A model generated the notes under the pieces. The model did not search any database. It saw only the letters and a program-made list of their open reading frames with translations, and was not told the DNA's origin. Shown piece by piece: positions 1 through 64,000 of a stretch of DNA of 64,000 nucleotides. The stretch is from an uncultured Bacillota bacterium. Lineage in GTDB: Bacteria; Bacillota_I; Bacilli_A; RFN20; CAG-288. The translations under genes were made by a program, and so were the position numbers. Numbering within the stretch: position 1 is the stretch's first letter; each line of letters begins with the position of its first letter. The stretch spans positions 1 to 64,000 of the forward strand of contig CASDOO010000006.1 of NCBI GenBank assembly GCA_949282275.1, in the 5' to 3' direction.

Positions 1-85
1 AATACTCAAGTGGTTAAGAGGAGTCCCTGCTAAGGACTTAGAGGGAGTAATCCCTGCGAGCGTTCAAATCGCTCTTGCTCCGCCA
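1..85 (+). tRNA. tRNA-Ser(GCU), 5' end cut by window
   Basis: Class II tRNA. The anticodon stem (22-26 with 34-38) encloses the loop CTGCTAA, with anticodon GCT at 29-31. A long variable arm with AGGGA/TCCCT pairing follows. The T arm is GAGCG-TTCAAAT-CGCTC and the encoded CCA is at 83-85. The 3' acceptor strand implies 5' GGAGCAA, so five bases lie before the window. Confidence 0.95.
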
Positions 86-97
86 TCCTGAAACATA

Positions 98-126
98 GGA
101 GCCCTGCCGATGCAAGGCTCTTTTTT
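98..126 (+). terminator. Rho-independent terminator after tRNA-Ser
   Basis: GAGCC (99-103) pairs with GGCTC (116-120), followed by six T. It ends the tRNA transcript. Confidence 0.75.
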
Positions 127-238
127 CATGAGGCATCGAAAGATGAAGGATAGGCAGTCTGGAAGACTTAATCTTTCTTTCCACGCTATGTGAGGCATCG
201 GAGAGTGGTTTTGCTAAGGATGTTCGTGGCTTTGGCTA

Positions 239-247
239 TGCTATAAT
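239..247 (+). promoter_or_regulatory. Extended -10 promoter of the 5'-nucleotidase gene
   Basis: TGCTATAAT is an extended -10 with a perfect TATAAT at 242-247. No convincing -35 lies 16-18 nt upstream, as is usual for TGn promoters. It sits 38 nt before the ATG at 285. Confidence 0.55.
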
Positions 248-284
248 GGAGTCCACATAAGATTGAAATGCGATGGAGGATGTC

Positions 285-1715
285 ATGAAAAACAAGAAAT
301 GTTTTTTTCTTCTGTCTTTGATTCTGGTTTTGAGCGGGTGTCAGAAAGGCGAAGGTTCGACGAAACCCTTTGTCGGAAAGGTGGATGGCATCGTTACGCT
401 CTATAGTATCAACGATTTCCATGGGAAGATCGATCAGGATGATTCCTATAATGGCATTCTGGCTTTGCAGGGATCCGTTCTTTCGGATACGGCCTACGAA
501 TCCTCATCCTTGATTCTTTCCGCTGGGGATATGTGGCAGGGAAGCTATGTTTCCGGATATGACAAGGGAGAGTCCACGACAAGGCTCATGAATGATTTCC
601 CGTTTGCTTCCATGACGCTTGGAAATCACGAGTTCGACTGGGGTGTCGAGCAGATTCAGCATAATCAGGAAGTTGCCGAATTCCCGTTCCTTTGTGCCAA
701 TCTCGTGGAAGAAAAGAGCGGAAAAAGACCTTCCTGGATTCAGGACCATGTCGTCCTGGAGACGGAAGGCCACAAGATCGGCATCGTCGGTGCCATTGGT
801 TCGGGACTGGAGTCGGATATCAAGGCCTCGGCGCTTGAAGGCTATGAATTCTCCAGTGACCTCGATATTCTTTCCGAGAGCTATACGGCTTGTCTTGAGG
901 AAGGGGCTGAAGTCGTTCTTCTTTCCCTTCACGACGATCAGGATTCCGGATATACGAACAGCATCCAGGAGTCGGATATCGGGTTTCTCGGAATATTTGG
1001 TGGTCATTCCCATCAGTTCCAGAATGAGAAGGACGAGAGGATTCCCTATGTCCAAGGCGGATCGGATTCCAGGGGCTACTCCTCCATGCGCATCGACGTC
1101 AATGCGAAGGAGCTCCTTTCCATCGGTTATACGGATGTCGAAAGGGAAATGAAGGATGCGGCCGACAGCGGATTTGCACAAGCCGTCGAGAAGCTTCTTA
1201 AGGAAAGGCAGGCACAACCTGTCGGTTATCTGGAAGGACGGTGGAGCAAGAGCAAATCCGGAAACCTCGTCGTCATGGCAATGTTCGAGATGGCGAAGAA
1301 GTATTATCCAGAGAAAAATTACGATGCAACGAATCTCCTTGCCATCCATAATTCCGGCGGCGTACGAGGTTCCTTCCCGGAATCGACTACCCCTCTCGAA
1401 ATCACGATGGCGGATATCCAGATTGTTTCGCCTTTTGATAACGAGGTCGTCATCCTTCCCCAGAGAAAGGTCTCTTCCGGTGGTTTGTCGGGTTGCTATA
1501 CCTATCCTTCCAATCGTTTTGGAATGGTCGGTCAGACTATCGACCTTGTCGTCATTGATTTCCTTTTGGATGACACGGCCGGCATGTTCTCCAAGGATGG
1601 TGCGCTTCCTTTGAAGGGCGAGGCGGAGGAAGCCGCTATTATCTATGACGTCGTTGCCGAGTATATCTGCGAGAATTCCAGCAAGGAAAATCCGCTGAGG
1701 GCAGAGGATTTCTAA
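285..1715 (+). CDS. Surface 5'-nucleotidase / UshA-like metallophosphatase lipoprotein
   Basis: Predicted to hydrolyse 5'-nucleotides or related phosphoesters outside the cell, releasing nucleoside and phosphate. It is a two-domain UshA/YfkN-type protein of 476 residues. The signal peptide ends in lipobox LSGC (Cys about 19), so it should be a membrane-anchored lipoprotein. The N-terminal metallophosphoesterase domain shows NDFHG (about 45), GNHEFDWG (about 116) and GGHSH (about 240), the usual metal ligands. The C-terminal 5'-nucleotidase domain shows NSGGVRGS (about 356) and PFDN (about 383). The start at 285 is chosen over 273 because GGAGG at 275-279 precedes it and the signal peptide then begins with MKNKK. 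It is a single gene with its own promoter. The substrate is not determined. Confidence 0.88.
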   Translation: MKNKKCFFLLSLILVLSGCQKGEGSTKPFVGKVDGIVTLYSINDFHGKIDQDDSYNGILALQGSVLSDTAYESSSLILSAGDMWQGSYVSGYDKGESTTRLMNDFPFASMTLGNHEFDWGVEQIQHNQEVAEFPFLCANLVEEKSGKRPSWIQDHVVLETEGHKIGIVGAIGSGLESDIKASALEGYEFSSDLDILSESYTACLEEGAEVVLLSLHDDQDSGYTNSIQESDIGFLGIFGGHSHQFQNEKDERIPYVQGGSDSRGYSSMRIDVNAKELLSIGYTDVEREMKDAADSGFAQAVEKLLKERQAQPVGYLEGRWSKSKSGNLVVMAMFEMAKKYYPEKNYDATNLLAIHNSGGVRGSFPESTTPLEITMADIQIVSPFDNEVVILPQRKVSSGGLSGCYTYPSNRFGMVGQTIDLVVIDFLLDDTAGMFSKDGALPLKGEAEEAAIIYDVVAEYICENSSKENPLRAEDF

Positions 1716-1882
1716 AACCTGACTTTAGTTGTTTTCGAAAACCGACACCATTTGAGTATTCGAGAACATCAACATTTTGAATTGGCTTTGCTGTACAAAG
1801 ATACAAAAAGCGAATGCTCGTTTTTTGCTTAATTAAAGAACAACCTCTAAAGTGACATGAGAAGCGGTTATCGGTAATAAAC

Positions 1883-3193
1883 TTAATATGTCAGCTTTGG
1901 TTCGCTTTGATTGACCTTACTATCATATTCAACAATCATTGTACTCAAAGATTTTGTGTCTAGCAGATGACGATCCAGTAGGTAGACGATGAGAATGGAG
2001 AAGAGGGTGGGAAGTGCCATCACCATGAAAGGGCCGAAGGAGAAGGCAAGGGCAAGGGATGTCCAATAGGAATCGGAGACGGAGGCATAGAAGGTCAGCA
2101 TGGTCACGATGGCAAAGAGAGTCTCTTCCTGAGGCTGCAAGCCAATTGTTTCATCAAGGAGAGCGGCGATGAAAAGGCCCAGCAGGTATCCGATTGCCAG
2201 CGTTGGCAGGACCTGGCCTCCGGCATAGAAGCTATCGAAGGCAAAGACGGTGAAGAGGAAACGGATGAAAAGGAAGAGGAAGGCATCCTCAATCGTCAAG
2301 GCCGTCATTTCGTGAATGAGGTTGGTTCCGATGCCAAGCAGGCTGGAAAAGCCTAGGAATTTCAAGGATAGGACGAAGATGAGGGCAAACAGGGTTGAGA
2401 GAAGAAAGACCTTCTTCTCGTCTGGCTTATAGGTGTTCCTTATGGCAAGGACGGCATGCTTGAAGAGAAGGGCAAAGCCGAAGGCGATGAAGGGAACCAT
2501 GAGAAAGAGGAGGTTGTGTTCGTATCCCGACATCGGAAGAAGATCGGATCGGAAAAGGTTGTAGTGGAAGATGTCTTCCCGTCCTTCCAGAAAACGGATC
2601 AAGACCATTCCGAAGTAAGAAAGAAGAAGGACATAGGCGCTTTTCAGAATCAAGGAAAGAGATATCTTCTTCTTTCCATGATGCTCAAGAAGATAGAAGA
2701 ATCCACTCAGGGGATTGAGAAAGGCAGATGCGAAGCCCGTGGATGCGCCGATGGCAATGGCATCGAAGACATGGAATCTGTTTCTTGTCCAAAGGAAGAG
2801 GCCTTCCCCGAGAAGGGCGCCGATGAAGACGGATGGTCCTTCTCCGCCAAGGGGAACGCCAATCAGAAAGGATATTAGGCAACAGAGAAAGACGGAGACA
2901 AGACCCTTGAGGAAAGGGACTTTCTCTCCCTTGTCCAGAAGCACATGAAGACTCGCGACGTTTCCCTTTCCGAAAGTTGGCGTGAGAAGATGGAATTCCA
3001 GGAAGCTAAGACTCAAGATTCCGAGAGCATAGAGAGAAACGACCCACCAGGAAGTCGGGATTTCCCATTCGAGAAAGGTCTCTATCCAGGAAATCAGATA
3101 CTGGAAAAGGGAAAGGACCAGGACGATTGCAAGGGCAAGGCCGGTCAAGGAAAGGAAGGCCTTGAGACGATAGAGTGTCTTTCTATTTTTCAT
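1883..3193 (-). CDS. ClC-family chloride channel / H+-Cl- antiporter
   Basis: Integral membrane protein of 436 residues that moves chloride, probably coupled to protons. It has about ten or more hydrophobic segments and the selectivity-filter motif GGEGPSVF near residue 115, matching the family GxEGP. There is no cytoplasmic CBS domain, as in short bacterial ClCs. The start at 3193 places Met a few residues before the first helix. An upstream in-frame ATG at 3271 would add an odd hydrophobic leader. No ribosome site precedes 3193, but TATAAT lies 9 nt before the ATG, suggesting a leaderless message. It is divergent from the kinase gene. Transporter versus channel cannot be told from this reading. 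Confidence 0.88.
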   Translation of the reverse strand: MKNRKTLYRLKAFLSLTGLALAIVLVLSLFQYLISWIETFLEWEIPTSWWVVSLYALGILSLSFLEFHLLTPTFGKGNVASLHVLLDKGEKVPFLKGLVSVFLCCLISFLIGVPLGGEGPSVFIGALLGEGLFLWTRNRFHVFDAIAIGASTGFASAFLNPLSGFFYLLEHHGKKKISLSLILKSAYVLLLSYFGMVLIRFLEGREDIFHYNLFRSDLLPMSGYEHNLLFLMVPFIAFGFALLFKHAVLAIRNTYKPDEKKVFLLSTLFALIFVLSLKFLGFSSLLGIGTNLIHEMTALTIEDAFLFLFIRFLFTVFAFDSFYAGGQVLPTLAIGYLLGLFIAALLDETIGLQPQEETLFAIVTMLTFYASVSDSYWTSLALAFSFGPFMVMALPTLFSILIVYLLDRHLLDTKSLSTMIVEYDSKVNQSEPKLTY

Positions 3194-3202
3194 GACTTGT
3201 TT

Positions 3203-3208
3203 ATTATA
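3203..3208 (-). promoter_or_regulatory. -10 box immediately before the ClC gene
   Basis: TATAAT on the minus strand ends 9 nt before the ATG. A perfect TTGACA at 3218-3223 is only 9 nt upstream of it, which is too close for a normal sigma-70 pair, so the -35 is unresolved. Confidence 0.45.
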
Positions 3209-3275
3209 TCCGCCGTTTGTCAAAAGGAGTGGAAAAGAAAGGCGGAAAGAGGGAGAAAAGGGCAATATCATGGCT

Positions 3276-3281
3276 TATAAT
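3276..3281 (+). promoter_or_regulatory. -10 box of the kinase-glycosyltransferase pair
   Basis: TATAAT lies 36 nt before the ATG at 3318, with AGAGG at 3307-3311 as ribosome site. No clear -35 was seen. Confidence 0.4.
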
Positions 3282-3317
3282 TAAGAAACGGTTAAGAACA
3301 AGAAACAGAGGCATCAC

Positions 3318-4880
3318 ATGAGCTATACAACCCTGGTTATCGACATCGGCACTCAGTCCCTGAGGGCTTCTTTGGTGGATTCCGAAAAGGGAATCCTGGC
3401 ATACGTCCAGAAAAAATACGAACAGCCCTATTTCTCCATCCGCAAGGGATATGCCGAACAGGAGCCGGACTATTATCTTGCTACGATGACACAGGCGACA
3501 AACGAGCTCAAAAAGGACTATCCCCAGGTTTTCGAAACCGTGAAGGCGATGGTTGTCGTTGCCTTCCGCGATACATCGGTCATCCTCGATGAATCCAAGA
3601 AGCCCATCCGACCCTCCATCCTCTGGCTGGATCAAAGAACGGCCAAGCTCAAGAATCTCTACAACCTCAAATGGTATGAAAAGATTCTTTTCCACGTCAT
3701 CGGAATGTATGACGCCGTCAAATACAATTCCATGCGCACGGCTTCCTTCTGGATACGGGAAAACGAACCCGAGAACTGGAAGAAGATGCGCTACTATGTG
3801 CCTCTGACGGCCTATTTCAACTATCGCATGACGGGAAACCTCGTCGTTTCCTCGGCAGACTGCATCGGGCACTATCCCGTCAATTTCAAGAAAGGGACAT
3901 GGTTCCCGTCCTGGCATCCGAAGATTGATGTCTTCGGCATACCCATGAAGGCCCTTCCGCCTCTGGTGACGCCGGGAACGGTCATCGGAAAGATAAACAA
4001 GGAATTCAGCGAACTTTCCGGAATTCCGGAAGGCCTGCCGCTCATCGCATCGGGATCGGACAAGGCCTGCGAGACTTTCGGAAATGGCGCCATCGACCCC
4101 AGTATCGGATCGATTTCCTTGGGAACGGCTTGTTCGATCGATGTCGTCAGCGACAAGTACAAGGAACCGGAGACTTTCCTTCCTTCCTATGGCACCCCCT
4201 ATCCTGGCGCCTTCGACTATGAAGTCCAGATCTATCGCGGACTATGGATGGTCCGTTGGTTTTCCGAACAGTTCGGCGAGACCGACCTCGTCGAGGCCCG
4301 CAAGGAAGGCCTGTCCGTCGAGGAATTCCTCGACAGGAAGATTGCCTCGATCCTTCCGGGTTCCGATGGTCTTGTTCTTCAGCCCTATTGGGGACCTGGA
4401 CTAAAGAGGCCCAATGCCCGGGGATCCATCATCGGCTTTTCCGGTGCCCATACGCGCTTCCATCTTTACCGTGCCATCATTGAGGGAATCGGCTTTGCCC
4501 TTCGGGAAGGCCTGGACGAAATCGTCCGGAAGACGCATCGCCGTCCGGACTATCTTGTCGTCAGCGGTGGTGGAAGCCAGTCCTCCCTCTATATGCAGAT
4601 TCTTGCCGATATCTTCGGACTGGAAGTCCGACAGGCGGAAAATGCGGAAATGACAACGATTGGTGCGGCCATGTCCGTCTTCCTTGCCCAAGGCATCTTC
4701 AAGACGCCGCAAGAGGCGACAAAGAAATTCTCAAAAATCATTCATAGTTTTTATCCCGATAAAAAGAACCATGAAATCTATGACCTTCTTTACCGGAAAG
4801 TCTATACCAAGCTCTATCCTTCCCTCAAGGATGTTTATAAGAACTGCAAGGAATTCTATCTCTTGGTCAACAAGGAATGA
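3318..4880 (+). CDS. FGGY-family carbohydrate kinase
   Basis: ATP-dependent sugar or polyol kinase of 520 residues, full length for the family. The N-terminal half begins with the phosphate-binding IDIGTQSLRASLVD. The C-terminal half carries the FGGY_C signature region VVSGGGSQSSLYMQILADIF, followed by AENAEMTTIGAAM. It is closest in style to xylulokinase/glycerol kinase, but substrate residues cannot be assigned here. It overlaps the next gene by 4 bp (ATGA). Because that gene is a glycosyltransferase rather than a catabolic enzyme, the kinase may feed surface glycan synthesis rather than catabolism; this is inference only. Confidence 0.85.
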   Translation: MSYTTLVIDIGTQSLRASLVDSEKGILAYVQKKYEQPYFSIRKGYAEQEPDYYLATMTQATNELKKDYPQVFETVKAMVVVAFRDTSVILDESKKPIRPSILWLDQRTAKLKNLYNLKWYEKILFHVIGMYDAVKYNSMRTASFWIRENEPENWKKMRYYVPLTAYFNYRMTGNLVVSSADCIGHYPVNFKKGTWFPSWHPKIDVFGIPMKALPPLVTPGTVIGKINKEFSELSGIPEGLPLIASGSDKACETFGNGAIDPSIGSISLGTACSIDVVSDKYKEPETFLPSYGTPYPGAFDYEVQIYRGLWMVRWFSEQFGETDLVEARKEGLSVEEFLDRKIASILPGSDGLVLQPYWGPGLKRPNARGSIIGFSGAHTRFHLYRAIIEGIGFALREGLDEIVRKTHRRPDYLVVSGGGSQSSLYMQILADIFGLEVRQAENAEMTTIGAAMSVFLAQGIFKTPQEATKKFSKIIHSFYPDKKNHEIYDLLYRKVYTKLYPSLKDVYKNCKEFYLLVNKE

Positions 4881-5923
4881 AAAAGGCCTTCTATATCAAG
4901 GATTTCCATGTCGTGGGCGTTGGATACAATGCCCTCAACAAAAGCAGGGTGGATCTCCACCAGATTTACCAATCGCTAGGATTCGAACTCCTCAAGAAGG
5001 AAGACGTGACGGTAGAGGACGAGAAGTTCCAGAACATGCGCCGGAACTCCAAGGCGCTTTCCGGCTATGTTAACGAGATCATTGCCGCCATCGATGAACG
5101 CTGTAATCCCGGCGACTATCTCTTCATGGACTTTCCCTTTGCCATCAAGTTCCTCGGGCTTTCTAAGATTGCGACATATGCCCATTCCAAGAAGGTAAAG
5201 GTCGTTTTCTTCATCCATGACCTCGATGGCGTTCGCTTCCAGAATCCGCTTCTCAACCTGTTGGATTCTTCCTGCCTGGATCTTGCCTATGCTCTTGTCT
5301 CGGCATCGCCGGCGATGGACAGGACGCTTCTTGAGGATCTCAAGGTCTCCCATCGGCCGCATATCGTCGACTATCGCTATTGGGACTATCTTTGCCCCGA
5401 TGTCGAAAACGAGAAAAGGGATTATCTCCTTTGCTTTGCGGGGAATCTGGCCAAGTCTTCCTTCCTGTCCCAAATGCCGGAAGAACTTTATCGAAGAGGC
5501 GTCTCCCTCTATGGGAAGGGGATGCGGACGGACTATCGAGGCAAGTTCCTTGGGGAACACAATCCCATCGACATCGTTTCGGAGGTCGATGGATACTTTG
5601 GGTTGGTGTGGGACGGAAAGTCGGCAAAGACCTGCTCGGGAAATTTCGGAAAGTATCTCCGGATAAACACGTCCCACAAGTTTGCCCTTTACATGGCTGC
5701 CCACAAGCCCGTCATCGTCTGGAAGGAGAGTCCGCTTGCGGAAACCGTGAAGGAAAAAGGCATCGGCTTTTCCGTTTCCTCGCTCGATGAGATTGCCGAC
5801 GTCGTGTCCTCCCTGTCCCTGTCGGATTACTGGGAGATGCGGAAGAACGTCGACATCCTCCGCAAGGACATCATCACTGGCAACCACCTCAAGGAAGTCC
5901 TTCTTGCCGCGATGAGACAATAA
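4877..5923 (+). CDS. Gtf3 / galactofuranosyltransferase-like glycosyltransferase
   Basis: Predicted GT-B glycosyltransferase of 348 residues, resembling streptococcal Gtf3 and the beta-1,6-galactofuranosyltransferase (WbbI) group. Family-like features are the FFIHDLDGVRF segment (about 113-123), YFGLVWDGKS (about 236-245), and TSHKFALYMAAHKPVIVW (about 265-282), which matches the conserved donor-site region with HK..LY.AA..PVI.W. It has no signal peptide or membrane segment, so it is cytoplasmic. It is translationally coupled to the kinase by an ATGA overlap. Likely role: extending a surface glycan or glycoprotein sugar chain. Donor and acceptor are unknown. Confidence 0.75.
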   Translation: MKKAFYIKDFHVVGVGYNALNKSRVDLHQIYQSLGFELLKKEDVTVEDEKFQNMRRNSKALSGYVNEIIAAIDERCNPGDYLFMDFPFAIKFLGLSKIATYAHSKKVKVVFFIHDLDGVRFQNPLLNLLDSSCLDLAYALVSASPAMDRTLLEDLKVSHRPHIVDYRYWDYLCPDVENEKRDYLLCFAGNLAKSSFLSQMPEELYRRGVSLYGKGMRTDYRGKFLGEHNPIDIVSEVDGYFGLVWDGKSAKTCSGNFGKYLRINTSHKFALYMAAHKPVIVWKESPLAETVKEKGIGFSVSSLDEIADVVSSLSLSDYWEMRKNVDILRKDIITGNHLKEVLLAAMRQ

Positions 5924-5997
5924 AGGCGAATCTTTTCTTGGCAGGAAGTTTCGTTTTCTTTGGGGCCGTGACAAGAAGCACGTTCTTCCTTTTCGAG

Positions 5998-6003
5998 TAT
6001 AAT
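5998..6003 (+). promoter_or_regulatory. -10 box of the small-protein gene at 6026
   Basis: TATAAT lies 22 nt before the ATG. AGGAGG (6013-6018) lies between them, an ideal ribosome site. Confidence 0.5.
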
Positions 6004-6025
6004 AGGTGTATAGGAGGATTCCCTT

Positions 6026-6280
6026 ATGGATGAGAACAAACGGACTGGAATCGTCTTGGCCACGTCGAAAAACAAGACGCTCGTATTGGTCGATGGCCAT
6101 GACTACTATCTTCTTCGCAATCGTGTCCAGGACAAGGTCAACGAAGAGCTGACTTTCAACGTCAAGGATTCCCTGCCGATGCCTTCCTATCTTTTCGCCA
6201 TTGCTGCCCTTGAGGATGCCGATCTCGACAATACGCTCAACGACATTCGGACGAAGTGGTTTGGGGATTGGAGGAAATGA
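6026..6280 (+). CDS. Small conserved unknown protein, paralogue A
   Basis: 84 residues, no recognised domain. It is clearly related to the 86-residue product of 14033-14293. Both share KTLVL, a YY pair, an RV-D segment, and an identical MPSYLFAIAA core followed by D-L-TL--I---WF. The N-terminal half looks like a small beta-rich fold with short strands, and the C-terminal half like a helix. It has no signal peptide or membrane segment. It has its own promoter and a strong AGGAGG site. Its stop codon overlaps the start of the next gene (ATGA), so the two are co-translated. Function unknown. Confidence 0.8.
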   Translation: MDENKRTGIVLATSKNKTLVLVDGHDYYLLRNRVQDKVNEELTFNVKDSLPMPSYLFAIAALEDADLDNTLNDIRTKWFGDWRK

Positions 6281-7122
6281 CACCTCGAGTTCTTGTCACC
6301 ACTTCTTTCGAGCAGGACGACAAGGCAGTGCAGGACGTGATTCTGGCCATCCGTTCCTTCCTTGTCAAACATCCGGAAGCTTGCCTTGCCCTGTGCGTGC
6401 CCAAGAAGGCCTCTTCGCTGCTTTCGGCAACCCATGTTTCCGTCTTTGACCAGGAAGAACATCCGGATGCTTTCTCCCTGGCCTTGGAGAAAGGATACAA
6501 TCGCGTCCTTTTCTTCGAGGAGGCGGCAAGGCAAGAAGACGTCTTCCCGAATGGTTTCTTTGCTTCCCCGATCCTCCGCTCGATTCAGTTGGAGACGGAT
6601 ATGCAATCCAAGAAGACATTCTGGCTGGGGGACATCGACAAGGGAAACACGGACAACGTGAGGATGGCATCATTGGCCGCGGCGTTTTCCAGACGCCATG
6701 GTCTCACCATGCGTTATTTTGACTTTGGCGATTTTCCCGTCCCAGAGGACCCAAACCAAAGCCTGAAGTTGGAAAACATTCTCCTGACGACTTTTGACGG
6801 ATACCTTTTCACATCGGGATACCTTGCCTCAATCTTCCTTTCCCTGTCTTCCTTTTTCTACGGCCTTGAAAAGGAACGGGAAAAGATGCGGCAGAAGAAA
6901 AGCGGCCTTGCCGATTATTTCTTCAACCGAGGTGCCTTCCGGAAAGAAGAGAAAGTTTTTGCCGACTTCTTCCGGAAGAAGTGCGTGTCCTTGTTCGACG
7001 GGAATCGGGAATGCTTCTTTGCGGAAAAGCCGAATGGCCTTAAGGAAATCGAAGACTATCTCGTCATGGCGACTTCCGAGGAGAGAGACGGGTCCGATAG
7101 CGGAGAGCCGAAGTCCAGATAG
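6277..7122 (+). CDS. Unknown protein, possible remote PlsX/phosphotransacylase relative
   Basis: 281 residues from the ATG at 6277, which overlaps the upstream stop and has GGAGG just before it. It begins with a beta-strand (MTPRVLVTT). The middle holds WLGDIDKGNTDNVRMASLAAAF and then a strand-rich segment ending LTTFDGYLFTSGYLASIFLSLSS. The order of these pieces is reminiscent of PlsX (NIGEE-KG--, then VV-DGFTGN-ALK), but key residues are not conserved and the match may be chance. The C-terminal 80 residues are rich in Lys, Arg and Phe. No export signal. It ends inside a convergent gene (67 bp overlap). Function not assigned. Confidence 0.6.
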   Translation: MTPRVLVTTSFEQDDKAVQDVILAIRSFLVKHPEACLALCVPKKASSLLSATHVSVFDQEEHPDAFSLALEKGYNRVLFFEEAARQEDVFPNGFFASPILRSIQLETDMQSKKTFWLGDIDKGNTDNVRMASLAAAFSRRHGLTMRYFDFGDFPVPEDPNQSLKLENILLTTFDGYLFTSGYLASIFLSLSSFFYGLEKEREKMRQKKSGLADYFFNRGAFRKEEKVFADFFRKKCVSLFDGNRECFFAEKPNGLKEIEDYLVMATSEERDGSDSGEPKSR

Positions 7123-7406
7123 CCGAAGACAGTCAGAAGGACGGCCAGAAGGATTTGAAGAAAGGTGAAAGCCACGCCGAAAATCAGCAGTCTGCGGTGC
7201 CGGGTCATGTCCTCAAGGCGAATCTCCTTACTAAGGGCATAGAGGATGAGGATGACGATTCCGCCGAAGAAGAGACCCGTTCCAATCAGGACCCAATCGG
7301 ATGTCGGTTCCTTCTTTCCGCGAAGTCCATCGACATAGCGTATGCCGGCAAGATAAGTCATGAAGACGCCAAGGACAAATACCGAATAGAAGATATAGCC
7401 ACCCAT
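7056..7406 (-). CDS. Small membrane protein, three predicted helices
   Basis: 116 residues with hydrophobic segments at about 4-22, 38-58 and 73-95 and a short basic loop (MTRHRR) between the second and third. No family recognised. The ribosome site AAAGGAG lies 7 nt before the ATG, so the gene is likely real despite its 67 bp antisense overlap with the 3' end of the preceding plus-strand gene. It lies downstream of the mgl terminator and is probably transcribed separately. Confidence 0.65.
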   Translation of the reverse strand: MGGYIFYSVFVLGVFMTYLAGIRYVDGLRGKKEPTSDWVLIGTGLFFGGIVILILYALSKEIRLEDMTRHRRLLIFGVAFTFLQILLAVLLTVFGYLDFGSPLSDPSLSSEVAMTR

Positions 7407-7440
7407 GCGGGACTCCTTTCAGAAAATAGTTTGATTATGA

Positions 7441-7477
7441 AAGAAAAAGGACTGCCTCTATTGTAGCAGTCCTTTTC
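7441..7477 (-). terminator. Terminator of the mgl operon
   Basis: AAAAGGACTGC (7446-7456) and GCAGTCCTTTT (7467-7477) form an 11 bp stem with a 10 nt loop. The minus strand continues in T, so it ends mglBAC. Confidence 0.8.
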
Positions 7478-7494
7478 CTATCGGAATAGTCTCT

Positions 7495-9270
7495 TTACTT
7501 CTTGCGGAGATACTTGGCGCAGTCGAGCGTGACGGCGACAAGGATGATGATTCCTTTGAAGAGGGATTGGAGATTGACGTTTAGTTTCCAGAAGGAAAGG
7601 ATAAGGTTGATGGCAGTGAAGAGAAGGGCGCCGATGACCGCGCCACGAATCTTTCCGATACCGCCAGAGAAGGAGATTCCACCGACGACGCAGGCGGCGA
7701 TGGCATCGGACTCATAGCCGAATCCGAAGTCCGCGTTTCCGGAACCGATACGGAATGTTTCCAAGGTTCCGCCAATGCCATAAAGGGCTCCAGCGATGAG
7801 AAAGACGGCCATCGTGATCCAGAAGACGGAGATACCAGAGACAGAAGCGGCTTCCCCATTTCCGCCAACGGCGAACATATATTTGCCGAACTTCGTCTTG
7901 TTCCAGACGAACCACATGATGGCAACGATGACAATCATCCAGATGACGATCTTGGAAAGACCGGTGGTGCCCATGTAACCGGCTATGGCATTTGTTGCGC
8001 CTTCGACGAAGGAACCGGAAGGCTGGTTGCCGGAAGCATAGGCGATAAGGCCGTAGACAATCAACTGGGTCGCAAGTGTCGAGACGAAGGGGTGCATCTT
8101 GAATTTTGCGGAGAAGAAGCCGGAAAGTCCCGAGAAGAACATACAGAAGATGATGGAAAGGAAGAAGCAGAGGAAGATACGGGCGCCAAGGGGCATGCCG
8201 TTTGCGTCTATCACCGTATCGAAGAACGTAATGGATGTACTTCCTTGCCTCTGCATTAGCAGGAACGTGATGAAGCCTGAGAGGCCGACAAGACGCCCGA
8301 CGGAGAGATCCGTTCCTGCCAGGACGATCAACCCACCGACACCGATGGCCAGGATGATTCGGGTCGAGGCTTGATTGAGCAGATTGGAGAAGAAACCCCA
8401 TGTGAGGATGTCGGTTCGGAAGGCGGGTCTTGAGATGATGCAGGCGATGATGAAGAAGAGGATGAGGATGATATAAATGGCATTGTTCAGAAGGAAGTTG
8501 CTGAGATTGAACTTGTAGCGATAGGTCTCCCATTTGTTCTCGATGGTGGACTGGATGGTCGTCTTGTGGAAGAGAAGGGCCCTCTCGAGACCGATTGCCT
8601 CTTGGTAGAGCTCGTAGCGGGCATCCTTGATCTTCTGAATGGCTGCACTATAGAAGTTCTTTGCCTCGAAGAGCCTGTTCTTCTTTGTCGTCAGTATGTT
8701 TTTCCTACGCGTTTTTGCTTCTTCGGGATCGAGGGAGGCGGCAGTGATTTCGGCAAGGCTCTTTTGATACTCGTCATCGGCAAACTTGACGGCGATATCA
8801 TATTCATCCTTGGCTTTCTTCCTTGCGTTGGCGAAGACAGGATCTGTGGCACCCTTGATTTCCTTGTAGGTTTCCTTGAGTTTCAGGACGCCGGCATGGC
8901 TGATTTCATGAATCAACCGTCGTTCCTCGACTTCCTTTTGCTTGTAGGCGGCAAGCTCGTTGTTTAGGGATTCTACCGATTCGCCGGAAGCGGAGCAGGC
9001 CTTGATTCTTTCTTCGAGTTCGACATTGTGGCCGTTGGCCATGGCGAGCTGTCTTTTGTCTTCCCGAATAAGCTTTTCCCTGGTTTCGTCATCGAGATCA
9101 CGATTCTTCTTCAGGGTCTCGATGTCTTGGCGAAGCTGCTCGGCGCGGATCTGACGATGTGCGCGAAGGGGTTCGAGCCTGGCAAGTTCTTCGGCGACAG
9201 CATCATGAAGTTTTTGCTTTTCGCCAGCGATATCGGGCAGAATCGCCGCGATTGCATTTGTGCTAGTCAT
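7495..9270 (-). CDS. mglC: Galactose/methylgalactoside ABC importer permease with coiled-coil N-terminal extension
   Basis: Permease of an MglBAC-type sugar importer, 591 residues against about 330-340 for ordinary MglC. The permease starts near residue 262 (NNAIYIILILFF) and contains family segments such as GLIVLAGTDLSVGR (about 316-329) and, near the C-terminus, VVGGISFSGGIGKIRGAVIGA. The first 260 residues are charged, highly helical and rich in Lys, Glu, Arg and Ala, with heptad-like spacing. They have no membrane segment and are predicted cytoplasmic. The reading frame is continuous and the only good ribosome site (AAAGGAG) precedes the far upstream ATG, so the extension appears genuine. 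It is the last gene of mglB-mglA-mglC. The sugar may be galactose or glucose. Confidence 0.88.
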   Translation of the reverse strand: MTSTNAIAAILPDIAGEKQKLHDAVAEELARLEPLRAHRQIRAEQLRQDIETLKKNRDLDDETREKLIREDKRQLAMANGHNVELEERIKACSASGESVESLNNELAAYKQKEVEERRLIHEISHAGVLKLKETYKEIKGATDPVFANARKKAKDEYDIAVKFADDEYQKSLAEITAASLDPEEAKTRRKNILTTKKNRLFEAKNFYSAAIQKIKDARYELYQEAIGLERALLFHKTTIQSTIENKWETYRYKFNLSNFLLNNAIYIILILFFIIACIISRPAFRTDILTWGFFSNLLNQASTRIILAIGVGGLIVLAGTDLSVGRLVGLSGFITFLLMQRQGSTSITFFDTVIDANGMPLGARIFLCFFLSIIFCMFFSGLSGFFSAKFKMHPFVSTLATQLIVYGLIAYASGNQPSGSFVEGATNAIAGYMGTTGLSKIVIWMIVIVAIMWFVWNKTKFGKYMFAVGGNGEAASVSGISVFWITMAVFLIAGALYGIGGTLETFRIGSGNADFGFGYESDAIAACVVGGISFSGGIGKIRGAVIGALLFTAINLILSFWKLNVNLQSLFKGIIILVAVTLDCAKYLRKK

Positions 9271-9283
9271 TTTTGGCTCCTTT

Positions 9284-10786
9284 CTATAGGTACTTTGCGG
9301 ATAGTCTCAGCAATTCTTCCTGATTGGTCGCCTTGGTGTCAACGATACCGGCGAGCTGCTTGTTGGATAGGACGGCGATACGATTCGTGATTCCAAGAAG
9401 TTCAGGCATTTCGGAAGAGACCATGAGAATCGTCTTTCCTTGTTCAGCCATTCTTATGATGAGTTCATAGACTTCATATTTGGCCAAGATATCGATGCCT
9501 CTGGTCGGCTCATCCATAAGGAAGACGTCTGGGCTTCTTTCCAGCCACTTGCCGATGATGACTTTCTGCTGATTGCCGCCGGAAAGCGAGGTGATCATAT
9601 CGTCCGGCCCCATGCACTTGACATGCATTTTGGCACATTCGTTTTCGGTCGCCTTTCTCATTTTGGAGTTGTTCAGAACAAAGCCAAAGTCCATGTAGTC
9701 ATTTAGGTTCGTGATGCATGTGTTGAAGATGAGGTCTCCGTTTTTGAACATGCCGTTGGCTTTTCTTTCTTCCGTGATCATGGCGAAGTTTTCTTTCATG
9801 GCATCATGGGAATTCCGGAAGTTTAAAAGCTTTCCCCGATAGCGGATTTCCGCAGAAGCGATGGTTCGAAGGCCAAATAGGCATTCCAGCAGTTCTGTGC
9901 AGCCGGCGCCGATAAGGCCGTAGATTCCGAGGATCTCCCCTTTTCGGACGGAAAAGGAAATATCCTTGAGAACCGGTTCGTATTTCGAGAAGAGGTGTTG
10001 GATGGTCAAGATTTCTTCCCCAGGGTGATTGGTGAGTGGGGGGAAGCGATTCTCCAGTGAACGTCCGACCATTGCGGCGACGATTTCGCCCATGTTCGTT
10101 TCCGGGACGGGTTTCTGGAAGATGACTTCGCCATCTCTTAGAACGGCGACATCGTCACAGATCTCGAAGACTTCGTCCATCTTGTGGGATATGTAGACGA
10201 ACGAGACGCCCTTTGCGGTCAATTTGCGGATGATGTCGAAGAGCTTCTTGACTTCGTTTTCGGCAAGCGAGGAAGTCGGCTCGTCGAGAATGATGACTTC
10301 GGCATTGTAAGAGACCGCTTTTGCGATTTCGACCATCTGTCTTTGCGCGACTGCCATATGGCGCATGATCAAAGACGGATCGATGTTGATTCCCAGTTGC
10401 GCGAAGAGTCGGAGAGCTTCCGCCTTTTCCTTGGCCTCATCGATGACGAGACCTAGTTTCGTTTCGTATTTTCCGAGATAAAGGTTGTCCAAGACGGTTC
10501 TATCCAGGCACTGGTTGAGTTCCTGGTGGACCATGGCGATTCCATGAAAAAGAGCATCGCGGGGGCCATTGAATTCTGTTGGATTGCCCTTGAAGTAGAT
10601 TTCACCGCTGTTTTTCTGATAAATGCCGAAAAGGCAATTCATCATCGTGGATTTTCCGGCGCCATTTTCGCCCATCAATCCAAGAACATGTCCCTTTTTC
10701 AGCTGGATGTTGACATTTTTGAGGACGACATTCTTTCCGAAGGATTTCGACATATTCTTTATTTCGAGGATTGTTTCGTCTGTCAT
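9284..10786 (-). CDS. mglA: Sugar ABC importer ATP-binding protein
   Basis: Tandem ATPase of the MglA/RbsA class, 500 residues, powering sugar import. The first domain has Walker A GENGAGKST (about 39-47), a signature region AVAQRQMVEIAKA and Walker B VIILDEPTSS. The second domain has the degenerate Walker A GLIGAGCTE, then LSGGNQQKVIIGKWL and VFLMDEPTRGID, as in the family. The start at 10786 follows GGAGG. An in-frame ATG at 10837 would add an unlikely leader. It lies between mglB and mglC with 13-67 bp gaps. Confidence 0.95.
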   Translation of the reverse strand: MTDETILEIKNMSKSFGKNVVLKNVNIQLKKGHVLGLMGENGAGKSTMMNCLFGIYQKNSGEIYFKGNPTEFNGPRDALFHGIAMVHQELNQCLDRTVLDNLYLGKYETKLGLVIDEAKEKAEALRLFAQLGINIDPSLIMRHMAVAQRQMVEIAKAVSYNAEVIILDEPTSSLAENEVKKLFDIIRKLTAKGVSFVYISHKMDEVFEICDDVAVLRDGEVIFQKPVPETNMGEIVAAMVGRSLENRFPPLTNHPGEEILTIQHLFSKYEPVLKDISFSVRKGEILGIYGLIGAGCTELLECLFGLRTIASAEIRYRGKLLNFRNSHDAMKENFAMITEERKANGMFKNGDLIFNTCITNLNDYMDFGFVLNNSKMRKATENECAKMHVKCMGPDDMITSLSGGNQQKVIIGKWLERSPDVFLMDEPTRGIDILAKYEVYELIIRMAEQGKTILMVSSEMPELLGITNRIAVLSNKQLAGIVDTKATNQEELLRLSAKYL

Positions 10787-10853
10787 ATTTCCTCCATTTT
10801 CAATGAAAGGGAAAGGGAGGATACCCCCCTTTCCCAAGAGCCTTTAGAGCTTT

Positions 10854-12086
10854 TTATTTGTTGGCCTTGAACCAGTTGACGACCATTTCCTGCATGGCCT
10901 CGCCCTGACCATCGCGGGCGGTGCCGACGAAGAATGTCTTGTCCCTGTTGGCAATTGCCGAATCGGCAACTGTGGATCCGTTTTCGGACTTGGAGGGCTG
11001 TCTGTTGTAGAAGACGATCGGCGCGCCTTTCTTGGCGGCATCGATTTTCTCGACATAGCTCTCCCAAGCCGTATTGGTTTGGACATTGATGATGAAGGCG
11101 TCATATCTTTGGAGGTCTGTCATCTGATCGTAGATCTTGGAATCCTGGTTGCCGTCTCCCATGACGATGTCTCCGCCGTTGTTGATGGTGAGGTTGAAAT
11201 GCTCGCAGTATTCCGTGATGGCGGGATAGACGTTGTTGGCAAGGAAGTCGTCGCCGGCCTTGTAGCCGCAAACGAAGACGTTCTTTTCCGTGTATTCCGT
11301 CTTATCATCGGAGAGGTCGATGGTCTCGCCGGATTTCAGGGTCTGGGCATCTTCCTTCGTGGTGACAGGCGTGACCTTGGATGCGAAGTTCTTGTAAGTA
11401 TTGTCGTAGACCTTGTCGTGGTTCATTTTTTCGAGAAGGTCGTTCCAGTGATCGGCATTGGTTCCGGTGAATTCTCCGGTGGCGGAAATCGATGCACCAT
11501 CAAGAAGGGCTCTCGTGATCAAGGCACACAGATAACCCTGATCGTTTCCGTTCTGCGAAATGGTTCCGGCAAAACCCTTACCCTCGATGATGGCATCCAA
11601 GACCGTCGGAAGGGCATCGAAGCCGAAGACAGGAGGATTGTCGAGATCCTTATAGCTGTTAGATTCATAGACGGCATAAGCCATACCGTCGTTGTTGGAA
11701 AGAATGGCATCGATTTGATCGCCATACTGGGAAGCCCAACCATCGAATGTGTTCTTCGCCGTCGGGGCATGCCATGCGCCGGCGTTAGGATCTCTCATCG
11801 TCTGCTGAGCAAGCCTAGCGACATCGACGCTGCTATCCTTTCCGATGTCCACCATACCTTCATCGAGACCATCGGTTCTGGCTTCGGCCTCCGGGTTTCC
11901 GTCTTCGCCTTTCATCAAAACATAGCCGAGTGTTCCGTCCTGGTTGCGGTCCCATTTGTTCGTGGTGACCTTTTCCGTTCCTTCGGGAACGGTATAGACC
12001 AAGTCAGCATAGCCACTTCCGGTGCAAGAGGTGAGAGCCAATCCGACAAAACCCAACACGGCCAATGGAATTAAATTCTTTTTCAT
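10854..12086 (-). CDS. mglB: Galactose/glucose-binding lipoprotein, apparently circularly permuted
   Basis: Substrate-binding lipoprotein of the mgl importer, 410 residues, with lipobox LTSC (Cys 21). The two halves are in the reverse of the usual MglB order. Residues 45-260 match the C-terminal half: the calcium loop W-D-R-N-Q-D-G (45-51), GNPEAEAR, SNNDGMA, FGFDALP and a TPVTTKED end. After a short acidic linker, residues about 268-410 match the N-terminal half: YKAGDDF, GDGNQDSKIYDQ, YDAFIINVQ, PIVFYNRQPS, FFVGT, ending VVNWFKANK. Sugar ligands known in E. coli GBP (Asp14, Asn91, Arg158, Trp183, Asn211, Asp236, Asn256) have counterparts; His152 is Asn and Asp154 is Glu. AAGGAGG precedes the ATG. 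It heads the operon. Confidence 0.88.
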   Translation of the reverse strand: MKKNLIPLAVLGFVGLALTSCTGSGYADLVYTVPEGTEKVTTNKWDRNQDGTLGYVLMKGEDGNPEAEARTDGLDEGMVDIGKDSSVDVARLAQQTMRDPNAGAWHAPTAKNTFDGWASQYGDQIDAILSNNDGMAYAVYESNSYKDLDNPPVFGFDALPTVLDAIIEGKGFAGTISQNGNDQGYLCALITRALLDGASISATGEFTGTNADHWNDLLEKMNHDKVYDNTYKNFASKVTPVTTKEDAQTLKSGETIDLSDDKTEYTEKNVFVCGYKAGDDFLANNVYPAITEYCEHFNLTINNGGDIVMGDGNQDSKIYDQMTDLQRYDAFIINVQTNTAWESYVEKIDAAKKGAPIVFYNRQPSKSENGSTVADSAIANRDKTFFVGTARDGQGEAMQEMVVNWFKANK

Positions 12087-12210
12087 GTTTCCTCCTTAAT
12101 CCCAGGTCAATTCGTCTGCAATTCCGGCTTGCAACCATCATACGGGTTTGCAATCCGTGAATTGTATTTGACTTTTTAGGCTGAAAAGGGAAGGCTTGCA
12201 AGAAAGTTCG

Positions 12211-12225
12211 ATAAACCGCTTTCAA
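12211..12225 (-). promoter_or_regulatory. cre-like CcpA site upstream of mglB
   Basis: Minus-strand TTGAAAGCGGTTTAT fits WTGNAARCGNWWWCA at 13 of 15 positions. It lies about 125 bp before mglB, and suggests catabolite control of the importer. The mgl promoter itself was not resolved in this AT-rich region. Confidence 0.5.
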
Positions 12226-12456
12226 TTTTTGATTGGCATACGGGAAAAGAAGAGCGGAAAAGCCCTGTTTTTCTTTGTTTTTTGCGTTTTTGTTTTGAAA
12301 AATCGAATTAAAAATAGATAATTACAAAGAAGTTAAAACGACAATATTAATATTATTTTATTTCTTCTTTTGTGTTTTATATTTCATGTTTTGCGAAACT
12401 TGTTGTTTGCTTCAGGATCCGAAGATTCTTTTGGATTGGATGGAATGAATGGGAAG
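12226..12456. other. AT-rich intergenic stretch, no gene seen
   Basis: Part of the 490 bp gap between mglB and the gene ending at 12579. Very AT-rich (for example 12296-12390), with no open frame having a ribosome site. It probably holds the mgl promoter and spacer. Confidence 0.5.
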
Positions 12457-12493
12457 AAAAAGCGCTCGAGCGATAACCCGAGCGTTTCTTTTA
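12457..12493 (-). terminator. Bidirectional-looking terminator
   Basis: CGCTCG (12463-12468) pairs with CGAGCG (12479-12484). The minus strand runs into five T and the plus strand into TTTCTTTT. It most likely ends the two-gene minus-strand unit above it. Confidence 0.7.
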
Positions 12494-12578
12494 TGCTTGC
12501 AATTTCTTATCGCCTTTGATATTTTTGTAAGCCTTTTCCGAAAGATCGGCACAAGAATGTTCTTCCGCTTCCGTCCTA

Positions 12579-13079
12579 TCAGGAGTTGACGATTTCCTTG
12601 GCGTTGGGATCGTAGAGAGTATCGCCGATATGGCTTGGGGCTTCCCTGTTTTCGGCGATGTCGTTGTTGATGGCCTTGAGGATGTTCTCGAGATCCTTGA
12701 ACTCGTCGCGGACGGTCAGGTAGTCACAGCATTGGTCATAGTCGGAAAGGGAGCCATCCTCGCTGGAAAGGAGCCTTTCGTATTCTTCGAGATTGTCCTT
12801 GACCTCTTCGATGTAGGAAAGATAGACCAAAGCATAGAAGGCCATCTGATAGCAGAACTCGTCGGGTGTGGCATCCTTGAGCTTCTTGTGGTTGCGGTTG
12901 TAGCTGTCGAGGAAATGGTTGTCCAAGGGCTGTCCTTCGTTCTTTCTGTCCGAATAGAATTCCGCAAGGGAGATGAACTTGCTGGCAACGTCCAGGAAGG
13001 ATGCGTAGGCCTGTCCCATCTTCTCGCGGCATTCTTCGGGGGTTCCGAGGTCCGGAAGGATCTTTTCGTTTTCTTGCAT
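12579..13079 (-). CDS. Unknown helical cytoplasmic protein
   Basis: 166 residues, strongly acidic and predicted almost entirely helical, rich in Tyr, Asp, Glu and Asn. No signal peptide, membrane segment or recognised motif. The start at 13079 has AAAGGAG 9 nt upstream. It follows the 266-residue gene by 2 bp and shares its transcript, so the two probably work together. Function unknown. Confidence 0.75.
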   Translation of the reverse strand: MQENEKILPDLGTPEECREKMGQAYASFLDVASKFISLAEFYSDRKNEGQPLDNHFLDSYNRNHKKLKDATPDEFCYQMAFYALVYLSYIEEVKDNLEEYERLLSSEDGSLSDYDQCCDYLTVRDEFKDLENILKAINNDIAENREAPSHIGDTLYDPNAKEIVNS

Positions 13080-13081
13080 TG

Positions 13082-13882
13082 TTATCGTGTCTCCTTTCTC
13101 AGGAAATCCATCATTTTCCGGATTTCCCTCTTTTGGCATCGTCCGTCGTCTGTCTCCGAATCGTCCAGGAAGGCTTGGATGGTCCTCAGCTTCGACTTGT
13201 CGTCCTGTCCGTTTCCGATGGCAAGGATGTCGAAGGAATCGGGATATTCCTCCTGGTCGGAGAGGAATCGTTTCCGAAGGCTGTCCGATGGCCAGTACTT
13301 CTCCCATTGCCGATCCCAATAGTCCACATATGGGGAGGGACTTTCCTCTTTCTTCTGCGAGCCTTTCTTCCTTTTGCTGGGAAGATCCATGAGAATTCGG
13401 AAATCCTCCTCGTCCGGAAGATAGAAGGCCTTTCCGTATTGGAGCATCCCGTTCGCAAGCTCCCGGATGTAGTAGTCGAGGTGGATGCGGAGGTCCAGTT
13501 CATTAAGCAGGAAAGAGGCCCTGTCCTTGCTTTCTTCATGGAAGAGCAGGGGATCCTTGTCGAAGCCGAAGAAGAGGAAGCTGTAGAGAATCAGGTCTTT
13601 CGTCTTTTCGTTGAGGACGTCCAGAGCATCCAAGGAATCGGAAAGGGAGGAGCCATCGACCTTCCTGCTGGCAAGGAAGGGAAAGAGGCAGAGGCGGAAA
13701 GCTTCGATCTGCTCGCCAAGCCTGTCGAGTACTACTTCCTCTTCGTCGGCCGATGCGGTGATGCCATCCGTGTCCAAAGAAAGGACGCTAGCCGCATACA
13801 GGCCGCAAAGATCGGCGGCGATATCTTCCTGAAGATGCCAAAGGGCATCGATTGCGGATAGGGGTCTTTTCTCTGTTTTCAT
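13082..13882 (-). CDS. Unknown helical cytoplasmic protein
   Basis: 266 residues, rich in Leu, Asp, Phe and Lys, mostly helical in appearance. It has a basic patch (KRKKGSQKK, about 183) and a Tyr/Trp-rich stretch (YVDYWDRQWEKYW, about 198). No export signal or known motif. The start at 13882 has no ribosome site, but TATAAT lies 9 nt upstream, as for other candidate leaderless genes here. First gene of a two-gene unit with the 166-residue protein. Confidence 0.7.
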   Translation of the reverse strand: MKTEKRPLSAIDALWHLQEDIAADLCGLYAASVLSLDTDGITASADEEEVVLDRLGEQIEAFRLCLFPFLASRKVDGSSLSDSLDALDVLNEKTKDLILYSFLFFGFDKDPLLFHEESKDRASFLLNELDLRIHLDYYIRELANGMLQYGKAFYLPDEEDFRILMDLPSKRKKGSQKKEESPSPYVDYWDRQWEKYWPSDSLRKRFLSDQEEYPDSFDILAIGNGQDDKSKLRTIQAFLDDSETDDGRCQKREIRKMMDFLRKETR

Positions 13883-13891
13883 GACAGGAAT

Positions 13892-13897
13892 ATTATA
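13892..13897 (-). promoter_or_regulatory. -10 box 9 nt before the ATG of the 266-residue gene
   Basis: TATAAT on the minus strand. There is no Shine-Dalgarno between it and the ATG, and no good -35 was found. Confidence 0.4.
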
Positions 13898-14032
13898 CTT
13901 CCCGAAGCATGGAAATAGGCTTTTTTCGATAAGAAAGGACAAGGATGGGAATGCGTGGAAACGGACGATGTTTCTTCGAGACGGCAAAGATTATTTGGAT
14001 GTGGTATAGTGATTATCAGTGAGGAAAGAAAA

Positions 14033-14293
14033 ATGGAAGAAAAGGAAACGATAAGAGGGACCGTGCTTTCGGTCAAAGGCTCCAAGACACTCGTCTTGGC
14101 AAACGGAGTCCAGTATTACATTCTCCTGGATCGTGTCGATGACCATATTGGCGAGAGTATCTCCTTTGCCTTGGACGAAGCCTTGACGATGCCGTCCTAT
14201 CTTTTTGCCATTGCCGCCATGGCCGAGGACGATTTGCCGGCGACGTTGGATGCCATAAAGGACAATTGGTTTCGGCATTCCAAGGAAAAGTAA
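14033..14293 (+). CDS. Small conserved unknown protein, paralogue B
   Basis: 86 residues, paralogue of the product of 6026-6280. Shared features are G-VL----KTLVL at 9-22, YY-L--RV-D, an identical MPSYLFAIAA core (about 53-62), and a WF near the end. The start at 14033 has GAGGAAAG upstream and TATAGT at 14005-14010 as a possible -10. It is monocistronic and faces an unrelated lipoprotein gene. Function unknown; soluble and cytoplasmic. Confidence 0.78.
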   Translation: MEEKETIRGTVLSVKGSKTLVLANGVQYYILLDRVDDHIGESISFALDEALTMPSYLFAIAAMAEDDLPATLDAIKDNWFRHSKEK

Positions 14294-14349
14294 ATCGTAA
14301 AATCAAAAGCAAATAAAACAAGTTTCGAGAAATAAGGTAAAGCGGAAGT

Positions 14350-15009
14350 CTATTTCTTTCCCCAAGAATAGATAGGCCGTATGGTCGTTTCGGAGATGTT
14401 TTCGAGATATTGTCTCGGGACCTCGAAGAGGAAGGAAAAGACGTGCTCTTTCCTATCCGGGGCATGACGAAGGTCGATGAAGAAATAGTTGATCTCCGGA
14501 CGATTGGCAAAAGAATAGAAATTGTCGCTGATGATGACCATGTTCCCGTCCTCGTCTGTGGATTGGACGTTTTCCCTTTTGAAACTCTCGTATCCTTCCG
14601 GTATTTGGCTGATGACGACGACATAGAAGATATCCTGGGGCATGAAACCATATTCTTTTCGGTCTTCTTCCATGAAGGAAAGGCTTTCCAGGGAAAAGAA
14701 GGCATCCAGCTGCGTCTGTGTGGAAAGGACGAAGATTTCGGCATAATAGGTCTTTTCCAGGACAGGATCCCTAGGGACGACATGGCTGTGCGTGGAAGAA
14801 GAGGACGGGGTATTCTGGATTTCCTGTCTTCTTTCCTCCTCGACGGCTTCCTTCCAGTCATCCGAAACGATGGCTTTTTCATCGATTTCGGAGTAGGGGA
14901 GGGAAAAGGAAACCAGTTCCATGTTTCCGAAATACTGGCGGTAGCTCCCTTGCGCGCAGGAAGAGAGGAGCAGGGCGGAAAGGAGAAGGAGATATCTTCT
15001 TTTGGACAT
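14350..15009 (-). CDS. Unknown lipoprotein
   Basis: 219 residues with a signal peptide and lipobox LLSSC (Cys 18). A Ser/Thr/His-rich linker (about 88-95) is followed by a mixed alpha/beta domain with several Phe/Tyr-rich strands. No family recognised. TAGAAT lies 6 nt before the ATG and there is no ribosome site. A second TATAAT lies about 30 nt upstream. Divergent from the Nudix gene with a 45 bp gap. Confidence 0.75.
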   Translation of the reverse strand: MSKRRYLLLLSALLLSSCAQGSYRQYFGNMELVSFSLPYSEIDEKAIVSDDWKEAVEEERRQEIQNTPSSSSTHSHVVPRDPVLEKTYYAEIFVLSTQTQLDAFFSLESLSFMEEDRKEYGFMPQDIFYVVVISQIPEGYESFKRENVQSTDEDGNMVIISDNFYSFANRPEINYFFIDLRHAPDRKEHVFSFLFEVPRQYLENISETTIRPIYSWGKK

Positions 15010-15054
15010 GGAACTATTCTAAACTATTGGCATCGGAAATTATAGGAAGCGGAT

Positions 15055-15480
15055 ATGGCACACGAAAAATCACAGGATGTCCTTTGCAACATGTGCATGG
15101 TCTATGACGACAAAGGAAAGATTCTCGTCCAGATACGGACGAAGAAGGATTGGCCGGGTTTGACCTTTCCGGGCGGCCATGTCGAAAAGAACGAGACGAT
15201 CGAGGAATCCGTCCGCAGGGAAATGCTTGAAGAGACGGGGCTTCGCTTGAAGAAGGTCGAATTCTGCGGCTTTCTGGAATGGCCCTTTCCGGGAATAGAT
15301 CACTATATTGCATTTATCTATCGCTGTGGGGACTATGATGGGGAAATCCATTCCTCCAAGGAAGGGGAGGTCTTCTTCGTGGATAGGAAGGACATCGACA
15401 AGTATCCTCTTTCCATGGACATGGACAAGATTCTCGACATCGCCATGAAGGGGCTTTTCAAGGAAGAAGGAAACGAATAG
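15055..15480 (+). CDS. Nudix hydrolase (MutT-like)
   Basis: 141 residues. A complete Nudix box at about 40-62 reads GGHVEKNETIEESVRREMLEETGL, here G-H-V-E-K-N-E then R-E-M-L-E-E-T-G, matching GX5EX7REUXEEXGU. It hydrolyses a nucleoside diphosphate linked to some moiety, possibly 8-oxo-dGTP, but the substrate cannot be read from the sequence. AGGAAG lies just before the ATG. Its 3' end overlaps tilS by 23 bp in convergent orientation. Confidence 0.88.
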   Translation: MAHEKSQDVLCNMCMVYDDKGKILVQIRTKKDWPGLTFPGGHVEKNETIEESVRREMLEETGLRLKKVEFCGFLEWPFPGIDHYIAFIYRCGDYDGEIHSSKEGEVFFVDRKDIDKYPLSMDMDKILDIAMKGLFKEEGNE

Positions 15481-16666
15481 GAAGCTTTCCTTCGAGGATG
15501 TCTTTATGGAAAGGGACGAAGCGAATGATGTCATCCTTGAGGAAGATGGGGTAGACTTGCCGGAGATAGAAGGGGACCTTCTGCCGTCTGAGGAAGGTAT
15601 GGACATCCTTCGTTGAAAGATCGGTTCCGATTCTATCCGTGGGCCATGGGTTTCGGATGACGAACGGGAATCGGAGATGATTGAAGCAATCCGGATCCTG
15701 GATATCGATTTCCATGAAGGGCGTTTTGATACGCGTTGGACCATCGACAAGGAACTCGTAATCGTCTGTCGCGATTCGTTCATGGACGAAGAAGTCCTCT
15801 CCGGTTCGATAGAGGACTTTTTCTTCTAGGTTTAGAGTTCCGTCTTTCCTGCCCTTGAGAAACTCGAACATTTCCCTGGCAAGGCCCTCTCTCCTTGAAG
15901 GCGAAAGCGTTCCTGTCTTGTTGTCCAAAAGAAAGAAGATAAGTCTTTTTCTTTCCTCTTCCGAAAGATTCTCATAGAACGAAAATCCGATTCTCTCTGG
16001 AAGGGATGCGAAGGATGAAAGAAGGCGGTTCAGCCTTCTGTTTTCTTCTTCCATTTCTCGAAGAAGGGAGACTTTTTTTTCGGGATCGAGCTGCTTCCGA
16101 AGAATGTTTCGTCTTGTATGTTCGTCGTGATTGGTGATGTCTTCGTAGTAGGGCACTCCTTTTCTTTCAAGCTCGCCATAGATCTCGCTTTTCCACATGG
16201 AAAGGAGAGGGCGGAGGACCAAGACGCCATCGACTTTACTTTGCTGACGAAGGCCAAAATGGCTTGGAAGGGCGTTTCTTTCCTTTTGCAAAAGGTAAGT
16301 CTCTAGGGAATCATCCTTGTGATGCGCAGTGAGAACATCGCTTAAGCCATATTGCGAACAAATATCGGAAAAGAAGCGATAACGAATGTTTCGTGCCCAT
16401 TCCTCGAAATTACCGTCGTCTTTATTGTAGTAGACGTCTTTTCTATATAAATGGAGATTGTAGGACGAGGCATAATGATTTACGATTTTTTCTTCCTCTG
16501 GGACGAAGGGCGAATCGTGATAGTTCACATAGATGAGTCGGACGTGTTCGGATAGGTTCGTTCCGAAACGCTTTGCCAATTCCAACAAGAGATAGACGGA
16601 ATCCGGTCCACCGGAAAAAGCGAGAAGGTGCTTCCGATGGTCGAAAGAATCGTCGACAGCGAGCAT
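15458..16666 (-). CDS. tilS: tRNA(Ile)-lysidine synthase
   Basis: Converts C34 of tRNA-Ile2(CAU) to lysidine so that it reads AUA, using ATP and lysine. 402 residues. The N-terminal PP-loop shows AFSGGPDS (about 17-24), and a family segment AHHKDDSLET follows (about 113-122). The ATG directly follows the stop codon of the S4-domain gene (TAGATG), so translation is coupled without its own ribosome site. A presumed substrate tRNA with anticodon CAU is encoded at 20190-20266. Confidence 0.92.
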   Translation of the reverse strand: MLAVDDSFDHRKHLLAFSGGPDSVYLLLELAKRFGTNLSEHVRLIYVNYHDSPFVPEEEKIVNHYASSYNLHLYRKDVYYNKDDGNFEEWARNIRYRFFSDICSQYGLSDVLTAHHKDDSLETYLLQKERNALPSHFGLRQQSKVDGVLVLRPLLSMWKSEIYGELERKGVPYYEDITNHDEHTRRNILRKQLDPEKKVSLLREMEEENRRLNRLLSSFASLPERIGFSFYENLSEEERKRLIFFLLDNKTGTLSPSRREGLAREMFEFLKGRKDGTLNLEEKVLYRTGEDFFVHERIATDDYEFLVDGPTRIKTPFMEIDIQDPDCFNHLRFPFVIRNPWPTDRIGTDLSTKDVHTFLRRQKVPFYLRQVYPIFLKDDIIRFVPFHKDILEGKLPIRFLLP

Positions 16667-16912
16667 CTATTGAAGCAATTCGAACATCTGGGAGGCGTCC
16701 TTGATGGTCGAAACCGCCCGGATTTCCGTTACCTTTGCCTTGATGGATTTGCCAAATGGCGAGGAGATATCGATGACATCATCGATCTTGACCTCTGTCG
16801 AAGGCTTGGCGATTTTGCCGTTGAGCCTTACGAAGCCCTTTTCGATGAACTCCTTTGCCGCCTCTCGTCTCTTGATCAGGCGACTGACCTTAAGATATTT
16901 GTCCAATCTCAT
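16667..16912 (-). CDS. S4-domain RNA-binding protein, RqcP/YabO-like
   Basis: 81 residues consisting almost entirely of an S4 RNA-binding fold: MRLDKYLKVSRLIKRREAAK, then G-V-LNGK--KPS--VK--D. In Bacillus the homologue RqcP/YabO binds stalled 50S subunits during ribosome quality control and also lies near tilS, which supports orthology. The start at 16912 has no ribosome site. An extended -10 (TGCTATCCT) lies 9 nt upstream, suggesting a leaderless transcript. Confidence 0.85.
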   Translation of the reverse strand: MRLDKYLKVSRLIKRREAAKEFIEKGFVRLNGKIAKPSTEVKIDDVIDISSPFGKSIKAKVTEIRAVSTIKDASQMFELLQ

Positions 16913-16921
16913 AATGGATAT

Positions 16922-16930
16922 AGGATAGCA
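16922..16930 (-). promoter_or_regulatory. Extended -10 before the S4 gene
   Basis: Minus-strand TGCTATCCT, ending 9 nt before the ATG. The preceding bases GTTG are shared with the promoter of the glycosyltransferase gene starting at 46801. Confidence 0.45.
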
Positions 16931-17055
16931 CAACAAGGATGGAAGACGATGTTGTTTTCATTGTTGTCCTACCAATGTTCTCGACGTTTAAAGCCCGAAG
17001 ACTTTTATCAACGAATTGCTATCGAAAGTCGCGACTTGACAGCGCGTTTGAAACG

Positions 17056-17077
17056 AAAAAAGCCCAGCGAACTGGGC
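17056..17077 (-). terminator. Terminator after tRNA-Ile
   Basis: On the minus strand GCCCAG-TTCG-CTGGGC is followed by six T. It is a stable UUCG-loop hairpin just 3' of the tRNA. Confidence 0.85.
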
Positions 17078-17091
17078 AATTCATTGCGATA

Positions 17092-17168
17092 TGGTGGGTC
17101 TTAGTAGGCTTGAACTACCGACCTTGCGCTTATCAAGCGCACGCTCTAACCAACTGAGCTAAAGACCC
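17092..17168 (-). tRNA. tRNA-Ile(GAU)
   Basis: Reads GGGTCTTTAGCTCAG at the 5' end. Anticodon loop TTGATAA lies between TGCGC and GCGCA, giving anticodon GAT. The T loop is TTCAAGC and the CCA is encoded at 17092-17094. Confidence 0.95.
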
Positions 17169-17281
17169 GAATAGGCGAGGTATATATTACCGCCCCGGAG
17201 GACAAATGTCAATCGGAAAAACCGGCCTTGATAAAAAAAACTTGAAAGCATACAATACTCTTGTTCCTGGAGGTCATTAAA

Positions 17282-17476
17282 ATGGCTAAAAAAGTTACTA
17301 TCGATTCTTCGAAGTGCATTGGTTGCGGCGCTTGCGCCGGCATTTGCGCCTCTGTCTTCGCTATCTCTCCCACGACCGGCCTTGCCGAAGTCGTCGCCGA
17401 GCCCACCGAAGCGGATGAGGCTGCCGTTGAAGAAGCCGCTACGTCCTGCCCTGGCGCTGCCATCGAAGTCGAATAA
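17282..17476 (+). CDS. [4Fe-4S] ferredoxin
   Basis: 64-residue electron carrier with one cluster. The motif CIGCGACAGIC (about 11-21) supplies three ligands and CPGAAI near the C-terminus supplies the fourth. The acidic C-terminal half is typical. The ATG at 17282 has GGAGG upstream (TGGAGG near 17268). It is monocistronic with its own terminator. The redox partner is unknown. Confidence 0.93.
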   Translation: MAKKVTIDSSKCIGCGACAGICASVFAISPTTGLAEVVAEPTEADEAAVEEAATSCPGAAIEVE

Positions 17477-17496
17477 GAAAACGATCCGTTTGAAAA

Positions 17497-17525
17497 AAGG
17501 TCGGCTGATTGGCCGGCCTTTTCTT
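17497..17525 (+). terminator. Terminator of the ferredoxin gene
   Basis: AAGGTCGGC (17497-17505) pairs with GCCGGCCTT (17512-17520) with one G-T wobble, then TTCTT. Confidence 0.8.
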
Positions 17526-17561
17526 GTACTTGGAACAGACGTTTCGCCATGAATGGAAAAG

Positions 17562-18311
17562 CTATCTTTTCTTGTTCTTTTTGTTTTCGATGCAGATTCG
17601 TTTCAGCTCGGCAACTTCCGCATCCGTCAATTCCCGGATTTCGCCGACCTTCATTCTTCCGAGGACGATGTTACCGATACGGACGCGATTGAGGGTGAGG
17701 ACCTGGTGGCCAAGGGTCTGCATCATTCGGCGGACTTCCCTTTTCTTTCCTTCGTTGATGATGACGGAAAAGGTACAGTAGTCCTCGCCTTCCTCGAGAA
17801 TCCTGGCCTTGGCGGGCGAAGCCGTATAGCCTTCGCGGGTGATGTAGAGGCCTTTGGCAAGGCGGTCGATTTCGTCGCCATGGGAGGCTCCCGTCACCTT
17901 GACGATGTATTCCTTTTCCGGTGAAGTGGAGGGATGCATGACCAAATTGGAGAATTCGCCGTCGTCCGTCAGGAAAAGGAGACCGGAGGAATCCAAGTCG
18001 AGCCGTCCGACGGGAAAGACCCTTCCGTATTTCTTGGGAACGAGATCAAGGATCGTCCGTCTTCCTTGGGGATCGTCAAGGGTGCAGATGTAGCCTCGAG
18101 GCTTGTTGAGAAGAAGGTAGCGATGCTTTTCGTCCTTCTTCCGTATCCTTTTTCCGTCGACCAGGATTTCGTCCGTCTCGTAACAGGAGAAACCGAGGGG
18201 GATCGTCTCGCCGTTGACCTGGACGCGACCTTCCTGGATGAGTTCTTCGGCTTTGCGTCTGGAGCAGTAGCCCATGGCCGAAAGGATTTTCTGAATTCTT
18301 TCTTTTTCCAT
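17562..18311 (-). CDS. 16S/23S rRNA pseudouridine synthase, RsuA/RluB family
   Basis: 249 residues. The N-terminal S4 domain begins RIQKILSAMGYCSRRKAEELI. The catalytic domain carries PVGRLDLDSSGLLFLTDDGE, with Asp of GRLD as the catalytic residue. Probably RluB, modifying 23S rRNA, but RluB and RsuA cannot be separated surely here. A possible -10 (TAAAAT) lies about 30 nt upstream. There is no clear ribosome site. Confidence 0.92.
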   Translation of the reverse strand: MEKERIQKILSAMGYCSRRKAEELIQEGRVQVNGETIPLGFSCYETDEILVDGKRIRKKDEKHRYLLLNKPRGYICTLDDPQGRRTILDLVPKKYGRVFPVGRLDLDSSGLLFLTDDGEFSNLVMHPSTSPEKEYIVKVTGASHGDEIDRLAKGLYITREGYTASPAKARILEEGEDYCTFSVIINEGKKREVRRMMQTLGHQVLTLNRVRIGNIVLGRMKVGEIRELTDAEVAELKRICIENKKNKKR

Positions 18312-18498
18312 ATGTCGTTGTTTTCAATGGAACTATTTTAGACAAGTCCTTCCGTCGTTGGAAGAGTTGCGAGGGATTTCCCTTTTCAATACGACTCGGA
18401 GATTTCCGAAGAGGAAAAAATGAGTATCCAAATCTTTGTCTTTGTGATGAGCCAATTGACGATAATTGAGCAATTCCTGTCAAGAGTCCAAAAAGCAA

Positions 18499-18527
18499 TT
18501 GTCAGTGTCCGGGGCGTTTCTTATACT
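18499..18527 (+). promoter_or_regulatory. Promoter of the membrane glycosyltransferase
   Basis: TTGTCA (18499-18504), 17 nt spacer, TATACT (18522-18527). An AGCAATT-containing direct repeat with GTC and GTCC lies at about 18471-18510, overlapping the -35. Confidence 0.65.
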
Positions 18528-18555
18528 AATTCCGTTGCAAGAAAGGCACACAGAC

Positions 18556-20061
18556 ATGACTCCAGTGGATTTGTCGTTTACGATACTTTTCTATATCAAC
18601 TTGGTCATGGTTGCCATTGTCACAGTTTCTTTTGTGCCCCAGTTCCTATTCTATCTTTTCTTTTGGCTCAAGAGGCGACATTTCAAGCCATCGACACCGC
18701 AGAAACGGTTTGCCATTCTGATCTGTGCCCATAACGAAGAGGCCGTCATCGAAAGGACGATTCGGCATCTTCTCGAAAAGATGAATTATCCCAAGGACCT
18801 TTATAAGGTCTATGTCTGTGCCCACAATTGCACGGACAGGACCGTTGAAAAGGCAAGGAAGGCCGGTGCCGTTGTCTACGAGTACTACGATGATGATCCC
18901 GAGCATATCATGGTCAGCTATTCGATGCGATATGCCCTCCGAAGGCTGCTCAAGGAGGAGAAGGACATTGACGCCTTCATTCGTGCCGATGCCGACAATC
19001 TCTTCCACCCCGATTATCTTCGGAAGATGAACGATGCCTTGGTGGAAGGTTGCAAGATCGTCCGGGGCTATGAAGGCTCGAGCAATCTCAAGCAGAATCT
19101 CTGGACCCAGCAGTCTGCCATTTTCTATTACAAGGATTCCCGCGTCCAGAACACTTTCCGTCAGGCCATCAATTCCACGGCCATGGCCACAAGCCCGGGA
19201 CTTACCTTTACCAGGGATGTCGCCGAGGGCATGGATGGCTGGGATTGCATGACCGCCTGCGAGGATGCCGAGTTCTGCTTCCGTCGGCTTGAGGACGGAT
19301 ACAAGGTCTATTTCAATACTGATGCCATTGTCTATGAGGATCAGCCCTCCAGCTTTAAGGACACATTCAATAGGCTAATTCGTCTTGGCCACTCCCTGAA
19401 CCGTCTGTTCTTTACCGATGGATGGCGAATGGTCAAGATGTTCTTCAAGACAGGCAAGCCGATGTATCTGGACATGCTTCTCCAAATCGCCTTCAATCCC
19501 GTCTCGGTCATCTGCTTCATCTGGTTTCCCCTCTACTATATCGCCTATGCGATATGCATGCTGATGCAGATGGCCGGCGTCCATGTCTTTTCCTTTGCCT
19601 ATTTCGAGCAGACGGCGGCAGGAACGATCGACTATGGCATTGCCGACACCTTTGCAAGGCTCTCCAACTGCGGCACGCAGTCGATGATTGACCTTCTTGT
19701 CATGGCGGTACAGGTCATTCTTTCCCTTTACCTTTTCTGCGTTATCCAGTCTTTCCTTGCCGTCTATCTGGACAGAAGGAAGAATGGTCTCGACGATCGC
19801 CTCTCCGGAATGTGGAAAGGCATTCTTCTCTCACCGTTGTTTACGTTCGTCTATGGCATTTGCAATTGCATCGGATGTGTCACGAGGCTGCGCTGGACAA
19901 TCGCCAAGAGGAACCCTTCGGCAACGAGGATTCTTCCCCAAAGGGAGGAAAAGGAAAAAAAGATCTGGTATTTTACCATCTCCGAAAAGGAAAAGGCACG
20001 CTATGCCCGGATGGTCGAAAAGACAATGGAAAAACGAATCGCTGTCTCGACGAAGCGATAA
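18556..20061 (+). CDS. Membrane-bound family 2 glycosyltransferase
   Basis: 501 residues. A hydrophobic segment (about 8-34) precedes the GT-A catalytic domain: FAILICAHNEEAVI, the D-A-D of RADADNLF (about 143-150), and CEDAEFCFRRL as the acid/base region. Three or four C-terminal membrane segments follow (about 320-460). The usual QxxRW motif of processive enzymes is not obvious (RLIRLGHSLNR occupies that place), so processivity is uncertain. Likely role: synthesis or export of a surface polysaccharide or glycolipid. The start at 18556 has GAAAGG upstream. Confidence 0.85.
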   Translation: MTPVDLSFTILFYINLVMVAIVTVSFVPQFLFYLFFWLKRRHFKPSTPQKRFAILICAHNEEAVIERTIRHLLEKMNYPKDLYKVYVCAHNCTDRTVEKARKAGAVVYEYYDDDPEHIMVSYSMRYALRRLLKEEKDIDAFIRADADNLFHPDYLRKMNDALVEGCKIVRGYEGSSNLKQNLWTQQSAIFYYKDSRVQNTFRQAINSTAMATSPGLTFTRDVAEGMDGWDCMTACEDAEFCFRRLEDGYKVYFNTDAIVYEDQPSSFKDTFNRLIRLGHSLNRLFFTDGWRMVKMFFKTGKPMYLDMLLQIAFNPVSVICFIWFPLYYIAYAICMLMQMAGVHVFSFAYFEQTAAGTIDYGIADTFARLSNCGTQSMIDLLVMAVQVILSLYLFCVIQSFLAVYLDRRKNGLDDRLSGMWKGILLSPLFTFVYGICNCIGCVTRLRWTIAKRNPSATRILPQREEKEKKIWYFTISEKEKARYARMVEKTMEKRIAVSTKR

Positions 20062-20145
20062 CGATATTGATAAGTCTTGAGTCCTTGAAACGATCTTTGC
20101 CGTAATTTATAGGTTGCAAGTCATTGACCATTTCTTTTGCAAACG

Positions 20146-20175
20146 AAAAAACCTGGACGTCCAAGCGCCCAGGTT
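20146..20175 (-). terminator. Terminator of the two-tRNA unit
   Basis: ACCTGG (20151-20156) pairs with CCAGGT (20169-20174). The minus strand continues in six T. Confidence 0.8.
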
Positions 20176-20189
20176 ACTATTGTGCTCAA

Positions 20190-20266
20190 TGGTGGACCAA
20201 GCAGGACTTGAACCTGCAACGCCGCGGTTATGGGCCGCGTACTCTAACCAATTGAGCTATTGATCC
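20190..20266 (-). tRNA. tRNA with CAU anticodon, probably tRNA-Ile2, with C33
   Basis: Acceptor GGATCAA pairs with TTGGTCC and CCA is encoded. Anticodon stem CGCGG/CCGCG encloses loop CCCATAA, so the anticodon is CAT and position 33 is C, not the near-universal T. Overall resemblance is to bacterial tRNA-Ile2 (lysidine type, usual loop CTCATAA), and tilS is present nearby. It lacks the paired elongator features seen in the neighbouring tRNA. The identity assignment is by resemblance only. Confidence 0.85.
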
Positions 20267-20269
20267 AGC

Positions 20270-20345
20270 TGGTGGCTGCGGGGAGGGTCGAACTCTCGAC
20301 ATACCGGGTATGAACCGGCTGCTCTACCAACTGAGCTACGCAGCC
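20270..20345 (-). tRNA. tRNA-Met(CAU), elongator type
   Basis: Starts GGCTGCGTAGCTCAG. Anticodon loop TTCATAC lies between GCCGG and CCGGT, with a normal T33. Very like the Bacillus elongator tRNA-Met. Encoded CCA. Three bp upstream of the other CAU tRNA, same transcript. Confidence 0.92.
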
Positions 20346-20361
20346 AAATGGAGCAAAATGA

Positions 20362-20390
20362 ATTATATAGAAAAGCAGACGACATTACAA
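20362..20390 (-). promoter_or_regulatory. Promoter of the tRNA pair
   Basis: TTGTAA (20385-20390), 17 nt spacer, TATAAT (20362-20367), 16 nt before the first tRNA base. Confidence 0.7.
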
Positions 20391-20471
20391 GAGTTTTTCT
20401 CTCGTTGTCCGGGATTTGAAATCCGCAAGGGACTTGTATATCCTTATAGGAACCCAAGGAGAGGTATCATC

Positions 20472-21479
20472 ATGTCGACAATAAAAAAGAAACGTTCACT
20501 TCCTTTTCGTATCCTTCGCATCATAGGAATCGCTATCCTGTCCCTTGCTTCTTTGTTTTTCCTGTGGTTTGCTTCGTGGAATTGCCTGAAGTATTGGGCC
20601 CATGCCGATTTCTACGCCATTTTTGAATCTCAGGGCATCAATCCTGGTCTCAACGACGGTTTCATCCCCCAGGGAATCTCCTATCTGGAAGACAAGGATG
20701 TCTATCTGACGTCCGGATACATGACGTCCTCTTCCAAGGCGAGCCGGATCTATTCCGTGGATGCCGAGAACAACGTCCATTATGCGGAGATGTATCGAAA
20801 CGGCAAGATATCCACCATGCATGCCGGTGGCATGTGCGTCGTCGGGGACACGATCTATGTCTCTTCCGGCAGCAAGCTCCACCTTTTCCCGCTTGCGGAT
20901 GCCCTCGAGGAAGATCGCATCGATCAGGTTTCGGAAATCGAGGTCAACAACAGTGCTTCCTTCTGCTTTGCCAAGGGCGACTATCTCTTCGTCGGGGAAT
21001 TCCACGATGGCGGTGCCTATGTCACGGAGCATCCTTTCCAGACGGCGGACGAGGATATGCATTATGCCATCGTCAGCCAGTATCGGATTTCCGACCTGGA
21101 AAAGGAAGACAAGAAGCCTGTCGTCATTTACTCCCTTCCCAATCGCGTCCAGGGACTCTGCATAACCGATACCGGACGCATTGTCCTGTCGACATCCTAT
21201 GGCATTTCCGCATCCCACTATCTTGTCTATGATCTTGGCGTCGATCCTGTCGAGGAAACGGAAAAGACGATTGCCCTTGCCAAAGACAGCATGGAAGGCT
21301 GTCCCGTCGTTTTTCTCGACAAGGAAAGCCTGGTCATGGGCCTTCGCGGACCGGCCATGTCGGAAGACCTCGACTATCACGATGGCCTTGTCGTGACGGT
21401 CATGGAATCCGCCTCGAACAAATATCTTTTCGGAAAGCTTTTCTTCTATAATGACATCGTAGGATTGAGGATCGAATGA
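20472..21479 (+). CDS. Membrane-anchored extracellular protein, beta-propeller-like, unknown
   Basis: 335 residues. A basic N-terminus and one hydrophobic helix (about 14-37) place the rest outside. The exported part has recurring short strands (for example GFIPQGISYLEDKDVYLTSGY, VVGDTIYVSSGSKLHLF, FAKGDYLFVGEF, CITDTGRIVLSTSYG) spaced about 45-60 residues apart, as in a beta-propeller. No catalytic motif identified. The start at 20472 has GGAGAGG. Earlier in-frame starts run into the tRNA. One bp before the acetyltransferase, so likely an operon with it and the ABC exporter. Confidence 0.75.
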   Translation: MSTIKKKRSLPFRILRIIGIAILSLASLFFLWFASWNCLKYWAHADFYAIFESQGINPGLNDGFIPQGISYLEDKDVYLTSGYMTSSSKASRIYSVDAENNVHYAEMYRNGKISTMHAGGMCVVGDTIYVSSGSKLHLFPLADALEEDRIDQVSEIEVNNSASFCFAKGDYLFVGEFHDGGAYVTEHPFQTADEDMHYAIVSQYRISDLEKEDKKPVVIYSLPNRVQGLCITDTGRIVLSTSYGISASHYLVYDLGVDPVEETEKTIALAKDSMEGCPVVFLDKESLVMGLRGPAMSEDLDYHDGLVVTVMESASNKYLFGKLFFYNDIVGLRIE

Positions 21480-21480
21480 A

Positions 21481-22104
21481 ATGACGGAAGAGGAAAAGAT
21501 GAAGGCCGGCAGGATCTATGATCCCAGCGACAAGGTCTTGGTCATCAAGCGGGAAAGGGCACACATCCTGTCCAGGCAATACAGCGCGACGGATGAGCAT
21601 ATGGCCGAGGAGAGGCGGCGCATCCTTTCCGTGTTGATTCCCGATAGGGATCCCTCCGCCAATCTTCTGGGACCGATTTTCTTTGACTACGGCATCAACA
21701 CGAGAATCGGAAAGAACTTTTTCGCCAACTTCAATTTCACGGTTCTCGACTGTGCTCCTGTCACGATCGGCGATGACGTCTTCGTCGGCCCGAATGTCTC
21801 CCTCTATACGCCCATGCATCCTTTCCTTCCTTCCGAGAGAAACTGCTATGTCCGTGAGGATGGCGTCCTGACGGATCGGGAATATGCCAAGCCAATCGTC
21901 ATCGAGAAGGATTGCTGGATTGCCGGAAACGTCGTCATCTGCGGCGGCGTCACGATCGGCGAAGGGGCCATCATCGGTGCGGGAAGCGTTGTCACGAGGT
22001 CGATTCCGCCGCACAGTCTCGCCGCCGGCAATCCCTGCCGTGTTCTCCGGGAGTTGGATCCGGACAAGGATTCCATCCTCGGCAGGAAGGACCTTTTCGA
22101 ATGA
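21481..22104 (+). CDS. Maltose/galactoside O-acetyltransferase family (left-handed beta-helix)
   Basis: 207 residues. The N-terminal Mac domain is followed by hexapeptide repeats: VTIGDDVFVGPNVSLYTPMHP, then KPIVIEKDCWIAGNVVICGGVTIGEGAIIGAGSVV. His of TPMHP is the usual catalytic residue. It transfers acetyl from acetyl-CoA to a sugar hydroxyl. Overlaps the next gene by 4 bp, suggesting shared translation with the ABC exporter. The acceptor is unknown. Confidence 0.9.
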   Translation: MTEEEKMKAGRIYDPSDKVLVIKRERAHILSRQYSATDEHMAEERRRILSVLIPDRDPSANLLGPIFFDYGINTRIGKNFFANFNFTVLDCAPVTIGDDVFVGPNVSLYTPMHPFLPSERNCYVREDGVLTDREYAKPIVIEKDCWIAGNVVICGGVTIGEGAIIGAGSVVTRSIPPHSLAAGNPCRVLRELDPDKDSILGRKDLFE

Positions 22105-22823
22105 TCCGCATTCAGGGACTGACCAAGAAGTTCGGAGACTTTGTCGCCGTCGACAATCTCGATCTCGAAATCGCCAACGGGGCCATCTATGGCCTTTTGG
22201 GACCCAATGGCGCCGGAAAATCGACGACCCTGAAGATGATGACGGGCATTCTCCTTCCCGATGGCGGAAAAGTCTACTATGACGATGTCTCCCTTTTGGA
22301 CGATCCCGAAAAGGCAAAGGCGAAAATCGGTTTTGTCCCGGATAGCCCGGACATGTTCCTTGGCATGAAGGGCCGCGATTATCTTGCCTTCATCGCCTCG
22401 ATTTTCAAGGTGGACAGGGAAAAGGCCCTCGAAAGGGCGAAGACGCTTTCAAAGACGCTTGGCATCGCCAAGAATCTCGACGAATATATCGTCACGTATT
22501 CCCATGGCATGCGACAGAAGATCTTCCTTCTAGGTGCCCTGCTCCATGAACCGGATGCCTTTATCCTGGACGAACCTCTGACGGGACTGGATCCCGAGTC
22601 TGCCTACGTCATCAAGAACATGATGATGGAACACGTGATGAAGGGAAAGACGGTCCTTATCTCCACCCATGTCCTGGACGTGGCCGAGAAGCTTTGCACC
22701 CACATCGGCATCATCGACAAGGGGAAGCTGCTCTTTTCCGGAACCCTTGCCGAGCTGCGAAGGATGCGACAGGAGGAAAACAGCTCCCTGGAGACGCTCT
22801 TCCTCGAGCTGACGAGAAAATGA
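22101..22823 (+). CDS. ABC exporter ATP-binding protein
   Basis: 240-residue ATPase, complete: Walker A GPNGAGKST (about 36-44), a signature region YSHGMRQK (about 134-141), Walker B FILDEPLTGLD. Of the type paired with ABC-2-like permeases. The start at 22101 overlaps the previous stop (ATGA), and it overlaps the permease gene by 4 bp. The substrate is not evident. Confidence 0.92.
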   Translation: MIRIQGLTKKFGDFVAVDNLDLEIANGAIYGLLGPNGAGKSTTLKMMTGILLPDGGKVYYDDVSLLDDPEKAKAKIGFVPDSPDMFLGMKGRDYLAFIASIFKVDREKALERAKTLSKTLGIAKNLDEYIVTYSHGMRQKIFLLGALLHEPDAFILDEPLTGLDPESAYVIKNMMMEHVMKGKTVLISTHVLDVAEKLCTHIGIIDKGKLLFSGTLAELRRMRQEENSSLETLFLELTRK

Positions 22824-24475
22824 AAGACTTCCTTCTCCTTGTCAAGGCCGTCTACTCCAATTCTTTTTCCCGTGTCCGGCAAAAGAAAGGAAAGACGGTG
22901 ATTCAGCGCAATTCGCTCCTCCCCCTTGTCTTTTCCGCCATTCTCCTTGCCATTGTCTTTGCCGGTCAGCCTTTGATGGGGATGCTGACCATGAAGGAAG
23001 GCAGTGTTTCTTCAGCGACCCTTTTTACCTATTTTGAAATCCACCTTGCTTCCTTTATTCTTTATGGCTTTTTCATGGCTTGCTGCAACAGCATCACGGT
23101 CTTCTTTTCCGGATGGGATGACGCCTTTCTTCCGCTTCCTATAAAAGGAGAAAAGCTGTTTCTTGCAAGATATGCCTTGGCTTTATTTTACTGTTGCATT
23201 TATACGCTTCTTCCATTGATTGGATTGATGATAGGGACAAGCATCATTGTTCTGCATTCCATGCTCGCCGTGTTGGTCGGCATCGTGCTTTCGATTGCCC
23301 TTGTCTTTTCCATCAGCGCCATCGCCTTTGTCTTCGTCAATCTGATTTACGTTCTCTTCCGGATACAGAAGAATAGGAGGGTGTCGACGATCCTTGCCCT
23401 TGTCTTTTCCCTTTTGTCGGCCTCTTGCCTTGTTTTTGTCGGCTTCCTTCGACCCGATGGTGGTGCGCCTGAGGCCGTTTCCGCTTCCATCGAAAGTCTT
23501 TACGATACCTTCTTTTTCATAAACTGGATTTCTTGGGTTCCTGGTCGCGCCCTTTCCTGTGCGAACGGATGGTCTGTTCTCTATCTCCTTCTGACGCTTC
23601 TTGTTTCCGCGGCCTGTGTTCTTCTTGCCGTTTTCGTCGGCAATCGCTTCTATCGCCGGACATTGATGTCGAAAGGAAGAAAGAAGAAAAGGCTCGATGA
23701 CGAAAAGGAAGTCTTCCAAAGGACAGAAAAGGCATTTCTCTTTGCCTATCGGCATCCGTTGCTGTTCCAGATAAAAAGGGAATTTTCAAACTACCGCAAC
23801 CATTTCAACATCTTCGTCTCGGCCTTGGTCAGCTCCGTCTCCATCATTGTTTCCATGGTCGTCATCATACCCGTCGTCCTGTCTTTGGATGCGGGTGGCG
23901 CCATTCCCGAGAACATGGTCTTTCTCTTCCTCTTTTCCATGGTCATGGTTTCCCTTTTCCAGCCTTACTTTACCTTTGCCTCCGTTTCCCTGGAGGGGCG
24001 TTCGATCCTGCTTCTGAAGACCTATCCCTTTTCCAAAAACCATTTCCTTCTTGCCAAGCTTTTCCTGGGAACGGTCTTCTCCACGGTCATCGGTTTTGCC
24101 ATGATGCTGACTTTCTCGCTTGTCCAGCATGTCCACGTTGCGGAAATCCTTTTCTCCCTTCTCGCTCTTTTTTCCTATGCCGTCCTTTCGAATCTGGTAA
24201 GCCTTCTTTTCGGAATCCGCTTCGTCGTCTTTTCTTTCGACAACAGCATCGAGGTTCTGCAAAGGGGCTGGGGTCCCAAGCTTGTCTCCATTGTCCTGTT
24301 CTTTGCGCCACTGCCCTCCATTGCCATTGTTGCCATTGTCTCCCTCTTCCTTCCTGACATGCTTTTCCTGGGACCGCTTCTTGCGTCCCTTCTCCAATTT
24401 GGGCTATGCGCCCTTTTCTTCCGTCTTTGCCATGACTCGCTTGCGGCCCTTTTGAAAAAGGACGTCTCGCTCTAG
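22820..24475 (+). CDS. ABC exporter permease
   Basis: 551 residues with about twelve hydrophobic segments and a central soluble loop (about 285-310, Lys/Arg rich). Paired with the ATPase upstream by ATGA overlap. Resembles large two-half ABC-2-like permeases, but no motif fixes the substrate. A terminator follows 16 bp downstream. Confidence 0.82.
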   Translation: MKDFLLLVKAVYSNSFSRVRQKKGKTVIQRNSLLPLVFSAILLAIVFAGQPLMGMLTMKEGSVSSATLFTYFEIHLASFILYGFFMACCNSITVFFSGWDDAFLPLPIKGEKLFLARYALALFYCCIYTLLPLIGLMIGTSIIVLHSMLAVLVGIVLSIALVFSISAIAFVFVNLIYVLFRIQKNRRVSTILALVFSLLSASCLVFVGFLRPDGGAPEAVSASIESLYDTFFFINWISWVPGRALSCANGWSVLYLLLTLLVSAACVLLAVFVGNRFYRRTLMSKGRKKKRLDDEKEVFQRTEKAFLFAYRHPLLFQIKREFSNYRNHFNIFVSALVSSVSIIVSMVVIIPVVLSLDAGGAIPENMVFLFLFSMVMVSLFQPYFTFASVSLEGRSILLLKTYPFSKNHFLLAKLFLGTVFSTVIGFAMMLTFSLVQHVHVAEILFSLLALFSYAVLSNLVSLLFGIRFVVFSFDNSIEVLQRGWGPKLVSIVLFFAPLPSIAIVAIVSLFLPDMLFLGPLLASLLQFGLCALFFRLCHDSLAALLKKDVSL

Positions 24476-24490
24476 TCGTTTCGGGACAAA

Positions 24491-24526
24491 GGAAAAGCTG
24501 CCGTTTCCGGCAGCCTTGCCTTTTTT
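24491..24526. terminator. Bidirectional terminator between convergent genes
   Basis: GCTGCCG (24497-24503), loop TTTC, CGGCAGC (24508-24514). T-rich tracts lie on both sides. Confidence 0.75.
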
Positions 24527-24532
24527 GTTTTC

Positions 24533-26461
24533 TTATTTCTTCTTCTTTTCCCAGCTCATGCTGTTGCCGCTGTGGACTTTGTAGGAGTCATCGAAGATGG
24601 CAACCTTGTTGATCGTCATGCTTTCCTTGAAGTCACCGGAAGAGACGGCGATTTCGTTCTTTCCTTCGTGGAGAGGCAGGCGGAAGGTGATGATCTTGTC
24701 TCCGCTCTTGGTCTCGACCTTCTTTCCGTCATGGAAGAGGGTGACTTCCCGGAGGGTGGTATAGACCTTGATTTCCGTCACTTTCTCGTGGCGGTTGATA
24801 TAGCGGGTTCCGCAGAGATGGAGGAACTTTTCCTGGCTCCAATAGGCCTTGTAGAGATAGAAGGCATCCTTCTTCAGTTTTCTGTCGAAGGTGACAAGTC
24901 CCTTGTGGTTCTTTCCGGGATCGCCTCCCTGGTCCCTTCCGTCCGATCCGAAGTCGAACATGTTCCAGACATGCGTGGCCCAGAGGTAGGGATGTCTTTC
25001 GAAGCATTCCAGAAGGTGCTCATGGTAGATGCACTGGTATTCTTCCGTGTTGTCGAAGCGTTTCGGCTTGGGAGAATGGAGATTGGGCATGCCTTCGGCA
25101 CCGTATTCGGAATAGCCAAGGACTCTCTTGGGATAGAGGAAGTGGAAGAAGGAAATCCAGAGGTCGTTGAGGAAGAAGAAGGGGACATACCAGCCAAGGT
25201 AGAGGTTCCAGGAGACGATGTCGGTCAAGTGGGCCGTCTTGTCGAAGGGCGTGCACATGGCATAGCAGGCAAGGGTCGTCTTCCTGTTGGGATCAATCTC
25301 GTGGAGCATGTCATTGAGGCGATGATGGAGGCTAAGCATGGCCTTGCGGTTCTTGTTGACCATGGTGATTTCGTTGGAAACGCCCCAGACGACGATGGAA
25401 GGATGGTTGTATTGCTGATAGACGAGTTCCTTCATCTGCTGGATGGCATTCTCGTCGCCGTTTGCGAGATGCTTGGAAATATAGGGGATTTCCGCCCAGA
25501 CGATCATGCCCTTCTCGTCGCAGAGATCATAGAAGAGATCATCGTGCTGGTAATGGGCAAGACGGACGGTGTTGGCGCCGACTTCCTCGATCATGGCCAT
25601 GTCCTCGATGTGGTCTTCCCTGGAGATGGCGTTTCCCTTTCCGAGGCGGTCTTGATGCCTGGAGACGCCACGCAGAGGGTAGAGACGTCCATTGAGGAAG
25701 AATCCCTTCTTGCTGTCGAAGGAGAAGGTGCGGAATCCGAAGCGGCTGGAGACCTCGTCAAGGATCGTGCCATCCTCATCGACAAGGCGGGCAAGTGCGG
25801 TATAGAGATAGGGGTCTTTCCTTCCGTCCCAGAGATGGACGTTCTCGATCGTTCCCGTTTCGTTGTTCTTGAGATGGAGGACGATGTTTCCGTCCTTGTC
25901 CTGGATTTCGATTTCGACTTTCTTGGCGCTCTTCGTGAAAGCGTGGACGGTGACTTCTCCCTTGGAGTCCTTGGGAAGGGCATCGATCTGAATGGCCTTG
26001 CTCCCGAAGTAGTCTAGGTCGAAATGGTCTTCGGGAACCTGGATCAGGTTGACGTCGCGATAGATGCCGCCATAGAAGGTGAAGTCCGCCTTCTGCGGAT
26101 AGACCCTGTCGTTTTCCCTGTTGTCGACGAGGACCTTGAGAACGTTTTCCGTCTCGAGGGCCGGAGTGAGGTCGATACGGAAAGAGGAATAGCCGCCATC
26201 GTGCTTTCCGATTTCCTTCTCGTTGAGGAAAACGCGGCAAGAGGCGTTGACACCCTTGAATTCGATATAGAGCCTATCCCCATCCTTCATCTCGGGACGC
26301 TGGAAGCTGCGGGAGTAGATGGCTTCTCCCCGATAGTAGTCGCCACCGCCGTCCTGGCCATCGAGGGCATTCCAGGTGTGGGGGATGGTGATGTTTTCCG
26401 CCGTTTGGGTTCTGGGATCGACGAAGATCCAGTCGGCATTAATGTTCGTTACCTTACGCAT
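24533..26461 (-). CDS. GH2 glycosidase, likely beta-glucuronidase (beta-galactosidase possible)
   Basis: 642 residues without signal peptide, so cytoplasmic. A sugar-binding beta-sandwich (about 1-165) is followed by an Ig-like domain and a TIM barrel. Catalytic motifs: VVWGVSNEI (acid/base Glu, about 360-368) and GYSEYGAEGMP (nucleophile Glu, about 446-456). An N-H-K-G motif near residue 528 fits the NxK carboxylate-recognition motif of glucuronidases, though similar NDKG motifs also occur in GH2 galactosidases. The glucuronate pathway next door favours glucuronides. AAGGAG precedes the ATG, and a cre-like site and TAGAAT lie upstream. It ends with an extra C-terminal domain. Confidence 0.85.
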   Translation of the reverse strand: MRKVTNINADWIFVDPRTQTAENITIPHTWNALDGQDGGGDYYRGEAIYSRSFQRPEMKDGDRLYIEFKGVNASCRVFLNEKEIGKHDGGYSSFRIDLTPALETENVLKVLVDNRENDRVYPQKADFTFYGGIYRDVNLIQVPEDHFDLDYFGSKAIQIDALPKDSKGEVTVHAFTKSAKKVEIEIQDKDGNIVLHLKNNETGTIENVHLWDGRKDPYLYTALARLVDEDGTILDEVSSRFGFRTFSFDSKKGFFLNGRLYPLRGVSRHQDRLGKGNAISREDHIEDMAMIEEVGANTVRLAHYQHDDLFYDLCDEKGMIVWAEIPYISKHLANGDENAIQQMKELVYQQYNHPSIVVWGVSNEITMVNKNRKAMLSLHHRLNDMLHEIDPNRKTTLACYAMCTPFDKTAHLTDIVSWNLYLGWYVPFFFLNDLWISFFHFLYPKRVLGYSEYGAEGMPNLHSPKPKRFDNTEEYQCIYHEHLLECFERHPYLWATHVWNMFDFGSDGRDQGGDPGKNHKGLVTFDRKLKKDAFYLYKAYWSQEKFLHLCGTRYINRHEKVTEIKVYTTLREVTLFHDGKKVETKSGDKIITFRLPLHEGKNEIAVSSGDFKESMTINKVAIFDDSYKVHSGNSMSWEKKKK

Positions 26462-26502
26462 GCAAAAGTCTCCTTACCTCTTTATTCTAAGGGAGGCAGA
26501 AA

Positions 26503-26517
26503 ATGTAAGCGATTGCA
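26503..26517 (-). promoter_or_regulatory. cre-like CcpA site before the GH2 gene
   Basis: ATGTAAGCGATTGCA (plus strand) fits WTGNAARCGNWWWCA at 14 of 15 positions. It lies just upstream of the -10 TAGAAT (26484-26489, minus), where a repressor would block the promoter. Confidence 0.65.
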
Positions 26518-26546
26518 ATAAAGTCACAAAAGTCTTGCAAAAAGGA

Positions 26547-27332
26547 TTATACGGTTTCCTTTTTCTTCTTTCCGATGCCGATGATTTTCGTATATTCGCG
26601 ATAGAAAGTCGAATAGTTGTCGAAGCCGAAATAGTCGGCGGCGACGGTTTTCTTGACGCCGCTGAGGATCATGTGGTGGGCGGCAATGATCTTTTTGGAG
26701 CGAACATACTGCATGATGGGGGTCTTCATGTTCTTCTTGAAGCAGTTGGAAAGATAGGACTTGGAGAAGTTGAAATGATTGCAGAGCGTTTCCAAGGTGA
26801 TGCTTTCCTGGAGATGGGAGTCGATGTAGTCGATGATGGAACGGATGATGTCGTTTTGCCTTGTCGCTGGCGGAATGCTGTTGCTCTCCTTGGAAAGAAG
26901 GACGAGGAGCTTGATCAGTTCGGAAAGGAAAAGCGCATAGACCTCGTTTTGATCCTGGAATTGCTGGACGTAGTCATCGAGGCTATTGAAATTGAGGAAG
27001 AATTTCATCGTGTCCGTATGGAAGGAATAGAGCTTGTGGATCCTTTCGGCCAAAAAAGGCGGAAGGATCGTATCCGGGAATTTGAGGACGTATCGTTCGT
27101 ATGGGACCTGAAGATCGCAGACGGCGAAATGATATTTTCCGCTCGGGATGATGACGATGTTTCCGGGCTGAAGCTGTCGGCTTTCCGATTCCACATGGTA
27201 AACGACGTCCCCTTTGACGAAGTAGAGGATCTCGTTGAAATAATGCATGTGCCGCTCGAAGTTCTCGCTGGGCGTGGTCGAATTGTCCAGCTTGTGGGCA
27301 AAGTCGACGTCCTTATAAACAAAACTAAACAT
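26547..27332 (-). CDS. AraC-family regulator of the glucuronate genes
   Basis: 261 residues. The N-terminal cupin-like sensor (about 20-110) contains ERHMHYFNEILYFVKG and LQPGNIVIIPSGKYH. The C-terminal AraC double helix-turn-helix (about 165-257) includes NHFNFSKSYLSNCFKKNMK and VAADYFGFDNYSTFYREY. It lies between the GH2 gene and the divergent uxuA operon, so it probably senses a uronic acid or intermediate and activates one or both. TATAAT lies about 30 nt before the ATG. The ribosome site is weak. Confidence 0.9.
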   Translation of the reverse strand: MFSFVYKDVDFAHKLDNSTTPSENFERHMHYFNEILYFVKGDVVYHVESESRQLQPGNIVIIPSGKYHFAVCDLQVPYERYVLKFPDTILPPFLAERIHKLYSFHTDTMKFFLNFNSLDDYVQQFQDQNEVYALFLSELIKLLVLLSKESNSIPPATRQNDIIRSIIDYIDSHLQESITLETLCNHFNFSKSYLSNCFKKNMKTPIMQYVRSKKIIAAHHMILSGVKKTVAADYFGFDNYSTFYREYTKIIGIGKKKKETV

Positions 27333-27376
27333 ATTGATTCGATGATTCCTATTTTGATTATAAAGTCGAGAAATTG

Positions 27377-27390
27377 ATTTGCAAGCAAAT
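27377..27390. promoter_or_regulatory. Inverted repeat in the araC-uxuA divergent region
   Basis: ATTTGC-AA-GCAAAT, a perfect 6 bp inverted repeat with a 2 bp centre, about 40-50 bp from either promoter. Candidate operator for the AraC protein or another regulator. Confidence 0.45.
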
Positions 27391-27429
27391 TTAGATAAAA
27401 TTGCAATTCATTTGTTGATAGCCCTTTCT

Positions 27430-27435
27430 ATAATG
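27430..27435 (+). promoter_or_regulatory. -10 box of the uxu/kdg operon
   Basis: TATAAT about 40 nt before uxuA (within ttctataatg). No consensus -35 is correctly spaced, as expected for an activator-dependent promoter. Confidence 0.45.
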
Positions 27436-27474
27436 AAGGCAATAGGACGAGACGTATCGAAAAGGAGTTCCACG

Positions 27475-28527
27475 ATGAAGCTGACATTCCGCTGGTACGG
27501 GGAAGACGATAGCATCCCCTTGGAGTACATCCGACAGATCCCGGGCATGACGGGAGTCGTCACCGCCCTCTATGACACAAAGCCTGGCATGGCATGGAAG
27601 GAAGAATCCATCCAAAGGCAGAAGGCCCTCTGCGACAAGGCTGGCCTTGAAATGGAAGTCATCGAATCCATTCCCGTTTCCGAGGACATCAAGCTCGGAA
27701 AACCGACGCGCGACGAGCATATCGAAAACTATATCCACAATATCCGTCTCGTTGCCAAGTATGGCGTCAAGTGCATTTGCTATAACTTCATGCCTGTCTT
27801 CGATTGGCTGAGAACCACTATGTATTATAAGAATGAAGATGGGTCGACTTCCCTGGCCTATCTCCATGAAGACTTCCTTAAGGTCGATCCGCATAACCTG
27901 CATCTTCCCGGATGGGATGAAAGCTATTCCCAGGAAGAACTTCAATCTCTTTTGGAAGCCTATCGGAACATCTCCCACGACAAGCTTTTCGAGAATCTTG
28001 TCTATTTCCTTGAGAAGATCATTCCCGTTTGCGAAGAATGCCATGTCAACATGGCTATCCATCCCGATGATCCGCCGTGGGACGTTTTCTCCCTTCCGCG
28101 CATCATCTCCAACGAGGAAGACCTCGACAGGCTCTTTGCTGCCGTTCCCAGCACGAGAAACGGTCTGACCCTCTGCACGGGGTCCTTCGGTGCCTCGCGG
28201 AAGAACGACCTGGTCCACATGGCGGGCAAGTATGCCAAGGAAGGACGGATTCACTTCGCCCACCTTCGCAACGTCCGTTATCTGGGTGACGAAGACTCCT
28301 TCGTCGAGGCCGGTCATCTTAGCGACATGGGCTCTCTGGACATGGCTAGGATCGTCACGGCCTTGGTCGACAACGGATTCGATGGTTATGTCCGTCCCGA
28401 TCACGGAAGGAATGTCTTCGGCGAGGATGCCAAGCCCGGCTATGGTCTCTACGACAGGGCGCTTGGCGCATGCTATCTGAATGGTCTGTTCGAAATGGCC
28501 GATAAAAGAAAAAGGAGGCTCCTATGA
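27475..28527 (+). CDS. uxuA: D-mannonate dehydratase
   Basis: Dehydrates D-mannonate to 2-keto-3-deoxygluconate. 350 residues, normal length. Opens with the family sequence MKLTFRWYG-DD-IPLEYIRQIPG and contains KYGVKCICYNFMPVFDW and a CTGSFG segment, as in UxuA. AAAGGAG lies before the ATG at 27475. First gene of a five-gene operon. Overlaps uxuB by 4 bp. Confidence 0.95.
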   Translation: MKLTFRWYGEDDSIPLEYIRQIPGMTGVVTALYDTKPGMAWKEESIQRQKALCDKAGLEMEVIESIPVSEDIKLGKPTRDEHIENYIHNIRLVAKYGVKCICYNFMPVFDWLRTTMYYKNEDGSTSLAYLHEDFLKVDPHNLHLPGWDESYSQEELQSLLEAYRNISHDKLFENLVYFLEKIIPVCEECHVNMAIHPDDPPWDVFSLPRIISNEEDLDRLFAAVPSTRNGLTLCTGSFGASRKNDLVHMAGKYAKEGRIHFAHLRNVRYLGDEDSFVEAGHLSDMGSLDMARIVTALVDNGFDGYVRPDHGRNVFGEDAKPGYGLYDRALGACYLNGLFEMADKRKRRLL

Positions 28528-29384
28528 AATACGAAGATTTGCCCTTGGGCGTGAAGCTTGCAGATAAGGTCGTTGCCGTGACGGGTGGCGGAGGCGTCAT
28601 CTGTTCGGAACTGTGCCGTGCGATTTCCGCAGCCGGTGCCAAAGTCGCCGTTCTCGATTTGCGTCTGGAAAGTGCCGAAAAGACGGCAAAGGCCATCCGC
28701 GAAGAAGGACAGGTCGCCTATGGCTACGAAGCGAACGTCCTTGATGCCGAAAGCCTCAGGAAAGCCCATGAGGCCATCGACAGGGACCTTGGAAAGATCG
28801 ACATCTTGATCAACGGTGCCGGCGGAAACAACGCCAAGGCCAATACCGACAAGGAATACTACGAGGCTGGGGACATCGACAATCCGGAACTGAAGTCCTT
28901 CTTCGACCTGGATCCCAACGGCGTCTCCTTCGTCTTCAACCTGAACTTCCTTGGGACCCTCCTTCCGACCCAGGAATTCTCCAAGGACATGCTTGGAAGA
29001 AAGGGATGCAGCGTCCTTAACATTTCCAGCATGAATGCCTTCACCCCTCTGACGAAGATTCCGGCCTATTCCGGTGCCAAGGCCGCCGTCAGCAATTTCA
29101 CCAAGTGGCTTGCCGTCCATTTCTCCAAGGTCGGCATCCGCGTCAATGCCATTGCCCCGGGCTTCTTCTCCACCGCACAGAACAAGAACCTTCTCTGGAA
29201 TGCCGACGGCACGCCGACGGCCCGTACCGGAAAGATCATCGCCGCTACGCCGATGGGACGCTTCGGAGAGGCCGAGGAACTTGTCGGAGCGACTCTCTTC
29301 CTTCTTAGCGATGCCGCCAGTTCCTTCATTACCGGCGTCGTCCTTCCGATCGATGGCGGTTTCTCCAGCTACTCGGGAGTCTAA
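28524..29384 (+). CDS. uxuB: D-fructuronate reductase, short-chain dehydrogenase type
   Basis: Reduces fructuronate to mannonate with NAD(P)H. 286-residue SDR protein: cofactor motif VTGGGGVICSELC (about 20), NGAGG (about 97), catalytic Ser of NISSM (about 171), and Y-x-x-x-K in AYSGAKAA (about 185-190). This is the SDR form found in Bacillota rather than the long mannitol-dehydrogenase form of E. coli. The symbol rests on operon position. Confidence 0.9.
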   Translation: MKYEDLPLGVKLADKVVAVTGGGGVICSELCRAISAAGAKVAVLDLRLESAEKTAKAIREEGQVAYGYEANVLDAESLRKAHEAIDRDLGKIDILINGAGGNNAKANTDKEYYEAGDIDNPELKSFFDLDPNGVSFVFNLNFLGTLLPTQEFSKDMLGRKGCSVLNISSMNAFTPLTKIPAYSGAKAAVSNFTKWLAVHFSKVGIRVNAIAPGFFSTAQNKNLLWNADGTPTARTGKIIAATPMGRFGEAEELVGATLFLLSDAASSFITGVVLPIDGGFSSYSGV

Positions 29385-29387
29385 GGA

Positions 29388-30809
29388 ATGAAAGCCTTCA
29401 ACGATAGCGATTTCCTCCTGACGAACGAAACGGCAAAGAAACTCTTTCACGGACAGGCCGAAAACCTTCCGATCTTCGATTTCCACTGCCATCTCCCCAT
29501 CGAGGAAATCTACGAGGACCGTGTCTATGAGTCCATTACCGACCTGTGGCTTGTCGACAAGAAGAACGGCAAGGCCTTCGGAGACCACTACAAGTGGCGC
29601 TTGATGCGTGCCCATGGCGTTTCCGAGGAATTCATCACCGGCGACGCCTCCAAGAAGGAGAAGTTCCTCGCTTGGGCGGACACTGTCGAAAACGCCTTCC
29701 TCAATCCCCTCTATCACTGGTCCCACTTGGAACTGAAGAAGTACTTCGGCATCGAGGAATGCCTCACTCGGGACAATGCCGAGGACATCTACGAGCGGAT
29801 GAATGCCAAGCTTTCCGGACTTTCCGTCCGCCGTCTTCTCGAGATGAGCCATGTCGATACGCTCTATACGACAGACGATCCGCTTTCCGACCTTTCCTAC
29901 CACAAGCTTCTGAAGAAGGATTCCTCCTTCCATGTCCATGTCCTTCCCGCCTTCCGTGCCGATGACTTCCTCAAGGCCTATCATCCGGACTTCCCCAGGA
30001 AGATCCAGATGCTCAGCGCCAAGGTCGGCTATTCCATCGAAAGCATGGAAGATCTCAAGAAGGCGTTGGAGGAAAGGCTTTGTTACTTCCAGGAGAACGG
30101 CTGCCGCGCCTTCGATGTTTCCTTCGAGGATTTCCTCTATGTCCCCGCGACGAAGGAGGAAACCGAGGAAGTCTTCCATAAGGCGATGATGGGAAAGAAG
30201 CTGACGGAGAGGGAAGTCGGAATCTACATGGCCGACATCCTTCTCTTCCTTGGCGAAGCCTGCAAGAGACATTGCTTCGTCATGCAGCTTCACATCAAGG
30301 CGTTGCGGAACCTCAATTCCCATGCCTTCGCCACGCTGGGCTGCGATAGCGGATACGATGCCATTTCCGACTCCAGCCTCATACGTCCGCTTTCCCATTT
30401 CATTGATGACTTGGAAAAGAAGGATTCCCTCTACAAGACGATTATCTATCCTCTGGATAGCCGTGACTATGAGACCGTGCTTGCGATGATCGGTTGCTTC
30501 CAGAAAGCCCCTTATCCCTCCAAGATCCAGTTCGGGGCCGCCTGGTGGTTCAACGATCACAAGGAAGGCATGGAAAGACAGATGCGCAATCTTGCCGAAT
30601 ATGGTCTTCTTCCCCACTTCGTCGGCATGCTGACGGATTCAAGGAGCTTCCTCAGCTATGCCCGCCACGAATACTTCCGCCGGATCCTTGCGAACCTCAT
30701 TGGCAAGGCCGTCGAGGAAGGGGAATATCCCAACAAGGAGGAGCGTCTTAGCAAGATGGTTCGGGACATCGGATTCGAAAATGCCGTGAATTTCTTTACG
30801 AAGGATTGA
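29388..30809 (+). CDS. uxaC: Glucuronate isomerase
   Basis: Isomerises D-glucuronate to D-fructuronate. 473 residues, standard length. The amidohydrolase-like motif FDFHCHLP (about 29-36) supplies metal ligands, followed by the family segment DHYKWRLMRAHGVSEEFITGDAS and NPLYHWSHLELKKYFGI. The ATG lies 3 bp after the uxuB stop, with GGGAG near 29375. The absence of UxaB and UxaA homologues indicates a glucuronate rather than galacturonate route. Confidence 0.96.
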   Translation: MKAFNDSDFLLTNETAKKLFHGQAENLPIFDFHCHLPIEEIYEDRVYESITDLWLVDKKNGKAFGDHYKWRLMRAHGVSEEFITGDASKKEKFLAWADTVENAFLNPLYHWSHLELKKYFGIEECLTRDNAEDIYERMNAKLSGLSVRRLLEMSHVDTLYTTDDPLSDLSYHKLLKKDSSFHVHVLPAFRADDFLKAYHPDFPRKIQMLSAKVGYSIESMEDLKKALEERLCYFQENGCRAFDVSFEDFLYVPATKEETEEVFHKAMMGKKLTEREVGIYMADILLFLGEACKRHCFVMQLHIKALRNLNSHAFATLGCDSGYDAISDSSLIRPLSHFIDDLEKKDSLYKTIIYPLDSRDYETVLAMIGCFQKAPYPSKIQFGAAWWFNDHKEGMERQMRNLAEYGLLPHFVGMLTDSRSFLSYARHEYFRRILANLIGKAVEEGEYPNKEERLSKMVRDIGFENAVNFFTKD

Positions 30810-30824
30810 AAGAAGGATTGAAAT

Positions 30825-31427
30825 ATGGATTTCTTTGATCGGATTCATGAATTGAAGGTCGTTCCCGTCGTTGTCCTCAACAGCGTCGAGGAAGTCGAGG
30901 AGAAGGTCGGCGGACTGGTCGAGGGAAAGCTTCCCGTTGCCGAGATCACCTTCCGCACGGCCTGTGCCGCCGAGGCGATAAAAAAGGCCGTCGAACTCTA
31001 TCCGGAAGCCCTTATCGGCGCCGGTACCGTCATCGACAGGAAGCAGTGCGAGGAAGCCATCGCAAACGGTGCCAAGTTCATCGTCTCGCCCGGTCTTGTC
31101 GAGGAGGTCTCCCTCTGTTGCAAAGAAAAGGGCATTCCCTATCTTCCCGGCGTCGTCACCCCGACGGAGATCATCCAGGCCATCCATCTTGGCCACAATG
31201 TCGTCAAGTTCTTCCCGGCCAGCAACTATGGTGGCCTGAAGACCATCAAGAGCCTTGCCAGTGCCTTCCCCCAGCTTCGTTTCCTTCCCACGGGCGGAAT
31301 CGACCAGACGACTTACAAGGACTATCTTGCCTTTGACAAGATCGTCGCCGTCGGCGGATCCTGGATGATGAAGGGGACGCACGAGGAAATCGTCGCCAAG
31401 TGCCTTGCCATCCATGAAGGCCTTTAA
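30825..31427 (+). CDS. kdgA: 2-keto-3-deoxy-6-phosphogluconate aldolase
   Basis: Cleaves KDPG to pyruvate and glyceraldehyde-3-phosphate. 200 residues, class I aldolase of the KDPG/KHG family. EITFRT (about 43), GAGTV (about 66), and the Schiff-base Lys in VVKFFPAS (about 126-133), followed by LPTGGID. AAGGA upstream. Fourth gene of the operon. Confidence 0.95.
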   Translation: MDFFDRIHELKVVPVVVLNSVEEVEEKVGGLVEGKLPVAEITFRTACAAEAIKKAVELYPEALIGAGTVIDRKQCEEAIANGAKFIVSPGLVEEVSLCCKEKGIPYLPGVVTPTEIIQAIHLGHNVVKFFPASNYGGLKTIKSLASAFPQLRFLPTGGIDQTTYKDYLAFDKIVAVGGSWMMKGTHEEIVAKCLAIHEGL

Positions 31428-31455
31428 TCGAAAAGGAAACAAAGGAGAAACAAAT

Positions 31456-32481
31456 ATGGCTAAGATCGTTACAATGGGCGAGATCATGCTTCGCCTTTCG
31501 ACGCCGGGCTTCACCCGCTTTGTCCAGGCCGACAGCTTCGATGTCTGCTATGGCGGCGGCGAGGCCAATGTTGCCCTCTCCCTTTCCAACTACGGCCATG
31601 AAGCCTACTTCGTCAGCAAGGTTCCCGACAACGACATCGGACAGAGCGCCATCAATTCCCTGAGGGCCTTTGGCGTCCATACCGAGCATATCGTCCGCGG
31701 CGGCGAGAGACTTGGCATCTACTATCTGGAGACCGGCGCAAGCATGCGCCCCTCCAAGGTCATCTATGACCGTGCCCACTCTGCCATTGCCGAGGCCGAT
31801 CCCTCCGATTTCGACTTCGATGCCATCTTCGAGGGAAAGGACTGGTTCCACTTCACGGGAATCACGCCGGCCATCTCCGAGAAGGGCGAGAGGCTCACCC
31901 GTCTTGCCTGCGAGGCCGCCAAGAGGCATGGCCTGACCATCTCCTGCGATCTCAACTTCCGCAAGAAGCTTTGGAGCAGCGAGAAAGCCATCTCCGTCAT
32001 GACAAGCCTCATGCCCTATGTCGATGTCCTCATCGGCAACGAGGAAGACTGCGAGAAGTGCCTCGGCTTCAAGGCCGAGAAGAGCGATGTCACCAAGGGC
32101 GAGCTCAATCTTGGTGGCTATCAGGACGTCTTCACGAAGCTCAAGGAAAAGTTCGGCTTCCGCTACATGGCCACGTCCCTTCGCGAGTCCTATTCCGCAA
32201 GCGACAACGGCTGGTCCGCCCTTATCTATGACGGAAAGGAGTTCTATCATTCCCGTCAGTACGATATCCGTCTTGTCGATCGCGTCGGTGGTGGCGATTC
32301 CTTCTCCGCCGGCCTGATCCATGGTCTTATCGCCTATGAAGGCGACGAGAAGAAGGCATTGGAGTTTGCCGTTGCGGCAAGTGCCCTCAAGCAGACCATC
32401 CCTGGCGATGTCAACCACGTCGGCAAGGAAGAAGTCGAGACGTTGATGAATGGCGATGCGTCCGGAAGGGTCCAGAGATAG
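31456..32481 (+). CDS. kdgK: 2-keto-3-deoxygluconate kinase
   Basis: Phosphorylates KDG to KDPG. 341-residue PfkB-family kinase: a GGGEANVA segment (about 34-41), and the catalytic GGGDSFSAGLI near residue 277, with Asp as base. The ATG at 31456 has GGAG upstream. Last gene of the uxu/kdg operon, followed by a strong terminator. Confidence 0.94.
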   Translation: MAKIVTMGEIMLRLSTPGFTRFVQADSFDVCYGGGEANVALSLSNYGHEAYFVSKVPDNDIGQSAINSLRAFGVHTEHIVRGGERLGIYYLETGASMRPSKVIYDRAHSAIAEADPSDFDFDAIFEGKDWFHFTGITPAISEKGERLTRLACEAAKRHGLTISCDLNFRKKLWSSEKAISVMTSLMPYVDVLIGNEEDCEKCLGFKAEKSDVTKGELNLGGYQDVFTKLKEKFGFRYMATSLRESYSASDNGWSALIYDGKEFYHSRQYDIRLVDRVGGGDSFSAGLIHGLIAYEGDEKKALEFAVAASALKQTIPGDVNHVGKEEVETLMNGDASGRVQR

Positions 32482-32513
32482 GATTCCTTCAGTTCCGATA
32501 CCTCTTATTTTTG

Positions 32514-32549
32514 CCGGGTGGTTCTCCTCCCATAGGCCACCCGGTTTTT
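32514..32549 (+). terminator. Terminator of the uxu/kdg operon
   Basis: CCGGGTGG (32514-32521) pairs with CCACCCGG (32537-32544), then five T. Confidence 0.85.
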
Positions 32550-32850
32550 GTTTTCTGGAAAAAAGAATGAAACGACATCGAAATGCAATAAATGCGCATT
32601 TTCATTTTTTGTCTCGGAAACAGACAAGTTCCCAAAAACCAAGAGAGAATGAAATTCCGAAAAGCCCTTTTCGAAGACTTGCGTCCGGCGGGAAAAAGAA
32701 AGACGAAAAAGTGTTTTTGGTTCCGTTTTTGGTCGTTACTTCCTTTTTCTTATTGAAAGAATGCCTTTTTCCGGCAATGGATTGGGGGAGACATCCGTAA
32801 ATCAATGCGCCTTATCCATAAGGAAAAGACAGGAAGCCAAAATATCAAAA
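32550..32850. other. Non-coding stretch before the surface-glycan operon
   Basis: About 300 bp, increasingly AT-rich, with no convincing gene. Short open frames here have no ribosome site. Confidence 0.5.
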
Positions 32851-32900
32851 TTGACATTATCTTGACAAATGCAATACTTTTCCGACAAATTGACTATAAA
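32851..32900 (+). promoter_or_regulatory. Promoter region with repeated TTGAC motifs
   Basis: TTGACA at 32851-32856 and 32862-32867 (11 bp apart) and TTGACT at 32890-32895, followed by TATAAA. No pair has ideal spacing. Either alternative -35 boxes or operator repeats. Confidence 0.4.
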
Positions 32901-32944
32901 ATACGAATTGCAATCATTAAAAGTTTATATTGCTATCACGTTAC

Positions 32945-32960
32945 CTGAAAGCGCTTGCTA
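32945..32960 (+). promoter_or_regulatory. cre-like CcpA site of the surface-glycan operon
   Basis: TGAAAGCGCTTGCT fits TGNAARCGNWWWCA at 12 of 14 positions. It lies about 85 bp before the first ATG, downstream of the likely promoter, where binding would block transcription. Confidence 0.55.
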
Positions 32961-33041
32961 AAATGACTGCGTTGTCGGCAGTCCGTTTTGGCGGTTTTCC
33001 AAAGGCGAAAGCTGCTTCCGCTGTCGACTAAAGGAGGATAT

Positions 33042-34268
33042 ATGGAAGAACTCGCTTCTGCACCGCGGCGACACAGAGGGCTCAAGGCCCTGAAGATCGT
33101 CACTGCCATCATTCTTGCCCTGCTCTTTGTCGCTACCATTGCCTATTCCGTCCTTGTTGGCGGAGAGCTTCTCGAGAAGCTGGCCGTCGACAATCGGACC
33201 AAGGGACTTATCCGTCTGGAATCTCCCAACTATCAGCAGGAATACTTCGAAGGCGATCCTCTCGCCTTTGACAAGGACAAGAACCAGGTGACCCTGGTCG
33301 CCAAGGATCCTGCCCTTGAGAACGTCGTCAAGATCGACGACTTGCCGGGTCCTGAATATGGATTCAAGGTCCGGAAGCTTTTCGATGAGAACGGTCAGCT
33401 TGTCGACCCCGAAACGATCGAGGACAATGCCATTCTCCAGCCCAAGGAAGAACAGAAGACCAAGAAGGAAGCCATCCGTCTTCGTGCCGCCGACGAGGAG
33501 CTTTCGACCGATGAAGGCGAAGGCACTACGGAAGGGGAAGAAGGCACGGAGGGCGAGGAAGAGGAAGAAGTCCCCGTCTACTACTATGAGGACACGCCCT
33601 TTAAGGAAGAAGCCAAGGACATCCAGATCACCAAGGACATGGGAACCGTCTATCTCGTCAGCAAGCGTTATCAGGATCTGATGCTTCCTCTCGACATCGA
33701 TGTCATCGATGGCAAGCTTGACGAGACGACTCTTACCAACAGCCAGCTCATGGAAGCCGAGAAGGCAAACGTCTATCTCAACGACGAACTCCTGACGGAA
33801 AGCCAAATGGCCACGAAGCCGGACAGCAACAAGCCCTTCGACTCTTCCAAGGGCGATACCATCGCCGGCGAGAACTGCAGCGGCGGTGCCTGCTTGAGAA
33901 GCTTCGGAAGCAACAACATGAAGGTCGAGTTCCTTCTTGTTTCCAGCAAGGCCGTCGATGTCGAACTGACGATCAAGGTCTGCAAGCGTCCCAACGAGGG
34001 ACAGTTCGACTCCTTCTACAAGTTCACCGTCAACGGCGTGGCCTATGACGACATCTCCGAACAGGATATTCCTGCCGGTCCTGCCGGACAATATTACGAA
34101 CCCTATGACATGGAGAAGGTCAGCGTCCACATCCAGAGGGGCATCAACTATCTGACCTTCCGGAGCGGAAGCTCCGCCGGAACGTCTTCTCCCGTCAATC
34201 TCGACGGCATCCTTGTCACGTCTGCCGAGAACGTCCTCGGAACGATGGCAAGCATCGTCACGGCATAA
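33042..34268 (+). CDS. Membrane-anchored protein with C-terminal carbohydrate-binding-like domain
   Basis: 408 residues. A basic N-terminus and one hydrophobic helix (about 21-44) anchor the protein, with the rest outside. The middle has a Glu/Gly-rich acidic linker (about 156-178). The C-terminal 180 residues look like a CBM6/CBM35 beta-sandwich (GENCSGGACLRSFGS-N, later INYLTFRSGSSAGTSSPVNLDGILV). It probably binds the glycan attacked by the GH3 enzyme two genes on. AGGAGG precedes the ATG at 33042. First gene of a four-gene operon. Confidence 0.75.
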   Translation: MEELASAPRRHRGLKALKIVTAIILALLFVATIAYSVLVGGELLEKLAVDNRTKGLIRLESPNYQQEYFEGDPLAFDKDKNQVTLVAKDPALENVVKIDDLPGPEYGFKVRKLFDENGQLVDPETIEDNAILQPKEEQKTKKEAIRLRAADEELSTDEGEGTTEGEEGTEGEEEEEVPVYYYEDTPFKEEAKDIQITKDMGTVYLVSKRYQDLMLPLDIDVIDGKLDETTLTNSQLMEAEKANVYLNDELLTESQMATKPDSNKPFDSSKGDTIAGENCSGGACLRSFGSNNMKVEFLLVSSKAVDVELTIKVCKRPNEGQFDSFYKFTVNGVAYDDISEQDIPAGPAGQYYEPYDMEKVSVHIQRGINYLTFRSGSSAGTSSPVNLDGILVTSAENVLGTMASIVTA

Positions 34269-34283
34269 GGAGGAATGGGAAAA

Positions 34284-34760
34284 ATGCGACATATCTATGA
34301 TTTTCTGCGTTACAAGAACGTCGGTTACTTCTTCGGCCTTCTTGCCTTCCTTCTGACCATTGCCCAGGGCATCGTCTACATGTATGTCCCTGACAGCATC
34401 TTCAACATCCAGGTCGTCTTCCTCTGCCTTGTCGGAGCCGGACTCTTCCATCTCTTCTCCCTCTTCCCGAAGACGGCCGTCCTCGGCCCTGTCTTCCTCA
34501 TGGTCTGCGACTTCCTCTGCATCTGCGCCTTTGCTTCCGCCGACGGCATCATCGACTATCTTTCCACGGCCTTCTTCAGCGGATTCTCCTTCGAGGCCCT
34601 CTTCAGCCTGGATCAGCCGGTCTATCTGAGCATCATCTTCTTCATCGTTTCCTTCATCCTGTCGTCCATTGCCATGTATCTGCCGCAGACGAGAAGGACG
34701 CTTGGCGAGAAGCGCTTCGATCGTCTTGTCGACAATCTCAACCGCGGAGGTAAAGCCTGA
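34284..34760 (+). CDS. Small membrane protein, four helices
   Basis: 158 residues with about four hydrophobic segments (roughly 14-33, 44-62, 66-90, 113-137) and a basic C-terminus. No family recognised. The ATG at 34284 is preferred to 34275 because the AGGAGG at about 34268-34273 is too close to the earlier one. It overlaps the GH3 gene by one base (TGATG), so the two are tightly coupled and the protein may assemble with the GH3 enzyme. Confidence 0.75.
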   Translation: MRHIYDFLRYKNVGYFFGLLAFLLTIAQGIVYMYVPDSIFNIQVVFLCLVGAGLFHLFSLFPKTAVLGPVFLMVCDFLCICAFASADGIIDYLSTAFFSGFSFEALFSLDQPVYLSIIFFIVSFILSSIAMYLPQTRRTLGEKRFDRLVDNLNRGGKA

Positions 34761-37700
34761 TGAAAAGAAAGACTGCATTGACAATATCCAAGACCGGTTT
34801 CCACGTCAGCTTCGTTCTCTTTGCCCTTGCTGCCACGGCCGGTCCGCTCCTTCTGGAGAATGCCGGCATGATCAACACGCACTTCGAAATCGCGACTTCC
34901 ACCGGTAGCGGAAGCTCCGGCGGAAACATGTATTTCAACACCAAGTTCAAGACGATGGACGAGGTCAAGGAGGAGAGCAAGCGTCTCATCGAGGAGACGA
35001 TGAAGGAAGGTGCCGTCCTTCTTAAGAACGACAACAGCGCCCTTCCCCTTGCCAAGGGAAACAGCGTCAATCTCTATGGCGTTGCCTCCCACCATTCCGT
35101 CCTGACCGGCATGGGCTCCTCCAGCTTCAAGGTCAACGGCGAGCAGGATCCCTTTGCCGACAAGGTCACCCTGGCCCAGGGCATGACCGAGGCCGGACTG
35201 AAGGTCAACGAAGAACTTGATGCTTGGTATAAGGAAAACGGCCTTGACTATGTCGGCTCTTCCGGAAGCCACTTCACCGGCTATGAGGATCAGGAAGTCC
35301 AGACGGTCGTCGAGGACGCTCCTTGGGATGATCTTCCCGGCGTGAAGACCACCAGTGCCGATGCGGCCATCATGGTCCTTGCCCGCAATTCCGGCGAGGC
35401 CATCGACCTTTACATGGATACGACGATGGATGACGGCAAGACCCGCACGATTGTCAGCCGCGACCACAACGGCGATCCGGAGAATTCCGTCGGCGATGCC
35501 CTTGAACTGAGCCAGAACGAGAAGGATGTCCTTTCCCATCTCAAGCAGCTCAAGGATGCCGGAACGATTTCCAAGATCGTCGTCGTCATGAACTCCGCTT
35601 CCCCGCTCCAGTGCGCCTTCCTCGAGGATGAGGCCTATGGTGTCGATGCCGCCATGTGGGTCGGAACCCTTGGTACCAATGGCGCCAATGCCATCGGAAA
35701 GCTCCTCACCGGCGAATACAACTTCTCCGGCAGGACGGCCGATACCTTCTGGGCCGAGAGCAAGTACAATCCGGTCTATTACAACTTCGGTTCCTATGAG
35801 TATGCCGACTCCGACAAGCTGAAGAATTATTTTGCGACACGCAGCGAATACAACAACAAGTTCTATGTCGCCTATCAGGAAGGCATCTATAACGGCTACA
35901 AGTATACCGAGACCCGTTACGAAGACGTCCTGACGGAAAGGGAGAACGTCGGCCAGTTCGACTACGAGGCCGCCGTCACCTATCCCTTCGGATACGGTCT
36001 TAGCTATTCCACCTTCTCCTATGGTAACTTCAAGGTCGAGGAGAATGCCGAGAACGACACCTATACCCTGACTGTCGACGTCACCAACGAGTCCGATATC
36101 GATGGCAAGGAAGTCGTCCAGGCCTATGTCCAGAAACCCTATACCGAGAAGGACATCGAGAATGGCGTCGAAAAGGCCGCCGTCGATCTTGTCGGCTTCA
36201 CCAAGGTCGAAGTCCCGGCCAAGAGCACCGTCACTGCCACCATCGAGGTCGATGGCAAGTATCTTGCTTCCTATGACGCCAACGTCGAGAAGACCTATGT
36301 CATCGGCTCGGAAGATGCCGATGATGACTATCTTTTCACTGTCGCCATGGATGCCCACGATGCCACAAACAACATCCTCCAGTACAAGGCCAAGGACGGC
36401 ATGAAGGTCAACCTTGACGGCATCACCAACAACGACAAGCGCGGAAAGGGCGATTCCAGCCTTGTCTGGGCCAAGCATTTCGACTACGACAACAAGACCT
36501 ATTCCACCAACGAGCATATCGAAGAAGAGAACGACAACTTCCTCCCCCGCTACGAAGGCGAGGAAGCCAATTTCGGCGTCGACAAGATCACCAACCAGTT
36601 CGATGACACCGACTTTAAGAAGGCCGGCCTCTTCAGCAGCGAGGAGTCTTCCCAGGTCTACATTTCCAGAAACGACTGGACGGGTACCTATGGCCATGTC
36701 ATCAAGCTGACTGCCAGCGAAGCCCTTGCCAAGGCCCAGGAAAACCCGGGTGTCGAAAAGGACAAGATCCAGTATCCTACCTATGATGAGATCGGCTTCT
36801 ACGAGAGCAGCGAGGACTTTGACGAGATCAAGCTCATCTACCTCCGCGGCAAGGACTACGACGATCCGCTCTGGGAGACGCTTCTCAATCGCATTTCCTG
36901 GGACGAGACCTGTGTCGTCCTTCAGGACGCCCTCCGCTACACCAAGGGTATCGACTCCATTGCGGCCCCGATGACCGCCCAGCAGAACGGAGCCATCTCT
37001 CCCGTCCATTCCAGGACCGACGGCGCCATTCCCAATCAGAATGCCTTCCGTGGCTTTGCCGAGGAATTCAAAGACGGAACCGATGTCAAGCCGACAATCT
37101 TCCTTGCCAACGGAACCGTTGCCGCCACCTACAACAAGGACCTCATCTACGAGGTCGGAAGACAGACCGGCGAGGAAGCGGCCTGGGCCGGATACAACGG
37201 CATCTATGGCCTTGGCGTCAACATCCATAGAGGTGCCTACTGCGGAAGAACCTTCGAATACTATTCCGAAGACGGATTCCTCACCGGCGTCGCAGCCGGC
37301 TATGAGGCTGCCGGTCTCCATGACATGGGCGTCTTCGTCCTTGCCAAGCATGCCGTCCTCAACGATCAGGAAACGCATCGTGCCGGACTCAACGTCTGGG
37401 CCAACGAGCAGTCCATCCGCGAGATCTATTGCCGTGCCCTCGAGGTCGCCATCGAGCTCGACCAGAAGCTTGCCGTCGACAGCGAAGGCAACAGGACCCA
37501 TATGCCTGTCCTTGGCGTCATGACCGGCATGAACCGCCTTGGTGCCAAGTGGACCGGCGGACAGGGCTTCCTCAATACCGTCCTCAGGGCTGAATTCGGC
37601 ATGACCAGCTATGCCATCTCCGACTACAACTCTTCCCGTCCCTACATGAACCCGATCCAGGGTGTCCTCTATGGAAACGATCTTCCCGACGGCAACCCTG

Positions 37701-38029
37701 CCGGCAACAGGGGCGGATACGACTATGACGGCAACGACATCCGCTTCCAGAGCTACAAGACCGGATACGGCGAGCTTGCCTGGAAGATGCGCGATGCCAT
37801 CAAGAACGTCCTCTACACCGTCGTCAATTCCAACGCCATGAACGGCGTCACCGGCGATACCTCCTATCAGACCATCACTCCGCTTTGGGAAAAGCTCGTT
37901 CCCGTCGTCCAGAGAGTCACGATGACCCTTCTTGCCTGGGCCGGTGCTGCCTTTGTCATCGTCTTCATCTTCGACTTCTCCAAGAGAATCGTCGAGGAAC
38001 ATCGTCTCCACATCGGGGATGACAAGTAA
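34760..38029 (+). CDS. GH3 glycoside hydrolase with reversed domain order, anchored at both ends
   Basis: 1,089 residues. A membrane helix lies at about 13-35 and another near 1050-1072, so both ends are inside and the enzyme body is outside. The GH3 sandwich domain comes first (EGAVLLKNDNSALPL, about 86-100), then a fibronectin-III-like part (about 410-530). The TIM barrel comes last: LAKHAVLNDQETHRAG (about 864-879) and the nucleophile Asp in ISDYNSS (about 953-959). This reversed order is known from Ruminococcus and Butyrivibrio beta-glucosidases. Likely a beta-glucosidase or xylosidase. GGAGG precedes the ATG. Confidence 0.9.
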   Translation: MKRKTALTISKTGFHVSFVLFALAATAGPLLLENAGMINTHFEIATSTGSGSSGGNMYFNTKFKTMDEVKEESKRLIEETMKEGAVLLKNDNSALPLAKGNSVNLYGVASHHSVLTGMGSSSFKVNGEQDPFADKVTLAQGMTEAGLKVNEELDAWYKENGLDYVGSSGSHFTGYEDQEVQTVVEDAPWDDLPGVKTTSADAAIMVLARNSGEAIDLYMDTTMDDGKTRTIVSRDHNGDPENSVGDALELSQNEKDVLSHLKQLKDAGTISKIVVVMNSASPLQCAFLEDEAYGVDAAMWVGTLGTNGANAIGKLLTGEYNFSGRTADTFWAESKYNPVYYNFGSYEYADSDKLKNYFATRSEYNNKFYVAYQEGIYNGYKYTETRYEDVLTERENVGQFDYEAAVTYPFGYGLSYSTFSYGNFKVEENAENDTYTLTVDVTNESDIDGKEVVQAYVQKPYTEKDIENGVEKAAVDLVGFTKVEVPAKSTVTATIEVDGKYLASYDANVEKTYVIGSEDADDDYLFTVAMDAHDATNNILQYKAKDGMKVNLDGITNNDKRGKGDSSLVWAKHFDYDNKTYSTNEHIEEENDNFLPRYEGEEANFGVDKITNQFDDTDFKKAGLFSSEESSQVYISRNDWTGTYGHVIKLTASEALAKAQENPGVEKDKIQYPTYDEIGFYESSEDFDEIKLIYLRGKDYDDPLWETLLNRISWDETCVVLQDALRYTKGIDSIAAPMTAQQNGAISPVHSRTDGAIPNQNAFRGFAEEFKDGTDVKPTIFLANGTVAATYNKDLIYEVGRQTGEEAAWAGYNGIYGLGVNIHRGAYCGRTFEYYSEDGFLTGVAAGYEAAGLHDMGVFVLAKHAVLNDQETHRAGLNVWANEQSIREIYCRALEVAIELDQKLAVDSEGNRTHMPVLGVMTGMNRLGAKWTGGQGFLNTVLRAEFGMTSYAISDYNSSRPYMNPIQGVLYGNDLPDGNPAGNRGGYDYDGNDIRFQSYKTGYGELAWKMRDAIKNVLYTVVNSNAMNGVTGDTSYQTITPLWEKLVPVVQRVTMTLLAWAGAAFVIVFIFDFSKRIVEEHRLHIGDDK

Positions 38030-38046
38030 ATTCGGGAGAACAGAAC

Positions 38047-41000
38047 ATGCGGAAAAACAGAAAAAAGGCCTTTGCGGCCATTCTCTCCCTCCTCTTCGGG
38101 GCGCCGGTCTTTACCTCCTGCGCCAATGGTGCTTCCTCCTCCGTCGCGCCCCATGAATGCGTCTTCTACAAGGTCGATGCCGTCGAGGCGACCTGTCTCC
38201 ATGAAGGAAACATCGCCTACGAACAGTGCCCCTATTGCCAGAAAATCCTGGTCGATGGCGTCGAGAAGACGCTTGAGGATGTTACCCTTCCCATCAATCT
38301 GGAAAACCACGAGCAGCTCAGAAGCGTCGACGAAGTCCCGGCAACCTGCCTTACCGATGGCACAAAGGCCCATCAGTATTGCGATGCCTGCGGGAACTAT
38401 GTCCTCGATGGCGTCAACTATACCAAGGAGACTCTCGGCGACAACCTCGTCATCCCTAAGGGCGAGGATCATCATGACTTCCTTCATGTTGCCCAGGTCG
38501 ATCCGACCTGCGTTCCCGGCATGAAGGAGCATGACTATTGTGACATCTGCCATAAGTACTTCCTAAACGGTCAGGAAGTCACCAAGGAATCCCTTACGAT
38601 CCCGGCAAATGGCGAACACGTCTTCGACGAGCATGGCCTTTGCAAGAACGGATGCGGCGTCTTCACGAAGGGGGGCAAGGTCTTCGAGGAAGCAAATCGG
38701 TATGATTTCACGCCTGTCAAGGATCCCTATGTCTTTGACTATACCTTGCAAGAAGATTACGGCAAGGCCCTTGCCGCCAAGAGAATGTCGTTTGCGACCC
38801 AGGGCGGATCCAAGTCCACGATTTCCTATAGTGGCCAAAAGATGATCAACACCCAATCGGAAGCCGACAGCAACTTTACCCGTTTTGCCCCGGGAACGTC
38901 GGAAAAGCAGGCCTACGTCGGCAAGTTCCTTGTGAGCTTCGATGTCGTCGTTACGGAAGGCACTGTTGTCAATCGCGTCGGTGCCAGAATCACCAACAAC
39001 AAGGGAAGCACGGTCTCCGAAGAGACCCAAGATCTTCTTATCGGCGTCAGCGGTTCAGGAAGCGAGAACAATCCCGACAGAGAGTTCGTTCCCGGACAGG
39101 TCTATCGCTTCGTCTACAGGATGGAAACCACCGAGGACACCCAGCTTGTCCAGCTGTGGCATTGCCTCGGCAACGCCGGTACCCTTACCATCCAGAATCT
39201 CCACTTCATTCCTCTCGAGGAAAAGGATGGCGCGGTCAAGAGCGAGCTCCTCTACTTCGGAAAGACCGACATGGCCAAGGACGAGAGCGGTGTCGCCGTT
39301 GCGGAAATCAAGCTGAACAAGAGCGAGCTCAATCTCGTCAAGGGAAGCTCCGAGACCTTGACGGCCACTGTCCTTCCTGAGAACGCCAAGGACAAGACGG
39401 TCACATGGACGACAAGCGACGAAAAGGTCGCCACGGTCGACAACACCGGAAAGGTCACTGCCGTTGCCGCCGGAACTGCGACCATTACCGCAAAGGCCGG
39501 CGATGTCTCGGCGACCTGCACCGTCAATGTCACCGATTCCGCCGTTCCTGTCTCTTCCGTTACCCTCGACAAGGAAACGCTTGAGTTGATGGCCGGCGGA
39601 AAGTCCGCACAGCTGACTGCTACCATTGCTCCCGACAATGCCACCGACAAGAGCCTTGTCTGGGAGAGCAGCGATGAGAAGGTTGCCACGGTCGATCAGA
39701 CCGGCCTTGTCACGCCGGTTGCCGAAGGAACGGCAACCATCACCGTCAAGACGAAGGACGGAAAGCAGAGCGATACCTGTACCGTGACTGTTACCAAGAA
39801 CGTGAGCAAGTCCTACTATCTCTTCAACAACACGGATTTCTTCGACGGAAACAATTGGTATGATGACACAGCCTCCACCACCAAGAGAGGTGAGAGCATT
39901 ATCTCCGAGGATAATTCCTTGGTATTCACGGACAAGACCCCGAGCCGTATCGATCTCTTCCACGTCGGAAAGAATGCTTCAGAAACTATGACACATCTTG
40001 GCGACAAAGCCGAGAAGTGGACTGGAGAAACGTTAACGTCTCTTATGGGCAAGCCTATCACCTACGATATGACCATCAATGCCTCGGGTGCTTATGATAT
40101 GTTGATTCTCGGAAATAACAAGGCTTACAAACCGACAAGTGCGGGTAATTATGCCTTCTGGGTCCACTTTGAAGAAGGGAAAATCACCCTTAATGCCGAT
40201 CAATATGATGCAGGCAATCGCGGCACTTTCCCTGCCGAAACCGATGCCTTCCAGTTCGGAAAGGACAACAAGGTTTCCCTTAAGCTGACGCGTGTCGATA
40301 AAAACACCCTTACTATCCAACTTCTTATCAATGATCAGCCAATCAAGTTTGAGTCAAAGGAAGTTGGAAAATACTATTCTGTCGATGAAAATGGCATACT
40401 TACTTCAAGCGAGTTCCTTAAATCTGTCGGATATGGGCAACGTTTTGGCATCTATCCGGCTACGGGCTCCACGGTCCATCTTACTTCTCTTTCTATCGAT
40501 CCAGCGCCTGTCGCTGCTACTGGTATCACCTTGAATAAGACGGAACTGGAGTTGAAGGAAGGCGGAAGCGAAACTTTGAAAGCCACAGTGTCTCCGGAGG
40601 GAAGCGTGGGCAAAGTCACATGGACTTCTTCCGATGAGAAAGTTGCCACTGTCGATCAGAATGGTAAGGTGACGGCTGTTGCTGAAGGAACGACGGATAT
40701 CACTGCTACAATCAACGGAAAATCTGCCGTCTGCAAGGTTACTGTCACGAAGCCTGCTAAGTCCTGCATCGTCTACAATGGCAAAGATTTCTTCAATCCG
40801 AGTGACTGGGAAACAGCCGTTGATGTTGACTCCGAGACTGGAAGCCTTGTCTTCGATGCCGATACAACTAGTCGCTTCGATCTCTTCCATTGTGCAGGCA
40901 AGGCAGAAAGTTATCTCCATTATGGAGATGCCAACAACAAGTCTGGAATCGACCAAGTTGTTGGGAAGTCTTCGATCTATACCATGTCGATCTCCACTAC

Positions 41001-41436
41001 CGGTTCATTCGACTTGATGTTGCTTGGCGTCAGTGGTGCAAAGGGACCTTCCACTTCGGGAGCCGCTGCCCATTATCTCCATATTGGAGAGGATGGCAAA
41101 GTTTCTCTCGATATGACTGGTCCTAATAGCGATCACTTCAAAGATCGTTTCACGGCAGATAGCACCTTCGAATTTAATAAGGAAAACACGATTGCCTTCA
41201 CCGTCTCTCGTATTAGCAAGGATGCCTTGACCTTGACGATATCCATCAATGGACAAAACCTGCTTCTCAAGGGAGAGACATTCAAAGGAGATCGTGGAAC
41301 CTATTCCGTCGATGAAAAGGGTGTCTTCACCAACACATATCCTTCTTCTGGTAGTGGTATGGGACAGCGCTTCGGCGTCTATCCTGCCGCCGACTCCGTT
41401 GTCACTATCTCTGGACTTTCTATCACCAATAACTAA
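38047..41436 (+). CDS. Large surface lipoprotein with Cys modules, three BIG2 domains and a duplicated unknown domain
   Basis: 1,129 residues. Lipobox FTSC (Cys 25). Residues about 35-215 hold three similar Cys modules (T-C-x2-G-x-x-x-Y/H-x-Y/Q-C-x2-C-x-K), perhaps metal-binding. A unique beta-rich domain follows. BIG2 Ig-like domains start near 414, 499 and 821 (each with TW-SSDEKVATVD or similar). Two copies of an unknown domain of about 220 residues lie at about 586-820 and 903-1129, both with DFF-----W, SR-DLFH, and a closing GQRFG-YPA---V--SLSI. GGGAG precedes the ATG. Last gene of the operon; probably a surface adhesin or glycan-binding scaffold. Base composition becomes more AT-rich in the last third. 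Confidence 0.82.
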   Translation: MRKNRKKAFAAILSLLFGAPVFTSCANGASSSVAPHECVFYKVDAVEATCLHEGNIAYEQCPYCQKILVDGVEKTLEDVTLPINLENHEQLRSVDEVPATCLTDGTKAHQYCDACGNYVLDGVNYTKETLGDNLVIPKGEDHHDFLHVAQVDPTCVPGMKEHDYCDICHKYFLNGQEVTKESLTIPANGEHVFDEHGLCKNGCGVFTKGGKVFEEANRYDFTPVKDPYVFDYTLQEDYGKALAAKRMSFATQGGSKSTISYSGQKMINTQSEADSNFTRFAPGTSEKQAYVGKFLVSFDVVVTEGTVVNRVGARITNNKGSTVSEETQDLLIGVSGSGSENNPDREFVPGQVYRFVYRMETTEDTQLVQLWHCLGNAGTLTIQNLHFIPLEEKDGAVKSELLYFGKTDMAKDESGVAVAEIKLNKSELNLVKGSSETLTATVLPENAKDKTVTWTTSDEKVATVDNTGKVTAVAAGTATITAKAGDVSATCTVNVTDSAVPVSSVTLDKETLELMAGGKSAQLTATIAPDNATDKSLVWESSDEKVATVDQTGLVTPVAEGTATITVKTKDGKQSDTCTVTVTKNVSKSYYLFNNTDFFDGNNWYDDTASTTKRGESIISEDNSLVFTDKTPSRIDLFHVGKNASETMTHLGDKAEKWTGETLTSLMGKPITYDMTINASGAYDMLILGNNKAYKPTSAGNYAFWVHFEEGKITLNADQYDAGNRGTFPAETDAFQFGKDNKVSLKLTRVDKNTLTIQLLINDQPIKFESKEVGKYYSVDENGILTSSEFLKSVGYGQRFGIYPATGSTVHLTSLSIDPAPVAATGITLNKTELELKEGGSETLKATVSPEGSVGKVTWTSSDEKVATVDQNGKVTAVAEGTTDITATINGKSAVCKVTVTKPAKSCIVYNGKDFFNPSDWETAVDVDSETGSLVFDADTTSRFDLFHCAGKAESYLHYGDANNKSGIDQVVGKSSIYTMSISTTGSFDLMLLGVSGAKGPSTSGAAAHYLHIGEDGKVSLDMTGPNSDHFKDRFTADSTFEFNKENTIAFTVSRISKDALTLTISINGQNLLLKGETFKGDRGTYSVDEKGVFTNTYPSSGSGMGQRFGVYPAADSVVTISGLSITNN

Positions 41437-41454
41437 GATATAAAGCAGACGTTC

Positions 41455-41490
41455 AAGGATTGCCTAACAGATGGTTGGGCAATCCTTTTT
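41455..41490 (+). terminator. Terminator of the surface-glycan operon
   Basis: AGGATTGCC plus TAAC pairs with GTTGGGCAATCCT across an AGATG loop, with a T tract after it. Confidence 0.8.
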
Positions 41491-42073
41491 CTTATTTTGA
41501 AATAGCATTCTGCTTTCTACTAGGAGATGTGTTTTGGATTTTTATTTTCTTTTTGCCGCTTCTAATTTATTTGTTTCAAAGGCGACCACGAAAACACGAG
41601 TCCTTTTAGGAGGCCGTATGATGGTGGATTGTCTATTCAGGTATGAAGAGGCGATTTCTCTCAAAAAGTGTTATTTGCCTTTTTTTGCTCATTTCAAACA
41701 ACATATCGTAATCGACATTGATGATATGGGATATCAAGTCTAACTTGTCACTATTAAGCCATGCTGCTTCTTTATCAAGAAATCCCGCATTTGTCTTTTC
41801 AATATTAAGGAGAGGCATTATCGCATTGAGGATCGGAGGGAATGCTTTTCGCCTTCTCTCGTTTTCCTTGATCATTTTCATAAAAGTAAAGCAAATTATG
41901 GGGATTACCAAGAATAAGGGCTGTTAGTTGTTAGAAGAACCTTATTTTTGTATCAACGAATATAGAGATGAAACCGATAATGAGCCTTTGAGGTTTTGGA
42001 GGTGAACTTCTTCTGTTTTACCAACACGCTATAATTTTTATGGAAGGATGGAACATTAAAATCAGCATTAATT
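41491..42073. other. 580 bp AT-rich region without a supported gene
   Basis: Between the lipoprotein terminator and the wzz terminator. Only short frames occur (for example 41633-41911 on the minus strand, 92 codons), none with a ribosome site or recognisable product. It may be a decayed gene or a boundary of the polysaccharide locus. Confidence 0.45.
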
Positions 42074-42108
42074 TGAAAATCCTCCTCAGCCATCGTCCAA
42101 GGAGGATT
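42074..42108 (-). terminator. Terminator of the minus-strand polysaccharide operon
   Basis: AATCCTCC (42078-42085) pairs with GGAGGATT (42101-42108). The minus strand ends in TTTC just after the stem. Confidence 0.65.
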
Positions 42109-42113
42109 CGGAT

Positions 42114-43826
42114 TTACTGCTTTGTTTTTTCTTCGGCGCTTTCGGCAGCAGGTGTTTCTTCACTTGTAGAGTTGGGATCGGATGAGGGGCAATCTATTGT
42201 TGATTCTTCGTCCGTGTCCTTCTGCTCTTCATCTTCTTTCTTTTCTTCGGTAGTCTCTGCTGTGACAGGCACGATGGAGGCCGATGTGTCTTCCGTTCCG
42301 TCGGCAAGGACAGGGATTCCCTTCTTGGCTTTGATGTAGCCATAGCTTGCCAGGATGACGGAAGAGAGGAGGTAGCCAAGAATCAATCCCGCAGCGGCAC
42401 CGAGGAAGGAGGACATTTCACCGTCGGTGACGAACTTGGAAGAATCCGAATAGGTAATGGCAAGGGGCTTGGAGGAATAGAGAATGTTGTAGACCTCATT
42501 GGCTTCTTCAAGGGACTGATCCAGCCTTTCAACGTAGGCATCCATCTCGGAGACGAAGGCAAGGCAATTCTCACGCCACTGGATGTCGTCTTCCGACGTG
42601 CCAAGCAGATGTTGGATGGCGCCGTTGTCAAGGGCGGGGTCATAGTTTTCGTCCGTAGGAAGATAGAACTCGACAGCGTAGTAGAAGGACTGACTTTCGT
42701 CGGCAATGGTGCGGTAGCCCAAGGATGTCAATTCTGCGAGGATTTCCTGTTGTCTTTGCAAATGGGTGGTGTATTGCGTCATGTATTGCGTATATTGATC
42801 CTGCATGGAGCTGGAAGCCGTACCGCTTTCGATGGAAGGACGAAGACCATTGAGACCTTCGAAGGCGATGGCCATGGAACGGGAAGTGTCGTCAAGACGC
42901 CTTGTCAGGATGGAACCGTTTCTTATGCAAGAATTGACTGCCGAGCTGATATTGCTTTCCGAGAAGCGGACGTAGTTGAAGAGATCGGCTTCATCTTGCA
43001 GATCTTGGAAGATCGTTCCGCTGCTACCGTTTTGGGAAGCGTATTCCGCACGGAAGCCATTGTTGTAGACTTCTCGGAGTATCTGGCCTTCGTTTACTTC
43101 CGTCGTCGACTCGAACTGGTCGAGCAATTCCGTATAGAGGGAGTCGATGGCCTGATATTGCGTGATCAATTCCCCGAGAAGCGAAGAAGGGGTCAGGCTC
43201 GTGTAATTGGTTGGAATGTTGGAAATGAGGTGATTGGTGGGAATCTTGGAGATGGCCTCGTCATAGGTGCTTTGGATAAGGGCTTCGACGAAGGCAGAGA
43301 CATTTTCGGTGGAACCGAAGGCGCCTGTCGAACAGGTTATGACGTATTGGAAGCTTCCTCTGTCAGCCGTGACGCTTTCGCCATTGGCGTTTGTCGTCGT
43401 ATCGAGACGGATGCTGATGGCGTTGTCCTCCACGATTTCCTTTGCGTCCAGGAAGGAGAATATAAGATTTCCTTCCTCATCCTTCGTGTTTTCGATGACC
43501 TTTTCGATATTGGAAGAGGAGATGATGTCATACATGGAATAGGAGGAGCCATCGAGATACTCGATTTCGGTCGTGGAATTGTTGCTATCCCGAGTGACTG
43601 TCAAGGGTAATTCGAGACGGACATGGGCCGTGCTGACGGCATGGCCGGGATTCCACCATAAGGAAATCAGAAGATAGCCGATGATGGCGAATACCAACGT
43701 GATTCCGAGAATCCAGTATTTGAAAACATAGACGAAATGGCAATAATCGCTCCAGGTGAAGTGTCTTTTTCCATCGTCATCGTCGTTCTTGAAGATGATG
43801 ACCTGATTGTTTTCTTTGGGATCCAT
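42114..43826 (-). CDS. Wzz-type polysaccharide chain-length determinant
   Basis: 570 residues. Two membrane helices, at about 35-57 and about 478-505 (GAAAGLILGYLLSSVILASYGY), bracket a long extracellular helical domain, the polysaccharide co-polymerase layout. It sets chain length with the Wzy polymerase encoded upstream. The C-terminal tail of about 65 residues is very acidic, and no tyrosine-kinase domain or Tyr cluster follows. AAGGAGG precedes the ATG. Last gene of the minus-strand part of the locus. Confidence 0.82.
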   Translation of the reverse strand: MDPKENNQVIIFKNDDDDGKRHFTWSDYCHFVYVFKYWILGITLVFAIIGYLLISLWWNPGHAVSTAHVRLELPLTVTRDSNNSTTEIEYLDGSSYSMYDIISSSNIEKVIENTKDEEGNLIFSFLDAKEIVEDNAISIRLDTTTNANGESVTADRGSFQYVITCSTGAFGSTENVSAFVEALIQSTYDEAISKIPTNHLISNIPTNYTSLTPSSLLGELITQYQAIDSLYTELLDQFESTTEVNEGQILREVYNNGFRAEYASQNGSSGTIFQDLQDEADLFNYVRFSESNISSAVNSCIRNGSILTRRLDDTSRSMAIAFEGLNGLRPSIESGTASSSMQDQYTQYMTQYTTHLQRQQEILAELTSLGYRTIADESQSFYYAVEFYLPTDENYDPALDNGAIQHLLGTSEDDIQWRENCLAFVSEMDAYVERLDQSLEEANEVYNILYSSKPLAITYSDSSKFVTDGEMSSFLGAAAGLILGYLLSSVILASYGYIKAKKGIPVLADGTEDTSASIVPVTAETTEEKKEDEEQKDTDEESTIDCPSSDPNSTSEETPAAESAEEKTKQ

Positions 43827-43895
43827 GGAATAACCTCCTTAGGCAAAATAAAAAGGGGAAAAGCTATATATAAATAATACCACAGAACGAAATAA

Positions 43896-44909
43896 TCAAA
43901 GATTGCGATAGCGCTCCATCCACTTTCGGTATTCGCCGTTTTCGACATGACGGAGCCATTCCTGGTTTTCGAGATTCCAGCGGATCGTTTCGGCAATGCC
44001 GGTTTCGAAATCATATTCTGGTTTCCAGCCAAGTTCCTGTTCGATTTTGTTCGTGCAAAGGGCATAGCGTCTATCATGGCCCAGACGGTCCTTGACGTGC
44101 ACAATCAAGGCGTTGTCTTTTTTGAGGGTTTTCAGAATCGTTTCGACAATCTGGATGTTGCTTCTTTCGATATGTCCGCCGACATTATAAATCTCTCCGT
44201 CTCTTCCTTTTCTGACGATAAGATCGATGGCTCGGCAGTGGTCGAAGACATGCAGCCAATCCCTTATATTCCTGCCATCACCATAGACAGGAAGCCTTTC
44301 GTTCCTTCTGGCCTTCTGTACCATGAGGGGAATCAGTTTTTCCGGGAATTGATAGGGCCCATAGGTATCCGATGCCCTGGAAATGGTGACGTTCAAACCA
44401 TAGGTACGATGATATGCCAGGACAAGCAGGTCGGCCGATGCTTTCGAGGCCGCATAGGGAGAGGAACCTTTGATGGGAGATGATTCAGTAAACGAATCCG
44501 TCGAATCCAATGGAAGGTCACCATAGACTTCGTCGGTCGAGACTTGATGGAATCGTTTGATTCCGAATTTCCGACAGGCATCCAGCAGGACCGAGACTCC
44601 TATCATGTTTGTTTCAAGGAATATTCGGGGATTGTCGATGGATCTGTCGACATGGCTTTCGGCAGCAAAGTTGATGACGATGTCGAACCTTTCCTCATCG
44701 AAGAACTTGTCGACAAAGTCCCTGTCGCGGATATCGCCTTTGACGAAACGGAAATTCCCAAGGCCAAGAATGGGATCGAGCGTTTCCATGTTTCCGGCAT
44801 AAGTGAGCGCGTCGAGGCATACGAAATGGTCCTGAGGATACTTCTTTGTCATGATATGGAGGAAGTTTCCTCCGATAAAGCCTGCGCCGCCTGTGATTAG
44901 AAAATTCAT
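43896..44909 (-). CDS. rmlB: dTDP-glucose 4,6-dehydratase
   Basis: Makes dTDP-4-keto-6-deoxyglucose for deoxy sugars such as rhamnose. 337 residues: NAD motif GGAGFIGGNF (about 7-16), VDRSIDNP, catalytic Y-x-x-x-K in SPYAASKAS (about 150-158), and a C-terminal SDR-extended domain. The other rml genes are not in the window. Overlaps the preceding glycosyltransferase gene by 4 bp. Confidence 0.94.
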   Translation of the reverse strand: MNFLITGGAGFIGGNFLHIMTKKYPQDHFVCLDALTYAGNMETLDPILGLGNFRFVKGDIRDRDFVDKFFDEERFDIVINFAAESHVDRSIDNPRIFLETNMIGVSVLLDACRKFGIKRFHQVSTDEVYGDLPLDSTDSFTESSPIKGSSPYAASKASADLLVLAYHRTYGLNVTISRASDTYGPYQFPEKLIPLMVQKARRNERLPVYGDGRNIRDWLHVFDHCRAIDLIVRKGRDGEIYNVGGHIERSNIQIVETILKTLKKDNALIVHVKDRLGHDRRYALCTNKIEQELGWKPEYDFETGIAETIRWNLENQEWLRHVENGEYRKWMERYRNL

Positions 44910-45982
44910 AAAAGAGAACTCGAATATATTTTTTCCAATGAAGCAATCATGGTTTTCATATCAAACTTGGCTGAATAATGATTTTGATGCTCATAGTGAT
45001 GGGAAAGAGTAGAAATTTTATCAATCCATTTTGCTTTGTCTAAAGGAAGGAAAATAGAACTGCCAATATTTGATTCCGTGGTTATTGTGTCTGAGGCAAA
45101 ACAAATCAACCCCGATGATTGTGCCTCGACCAGTGAAAAAGGAAGACCTTCGTATTCGGAAGGAAGAACAAAGAAATCAAATGCCGAATAGTAATTCTCG
45201 ATATCTTCTTGGGGTGGGAGGAATATGACTCTTTCTTTCGTGTTGTCGCTGATTGGCAGAGAATGGAGATAGTCGTTTTCGGAAGACCCTATACATAACA
45301 GATGGTAATTTGATGGAAGCTCATTGAGTACTTGAATGGAAAAGGCCTGATTCTTTTGAGGACAAATGCGACCGACTTGGCCAAGCAGTATGTCGTTTTC
45401 TTCAAGACCTAGAGATGAACGAATTCTGTTTCTTTCGGAAATATTGAACCTGAAACGATCGAAATCCATTCCGTTATACACTGTGGTGAAGTTTTTTCTT
45501 TTGAAAAGCGAAATACCGGCCATATCTGAGCAGGCGAGGCGGACATTTGCCTTGTTCTTCCCAAAAGCATAAAGAATCGAGTTTCGAATCCTATGCGAAA
45601 AAACATCTGCGAGACGGGTCGCATGGGAATGGAGAATCCGTATGGGAACACGAGTCTTTTTTGATAGACCGAGATAGAGGAAGGCCATATTTGGGAGGTT
45701 GCAATGGACGGCGTCATACTGCTTTTGCCTTAAAAGGGAGAGAAACTGCTTTCTCAGGTTAATGAAATTCTTATACTTCAAGGTGCCAAAGTAATAAATG
45801 GAATCATTGTTTTCTTCGATTGTCTTTTTATAATCAGGGGCCAACTGGGGTTTATGAACCAAAAAATCAATTGAGAACAAGTCATGATTGATATTCCGAT
45901 AGACGTTCATGGCAAAGGTGCAAACACCATCGGAATGGTTCATTCCGGGGATGATCATCAATATTTTTTTCTTGCTAGTCAT
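44906..45982 (-). CDS. Family 4-type glycosyltransferase (GT-B)
   Basis: 358 residues. N-terminal GT4-like domain (ILMIIPGMNHSDGVCTFAMN) and donor-site region with VGRICPQKNQ (about 209) and FFVLPSEYEGLPFSLVEAQSSGL (about 270-292), including the E-x7-E motif. Cytoplasmic, adds one sugar to the repeat unit. More AT-rich than the housekeeping genes of the window. An AGGG lies 11 nt before the ATG. Confidence 0.9.
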   Translation of the reverse strand: MTSKKKILMIIPGMNHSDGVCTFAMNVYRNINHDLFSIDFLVHKPQLAPDYKKTIEENNDSIYYFGTLKYKNFINLRKQFLSLLRQKQYDAVHCNLPNMAFLYLGLSKKTRVPIRILHSHATRLADVFSHRIRNSILYAFGKNKANVRLACSDMAGISLFKRKNFTTVYNGMDFDRFRFNISERNRIRSSLGLEENDILLGQVGRICPQKNQAFSIQVLNELPSNYHLLCIGSSENDYLHSLPISDNTKERVIFLPPQEDIENYYSAFDFFVLPSEYEGLPFSLVEAQSSGLICFASDTITTESNIGSSIFLPLDKAKWIDKISTLSHHYEHQNHYSAKFDMKTMIASLEKIYSSSLL

Positions 45983-45988
45983 TTGGCA

Positions 45989-46801
45989 TCAATCCCTTAG
46001 GAATTTCGTATAGATCAGTTTTCGTATGAAATTCGGAGACAAAGACACAACGAGGCTCGCAATGGAAGACTTGAGGAATTGGCCAAAAGACATGAATCCA
46101 ATTCTCCTGAAATGGTGTTTGAGTTTCAAAATGCTCTTGCAATATTTCCACCCTCCGCGTCGTTTGTAGAAATCCAAGCTGGTCCTCATAAACACGAGAT
46201 TGTCCTGAATGTTATAGCAAGGAATGTCTGCCATTATGAATCGAGACCACAATTCGTAGTCCTCGCATAAATGCCAACTTTGATAGTTGCCGACAGTCAA
46301 AACATCTGCACGATAGAACATTGTTGAAGGGGCGATGAAAGGATTTCTTGTCCGGGAATACTCACGAATTTCTTCGTTGGTCTCGGGCATCTTTCGCTTC
46401 GAGACAACATTGTCTATGGAATCGATGAATTCTATTGTGTTGGAACCGACAAAGCGAATTTCCGGATGGCTTTCCAAAAAGGATAGCTGTTGTTCAAATC
46501 GTGTCGGACATGCGATATCATCCGAGTCCATGCGCGCAATCAAATCGCATTGGCAGTTCTCTACGCCTAATTTCAATGCCAATCCCAACCCTTGATTCTG
46601 CTTTGTCTGGATAGTTTTGATAAAGGGGTATTCTTTCATATATGTATCCAGAACTTTTTTTTGAGCATCGGTAATAGGCCCATCTTGGACAATGACGAGC
46701 TCATCCGGAGCAAGAGTTTGGTCGACTATGCTTTGTATTGCTTGCGCAAAGAAATCGGGATTGTCTTTGATATAGACTGCCATCAAACAGGAAATTGTCA
46801 T
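45989..46801 (-). CDS. Family 2 glycosyltransferase
   Basis: 270 residues. N-terminal GT-A domain: SCLMAVYIKDNPDFF, VIVQDGPI, ARMDSDDIACP (the D-x-D at about 92-96) and a C-terminal extension with HLCEDYELWSR. Transfers a sugar in repeat-unit assembly. No ribosome site. An extended -10 (TGCTATACT) lies 6 nt before the ATG, suggesting a leaderless transcript starting here. Confidence 0.9.
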   Translation of the reverse strand: MTISCLMAVYIKDNPDFFAQAIQSIVDQTLAPDELVIVQDGPITDAQKKVLDTYMKEYPFIKTIQTKQNQGLGLALKLGVENCQCDLIARMDSDDIACPTRFEQQLSFLESHPEIRFVGSNTIEFIDSIDNVVSKRKMPETNEEIREYSRTRNPFIAPSTMFYRADVLTVGNYQSWHLCEDYELWSRFIMADIPCYNIQDNLVFMRTSLDFYKRRGGWKYCKSILKLKHHFRRIGFMSFGQFLKSSIASLVVSLSPNFIRKLIYTKFLRD

Positions 46802-46807
46802 GATTTA

Positions 46808-46816
46808 AGTATAGCA
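46808..46816 (-). promoter_or_regulatory. Extended -10 before the glycosyltransferase at 46801
   Basis: Minus-strand TGCTATACT, 6 nt before the ATG. Preceded by GTTG as in the promoter of the S4 gene. Confidence 0.45.
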
Positions 46817-46911
46817 CAACGAAGCGCGCTTAATGAGACGGGATGGGATTCCAATGAATCTACGAAGAAGCAAAGGGAAAGACTTGGTTTGAAGAAGACA
46901 GCCTCGATTCT

Positions 46912-48090
46912 TTAGAAAAAGAACTGATATGGCAAAGGATCGAATGTGTTGTTCAGAATGCTTTGGGCAATAAAAATCAAACATAAATATCCGGCAATAC
47001 ATATTATAAGTGCGTTGTAGCGGATGCTGCCTTGCCTGAGAGCGACAGTCGTGCTTTGAAAAGGAAAATTAACATGGAAATTGCGGAGAATATCAAAAGC
47101 GCTTTGAGGCAGTTTCTCGCAGTTTTTCTGCATTAGGTCACATAGATAAGGAATCAGAACGATATCAAAGCCTGAGACGATTCTATAGGTTCGGATGAAC
47201 AGTTCTCCATTGCCGGTCATCAGGTTTAGAAGGAGACAATAAATAACGAACAATTTGAAGACCAAAAAGATATTGAGGATTCTATTGAAATTGAATTTGG
47301 ACTTATAGATTGCAAAGCCGGTGACAATAAGTTCATATGGAATCGTCACGAACTGTTTTGTTTCTATTTCATAGCCGGACATATCGAAAAAGTAACCGTA
47401 TTTCGTATAGGAGGTGACAAAGAACTTAAGCAGTTGCAGAAGGATAGGAGAAATAATGACCGCCAAAAAGAAAAGGAAAATGAACGTTTTTCTTTTCAAA
47501 TGAATGAAAAGATAATAGAACAAGAAAACCCAGTAAATCAGACAGGAAAGATGGAAGAGAGGGGTAATCAAAATAAAGATAACTCCAATGAACTTTTTTG
47601 GAGATTTTCCAAACCACAATAGTGCAAATCCCAGCAAGGCAAGAGCAAAACCGCAGGCTTGCCTTATGTTCGAAAGAGTCCAGAAATATGTGGAGGTAAA
47701 CAGAAAAATCAAAAGCGAGAAAGTGATATTTCTTCCTCTAATGAATATGGCAAGAACTATTGGAATCAAAACGATAAAAGAAGTGACAATGAAGAAAAAC
47801 TGCGGGAAAAGCTGGAAGCGATACATGATCGTCAGGATAAACTGAAAGAATATTTCAGTGTCTGGAATGCTTCCTTTCAGTGAGCTTTCGATCATGGGCA
47901 TATAAGTGTAGCTGTAATCCATGCCGACGTCATAGCGCAAAGCGCTGACGAGCAAGAGGGGCAGCAACACGCCCAAAAAGCAAGCCACAGTCTTAAAAAT
48001 ATGATTTCTGCCAAACTGCTTTCTTTTGATGGCAATATCCGTCAATAAAGAGGAAAGTAAGGAAAAAGAAAAAGCAATAAAATAAATCAT
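46912..48090 (-). CDS. EpsG-like polysaccharide polymerase (Wzy)
   Basis: 392 residues with about ten or eleven membrane helices. DVGMDYSYTYMP (about 54-65) and a later FIRTYRIVSGFD match the EpsG/Wzy pattern, where extracellular loops join repeat units. It would work with the Wzx flippase and Wzz here. TATAAT lies 10 nt before the ATG with no ribosome site. Divergent from the plus-strand glycosyltransferase. Confidence 0.82.
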   Translation of the reverse strand: MIYFIAFSFSLLSSLLTDIAIKRKQFGRNHIFKTVACFLGVLLPLLLVSALRYDVGMDYSYTYMPMIESSLKGSIPDTEIFFQFILTIMYRFQLFPQFFFIVTSFIVLIPIVLAIFIRGRNITFSLLIFLFTSTYFWTLSNIRQACGFALALLGFALLWFGKSPKKFIGVIFILITPLFHLSCLIYWVFLFYYLFIHLKRKTFIFLFFLAVIISPILLQLLKFFVTSYTKYGYFFDMSGYEIETKQFVTIPYELIVTGFAIYKSKFNFNRILNIFLVFKLFVIYCLLLNLMTGNGELFIRTYRIVSGFDIVLIPYLCDLMQKNCEKLPQSAFDILRNFHVNFPFQSTTVALRQGSIRYNALIICIAGYLCLIFIAQSILNNTFDPLPYQFFF

Positions 48091-48134
48091 GATATAATCA
48101 ATTATACTTTATCTGACACTTAGGGGAAACATTG

Positions 48135-49160
48135 ATGAAACTTCTCACGATTTCCATTGCGGCATATAATGCCGAAGAATATTTGGCAAATTGCCTAGAG
48201 TCGTTGGTTAAATCAAAATTTCTGAATGAAATAGAAATAATCGTCGTCAATGATGGGTCGAAAGACAACACCAAGGATATTGGCGAAGAGTACGCAAGAA
48301 AATATCCTTATTCAATTTGCGTCATCAATAAAGAAAATGGTGGTTATGGATCGACAATAGAAGCGTCACTTTCCCGTGCAACGGGGAAATATTTCAAGCT
48401 CTTGGATAGTGATGATTATTTCTCAACGGAAGGGCTGGATGCCTTGATATCCAAGCTGGCGGAAAGCGAAGCTGACACAGTCATTACAAAAACCGTTGTC
48501 TTTCGGGATGGAAAACATCAATCCGGCTGGAAATACGGAAGTGATTTGATTTTTGACGGCAAGGAGCATGATATTCCTCAGAACTATGACTTGAGTTTGA
48601 CCATGCATTCTCTTTGCTTTCGAACTTCCTCGCTAAGGGATTATGGCCAAAGGAATCTTTTCCCAAAACACTGCCTATATACCGATGCCCTGTTTTCTTT
48701 CCTCGGCTTGTTCCATTCAAGAAGCTATGTCGCTTTGGACTTCCCAGTCTATTTTTATTGGGTTGGAAGACCGAATCAGAGTGTTGATCTCAAAGTGAGT
48801 CTTAAACACAATTCGGATCGCCTTCATGTTATCGAAAGTATCTTTGGTTTATTGAGAGATCAAGCATTGCCAAATATCTTTGCCACGGGCGTACTCAGTT
48901 TCCTTTTAAGAGACTATATGGCAATGGTTTTGTCTCTCCAGTCTTTTAAAGAAGCTTTTGAACAAAAAACAAAGCTTATAAAGCAACTCTCTGAATATGA
49001 AGAGATTGTCGAACAACTGAAAAAGCGGAACGCCCAATGTGAAAAGGTCTTCAAAACAATCTATGCTTCCAAAAATTACTTCTTGTTCCTTTGGATTGCG
49101 AAACACATAAAGAAGAATCGAGTGACGATTTTTGTTAAAGAACGGATTCTCGGGAAATAG
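48135..49160 (+). CDS. Family 2 glycosyltransferase
   Basis: 341 residues. GT-A domain: LLTISIAAYNAEEYL, EIIVVNDGSKDNT, and the D-x-D in KLLDSDDYFS (about 93-102). The C-terminal part has a helical extension ending in basic residues. AGGGG lies 8 nt before the ATG at 48135. Leads the plus-strand half of the locus (glycosyltransferase, Wzx, LicD). Confidence 0.9.
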   Translation: MKLLTISIAAYNAEEYLANCLESLVKSKFLNEIEIIVVNDGSKDNTKDIGEEYARKYPYSICVINKENGGYGSTIEASLSRATGKYFKLLDSDDYFSTEGLDALISKLAESEADTVITKTVVFRDGKHQSGWKYGSDLIFDGKEHDIPQNYDLSLTMHSLCFRTSSLRDYGQRNLFPKHCLYTDALFSFLGLFHSRSYVALDFPVYFYWVGRPNQSVDLKVSLKHNSDRLHVIESIFGLLRDQALPNIFATGVLSFLLRDYMAMVLSLQSFKEAFEQKTKLIKQLSEYEEIVEQLKKRNAQCEKVFKTIYASKNYFLFLWIAKHIKKNRVTIFVKERILGK

Positions 49161-49189
49161 TGTCTTGAGGTATAGTTTCATTAATAGTC

Positions 49190-50749
49190 ATGAATTCCAT
49201 TTTTGCGAAAAAGGATAAGGGCAACAAGCAAAACCTAAAATTGAATGTCATATTCAATGCGATTTATCAAGTTCTTATCTTGATAGTTCCTTTAATAACG
49301 ACTCCTTATATTTCGACCGTTTTTACTTCGGATATTGTTGGTTCTTATTCTTATGCGTACTCCTTTACCCAGTATTTTACTTTGTTTGCCGACTTCGGAT
49401 TTACAATGTATGGAACGACTCTTTTGGCTAAAGTTCGAGGCGAAAAGGAAAAGGAAGACAATGCCTTCTGGGGAATAATGTACTGCAAGATAATCTTGGA
49501 TGTCTTTATTTTGATGATTTATTTTTCCCTGGTTTTCGGGGACGTGTTCTTTGATAAAAACTATCCTCTGAACGACAATACGGTTTATTTGTGTTTTTCC
49601 TTGGCGATTGTCTCCTATCTCTTCGATACGACGTTTCTTTTCCAGGGGAAGGAGAAGTTCGTCAATCTTTGCATACGAAACCTTTTCGTCAAAATCCTGT
49701 CTACCATTTTGATTTTTGTTTTGGTTCGTGATGCGGACGATTATTTGACATATGTTCTCATCATGTCGATTTCGCTCTTTCTTTCCGGTTTCATTACCTT
49801 TGTCAGCACGCCCTTTATCATCGGGAAACCGAAGAAAGTTCCGTTTGCCGATCTGAAAAAGCATTTCAAGGGATCTTTTATTTTCTTCATTCCAAGCATT
49901 GCGACGACCATATATACGGTCGCTTCCAAGACCATTTTGGGAGCCATTGGCGGCGATAGCGTTCAAAGCGGCTATTATGAGCAGGCGAACAAGATTGTCG
50001 ATGTCATTGTTGCCATCGTCAATTCGGTGAGCACCATCATGATGTCGCGGATGGCCTATCTCTATGCGAAAGGCAAATACGACGAAATAAGGACGAAAAC
50101 CAGAAAGATACTCCAGCTTTATTGTCTTTTGTCCTTGCCATGTTTCTTTGGTTTGTTTGCAATAAACGAATATTTGACGTTGGGATTCCTGGGAGAAAAT
50201 TTCGAAGGGTCCGTTGTCTTGATATACGTTTTGGCTCTTAAGATCATACTTATTCCAGGATCTGGTATCTTGGGCTCAATCTATTACATTCCGAACAATG
50301 AACTAAAAAAACGAAATATCTATTTGGTAACAGGCGCTATCGTCAACATTGTCGTCAACACGTTGTTGGTCTATTTTTTCTCGGCAATTGGCGCTGCCTG
50401 CGCTTCGGTTCTGACGGAATTCGTTGTCACGTTCCTTTACTGGTGGGGATGTCGGAAGGAATTGGACTTCAAGCCCTTATGGAAAGACTGGATTCTATGC
50501 TTCGATGCCGCCATCATCATGTTCATACTTTTGGTTGTGCTTAAAAGTCCGTCGTTGAGTCTTTCCGCTCTTCTCATGAATGCCATTGGTGTCTTTTCGG
50601 ATCGCGTCATCTATTTCATGGCGGCCGTATTCATGGTCGTGATTGGCGTTTTGATTTATGGCATTCTTATTCTGCTCTTCCGGGAGCCGTTTACCTTGGA
50701 ATTTGTCCGCAATATAAAAAACAAGATTGTTGCCAGGAGGCGAAAATGA
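49190..50749 (+). CDS. Wzx-type polysaccharide flippase
   Basis: 519 residues, about fourteen membrane helices, MATE/PST family: N-terminal SYSYAYSFTQYFTLFADFGF is typical of Wzx. Moves the undecaprenyl-linked repeat unit across the membrane. The ribosome site is weak. It overlaps licD by 4 bp. Confidence 0.9.
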   Translation: MNSIFAKKDKGNKQNLKLNVIFNAIYQVLILIVPLITTPYISTVFTSDIVGSYSYAYSFTQYFTLFADFGFTMYGTTLLAKVRGEKEKEDNAFWGIMYCKIILDVFILMIYFSLVFGDVFFDKNYPLNDNTVYLCFSLAIVSYLFDTTFLFQGKEKFVNLCIRNLFVKILSTILIFVLVRDADDYLTYVLIMSISLFLSGFITFVSTPFIIGKPKKVPFADLKKHFKGSFIFFIPSIATTIYTVASKTILGAIGGDSVQSGYYEQANKIVDVIVAIVNSVSTIMMSRMAYLYAKGKYDEIRTKTRKILQLYCLLSLPCFFGLFAINEYLTLGFLGENFEGSVVLIYVLALKIILIPGSGILGSIYYIPNNELKKRNIYLVTGAIVNIVVNTLLVYFFSAIGAACASVLTEFVVTFLYWWGCRKELDFKPLWKDWILCFDAAIIMFILLVVLKSPSLSLSALLMNAIGVFSDRVIYFMAAVFMVVIGVLIYGILILLFREPFTLEFVRNIKNKIVARRRK

Positions 50750-51657
50750 GCGAAAACACATTCGGATTTCAAATCAGCGAAAAGAGAAAGAAAATCTGGA
50801 AGGTCCAATTGGATCTCTTTGATGTTCTTTATTCCGTATGCCGGAAGCATGGCCTATCCCTTTTTGCAAGCGATGGTACCTTGCTTGGGGCGGTGCGTCA
50901 TAAGGGCTATATTCCATGGGATGACGACATGGACTTTATTCTCTTCCGGAAAGACTATCAGAAGCTTTGCGATGTCGCAAAGGAAGAGTTCCAGGATCCG
51001 TATTTCTTCCAGACGACATACACGGATAATCTTTTCCGCATCCACGCCCAACTCCGCAATTCCAAGACAACGGCCTTGATCCACGGAGATTATGCGACAC
51101 ATTTCAACCACGGCATCTTTATCGATATTTTCGTCTTGGACGGCATTCTGGAAGATGAAGCCGAAAGAAAAGAGGAGTTTTCCAAGGTCCGCAAGCTGAA
51201 GCAAAGGCTGTCTCATGCCAATGTCTCAAGGATAGGCGCCAAGAATCCTTTGAAGCGATTTGTCGGGAACTGCCTTTTGCCATTCGACAAACTTTATGTT
51301 TCGCTTCTTGGCGGCAAAGACAAGCTTCTGTCCGAAGTGGAGAAATATCTTGACCAAGAATGCAATGCGGAGACATGCGATCTTGTCGGCAATGTCATGT
51401 TCGACGACATAGCGGTCAAACCTTTCAGGAAGGAGTGGTTCTCCGAAACGATAATGCTCCCCTATGAGGACAGAATGATTCCTTGTCCCATCGGTTATGA
51501 TTCGATCTTGAAACAGGTCTATGGCGACTACATGACGCCCCAAAGAGCTCCATCGGCACATGGAGAGACTTTCTTTGATTTGGAAAACGGCTACCGGAAA
51601 TACGATGGACTAAGTCGAAAGGAATTCATCCGGCTCTTCGAGAAAATCGACTATTGA
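50746..51657 (+). CDS. licD: LicD-family phosphotransferase
   Basis: 303 residues. The LicD core is clear: ASDGTLLGAVRHKGYIPWDDDMDF, here in two parts (SDGTLLGA-RH about 41-51, then PWDDDMD about 57-63), the metal- and nucleotide-binding residues. LicD proteins transfer phosphocholine or a similar group from a CDP/CMP carrier to a glycan or teichoic acid. It overlaps wzx by 4 bp, so the acceptor is probably the polysaccharide made here. The stop codon abuts the stop of the convergent cytidylyltransferase fusion with no gap. Confidence 0.9.
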   Translation: MSENTFGFQISEKRKKIWKVQLDLFDVLYSVCRKHGLSLFASDGTLLGAVRHKGYIPWDDDMDFILFRKDYQKLCDVAKEEFQDPYFFQTTYTDNLFRIHAQLRNSKTTALIHGDYATHFNHGIFIDIFVLDGILEDEAERKEEFSKVRKLKQRLSHANVSRIGAKNPLKRFVGNCLLPFDKLYVSLLGGKDKLLSEVEKYLDQECNAETCDLVGNVMFDDIAVKPFRKEWFSETIMLPYEDRMIPCPIGYDSILKQVYGDYMTPQRAPSAHGETFFDLENGYRKYDGLSRKEFIRLFEKIDY

Positions 51658-54237
51658 TCAGAATTCTTCGTGTTTCGGATAATTGGCGTAGGAGTCGTCC
51701 AAGGCGACAAGCTCGCTGAAATTGTCGATTTCGACGATATCGGATTTGTGGCAGCTGCGGATCTCGACCTTGAACTTCTTTCGATAGGAACGGAAGACGA
51801 CGGCTTCCCAGAAATGTTCCTTTCCGGCACGGGAATGATAGACCTTCGGAAGATAGTAGCGTAGCTTTTCGGAGTCACTTTCGTTCCAGAAGGAAATGCC
51901 AAAGGCCTGATAACAGTCTTCGCCACCCATTTGATACTTGCCGACATAGCGCCCTTTTTTGAAGAAGCACCAATCATCGGTCTCGTTGACCTTGGCTCCC
52001 AAGTAGTTTGTCGTATATTCGTACTTCCGGATCAACTCCGGGTTGGAGATATAGAGGTCGGCTTCGCAGATATAGCAGGAATCGATATAGTCGATGGCCC
52101 GCATCATGGAGGAAATGTTGTTGGTCGTGTTGAACTCGGTATTGTCCAGGAAGGTAAGGGTCGGATACCTTTCCTTGAGATCGTCGAACTGGTTCTTCTT
52201 GTAGCCACGGACGATGACGATATCCGTGATTCCCTTTTCGATCAAGGCATCCAGCAGAGTCTCGATGATTCTCTTTCCATGGATTTTGACCAAGGGCTTT
52301 GGCGTTTCTAGGGTGACTGGTGCCATTCTCGAGCCAAAGCCGGCGGCGATGATGATTGCCCTTTTTACCCGATAGGGTTCCAAGGCCTTCAATCCCTGCT
52401 CCGTGAGGCTGATTCTTTTTTCCATGTCCACCTGGATAAAGGTCTGTTGGGAGAGATTCTTGATTTCCTTTAGCAAGGCGGAAACAGAGACTTTCAAATC
52501 GTCCGAGAGCTGACGCTGGTTGAATGAAACGGCTTCTCTTTTTTCAATGTAGGTAAGAAGATCAAACTGGAAACGTGTCAGGGCCATAATGTCTTTTTTC
52601 TCCTTTCCACTGGCTTTGTTGACAAAGTGACTAATGCAGGCGAAAGAAAACTTGGCAATGACGTTGATGGCAAGGATGACAAGGGAGATGACCGCCTGCA
52701 TCTCGTAATTGCCTGTCTTCTCATAGTTCGTAATCAAAACAGCCAAAGGCTGGTTGACATAGCGACAAAGGAAGGAAACGGCAGAGATAGTGACCATGGA
52801 ATTGACGAAGAAGTAGGAGAACATTTCAATCAGGGTGCTGATGGAATTCGGGACAAGCACACGGAAGAAGATACTGGTCCTTGAAAGTCCTAAAGATGCT
52901 CCGACCTGCTCATACTCCTTGTTCATTTTGGCAAAGCAGTCCCTGGCAAGGAGGTATGGTGAACCAAAGAAGTGAACAATGTTGACGACAACAAGGATTG
53001 CCATTGTCCCATAGAAGAAACCATGGGTTCCCTTGAAAAGTGTTATATATCCGATTCCAAGGACAATTCCGGGAATGGCAATCGAAGAAAGGGAGGCAAA
53101 GTGAATAAGTCTTCCTGTTTTTCCGGAAACCCTAGTAGTAAAATATGCCGTCAAATAGGAGAAGATAGTGCCGAAGATGCCGACCAAAAAGGCGATTTCC
53201 AGGGAATTGGCAAGATATCTTCCGATTCCTGGTCCATTTCTTGAGGCAAAGAGATTTGCGAAGTTGTCCAAGGTAAAGGACATGTCCGTCGGAAACTTCT
53301 TGAAGAAGGCAAGAAGGATGAACGAGAGCTGTGGTATGAAGAGGAGGAAGGCGACGAAGAAAATGCCGATTAGCGAAAGGATGTTGAAAAGCCGGGATGT
53401 CGTTTCCGAGGAAGGGGCATGCTCCTCAGAGGTGTTTTCTTTGGAAAGGATGTCCAGGACAAAAGAAGCAATTGCCGGAAGCAAAAGGAAGAAACCGACG
53501 ATTGCCGCCCTTCCGTATTCATATGTCGAGTTGATTTGTTCGTAGAGATACATCGGCAAGGTGTCGATGGTTCCGGCGACTTCCATCGGCAGACCATAGT
53601 CGGAGAAAATCAAGGACATCGATGCAAAGAAAGCGGAAATCAGGGGCGTTCTTAGATAGGGAATCGTAATGCCGAAGAATTGCCGTATTGGCGAAATGGC
53701 CATTGTCTTTGCCGCATCGTAGACCTGCCTGTTTTCATATTGGAGGGCGTCGTAGAGAATAAGGAAAGAGGTCGGAAAGGCCAGAACGATGGACGAAAGG
53801 ATCAACGAGTGAAAGCCAGTTGAATCAACGGCAATGCCGCACATTTGGTAAAGAAGGCCGGAAGTTCCTAGGAAAGTCTTAATGCCCAAACCTATCGAAA
53901 GGGAGGGCACAAGCATGGGCAAGGTAAGGATGAGGACGATGATTTTCTTGTATCGCACCTGGGCACGGCTAAGAAAATATGCCGTGAAAAGGGAAATGAG
54001 CACGGCAATCCCAGCGCCCAACATGCTGTAGAGAAGAGAATAGAGGATACTGAAATAGAATTTCCTATCGTGGAACATATAGACGAAATCATCGGCGGAT
54101 AGGGAAAAGAAGAGCGAGAGAAGAGGGGCCAGTGCAAAAATGGCAATCAAGGCGATGATTATCAGACGTATGTATTCCTTTTTAAGGAATCCCTTCGCGT
54201 GGCTGATAAAGGGACTTGCGGTCAGTTTGTTGATCAT
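51658..54237 (-). CDS. Fusion: ABC double permease - winged helix - LicC/PntC-like cytidylyltransferase
   Basis: 859 residues in one uninterrupted frame. Residues 1-545 form a duplicated permease of the Fe(III)/2-aminoethylphosphonate class with about twelve helices and two coupling loops (AKTMAISPIRQFFGITIPYL, about 195; GASLGLSRTSIFFRVLVPNS, about 457). Residues 551-620 are a winged-helix-like domain. Residues about 624-859 are a nucleotidyltransferase with AAGFGSRMAPVTLETPKPLVKI and, further on, CEADLYISNPEL, as in LicC and PntC. Met551 is preceded by AAAGGAG (12 nt away), so a separate 309-residue cytidylyltransferase may also be made from 52587. It follows the ATPase gene by 4 bp overlap. 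Confidence 0.9.
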   Translation of the reverse strand: MINKLTASPFISHAKGFLKKEYIRLIIIALIAIFALAPLLSLFFSLSADDFVYMFHDRKFYFSILYSLLYSMLGAGIAVLISLFTAYFLSRAQVRYKKIIVLILTLPMLVPSLSIGLGIKTFLGTSGLLYQMCGIAVDSTGFHSLILSSIVLAFPTSFLILYDALQYENRQVYDAAKTMAISPIRQFFGITIPYLRTPLISAFFASMSLIFSDYGLPMEVAGTIDTLPMYLYEQINSTYEYGRAAIVGFFLLLPAIASFVLDILSKENTSEEHAPSSETTSRLFNILSLIGIFFVAFLLFIPQLSFILLAFFKKFPTDMSFTLDNFANLFASRNGPGIGRYLANSLEIAFLVGIFGTIFSYLTAYFTTRVSGKTGRLIHFASLSSIAIPGIVLGIGYITLFKGTHGFFYGTMAILVVVNIVHFFGSPYLLARDCFAKMNKEYEQVGASLGLSRTSIFFRVLVPNSISTLIEMFSYFFVNSMVTISAVSFLCRYVNQPLAVLITNYEKTGNYEMQAVISLVILAINVIAKFSFACISHFVNKASGKEKKDIMALTRFQFDLLTYIEKREAVSFNQRQLSDDLKVSVSALLKEIKNLSQQTFIQVDMEKRISLTEQGLKALEPYRVKRAIIIAAGFGSRMAPVTLETPKPLVKIHGKRIIETLLDALIEKGITDIVIVRGYKKNQFDDLKERYPTLTFLDNTEFNTTNNISSMMRAIDYIDSCYICEADLYISNPELIRKYEYTTNYLGAKVNETDDWCFFKKGRYVGKYQMGGEDCYQAFGISFWNESDSEKLRYYLPKVYHSRAGKEHFWEAVVFRSYRKKFKVEIRSCHKSDIVEIDNFSELVALDDSYANYPKHEEF

Positions 54238-54998
54238 TGGATGCTCGATTGAATGAGACGGACTTTCTCGTCCAAGTTGTCGACGATGAACTCTTTGACG
54301 AAAGAGTTTGTGGGATTGTAGTAGATTTCCTTAGGTGTTCCTAACTGTTGGATTGAACCATCTTTCATCACCATGATGCGATCGGAGAGACTGAAAGCCT
54401 CCTCTTGATCGTGCGTGATATATATCATCGTCATTTTTCTCTCGATTTGTATTCTCTTGATAAGCTTGCGCAGGGCCATTTTGATATCCGTGTCTAGTGC
54501 CGACATTGGTTCATCGAAAAGAATGACATCCGGATTCAGGACTAGGGAACGTGCAATGGCGACCCTTTGCTGTTGTCCGCCGCTTAATTGCCTTGGCTTC
54601 TTGTTGATATGATCTTCCAGGGCGACATCCTTGACGATGCTTTTGACCTTTTCATCAATAGTGGCTTTGTCGATCTTTCGTGCCTTGAGGGCATAGGCGA
54701 TATTTTCATAGACCGACATGTTCGGGAACAGGGCATAGTTCTGGAAGACGATCCCCATGTTTCTTTGCTGGGGTGGGAGACGGGTTATGTCTTTGTTCTC
54801 TTTTGTTATCGTTCCGGAGTTCAGGAATTCGATTCCGATGAGACAGCGGAGCAAGGTTGTCTTTCCACATCCCGAAGGGCCAAGAACCGAAAGAAACTCT
54901 CCTTTGAAAATATCGAAGGAAATGCTATTGAGGACAATCTTGTTTCCATATTTTTTGAGAAGATTGTTGGCGATTATGATCTTGTTTTTGTATTCCAT
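54234..54998 (-). CDS. ABC importer ATPase, Fe(III)/AEP/polyamine class
   Basis: 254 residues: Walker A GPSGCGKTT (about 37-45), LSGGQQQRVAIARSLV (about 139-154), Walker B VILFDEPMSALD. Matches FbpC/PotA/PhnT-type ATPases. It pairs with the permease fusion (4 bp overlap) and the binding lipoprotein upstream (1 bp gap). Confidence 0.93.
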   Translation of the reverse strand: MEYKNKIIIANNLLKKYGNKIVLNSISFDIFKGEFLSVLGPSGCGKTTLLRCLIGIEFLNSGTITKENKDITRLPPQQRNMGIVFQNYALFPNMSVYENIAYALKARKIDKATIDEKVKSIVKDVALEDHINKKPRQLSGGQQQRVAIARSLVLNPDVILFDEPMSALDTDIKMALRKLIKRIQIERKMTMIYITHDQEEAFSLSDRIMVMKDGSIQQLGTPKEIYYNPTNSFVKEFIVDNLDEKVRLIQSSIQ

Positions 54999-54999
54999 A

Positions 55000-56013
55000 T
55001 CAATACTCCCAGGAATCCAGCAAATCCTTCTTATATTCAGGATCCTTCAAACCAATCATGCGGATTTCCGAAACGTTCGTTGGGTAATTCGGCGTCAAGG
55101 ATGGGGCTTGCTCAGCATAGATGACATCCGAGGTGAACCGGATAGTCTGTTCATAGTTTAGCTCGTCTGCCAGATACTCGAAGACCGAAGGTACGGCCTC
55201 TCTTTCTTGATGCCCTTCTACCATGCCCATGACAAAAAGGTTGTAGGGAGAGCCTTCCTCTGGAATGATGGTTTGGATATCTGGATTCTCGTTCGAATAC
55301 TGGATTCCCTGCCAAACCATTCCTATCGCAATTCCGATTTCTCCTCTTTCAAGGGCTTTGAGAGGCGCCGAACCCGAAGAGGTGAATTCGTTGATGTTTG
55401 GCCTTAACTGACGGAAATAATCCAGGGCCGCCTCTTTCCCAAGAAGGGAAACCATTCCGTTATAGAAACCATATCCTGTTCCACTCGACTTTGGATTCGG
55501 CATTTGAATGAGGTTGTTATATATGGGATTGAGCAAATCCTGGAAGCTTTTTGGAATTGGCACGTTATGTTGATCAAGGACACTTGTATTGATAACAATT
55601 CCCAGGTTTGTCTTGCAATCGACAATAAATCCATCTTCTATTGTCGTGATGTTGTTCACGGAATCAGCATAATCCGGTATGTTTTCGGAATAGGGCCCGA
55701 GGTCACATAGGATACTCGGCTCAATGCTCGATAGTTGTGCTCCGTTAGTAATGTCTACGTCATAAAATATGTCGCAATCGGAATAGGTTCCTTCGTTGGC
55801 GAGTTTTGTGTAGATCATGCTTGAGCCGACCGACTGGATGATAATTTCGTATTCCGGGAAACGATCGTATAATTGCTGGTAGAGATAGGTATTCCTTTCT
55901 TCCTCGGCCCCGGAATAGATCATGACGAAATTTTCTGTCGAGCAAGACGAAAGCGATGGGGACAGAAGCAAGGAAATCATAGCAATGGAAAGGAAAAAAC
56001 CATTTCTCTTCAT
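55000..56013 (-). CDS. Substrate-binding lipoprotein of the Fe(III)/2-aminoethylphosphonate class
   Basis: 337 residues. Signal peptide with lipobox LSSC. The N-terminal lobe begins VMIYSGAEEERNTYL, and the PNPKSSGTGYGFYNGMVSLLGKEAALDYF region is the hallmark of the ferric/AEP (PhnS) binding-protein family. It lacks an obvious Tyr-Tyr ferric-binding pair, though this needs alignment. The ATG at 56013 follows a good promoter by 10 nt and has no ribosome site. First gene of the importer operon. Confidence 0.88.
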   Translation of the reverse strand: MKRNGFFLSIAMISLLLSPSLSSCSTENFVMIYSGAEEERNTYLYQQLYDRFPEYEIIIQSVGSSMIYTKLANEGTYSDCDIFYDVDITNGAQLSSIEPSILCDLGPYSENIPDYADSVNNITTIEDGFIVDCKTNLGIVINTSVLDQHNVPIPKSFQDLLNPIYNNLIQMPNPKSSGTGYGFYNGMVSLLGKEAALDYFRQLRPNINEFTSSGSAPLKALERGEIGIAIGMVWQGIQYSNENPDIQTIIPEEGSPYNLFVMGMVEGHQEREAVPSVFEYLADELNYEQTIRFTSDVIYAEQAPSLTPNYPTNVSEIRMIGLKDPEYKKDLLDSWEY

Positions 56014-56023
56014 GACGACTTGC

Positions 56024-56052
56024 ATTATAGATGCATCCCTTAATGTTTTCAA
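56024..56052 (-). promoter_or_regulatory. Promoter of the importer operon, leaderless type
   Basis: TTGAAA (56047-56052), 17 nt spacer, TATAAT (56024-56029), then 10 nt to the ATG with no ribosome site. The best single example of a leaderless arrangement in the window. Confidence 0.7.
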
Positions 56053-56119
56053 GTTAGCTATTATCAGCGGCATGAAGGAACATGAGGAAGGGAAAGAGTT
56101 CCTTGATTTCATTCTTTGA

Positions 56120-56425
56120 ATGATAGTAAAAATGTGTTGTCCTATGTGTTTGTTTTCTTCATTATTTATAGGATTATACAGGTTTGCTGGGTCCAAAGCG
56201 TAGGATACAAAAGGAACTGGAAAACTACTTAAGTGCTATAAGCGCATACAAGCTTTTCATGCTCGTATTCTCATTGACAAAAAAACGAGGTGTTTATTTG
56301 TTTCATCACTCCTTTATTGTCAATTAAAAAGGAAAAATGTGAAAACGAAGAATTAAAAAGCGGGAAAAATGTAAAAGAACATAAAATTATTATCGGAATT
56401 TTGTGACAATATGTATTTCGGAGAA
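56120..56425. other. 300 bp AT-rich intergenic region
   Basis: No supported gene. It includes one 46-codon frame without start or ribosome site (about 56170-56320). Confidence 0.45.
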
Positions 56426-56430
56426 TAGTG

Positions 56431-58008
56431 ATGAAACTTCTCAAAAGAAAGATTGATGATTTTCTAAAGAATTGGAAGGAAGACAAAGAAAGACTTCCCC
56501 TTGTGGTGTCAGGCGCAAGACAAGTGGGAAAGACATCTTCGATCCTTTCTTTTGCCGAGAAAAATTACCAGAATGTCGTGGCCATCAACTTTGCTTTGGA
56601 AAAACAATACAGGGATATCTTTGAGACCGGCTATTCTGTCGATAAGATTATCGAGAATATATCCTTTCTTGATTCATCCAAGACATTCCCGCCAAATAAG
56701 ACACTTTTCTTTTTTGACGAAATTCAGGCTTGCCCAGCTGTCGCAACGAGTTTGAAAGCCTTCAAACTGGATGGTCGCTACGATGTCATCTGCTCGGGAT
56801 CGATGATGGGAATCAACTACCAAGAAATCGAATCCAATAGCGTCGGTTTCAAAACCGATTATGAGATGTCCTCTATGGATTTTGAAGAATTCCTTTGGGC
56901 AAAAGGCTATTCGCAATCTCAAATCGAAGTGCTTTATCAGGCGATGAAGAGAGGGGAATCTTTGCCCAAGGCTATTTTCGAAGCAATGCTAGGGGCTTTT
57001 CGAGAATATATGGTTCTTGGGGGAATGCCACGTATCGTCAATTCGTTTGTTCGAAATGGCAATTATAGCGGCACCCTGGAGATGCAACGGCAAATTCTGA
57101 AAGACTACGAAGAGGATATCACCAAGTATGCCGGTGGACTCGACAAGGGCAGAATCCTGAATGTCTATCGCAAGATTCCCGTTTTTCTTGGGAAGGACAA
57201 TAAAAAGTTCCAGATTTCCAAGGTTAGCCATGGGGCTAGAAATAGGGAGTATATTGGTGTTGTCGACTGGCTTGTCAAGGCCGGTATCGTCAATGTTTGC
57301 CATGTCATGGCTGATCTTTCCCTACCCTTGAAAGGAAACTACAATCCAGACTATTACAAACTTTATTTTGCAGATCCTGGCCCTCTTGTCGCCTCGCTTG
57401 ATGATGAAGCCCAAAGCGATCTTAGAGCGAACAAGAATTTCAATACCTACAAGGGGGCTCTTTATGAGAATGTTGTTGCCGATATGTTGCGAAAGGGAGG
57501 CTACGACCTATACTTCTATGCCAATGAAAAGAAAACAATCAAGCTGGACTTTCTCGTTCGGGACAAGGACAGTCTTGTCCCTATCGAAGTAAAGGCATCC
57601 GATGGCAAAGCAACATCGATGAAGAAAGCCATTGAATCAACGCAATATCCAGACATCCACTACGGCATCAAGCTTTGCAACAAGAACATCGGTTTTGATG
57701 GAGCCTGCTATACATTTCCTTATTTTCTGACTTTTCTTCTAAAGAGGTTTTGGCAGAAAGAAGCGAGTCAAGACTTTCGAATATATAAAGCAAACTCAAG
57801 ACAATTCGGAACACAAGAACCGAGGATCCGTTTTCGAGGAATTCCAGAGGCGGTGGGCATAAACGTCCGCTGGCACAACAACGAGCGGATTATGTCGCGA
57901 TGCGGCGGAGTGCCTGTTTATAACAGATTCTCTGTCCGTTCTCTTACTATAGTTCAATGTTCAACAATTGGAGTCCGGTACACTTTGAAAGTGGACAACG
58001 TTTTTTGA
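56431..58008 (+). CDS. AAA_14/DUF4143 ATPase with C-terminal IS3-relic extension
   Basis: 525 residues. Walker A SGARQVGKTSS (about 27-37), Walker B TLFFFDEIQ, an S-G-S segment (CSGSMMG), then a DUF4143 nuclease-like domain ending near residue 440 (YTFPYFLTFLLKRFW). Family function is uncertain; some members are toxin- or phage-defence-linked. The last 80 residues do not belong to the family: VRWHNNERIMSRCGG resembles the C-terminus of IS3-family transposase (WYNNERI---LGG). GGAGA precedes the ATG at 56431. Confidence 0.82.
   Translation: MKLLKRKIDDFLKNWKEDKERLPLVVSGARQVGKTSSILSFAEKNYQNVVAINFALEKQYRDIFETGYSVDKIIENISFLDSSKTFPPNKTLFFFDEIQACPAVATSLKAFKLDGRYDVICSGSMMGINYQEIESNSVGFKTDYEMSSMDFEEFLWAKGYSQSQIEVLYQAMKRGESLPKAIFEAMLGAFREYMVLGGMPRIVNSFVRNGNYSGTLEMQRQILKDYEEDITKYAGGLDKGRILNVYRKIPVFLGKDNKKFQISKVSHGARNREYIGVVDWLVKAGIVNVCHVMADLSLPLKGNYNPDYYKLYFADPGPLVASLDDEAQSDLRANKNFNTYKGALYENVVADMLRKGGYDLYFYANEKKTIKLDFLVRDKDSLVPIEVKASDGKATSMKKAIESTQYPDIHYGIKLCNKNIGFDGACYTFPYFLTFLLKRFWQKEASQDFRIYKANSRQFGTQEPRIRFRGIPEAVGINVRWHNNERIMSRCGGVPVYNRFSVRSLTIVQCSTIGVRYTLKVDNVF
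57815..58005 (+). mobile_element. IS3-family (IS150-like) transposase 3' relic
   Basis: In the ATPase frame HNNERI-----GG and PVYNR match the usual YNNERI---LGGLSPV-YR ending. Just upstream the matching piece FEEFQRRWA lies in a different frame, so the relic is frameshifted. A GTCC-ACTTT/AAAGT-GGAC imperfect inverted repeat lies at about 57974-57997, a possible IS end. No intact transposase is present. Confidence 0.6.
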
Positions 58009-58011
58009 AGT

Positions 58012-59715
58012 CTATTTGTTTAACGCTGGGGAATGCTTTGAGATATTGAAAAGCCAGTTTGATTCTTCGGTATCTTTGGCTTGGAAGCCGGAAAGGAGCA
58101 TTGCGCCTTTGAATTGACCAGGATTTAGGTAAGTGCCTGTCTTCTTTTGGAAAAACTGGAGCAATTCATTGGAGGCATGTTCCTCCTTATGAGAATTATC
58201 GGGAAGCAGATTTTGATGAATCCAATTTAAGACACGGGACTGAATATCGGAGTCCATTTCCAGGAATTGACTTGGGCGATCTGTTTCACTAACAATCTCG
58301 AAATAGCCGGAACGATTGTTTCCTTTTCGACGAATGAGACAAGCGGATTTTAGTTGGTCGATATAATATCGGACGCCATTCTTTGAGACATTCAGGATTC
58401 CTTGCATCTGTTCATAAGTTGCTCTTGGATTGTCGCGGATGATTTCCAAAGCCTCCTTTAGCTTTGGGTTTTCCTGAATGAGCAAACTCCTTGGTTTGAA
58501 GAAGTCTTTTTCTAGAAGAGGATTCCAATTATGGCTTGACGGAGTCGTTGCAATCTCTTCGATGTTGTAATGGTATTTTTTATTTTTCAGGCAGATGGTG
58601 AACATTCTAGGATTGTAGGTACATGTGGGAGCAAAAACATCTGCCAAATCCTGATAGTCATCGAGAATCTTGGCAAATCCAGAGCCTTTTTCTTCCATTA
58701 GGCGACAATTGACGAATACTCTGCAAATATCAGGGTTCCTTCTTGATGATGGCAAGACTTTTAGCTTTATCTGGTTAGTCCCATTGGCGTCTTGATACAT
58801 TGAACCAGGCGATGTGATTTCCACGCGGTCTGGATAGCAATCGACCATAATTTCGCTTCCGAGGATCTTGTAATCCCGATGGGCAATGGCGTTGATTATT
58901 GCCTCACGAAGGGATTCATTGGAAAAGGAGCCATCATCTTGAAAGAAGAGGCCCGTCTTTATTCCACCAAATGAATAATACTGAACGTTGTGAACATAGT
59001 CTATGATGAACTCCAGCATCTCCAAGGCGGAACCTCTGTAGGCTTTGGAATCGATGACGCGATTGGTACCTTTTGTGATGTTCGGCCATGTGTTACAGAC
59101 GACATTGGCATTGGAATAGGTTGAATGGTCCATAAAGAGATAGCCGGTGATCGTAAGGATCGAATCCTTGTTGATCAAGTTCATGGAAATCAGATCGTTA
59201 TCAATCAAGGATTTGGCGCTGTTTCCTCTTTGATAGTATTCGTTAAGCTTCGTAAAGGAAGCTAAAGTGGCATGAACACCGATTGGCGTAAGATCATAAT
59301 TCTGTTCCGTCATTCTCAGAAGCGCATTTTGCATTTCCTCGATTGTCGCGATGACGGAGCTCTTTTCCCTTCGGACATACATGATTGGGATTCCGTTGTT
59401 TATAAGCCAGGTGATACCGTTGTTTCTTTTGGTCACAACAAGCGAGAAAGCTGTTTTGGTACCTTTCGTGACATATTCTCCGATTTCATAAATTGGGAGA
59501 GGATCTAGATGGGTTTGTATGATTTGTTCAATATGTCGGATAGACAAATCGATTTCACTGCTGTCGATGCCACAAAAAGAGCCATCGTCATTATAGCCAA
59601 ACAAGAGTGTTCCGCCTTTTGTGTTCGAAAAGGCGGCAACGGTTTTGCACCATTTCATCCACTCCTTCGTGTTGATGGAGCTTTTGTATTCGCGGTCTAT
59701 TGACTCTTTATTCAT
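58012..59715 (-). CDS. AlbA_2 (Schlafen-like) putative DNA-binding protein
   Basis: 567 residues. The N-terminal AlbA_2 domain (REYKSSIN at 8-15, CKTVAAFSNTKGGTLLFGYNDDGSFCGID at about 23-51) is followed by a GHKL-like part (LREAIINAIAHRDY, about 275) and a C-terminal winged helix. Proteins of this type are annotated as transcriptional regulators or defence proteins; the role is unproven. The start at 59715 has GGAG upstream. A tandem repeat array overlaps the promoter, consistent with autoregulation (inference). Convergent with the IS relic end, 3 bp apart. Confidence 0.85.
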   Translation of the reverse strand: MNKESIDREYKSSINTKEWMKWCKTVAAFSNTKGGTLLFGYNDDGSFCGIDSSEIDLSIRHIEQIIQTHLDPLPIYEIGEYVTKGTKTAFSLVVTKRNNGITWLINNGIPIMYVRREKSSVIATIEEMQNALLRMTEQNYDLTPIGVHATLASFTKLNEYYQRGNSAKSLIDNDLISMNLINKDSILTITGYLFMDHSTYSNANVVCNTWPNITKGTNRVIDSKAYRGSALEMLEFIIDYVHNVQYYSFGGIKTGLFFQDDGSFSNESLREAIINAIAHRDYKILGSEIMVDCYPDRVEITSPGSMYQDANGTNQIKLKVLPSSRRNPDICRVFVNCRLMEEKGSGFAKILDDYQDLADVFAPTCTYNPRMFTICLKNKKYHYNIEEIATTPSSHNWNPLLEKDFFKPRSLLIQENPKLKEALEIIRDNPRATYEQMQGILNVSKNGVRYYIDQLKSACLIRRKGNNRSGYFEIVSETDRPSQFLEMDSDIQSRVLNWIHQNLLPDNSHKEEHASNELLQFFQKKTGTYLNPGQFKGAMLLSGFQAKDTEESNWLFNISKHSPALNK

Positions 59716-59736
59716 CGGCTTTTTCTCCTCTTTTAA

Positions 59737-59765
59737 ATTATAAGTTGTTCGAATAGCGTAGTCAA
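59737..59765 (-). promoter_or_regulatory. Promoter of the AlbA_2 gene, -35 inside repeats
   Basis: TTGACT (59760-59765), 17 nt spacer, TATAAT (59737-59742). The -35 box is formed within a variant unit of the tandem array. Confidence 0.65.
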
Positions 59766-59862
59766 TGTCGTAGTAGAATAGCGTAGTGAATAGCGTAGTC
59801 GATTGGCGTAGTAGAATAGCGTAGTGAATAGCGCAGTTGATTAGCGTAGTGAATAGCACAGT
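59751..59862. repeat. Nine-unit 12-13 bp tandem array upstream of the AlbA_2 gene
   Basis: Units of GAATAGCGTAGT (plus strand) or near copies, 12 or 13 bp long, at 59751, 59763, 59775, 59788, 59800, 59813, 59826, 59838 and 59851. There are no spacers, so this is not a CRISPR. Confidence 0.85.
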
Positions 59863-59995
59863 AGCAGGCAAAATATTATGCACGCTAAAGGAAACGGAGT
59901 GGCAGAAGCTTAACGGAAATATCAGCGGAAGAATTTCCTTTGCTTAGCAAGAACAGAAAAGGACTTGTGGCCAGGGTCCAAAGAAAGGAAAGGGA

Positions 59996-61033
59996 TTAGC
60001 TGTCCGTGACTTCCTCAAAGCCATCGAAGAGGAGGATATGTCGTATGCCTTCCCCTTCCTTTTTAAGATGGAAGAGAATGGCGACTTGGTCCTTGTCGAC
60101 AAGAATCATTAGGCTAAGGATGTCATCGTCCAAGCCTTCGAGAAGAACATTTGCCGGAAGGGGATTCTTTTCCGGAAGGAAGCGATAACTTGTCGTATCG
60201 CCATCCGTCTCCTTTTCGAAGAAGGCCGTAGAAAGCCGAAAAAGGCAATCAAGATCCTCTTTCCAATTCGTTTTCCGTTCAACGAATTCCCCTTGGACGA
60301 GGGATACGGCCGTTCTTTCGTCTTGGTAGAGACATTCCGGACCAGTCGGGATATCCTTTGGATTGGAGAAACGCCACGTTCGCATGGTTTCCAGGCCGGT
60401 GTCCATGTGGACGATATGCTCTTGCCTTGTGTAGCGAAAGCTCTTGAGTCTCTTCATCGTCTTGCGGAAAGAAGGATCGTCTATTTCCGGAAGAGGGGCA
60501 ACCTCGGGAAAAACGGCATTCTTTCCGAAGGCATCGATTCTAAGGAGAATGTGCATCGCTTTCCTTTCGGGGACGGAAATCCGGATATCGACGAGCAGAT
60601 TCTTGTTCTCGTCTTCCGTCAGGCGGAAGGAGAAATCCTTTTCGTCCAATGAGTCGGGGATATCGAAAAGGGCATTGAAGCGATAGGGGATGTCGTAAAG
60701 GAGGGCAGTGGAAAAGGGGAGGCGAAAATCCTCGCCGTCCTGGACGAAATCCTTCGCGGAAAGGCCTTTGAAAGGGTTGACGGTTCCGATTGGATGGACA
60801 GAGAGGCTTGCATCCTCTTTTTCGACTTTGTTCTCTGACGACAGGAAAAGACGGAAGACCTTGTCGTCATCTATGAAATAGAGGCCGTCCTGCGAACTGG
60901 ATCCGATCTGGACAAAGGCTCTCTTGCCGTCGTTTCCAAACAGGCCGATGGGATGGAAGGTGTCGTCCTGCTGGACGAAGACCGTGGAAAGGAAGGCTTC
61001 GGACAGGGCCGGAAGCAACCGGTCTAGTTCCAT
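59996..61033 (-). CDS. Unknown protein downstream of the O-antigen ligase-like gene
   Basis: 345 residues, soluble, no signal peptide. Beta-rich in appearance with recurrent short strands. No motif or family recognised. The start at 61033 has AAGGAG 8 nt upstream. It overlaps the preceding membrane-protein gene by 10 bp, so the two are co-expressed. Confidence 0.7.
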   Translation of the reverse strand: MELDRLLPALSEAFLSTVFVQQDDTFHPIGLFGNDGKRAFVQIGSSSQDGLYFIDDDKVFRLFLSSENKVEKEDASLSVHPIGTVNPFKGLSAKDFVQDGEDFRLPFSTALLYDIPYRFNALFDIPDSLDEKDFSFRLTEDENKNLLVDIRISVPERKAMHILLRIDAFGKNAVFPEVAPLPEIDDPSFRKTMKRLKSFRYTRQEHIVHMDTGLETMRTWRFSNPKDIPTGPECLYQDERTAVSLVQGEFVERKTNWKEDLDCLFRLSTAFFEKETDGDTTSYRFLPEKNPLPANVLLEGLDDDILSLMILVDKDQVAILFHLKKEGEGIRHILLFDGFEEVTDS

Positions 61034-62493
61034 GCCTTTCTCCTTTCCGGAACAGTCATAATCCCTGACGTTGCAAGGATAGGCAGGAAATAGATGAGGA
61101 TGAAGAGGATAGAGGAGACATCGTCCAGGAAGAGGAAGCGAGGCTCCGACAGGGCATAGCATCCCTGCATAATGGCAAGAAGAAGAAAGAAAAGCCCGGC
61201 ATCCTTTCTCCTGAGGAAGATCTTCCAGCAGAGGAAGAGGACAAAGAAAATGCCAAGCAGGACGAAAAGCGAGCCAAGGATTCCGTAATGAAGAAGGACT
61301 TCCGCAAAGCCATTGTGGGAGTTGAGGATTGAAAGCGTCGGATCGTTTCGGTAGATGGAGAAGATGTTCGTGAAGGGGACGCGGGAATAGCCAAAGACAA
61401 GAAAGAAGGGATAGGCAAGCGTCGACAGGGCCTGACGGACGATCGTAAGCCGATGTCCTAGTGTTTGCGTATCAAAGACCTTTGCCACCAATTCGGCAAA
61501 GAAGGAAGAGAAGTCACCGTCGCAGAGGATTCCGATGACGGAAACGGCGATGACGACCTCCAGGATGAAGAAGGACCAAAGGAGGATTGCCATGGCCTTT
61601 TTCCTTCGGATAAAGAAGAAGGGCTCAAAAAGGAGGAAGAGCGTGAAGGAGCAGACGAGGAGATAGACGACGGTTCGGCTATAAAGGGGAATGGAGAAAA
61701 GGAACAGGAGGGTCATGGTCAAGAAAGCGAAGAACGATTTGTCCCAGACAAAAAGAATCATGGCGGCCATGAAGCCCAGGAAGACGAGAAAGCCGAAAAC
61801 GTTCCTGTTGGTGGTGAAGGAAACGATGTTGGGCCCCTGAATTTCCTCAAGACCGATAAGATAGCGCATGGAATGAAGAATGGAGTCCATTTCAATTACC
61901 ATGGAATAAATAATGGCAACATAGACGAAAAGAATGTAGAAAACGAGAACGAATTTAAGAAACGTCACGAAATATTTTCCGAAAGTTGGAACAAAAAGGA
62001 TGGCAATGAGGAAATAGGACATTAAGAAAGCATCCGACAGGATGGAATTGAATCTTTGGTATATCGTGAAGCCGGAATAGAGGACGGAACTTTCCGTTCC
62101 TTCATAGGAAAAGCTTAGGGACAGTTCGCCATAGGGAAAAGAAAAGACGGAGATGGTCCGGACAAGAAGGAAGGAAACAAAGACAATCAGGCAGAAAAGG
62201 ATTTTCTTTCGCGGGACCATCCGGTAGCGATCGCGGATCAAGAAGAAGGACAAGCAGAAAAGGATGGGAAGAAGGACAAAGAAAATCTCGGGATTGAGCG
62301 GCTCCTTGAAATTGACGTCGATACCCATCGTCGCAAAAGAGGAGGCGTTTTGGGAAAGAAGGGATATCCGTCCGGACGAAAGCAGGGGAAGGAAAAGCGT
62401 CAGGAGAAGGAGATAGGCTATATCGAAAAGGTCTTTTCGGGAGGGCAGCATCGGAAAGGCGATCTTCTTCAATCGAAATGAAAAACAAGGCAT
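61024..62493 (-). CDS. O-antigen ligase / Wzy-like membrane protein
   Basis: 489 residues, about twelve helices and a large extracellular loop (about 320-380, with RLTIVRQALSTLAYP and a NSHNGFAEVLLHYGILGSLF segment) typical of the WaaL/Wzy_C family. It joins or polymerises lipid-linked glycans. The ATG at 62493 is chosen because a promoter (TTGTTT, 17 nt, TATCAT) ends 7 nt before it and no ribosome site supports the earlier ATG at 62529. Confidence 0.75.
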   Translation of the reverse strand: MPCFSFRLKKIAFPMLPSRKDLFDIAYLLLLTLFLPLLSSGRISLLSQNASSFATMGIDVNFKEPLNPEIFFVLLPILFCLSFFLIRDRYRMVPRKKILFCLIVFVSFLLVRTISVFSFPYGELSLSFSYEGTESSVLYSGFTIYQRFNSILSDAFLMSYFLIAILFVPTFGKYFVTFLKFVLVFYILFVYVAIIYSMVIEMDSILHSMRYLIGLEEIQGPNIVSFTTNRNVFGFLVFLGFMAAMILFVWDKSFFAFLTMTLLFLFSIPLYSRTVVYLLVCSFTLFLLFEPFFFIRRKKAMAILLWSFFILEVVIAVSVIGILCDGDFSSFFAELVAKVFDTQTLGHRLTIVRQALSTLAYPFFLVFGYSRVPFTNIFSIYRNDPTLSILNSHNGFAEVLLHYGILGSLFVLLGIFFVLFLCWKIFLRRKDAGLFFLLLAIMQGCYALSEPRFLFLDDVSSILFILIYFLPILATSGIMTVPERRKAWN

Positions 62494-62500
62494 AAAAGCA

Positions 62501-62529
62501 ATGATAGGAGATTGCAAGGCGGAAAACAA
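62501..62529 (-). promoter_or_regulatory. Promoter of the ligase-like gene, leaderless type
   Basis: TTGTTT (62524-62529), 17 nt spacer, TATCAT (62501-62506), 7 nt before the chosen ATG. Confidence 0.5.
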
Positions 62530-62644
62530 TACGTCTGACCGTGTTTGTTTTCACACAAAGCCAACGTGTGGCAGGGAGAAGGGGAAAGATGGCGGGAGGA
62601 AAAGGATTGTGGATTCCTTTGCCTTTCCTCTTCTTATTTCTTTC

Positions 62645-62674
62645 TTGACTTGACTTCCTGGCCTTCTCTATAAT
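62645..62674 (+). promoter_or_regulatory. Promoter of the anchored thioredoxin-like gene
   Basis: TTGACT (62645-62650), 18 nt spacer, TATAAT (62669-62674). A second TATAAT lies at 62729-62734. Confidence 0.6.
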
Positions 62675-62775
62675 TTTTCGGTGATGTTCCGACCAGAAAT
62701 GAGGTTATCTCTTTTCTGATTTTGGTATTATAATTAAGTTCTACGTGTGTGCATTCATATTTGGAGGTGACTCAT

Positions 62776-63591
62776 ATGAGCTCGACTGAAGTCCGGAAGA
62801 ACAGCAAAGCCAAGGCGAATCTTGTCGCATTCTGGGAATGGTTCAAGTCTGCCGCTTGGCTCCAGGTCCTTTTGATCGTCGGTGTCGTCGTGGCCGTCGT
62901 CGTTTCCATTCCGTATATCATCCGTGCCATTCCGACGGAAAGCGACTCCCAGTTCTATGAAAGCCATCAGATTACCTATGACCGGCTGAATGAATATATC
63001 GATGGGGGCAACGCGGAGTGCCAGGGCGGTATCGGCAACACCCAAGGTGCCGTCACTGCCGATGGCGACCTCGAGGGATTCGTCCTCTTCATCTACAAGG
63101 ACAACTGCTCCAACTGCGACAGCATGGAGAGCTACATCGAATCCTGGTACAACACCTTCAACGAGAACTACAACGCCAACCTCAAGTTCTACAGTCTCAA
63201 CGTCGGCTGGGTCCCCGGTGACGAGGATGCCTCTTCCGAGAAGGAAGGAACGGATGTCAAGGCCTATGACAACGATTACATCTCTCTCGATGAGCAGAAT
63301 GCCCTGATTAATATCCTTGCTCCGGTCTACTATGACCTTCCCGACTATTATCACAACAGCAGCTTCTCCCAGACCAACGAGGAAAGCATCATCCAGGATG
63401 TCGTGACCGCCAAGACGACCATTCCGACGCCGATCGTCGCCCAGTACACGAGAGCGAAGGGAAGCACGGGTGCCTATGAGCCGACGAAGGTCTTCATCGG
63501 CCAGATGGGAAGCCTTGCCGTCAACAACAGGGACGATGTCTCGACGATGCTCCAGGACATCTACAACATCACCCTCTACAGGGGTCAGTAA
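62776..63591 (+). CDS. Membrane-anchored thioredoxin-like protein
   Basis: 271 residues. One membrane helix at about 29-51 anchors an exported domain. A strand plus redox-type motif, FVLFIYKDNCSNCDSM, has C-S-N-C near 112-115, and a later IPTPIVAQY provides a probable cis-Pro. Between these, two long insertions extend the thioredoxin fold. Likely roles are extracytoplasmic disulfide handling, or a non-redox structural role. GGAGGT precedes the ATG at 62776. A terminator follows. Confidence 0.75.
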   Translation: MSSTEVRKNSKAKANLVAFWEWFKSAAWLQVLLIVGVVVAVVVSIPYIIRAIPTESDSQFYESHQITYDRLNEYIDGGNAECQGGIGNTQGAVTADGDLEGFVLFIYKDNCSNCDSMESYIESWYNTFNENYNANLKFYSLNVGWVPGDEDASSEKEGTDVKAYDNDYISLDEQNALINILAPVYYDLPDYYHNSSFSQTNEESIIQDVVTAKTTIPTPIVAQYTRAKGSTGAYEPTKVFIGQMGSLAVNNRDDVSTMLQDIYNITLYRGQ

Positions 63592-63612
63592 TCGAAACGC
63601 ATGAACGAAAAA

Positions 63613-63637
63613 CGCCGGTCCATTGGGCCGGCTTTTC
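63613..63637 (+). terminator. Terminator of the thioredoxin-like gene
   Basis: GCCGGTCC and GGGCCGGC form a stem with one G-T pair, then TTTTCTT. Confidence 0.75.
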
Positions 63638-63658
63638 TTGTTTCCAAGGATATTTGTC

Positions 63659-64000
63659 TCAGGAACGATGCGCCTTTTCGAGCATCGCCTTGTAGACGGG
63701 CTGTGGGACGAGCTCCGAGATGTCGGCGCCTGCGGCGAACATTTCCCTGATGTTGCTGGAGGAGACGAACGCCTGGACGCGATGGGACATGAGATAGACC
63801 ATGTCGATCGAGGGCTCGATGTATTCGTTGACCTCGTGCATCTGGTATTCGGCTTCGTAGTCCGTCACGGCGCGAAGGCCGCGGATGAGGGCGATGGCTC
63901 CGAGCTCCTTTGCCTTGCGGACGACAAGGCCGTCGGTCATCGCCACCTCAAAGCCGTCATAGGCCTTGAACGTCTCTCTGGCGAGCCGTACCCTCTCCTC
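63659..64000 (-). CDS. coaD: Phosphopantetheine adenylyltransferase, 5' part outside window
   Basis: 113 C-terminal codons and stop visible. It transfers AMP to 4'-phosphopantetheine in CoA synthesis. Family features: the RGLRAVTDYEAEYQM segment, then a VSSSNIREM motif near the C-terminus, exactly as in CoaD. The frame continues past the window edge without interruption, so the missing N-terminus (about 45-50 residues) lies beyond it. Confidence 0.95.
   Translation of the reverse strand, partial: EERVRLARETFKAYDGFEVAMTDGLVVRKAKELGAIALIRGLRAVTDYEAEYQMHEVNEYIEPSIDMVYLMSHRVQAFVSSSNIREMFAAGADISELVPQPVYKAMLEKAHRS

Follow-up and report, generated by a model that had tools for sequence, protein, structure and literature searches.

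The lipoprotein gene at positions 10,854–12,086 (minus strand) of the 64,000-nucleotide stretch of DNA analyzed here (the window), from an uncultured Bacillota bacterium, encodes a sugar-binding protein of the MglB family that is a natural circular permutant. Three segments were defined on canonical MglB: A, the start of the N-lobe; B, running from VVFFNKEPS.. until the first N-lobe block ends; and C, from the calcium loop DxNxDG to the C-terminus. Whereas Escherichia coli MglB (EcMglB) has the order A-B-C, the 410-residue window protein, read from an ATG start and provided with a lipobox, has the order C-A-B (Table 1). An earlier note on this DNA had described the gene product as a circularly permuted MglB, a description now confirmed by a rotation scan, sequence profiles, a comparison across the family and structure prediction.

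Table 1. Features of the permuted binding-protein gene and of its transporter neighbours (positions in the window).
Feature	Positions	Strand	Basis
Lipoprotein signal peptide, residues 1-21, lipobox LTSC (Cys21)	12024..12086	-	sequence
N-terminal spacer past the lipid-anchored Cys, residues 22-43	11958..12023	-	without MglB counterpart in rotated alignment
Segment C, residues 44-242: calcium loop, C-lobe, returning strands to MglB C-terminus; placed first	11361..11957	-	canonical profile A2 132-294, E 2.2e-33; PF13407 at 122-257
Calcium-loop motif DRNQDG, residues 46-51 = EcMglB D134-G139; close to new N-terminus	11934..11951	-	alignment
Acidic linker, old C-terminus to old N-terminus, residues 243-266 (approximate boundaries)	11289..11360	-	rotated alignment
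Segment A, residues 267-351: three first N-lobe strands	11034..11288	-	PF18610 at 267-338; profile A2 3-134 spans A and B
Segment B, residues 352-410: PIVFYNRQPS..FFVG, remaining N-lobe; placed last	10857..11033	-	rotated alignment, canonical profile
mglA-like ATPase, directly downstream, likely start ATG at 10786	9284..10786	-	PF00005, 2 stretches, E 4e-48
mglC-like permease, N-terminal extension of about 280 residues	7495..9270	-	PF02653 at residues 294-579, E 4.3e-35; NCBIfam MglC subthreshold

In the rotation scan, in which every third residue of EcMglB was tried as a start, the linear sequence aligned to the mature window protein with a Smith-Waterman score of 219, and the score rose to 268 when EcMglB was rotated to start at residue 133. 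This top rotation lies just ahead of the calcium loop WDLNKDG; shuffled sequences scored 71 or less. A profile built from canonical proteins only recognizes its two blocks in swapped order, positions 132–294 matching nucleotides 11,466–11,972, first in the protein, and positions 3–134 matching 10,857–11,291, second (E 4.8e-15). The calcium loop and second half precede the first half, as had been proposed. The stretch between the halves is indeed acidic, a C-to-A linker of this kind being present in C-A-B and B-C-A relatives as well, and the C-terminus (..VVNWFKANK) stops a few residues before the point at which a canonical chain would reach the calcium loop. A two-copy HMM of the rotated family alignment, with seeds that include the window protein itself, covers this protein as one collinear end-to-end domain (136–504); its opening falls at model position 136, and those of B-C-A proteins at about 60–100.

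The AlphaFold2 model of the window protein is two-lobed and confident (pLDDT 87.5, pTM 0.84), with pLDDT values below 70 near the start of the N-terminal spacer. A Foldseek search with this model returned structures of Tp0684 (MglB-2) from Treponema pallidum as the top matches (E 3e-19). EcMglB, with 34% identity in 136 columns, is aligned over its C-lobe alone. The alignments of several canonical type I proteins extend over about 368 columns, at only 10–14% identity; in these long matches the two lobes may have been superposed in exchanged places, as a pseudo-two-fold fold would permit.

The window protein scores 83.5 bits against PF13407, the periplasmic binding protein domain (cut-off 35.1), 46.7 bits against PF18610, the permuted A segment that forms a domain of the Tp0684 group (cut-off 36.8), and 104 bits against the NCBIfam MglB equivalog NF011924, whose cut-off is 420. 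Its order differs from the A-B-C order of MglB-type proteins, and also from Type Ic / Cluster Bc, which is defined by a split N-lobe with segment B at the N-terminus and an opening at model positions 70–86. Four inter-lobe crossings and D-glucose binding with closure, the latter examined for Tp0684 by calorimetry and ultracentrifugation, are further traits of this class.

The earlier note had described the ligand residues that it could place as mostly kept in each half, and seven of the ten sugar contacts of EcMglB, a list checked against Table 2 of PMC4990184, are identical in the window protein (D14, F16, N91, R158, W183, N211 and D236). The remaining three are altered (H152N, D154E and N256Q), and the ligand may therefore be other than glucose or galactose. 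All nine members of the C-A-B clade that contains the window protein carry these three exchanges, which suggests a shared change of ligand. B-C-A and canonical proteins retain the calcium ligands, which C-A-B proteins have mostly lost, the exceptions being the window protein and its relative from genome G010; since the C-A-B chain is opened at the calcium loop, its calcium ligands should be free to decay. The binding cleft would be kept in the permuted chain.

The relative in G010 (the same sequence as CASESG010000008.1) encodes an 84% identical protein in which the order C-A-B is kept, and the order is therefore not an assembly artefact. Comparison of the two genes gives a dN of 0.112 and a dS of about 1.0, i.e., a dN/dS of about 0.11, corresponding to strong purifying selection, and dN stays between 0.09 and 0.15 in C, A and B as well as in the linker. 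The window protein is the sole MglB-type binding protein found in its genome, which is 84% complete. An open frame of 331 codons runs antisense to the gene (11,079–12,074, plus strand) and is probably a by-product of codon use.

The operon context is conserved: an MglA-like gene comes next after 22 of the 28 C-A-B genes. The N-terminal extension of the window's MglC is charged and helix-like by sequence. Similar extensions, of about 245–400 amino acids, occur on the MglC beside all permuted genes with a readable mglC except one (L120). Extended MglC proteins are absent in E. coli and some other Bacilli, and they were considered as a mark of permutation; because they also accompany 11 of 16 canonical genes, they are not specific to it, and this proposal was rejected.

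The family was surveyed with PF18610 and the canonical profile in 279 genomes of the window's order, and samples were taken from its class and phylum and from two more groups of Bacilli; an additional scan of 84,980 named species contributed its 80 best loci, and Spirochaetes were surveyed in part. The opening positions of 142 distinct complete proteins form discrete groups. Canonical A-B-C proteins account for 27 of them and B-C-A proteins for 85, the latter from Spirochaetes, Coriobacteria, Lachnospiraceae, Lacticaseibacillus, Anaeroplasma and some members of the window's order. The 28 C-A-B proteins open at about 136–152 and all come from the window's order as far as their kinship is known; the other Bacilli sampled for C-A-B genes yielded A-B-C and B-C-A patterns alone. 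In two single genes the opening lies within the C-lobe, at 191 in L015 and at 277 in L013 (in genome G020). When the C-terminus of L013 (..DALASIQQG) is joined to its N-terminus (HMTGTVSQ..), an unbroken family sequence is restored with no residue lost, the break falling between Gly and His.

Several loci carry more than one copy. Tandem pairs of C-A-B genes are found in L144, L147, L145, L203 and L204, where insertions, largely between C and A, bring many proteins to 470–620 amino acids. Two C-A-B-like paralogues (L205:1052-2581 and L206:2144-3682) are extended at the N-terminus by about 150 residues ahead of the calcium-loop position, and their segment B is divergent. Canonical MglB paralogues adjoin permuted ones in L207:75-4444, L024, L025 and L129. 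Genes for a response regulator and a sensor-kinase-like protein are located upstream in G020; this suggests that the permuted copy may act in transport, with the canonical one working for a sugar sensor. Matches to the MglB C-lobe (27–34% identity) were also seen in the unannotated faecal phage records MT835545, MT836545, MT838241 and MT836394, and may be bacterial contamination.

A tree was built from sequences put back in canonical order. All C-A-B and B-C-A proteins, together with L013, form one clade (support 100/98), within which the C-A-B clade of the window protein (nine rows, 100/98) branches first; a second C-A-B clade, of 17, is joined to the B-C-A group. L014, a B-C-A gene of the window's own genus, is nested in this second C-A-B clade (18 rows, 100/100). 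Between its segments B and C stands NTDWWQHAIEDGKLTYGLIIG, which resembles the mature N-terminus of C-A-B proteins (SNTWSLENALSDGELNYALLIG); the remnant at this junction, NTDWWQHAIEDGKLTYGLIIGQIDHND, is likewise similar to the C-A-B N-terminus SNTWSLENALSDGELNYALLIGQIDHND. The DxNxDG loop is retained in 13 of 14 B-C-A rows, and L014 has the C-A-B-like remnant instead. Given its nested position and this remnant, segment B of a C-A-B protein most likely moved back to the front in L014, a re-permutation from C-A-B to B-C-A that would imply repeated re-opening of the chain. In AU tests of groups that were chosen after the first tree had been seen, monophyly of B-C-A (p 4e-104) and of C-A-B (p 0.0046) was rejected, the latter also with L014 added (p 0.0077). 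L015 is sister to the canonical L016 and L017 (support 100/99, 50% identity), which points either to an independent permutation or to a sister that reverted to canonical order.

These data suggest a natural series of permutations, a reading that we hold tentatively and at somewhat less than even confidence. A single ancestral ring closure, in which the linker joined C to A, would have been followed by repeated re-opening at different loops. C-A-B would have come first and the B-C-A order of Tp0684 would be derived; L013 would have been opened in the C-lobe, L014 would have passed from C-A-B to B-C-A a second time, and L015 would be a further, independent permutant that arose from the canonical relatives L016 and L017. 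An origin of C-A-B on two separate occasions, from canonical or B-C-A genes, is less likely, although the rejection of a single C-A-B clade, even with L014, speaks for it. The permuted proteins with a long C-to-A linker form one clade, which favours a single ring closure with subsequent re-opening; counts of order changes, five with C-A-B ancestral and six (by hand) with B-C-A ancestral, differ by one only, a weak margin. Fission of the gene, with the lobe pieces split and rejoined in another order and no duplication, is improbable. It would fit an opening at the lobe boundary, as in the window protein, and the suggestion of Brautigam et al. that the displaced terminal segment of Tp0684 perhaps derives from another gene (PMC4990184). 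Against it, the A-B block of the window protein is recognized by the canonical-only profile, and the gene in G020 is cut in mid-domain with nothing missing, as expected of duplication and trimming.

It is very unlikely that the window protein is an ordinary member of the Tp0684 subclass (MglB-2, ‘Type Ic’) with the same permutation. Tp0684 is its best PDB match by sequence and fold, PF18610 matches it, and one clade holds the proteins of both orders. In Tp0684, however, segment B comes first (window residues 353–406 align to chain residues 20–72, ahead of residues 44–348), whereas it is last in the window protein, and the opening position cleanly separates the 28 C-A-B from the 85 B-C-A genes. 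An identical order is refuted; the two proteins do belong together in the wider permuted group. The C-A-B genes come, where records are named, from metagenome-assembled genomes, as an assembly or binning artefact might lead one to expect; such an artefact is effectively refuted, its probability being negligible, by 28 different C-A-B proteins in more than 20 genomes, the purifying selection and the conserved operon.

Permuted MglB as such is already known. The reading of a natural permutation in this family was correct, but one had been published in 2016 for T. pallidum Tp0684 with another opening point, in the order B-C-A, with four inter-lobe crossings and an assignment to Type Ic / Cluster Bc (PDB codes 5JX2, 6BGC and 6BGD; PMC4990184). 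Tp0684 shares with the window protein a lipid anchor, a permuted MglB-type chain in which C is connected to A, and partnership with an ABC transporter, and it keeps most sugar contacts, N256Q being common to both. Tp0684 is opened inside the N-lobe, where both termini lie, whereas the opening of the window protein is at the boundary of the lobes, by the calcium loop; the latter protein has H152N and D154E and keeps D14, whereas Tp0684 has Asn at the D14 position. With E. coli MglB (GGBP; PDB codes 2GBP and 2FVY) the window protein shares the fold family, the seven sugar contacts, the DxNxDG motif and the gene order mglB-mglA-mglC; the E. coli protein differs by its A-B-C order, the absence of a lipobox (its signal ends AHA-A) and the absence of a linker between the termini. 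Among open-access papers, the one on Tp0684 was the only one found on this subject; none was found that dealt with a C-A-B order or with a family opened at several points. As far as found, the lobe-boundary C-A-B form, known from about 30 proteins, is new, as is the series of orders in one bacterial order (A-B-C, B-C-A, C-A-B and two C-lobe openings).

We consider it very probable that the gene product serves an MglA-MglC transporter as its membrane-anchored sugar-binding subunit, opened as a C-A-B permutant at the first inter-lobe hinge by the calcium loop, with the old termini linked by roughly 24 acidic residues. In the mechanism that best explains its origin, an mglB-type gene would have been duplicated in tandem, the copies fused and the outer ends trimmed to give the new termini; the same ring would have been re-opened at other loops in related genes, once from C-A-B to B-C-A. 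A vestige of the tandem duplication was sought beside the window gene and four relatives. None was seen by the window gene, and the matches listed all belong to the intact canonical paralogue that adjoins L013. The product would close on a monosaccharide in the manner of a Venus flytrap and hand the sugar to MglAC. From the hinge positions of EcMglB, we take the canonical chain to cross between the lobes three times (N-C-N-C). The C-A-B chain would likewise cross three times, in the mirror order C-N-C-N, as against four crossings in the B-C-A order of Tp0684, so that an opening at the lobe boundary would disturb the internally two-fold fold least, and C-A-B may be the permutation that changes the wiring of the fold least. 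The lipid anchor in C-A-B proteins sits near the hinge.

As a rule, natural circular permutations are known from isolated examples. In the present case, a single transport protein, with the same fold, operon and presumed function throughout, is found among related bacteria in a minimum of five chain orders, and sequence divergence is low enough to trace the steps. Recognition of the A-B block by the canonical-only profile indicates that a simple permutation is enough in this case, which bears on the doubt about another gene as a source in Tp0684. Permuted binding proteins are also scaffolds of biosensors, where the permuted versions have been made by hand. With this series, direct tests become possible of how permutations originate and are tolerated, of whether the position of the lipid anchor drives them, the anchoring advantage proposed for Tp0684 by Brautigam et al. 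(PMC4990184), and of whether opening at the lobe boundary is nearly neutral through the internal two-fold fold.

Follow-up and report, generated by a model that had tools for sequence, protein, structure and literature searches.

We identify an operon whose likeliest role is to salvage a small amino-phosphonate, probably 2-aminoethylphosphonate (AEP), and activate it for surface polysaccharide, an assignment that we put at roughly 0.55 from sequence. The operon lies in a 64,000-nucleotide stretch of contig CASDOO010000006.1 (the window, meaning the whole stretch of DNA analysed) from an uncultured, gut-type Bacillota bacterium. In this scheme, a lipoprotein would capture AEP extracellularly, a permease and its ATPase would import it, a cytidylyltransferase tethered to the permease would couple it to CMP, trapping CMP-AEP, and a LicD-type transferase would place AEP on surface polysaccharide; a free copy of the cytidylyltransferase, made from Met551, may be produced as well. 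The reading draws on the fusion of permease and enzyme, its conservation, the families of its parts, the nesting of the importer with AEP-catabolic importers and the lack of any detected pepM. Through the fusion, import and activation would be metabolically coupled. The features are as follows.

43896-49160: polysaccharide locus (RmlB-like dehydratase, glycosyltransferases, EpsG-type polymerase)
49190-50749, plus strand: polysaccharide flippase (Polysacc_synt, 8e-23)
50746-51657, plus strand: licD, LicD-family phosphotransferase (PF04991, 3e-44)
51658-54237, minus strand: permease/nucleotidyltransferase fusion gene, 859 aa (BPD_transp_1 and NTP_transferase)
52603-54237, minus strand: fusion residues ~1-545, two-module permease of PhnU2/AepW type (TIGR03262, 1.7e-90, residues 25-541)
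52600-52606, minus strand: Shine-Dalgarno-like AAAGGAG, 12 nt ahead of the Met551 codon (52587-52585), a candidate internal start
52375-52587, minus strand: fusion residues ~551-621, winged helix (weak CggR_N match; alignments)
51658-52374, minus strand: fusion residues 622-859, LicC/PntC-like cytidylyltransferase (1jyk LicC, 3.4e-26; 6pd1 PntC, 2.2e-11)
54234-54998, minus strand: ABC transporter ATPase, 254 aa (ABC_tran, 2e-35)
55000-56013, minus strand: lipoprotein substrate-binding protein (SBP), 337 aa, AEP/organophosphate class (SBP_bac_6; PF13343, 3e-17)

The initial annotation had described licD, the fusion, the ATPase and the lipoprotein; all four are present at these coordinates and Pfam and NCBIfam concur, with the licD product scoring 152 bits against PF04991 (Pfam cut-off 22.6). 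The minus-strand trio is closely spaced (fusion and ATPase overlap by 4 nt, ATPase and SBP are 1 nt apart), and SBP, ATPase and permease fusion form a single operon. This operon converges on licD where the polysaccharide locus ends, as first described: flippase and licD overlap by 4 nt, and licD and the fusion are convergent with abutting stop codons. Translation of the SBP from ATG 56013 yields a lipoprotein signal with LSSC at its end, an alternative upstream start being TTG 56196. The top NCBIfam matches of SBP, ATPase and permease are PhnS2 (124 bits, cut-off 393), PhnT2 (327, cut-off 458) and PhnU2 (304, cut-off 593), every one below its equivalog cut-off.

Searching 23 genomes of the family, 279 of the order and 392 of the phylum, we find the triple fusion (permease, winged helix and cytidylyltransferase) in 11 genomes, including that of the window (L033-L038 duplicate the contigs of six fusion carriers and are counted once). 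The fused LicC/PntC-like domain noticed at the outset is thus an in-frame fusion with full-length homologues in 10 other genomes (49-67% identity), and an assembly artefact is ruled out by its presence in all 11. SBP and ATPase genes adjoin the fusion in 11/11 fused genomes, the SBP gene of L107 being interrupted by the contig end, and an unfused version with the same order as four separate genes occurs in 6 more genomes. Import plus activation, the core of the initial proposal, is therefore well supported by a three-part operon conserved in both forms. The 11 fused permeases form one clade (100/100) within the 17 module rows of the permease tree, so the fusion probably arose once. An AlphaFold2 model of the complete fusion (pLDDT 63) is too poor for use. 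What is new here is the triple fusion, its parts being of known kinds, together with a ribosome-binding-like site ahead of its enzyme; within the open-licence literature searched, no permease-LicC fusion or bacterial phosphocholine importer was recognised, and the physical coupling of the parts and the salvage logic appear new.

Phylogeny places the module importer among AEP importers encoded beside phnWX or phnWAY. In the permease tree, built from 34 rows, the module importers number 17 and constitute a single clade (100/99). Two phnWX-linked importers are its sister (99/97), and at the next level phnWAY/phnWX-linked importers join them (100/99); regulator-linked and other-context importers branch outside this AEP-catabolic clade. 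The SBP tree (29 rows) concurs (100/98, then 98/96; module clade itself 87/96), with the AEP-annotated binder PhnS of Klebsiella, a long branch, placed outside this clade. The truncated L107 SBP was left out of A3 and the SBP tree, and partial copies of the G527 module in L108 were excluded from both trees, L109 being used instead. One sister importer operon, from the same phylum, encodes PhnW and PhnX above NCBIfam cut-offs, and its own SBP and permease also fall below the equivalog cut-offs. A Mammaliicoccus plasmid has the identical order ATPase-permease-SBP-phnW-phnX, and further related importers, linked to phnWAY or phnWX, come from Proteobacteria. The top plasmid matches of the permease are annotated as AEP permeases, and in the two that were opened phnW, phnA and phnY adjoin. 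Operon order and annotation suggest that these plasmid systems are AepXVW, a type reported as an AEP transporter by experiment (PMC8316502).

The proposal that the group is scavenged, first made from the lack of pepM in the window, holds more widely: pepM is found in 0/11 fused genomes. All surface-phosphonate pathways known to us begin with pepM. Absences in the window genome are soft because it is 84% complete, and they include that of the choline kinase LicA, for which it has only a sub-cut-off match; the choline-kinase matches of most importer genomes resemble generic phosphotransferases, ~270-380 aa long. Across the wider cytidylyltransferase family, pepM is present in 5/20 examined genomes, and within the order the two co-occur no more than expected by chance (family in 1/12 pepM genomes). 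A pepM-linked role for orphan cytidylyltransferases was considered because 5/6 pepM genomes of the phylum draw carry the family, but these are only two genera, their Ppm already carries a fused cytidylyltransferase domain (as observed in L154) and the association vanishes in the order; it is not used as support. A CTP_transf_like protein was likewise rejected as Ppm, as Pfam shows a GFO_IDH_MocA partner.

The nucleotidyltransferase domain aligns over its full length with Streptococcus pneumoniae LicC and more weakly with Treponema denticola PntC (profile values 4e-44 and 3e-19); sugar nucleotidyltransferases score 9e-13 or weaker and match only part of the domain, so a grouping with sugar-phosphate enzymes is not what we find. 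Metal ligands matching LicC D107 and E216 are conserved, E216 being given as such in PMC6697681. The window enzyme has E725 and E811 at the pocket positions of LicC D105 and D192, and the AEP-specific T. denticola PntC is described with a Glu pair, E104/E196, in its pocket (PMC6697681). Among ABC-linked rows, Glu occupies the D105 position in 17/17; at the D192 position it occurs in the window and G001, with a LicC-like Asp in the other 15/17. Tree and pocket table comprise 37 rows, the motif search having missed the L101 fused domain and 5/24 cluster members. The aromatic box of LicC is mostly retained, which is not diagnostic because Atopobium rimae PntC carries it too (PMC6697681).

The same tree brings in the strongest competitor to AEP. 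The LicC/PntC-like character expected of the enzyme stands, but the sister group of the window clade consists of nine choline/ethanolamine-kinase-linked homologues (100/97), expected users of O-phosphates, and these share the Glu/Glu pocket in 9/9 rows. Importer and kinase thus appear to have been exchanged as the means of supply, with the activating enzyme retained. Since kinases make O-phosphates, this sister clade makes the strongest case against AEP and for phosphoethanolamine or a derivative: import, activation and transfer would follow the same logic with an O-phosphate bearing a primary or N-substituted amine, uptake of the phosphorylated form standing in for the kinase step. In G001, an octopine-dehydrogenase gene directly follows the fusion, and an octopine-dehydrogenase domain is also fused to a kinase-linked cytidylyltransferase homologue. 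Enzymes of that family require a primary or secondary amine, so the linkage points to an alkylatable amine and disfavours choline. Set against phosphoethanolamine are the nesting of the importer among AEP-catabolic importers and the report that it is a poor substrate of S. pneumoniae LicC (PMC6697681), though that is a different enzyme; we regard it as unlikely, if a serious contender.

Less probable again is phosphocholine, imported ready-made in a kinase-free Lic-1 pathway, converted to CDP-choline and put on polysaccharide by LicD. LicC is the closest solved relative of the enzyme, with its aromatic box mostly kept, and the nearest NCBIfam model of LicD is a cholinephosphotransferase, below cut-off. 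Against this, homologues in loci of BCCT choline-family transporters have the LicC Asp/Asp pocket in 2/3 rows (the third is a divergent paralogue) where the window has Glu/Glu, and the genome has no above-cut-off choline kinase, though such a pathway would need none. AEP is favoured over phosphocholine because of the importer phylogeny, the Glu/Glu pocket and the lack of pepM in fused genomes. The choice between phosphonate and phosphocholine offered initially thus leans to the former, and has to be widened to phosphoethanolamine or another O-phosphate: from sequence we would give AEP a little over one half and related O-phosphates about one third.

LicD is the likely transferase of the module. 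The transfer step proposed for it survives in part, LicD being commoner than expected with the cytidylyltransferase family (19/26 versus 89/253 genomes, P = 2e-4, relatedness ignored) but adjacent or one gene away in only 4/17 loci (the window, G075, G527 and G524), which is the extent to which licD adjacency is conserved; in G511, licD lies ~7 kb from the operon. Overall, LicD occurs in 108/279 genomes of the order, among them 7/11 that have the importer module (P = 0.08) and 12/12 that have pepM, and in 9/9 class-level genomes examined. It was not found in 4/11 order-level importer genomes (G001, G122, G170 and G120), three of them <90% complete.

Importers of AEP are known for supplying catabolism, and this one might serve phosphorus or carbon nutrition, with the cytidylyltransferase fusion and licD proximity having no joint function. 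The catabolic role of its relatives and the rarity of licD adjacency fit such a reading, which we nevertheless consider highly improbable: the cytidylyltransferase is fused to or follows the importer in 17/17 of the clade, and no phnW, phnX or other phnWX/phnWAY gene is recognised in the 17 module loci.

Fold comparisons refine the picture of the SBP as an organophosphate or phosphonate binder. By profile against the PDB, AfuA/VcA0625 hexose-phosphate and P5PA pyridoxal-phosphate binders rank first (AfuA/P5PA types, 5e-41 to 3e-34), then HptA-like binders together with AEP binders, and then ferric binders (5e-10 or weaker). Foldseek with the AlphaFold2 model (pLDDT 90.8) returns the same top group, hexose-phosphate binders included, although here, unlike in the profile ranking, ferric binders stand above the AEP binder STM0429. 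By both methods the closest relatives are not ferric binders, so identity as a ferric-iron-binding protein (FbpA) was rejected, and the clustering with ferric binders that would have told against the initial annotation is not seen. Residues contacting phosphate in P5PA are kept, giving a phosphate anchor of S64, S177-G178-T179 and S213. The AfuA sugar ligands H205/D206 become W234/Q235, with Q in 16/16 module SBPs; E37 is acidic in 16/16 module SBPs and 5/6 aligned AEP-annotated SBPs and not in regulator-linked SBPs. An importer of ferric iron or hexose phosphate paired with a sugar nucleotidyltransferase, which would suit the shared fold and Pfam families and the hexose-phosphate binders among the top fold matches, is the least credible reading given the far lower profile rank of ferric binders, the lost AfuA His-Asp pair and the partial coverage of the cytidylyltransferase by sugar enzymes.

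Within the fusion, Met551 aligns with the start of the unfused homologues, and the winged-helix part begins there. Met is kept at this position in 10/11 fused genes (the exception is L099), and a ribosome-binding-like site precedes the fused enzyme in 10/11. Pairing to the anti-Shine-Dalgarno tail is strongest upstream of Met551 among internal Met codons in 8/10 genes and second in 2/10. Against synonymous recoding, P < 0.05 in 5/10 genes (range 0.0004-0.61; window 0.086), and six of the ten tested genes are closely related, so the tests are not independent. The site may be a working internal start that also gives free cytidylyltransferase; alternatively, it is possibly a relic of a formerly separate gene.

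Four described systems share parts of this arrangement. AepXVW (PMC8316502) has the same SBP, ATPase and fused two-module permease families, and the module phylogeny nests with it, but the module is linked to a cytidylyltransferase, sometimes licD, rather than phnWX/phnWAY, and its permease is fused to the cytidylyltransferase. The Lic-1 licABCD phosphocholine pathway, as set out in PMC10434233, likewise uses a LicC-like cytidylyltransferase and LicD, whereas the module is without LicA kinase or LicB, has a Glu/Glu pocket and would receive its cargo already phosphorus-bearing. Pnt tailoring (PMC6697681) resembles it in the presumed chemistry, by which a phosphonate destined for surface glycans is activated with CMP, and in the PntC-like Glu pair; however, the fused genomes are without pepM, and the module enzyme is fused to an importer where those of Pnt are described as fused to Ppm or AEP transaminase. 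The organophosphate importers AfuABC and P5PA (PMC4546632, PMC8427247) provide the nearest solved SBPs, with phosphate-anchor residues in common, and the sugar-binding His-Asp pair of AfuA is absent from the module SBP.

If the reading holds, bacteria can wear phosphonates made by others, and phosphonate-bearing polysaccharides could be predicted in pepM-less genomes. Clostridioides difficile is a pepM-negative species whose flagellin glycan bears AEP, and the authors of that work (PMC8861647) could not say whether AEP is taken up; its origin would become a testable question. The fusion is also a single-gene reagent for assays of import-coupled activation. More tentatively, bacteria unable to make C-P bonds, some of them in the rumen, may take up AEP released by other organisms and immediately trap it as CMP-AEP through an importer-built cytidylyltransferase, an internal start freeing a soluble copy. 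Of six carriers with public records, three have titles that name rumen or yak-omasum projects (RUG14536, RUG14566 and RGIG9670). The title of a 1959 paper gives rumen protozoa as the first source of isolated AEP, and measurements of AEP in sheep rumen have been published (PMC11839056), so several carriers come from a habitat in which a source of AEP is present.

Relatives carry a second module, found at ten of the compared loci (L108 2351-5029, L110, L111, L113-L118 and L120), which comprises a choline/ethanolamine-kinase protein with its own nucleotidyltransferase, a LicC-like enzyme (fused in some loci) and an Amidohydro_3 protein; L115 has the module without the kinase. Some of these loci also have octopine-dehydrogenase or ornithine-cyclodeaminase-like genes. 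The products of the module are perhaps N-carboxyalkyl ethanolamine-phosphate decorations. Octopine-dehydrogenase links take two forms, with Pfam as the basis for the fusion at L114 only of the two fused loci:

L114 9400-11280, octopine-dehydrogenase domain and LicC-like cytidylyltransferase joined in one protein
L117 1-1801, the same fusion
L100 4425-5549 (genome G001), octopine-dehydrogenase gene that the permease-cytidylyltransferase fusion overlaps with its end

In one genome, G527 (L108 and L109), the kinase module occurs together with the importer module, within ~20 kb of one polysaccharide locus.

Five class-level genomes (L154-L158) encode an operon for 2-aminoethylphosphonate biosynthesis, comprising a PhnW-type transaminase, a phosphonopyruvate decarboxylase and a cytidylyltransferase-Ppm fusion (NCBIfam assignment at L154 only). 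At L129, L136 and L137, a CTP_transf_like::GFO_IDH_MocA fusion is adjoined by a class V aminotransferase and lies close to licD and a LicC-like gene, a set that possibly constitutes a CDP-amino-polyol pathway.

Two further genes of the window encode:

34760-38029, GH3-type glycosidase with swapped Pfam domain order (C-terminal domain, 86-380, ahead of N-terminal domain, 779-904)
38047-41436, large protein, likely exposed at the cell surface, that carries Big_2 immunoglobulin-like repeats

Long open reading frames at 42114-43826 and 61024-62529 have no match in Pfam; the latter resembles an O-antigen polymerase/ligase-type protein with multiple membrane helices.
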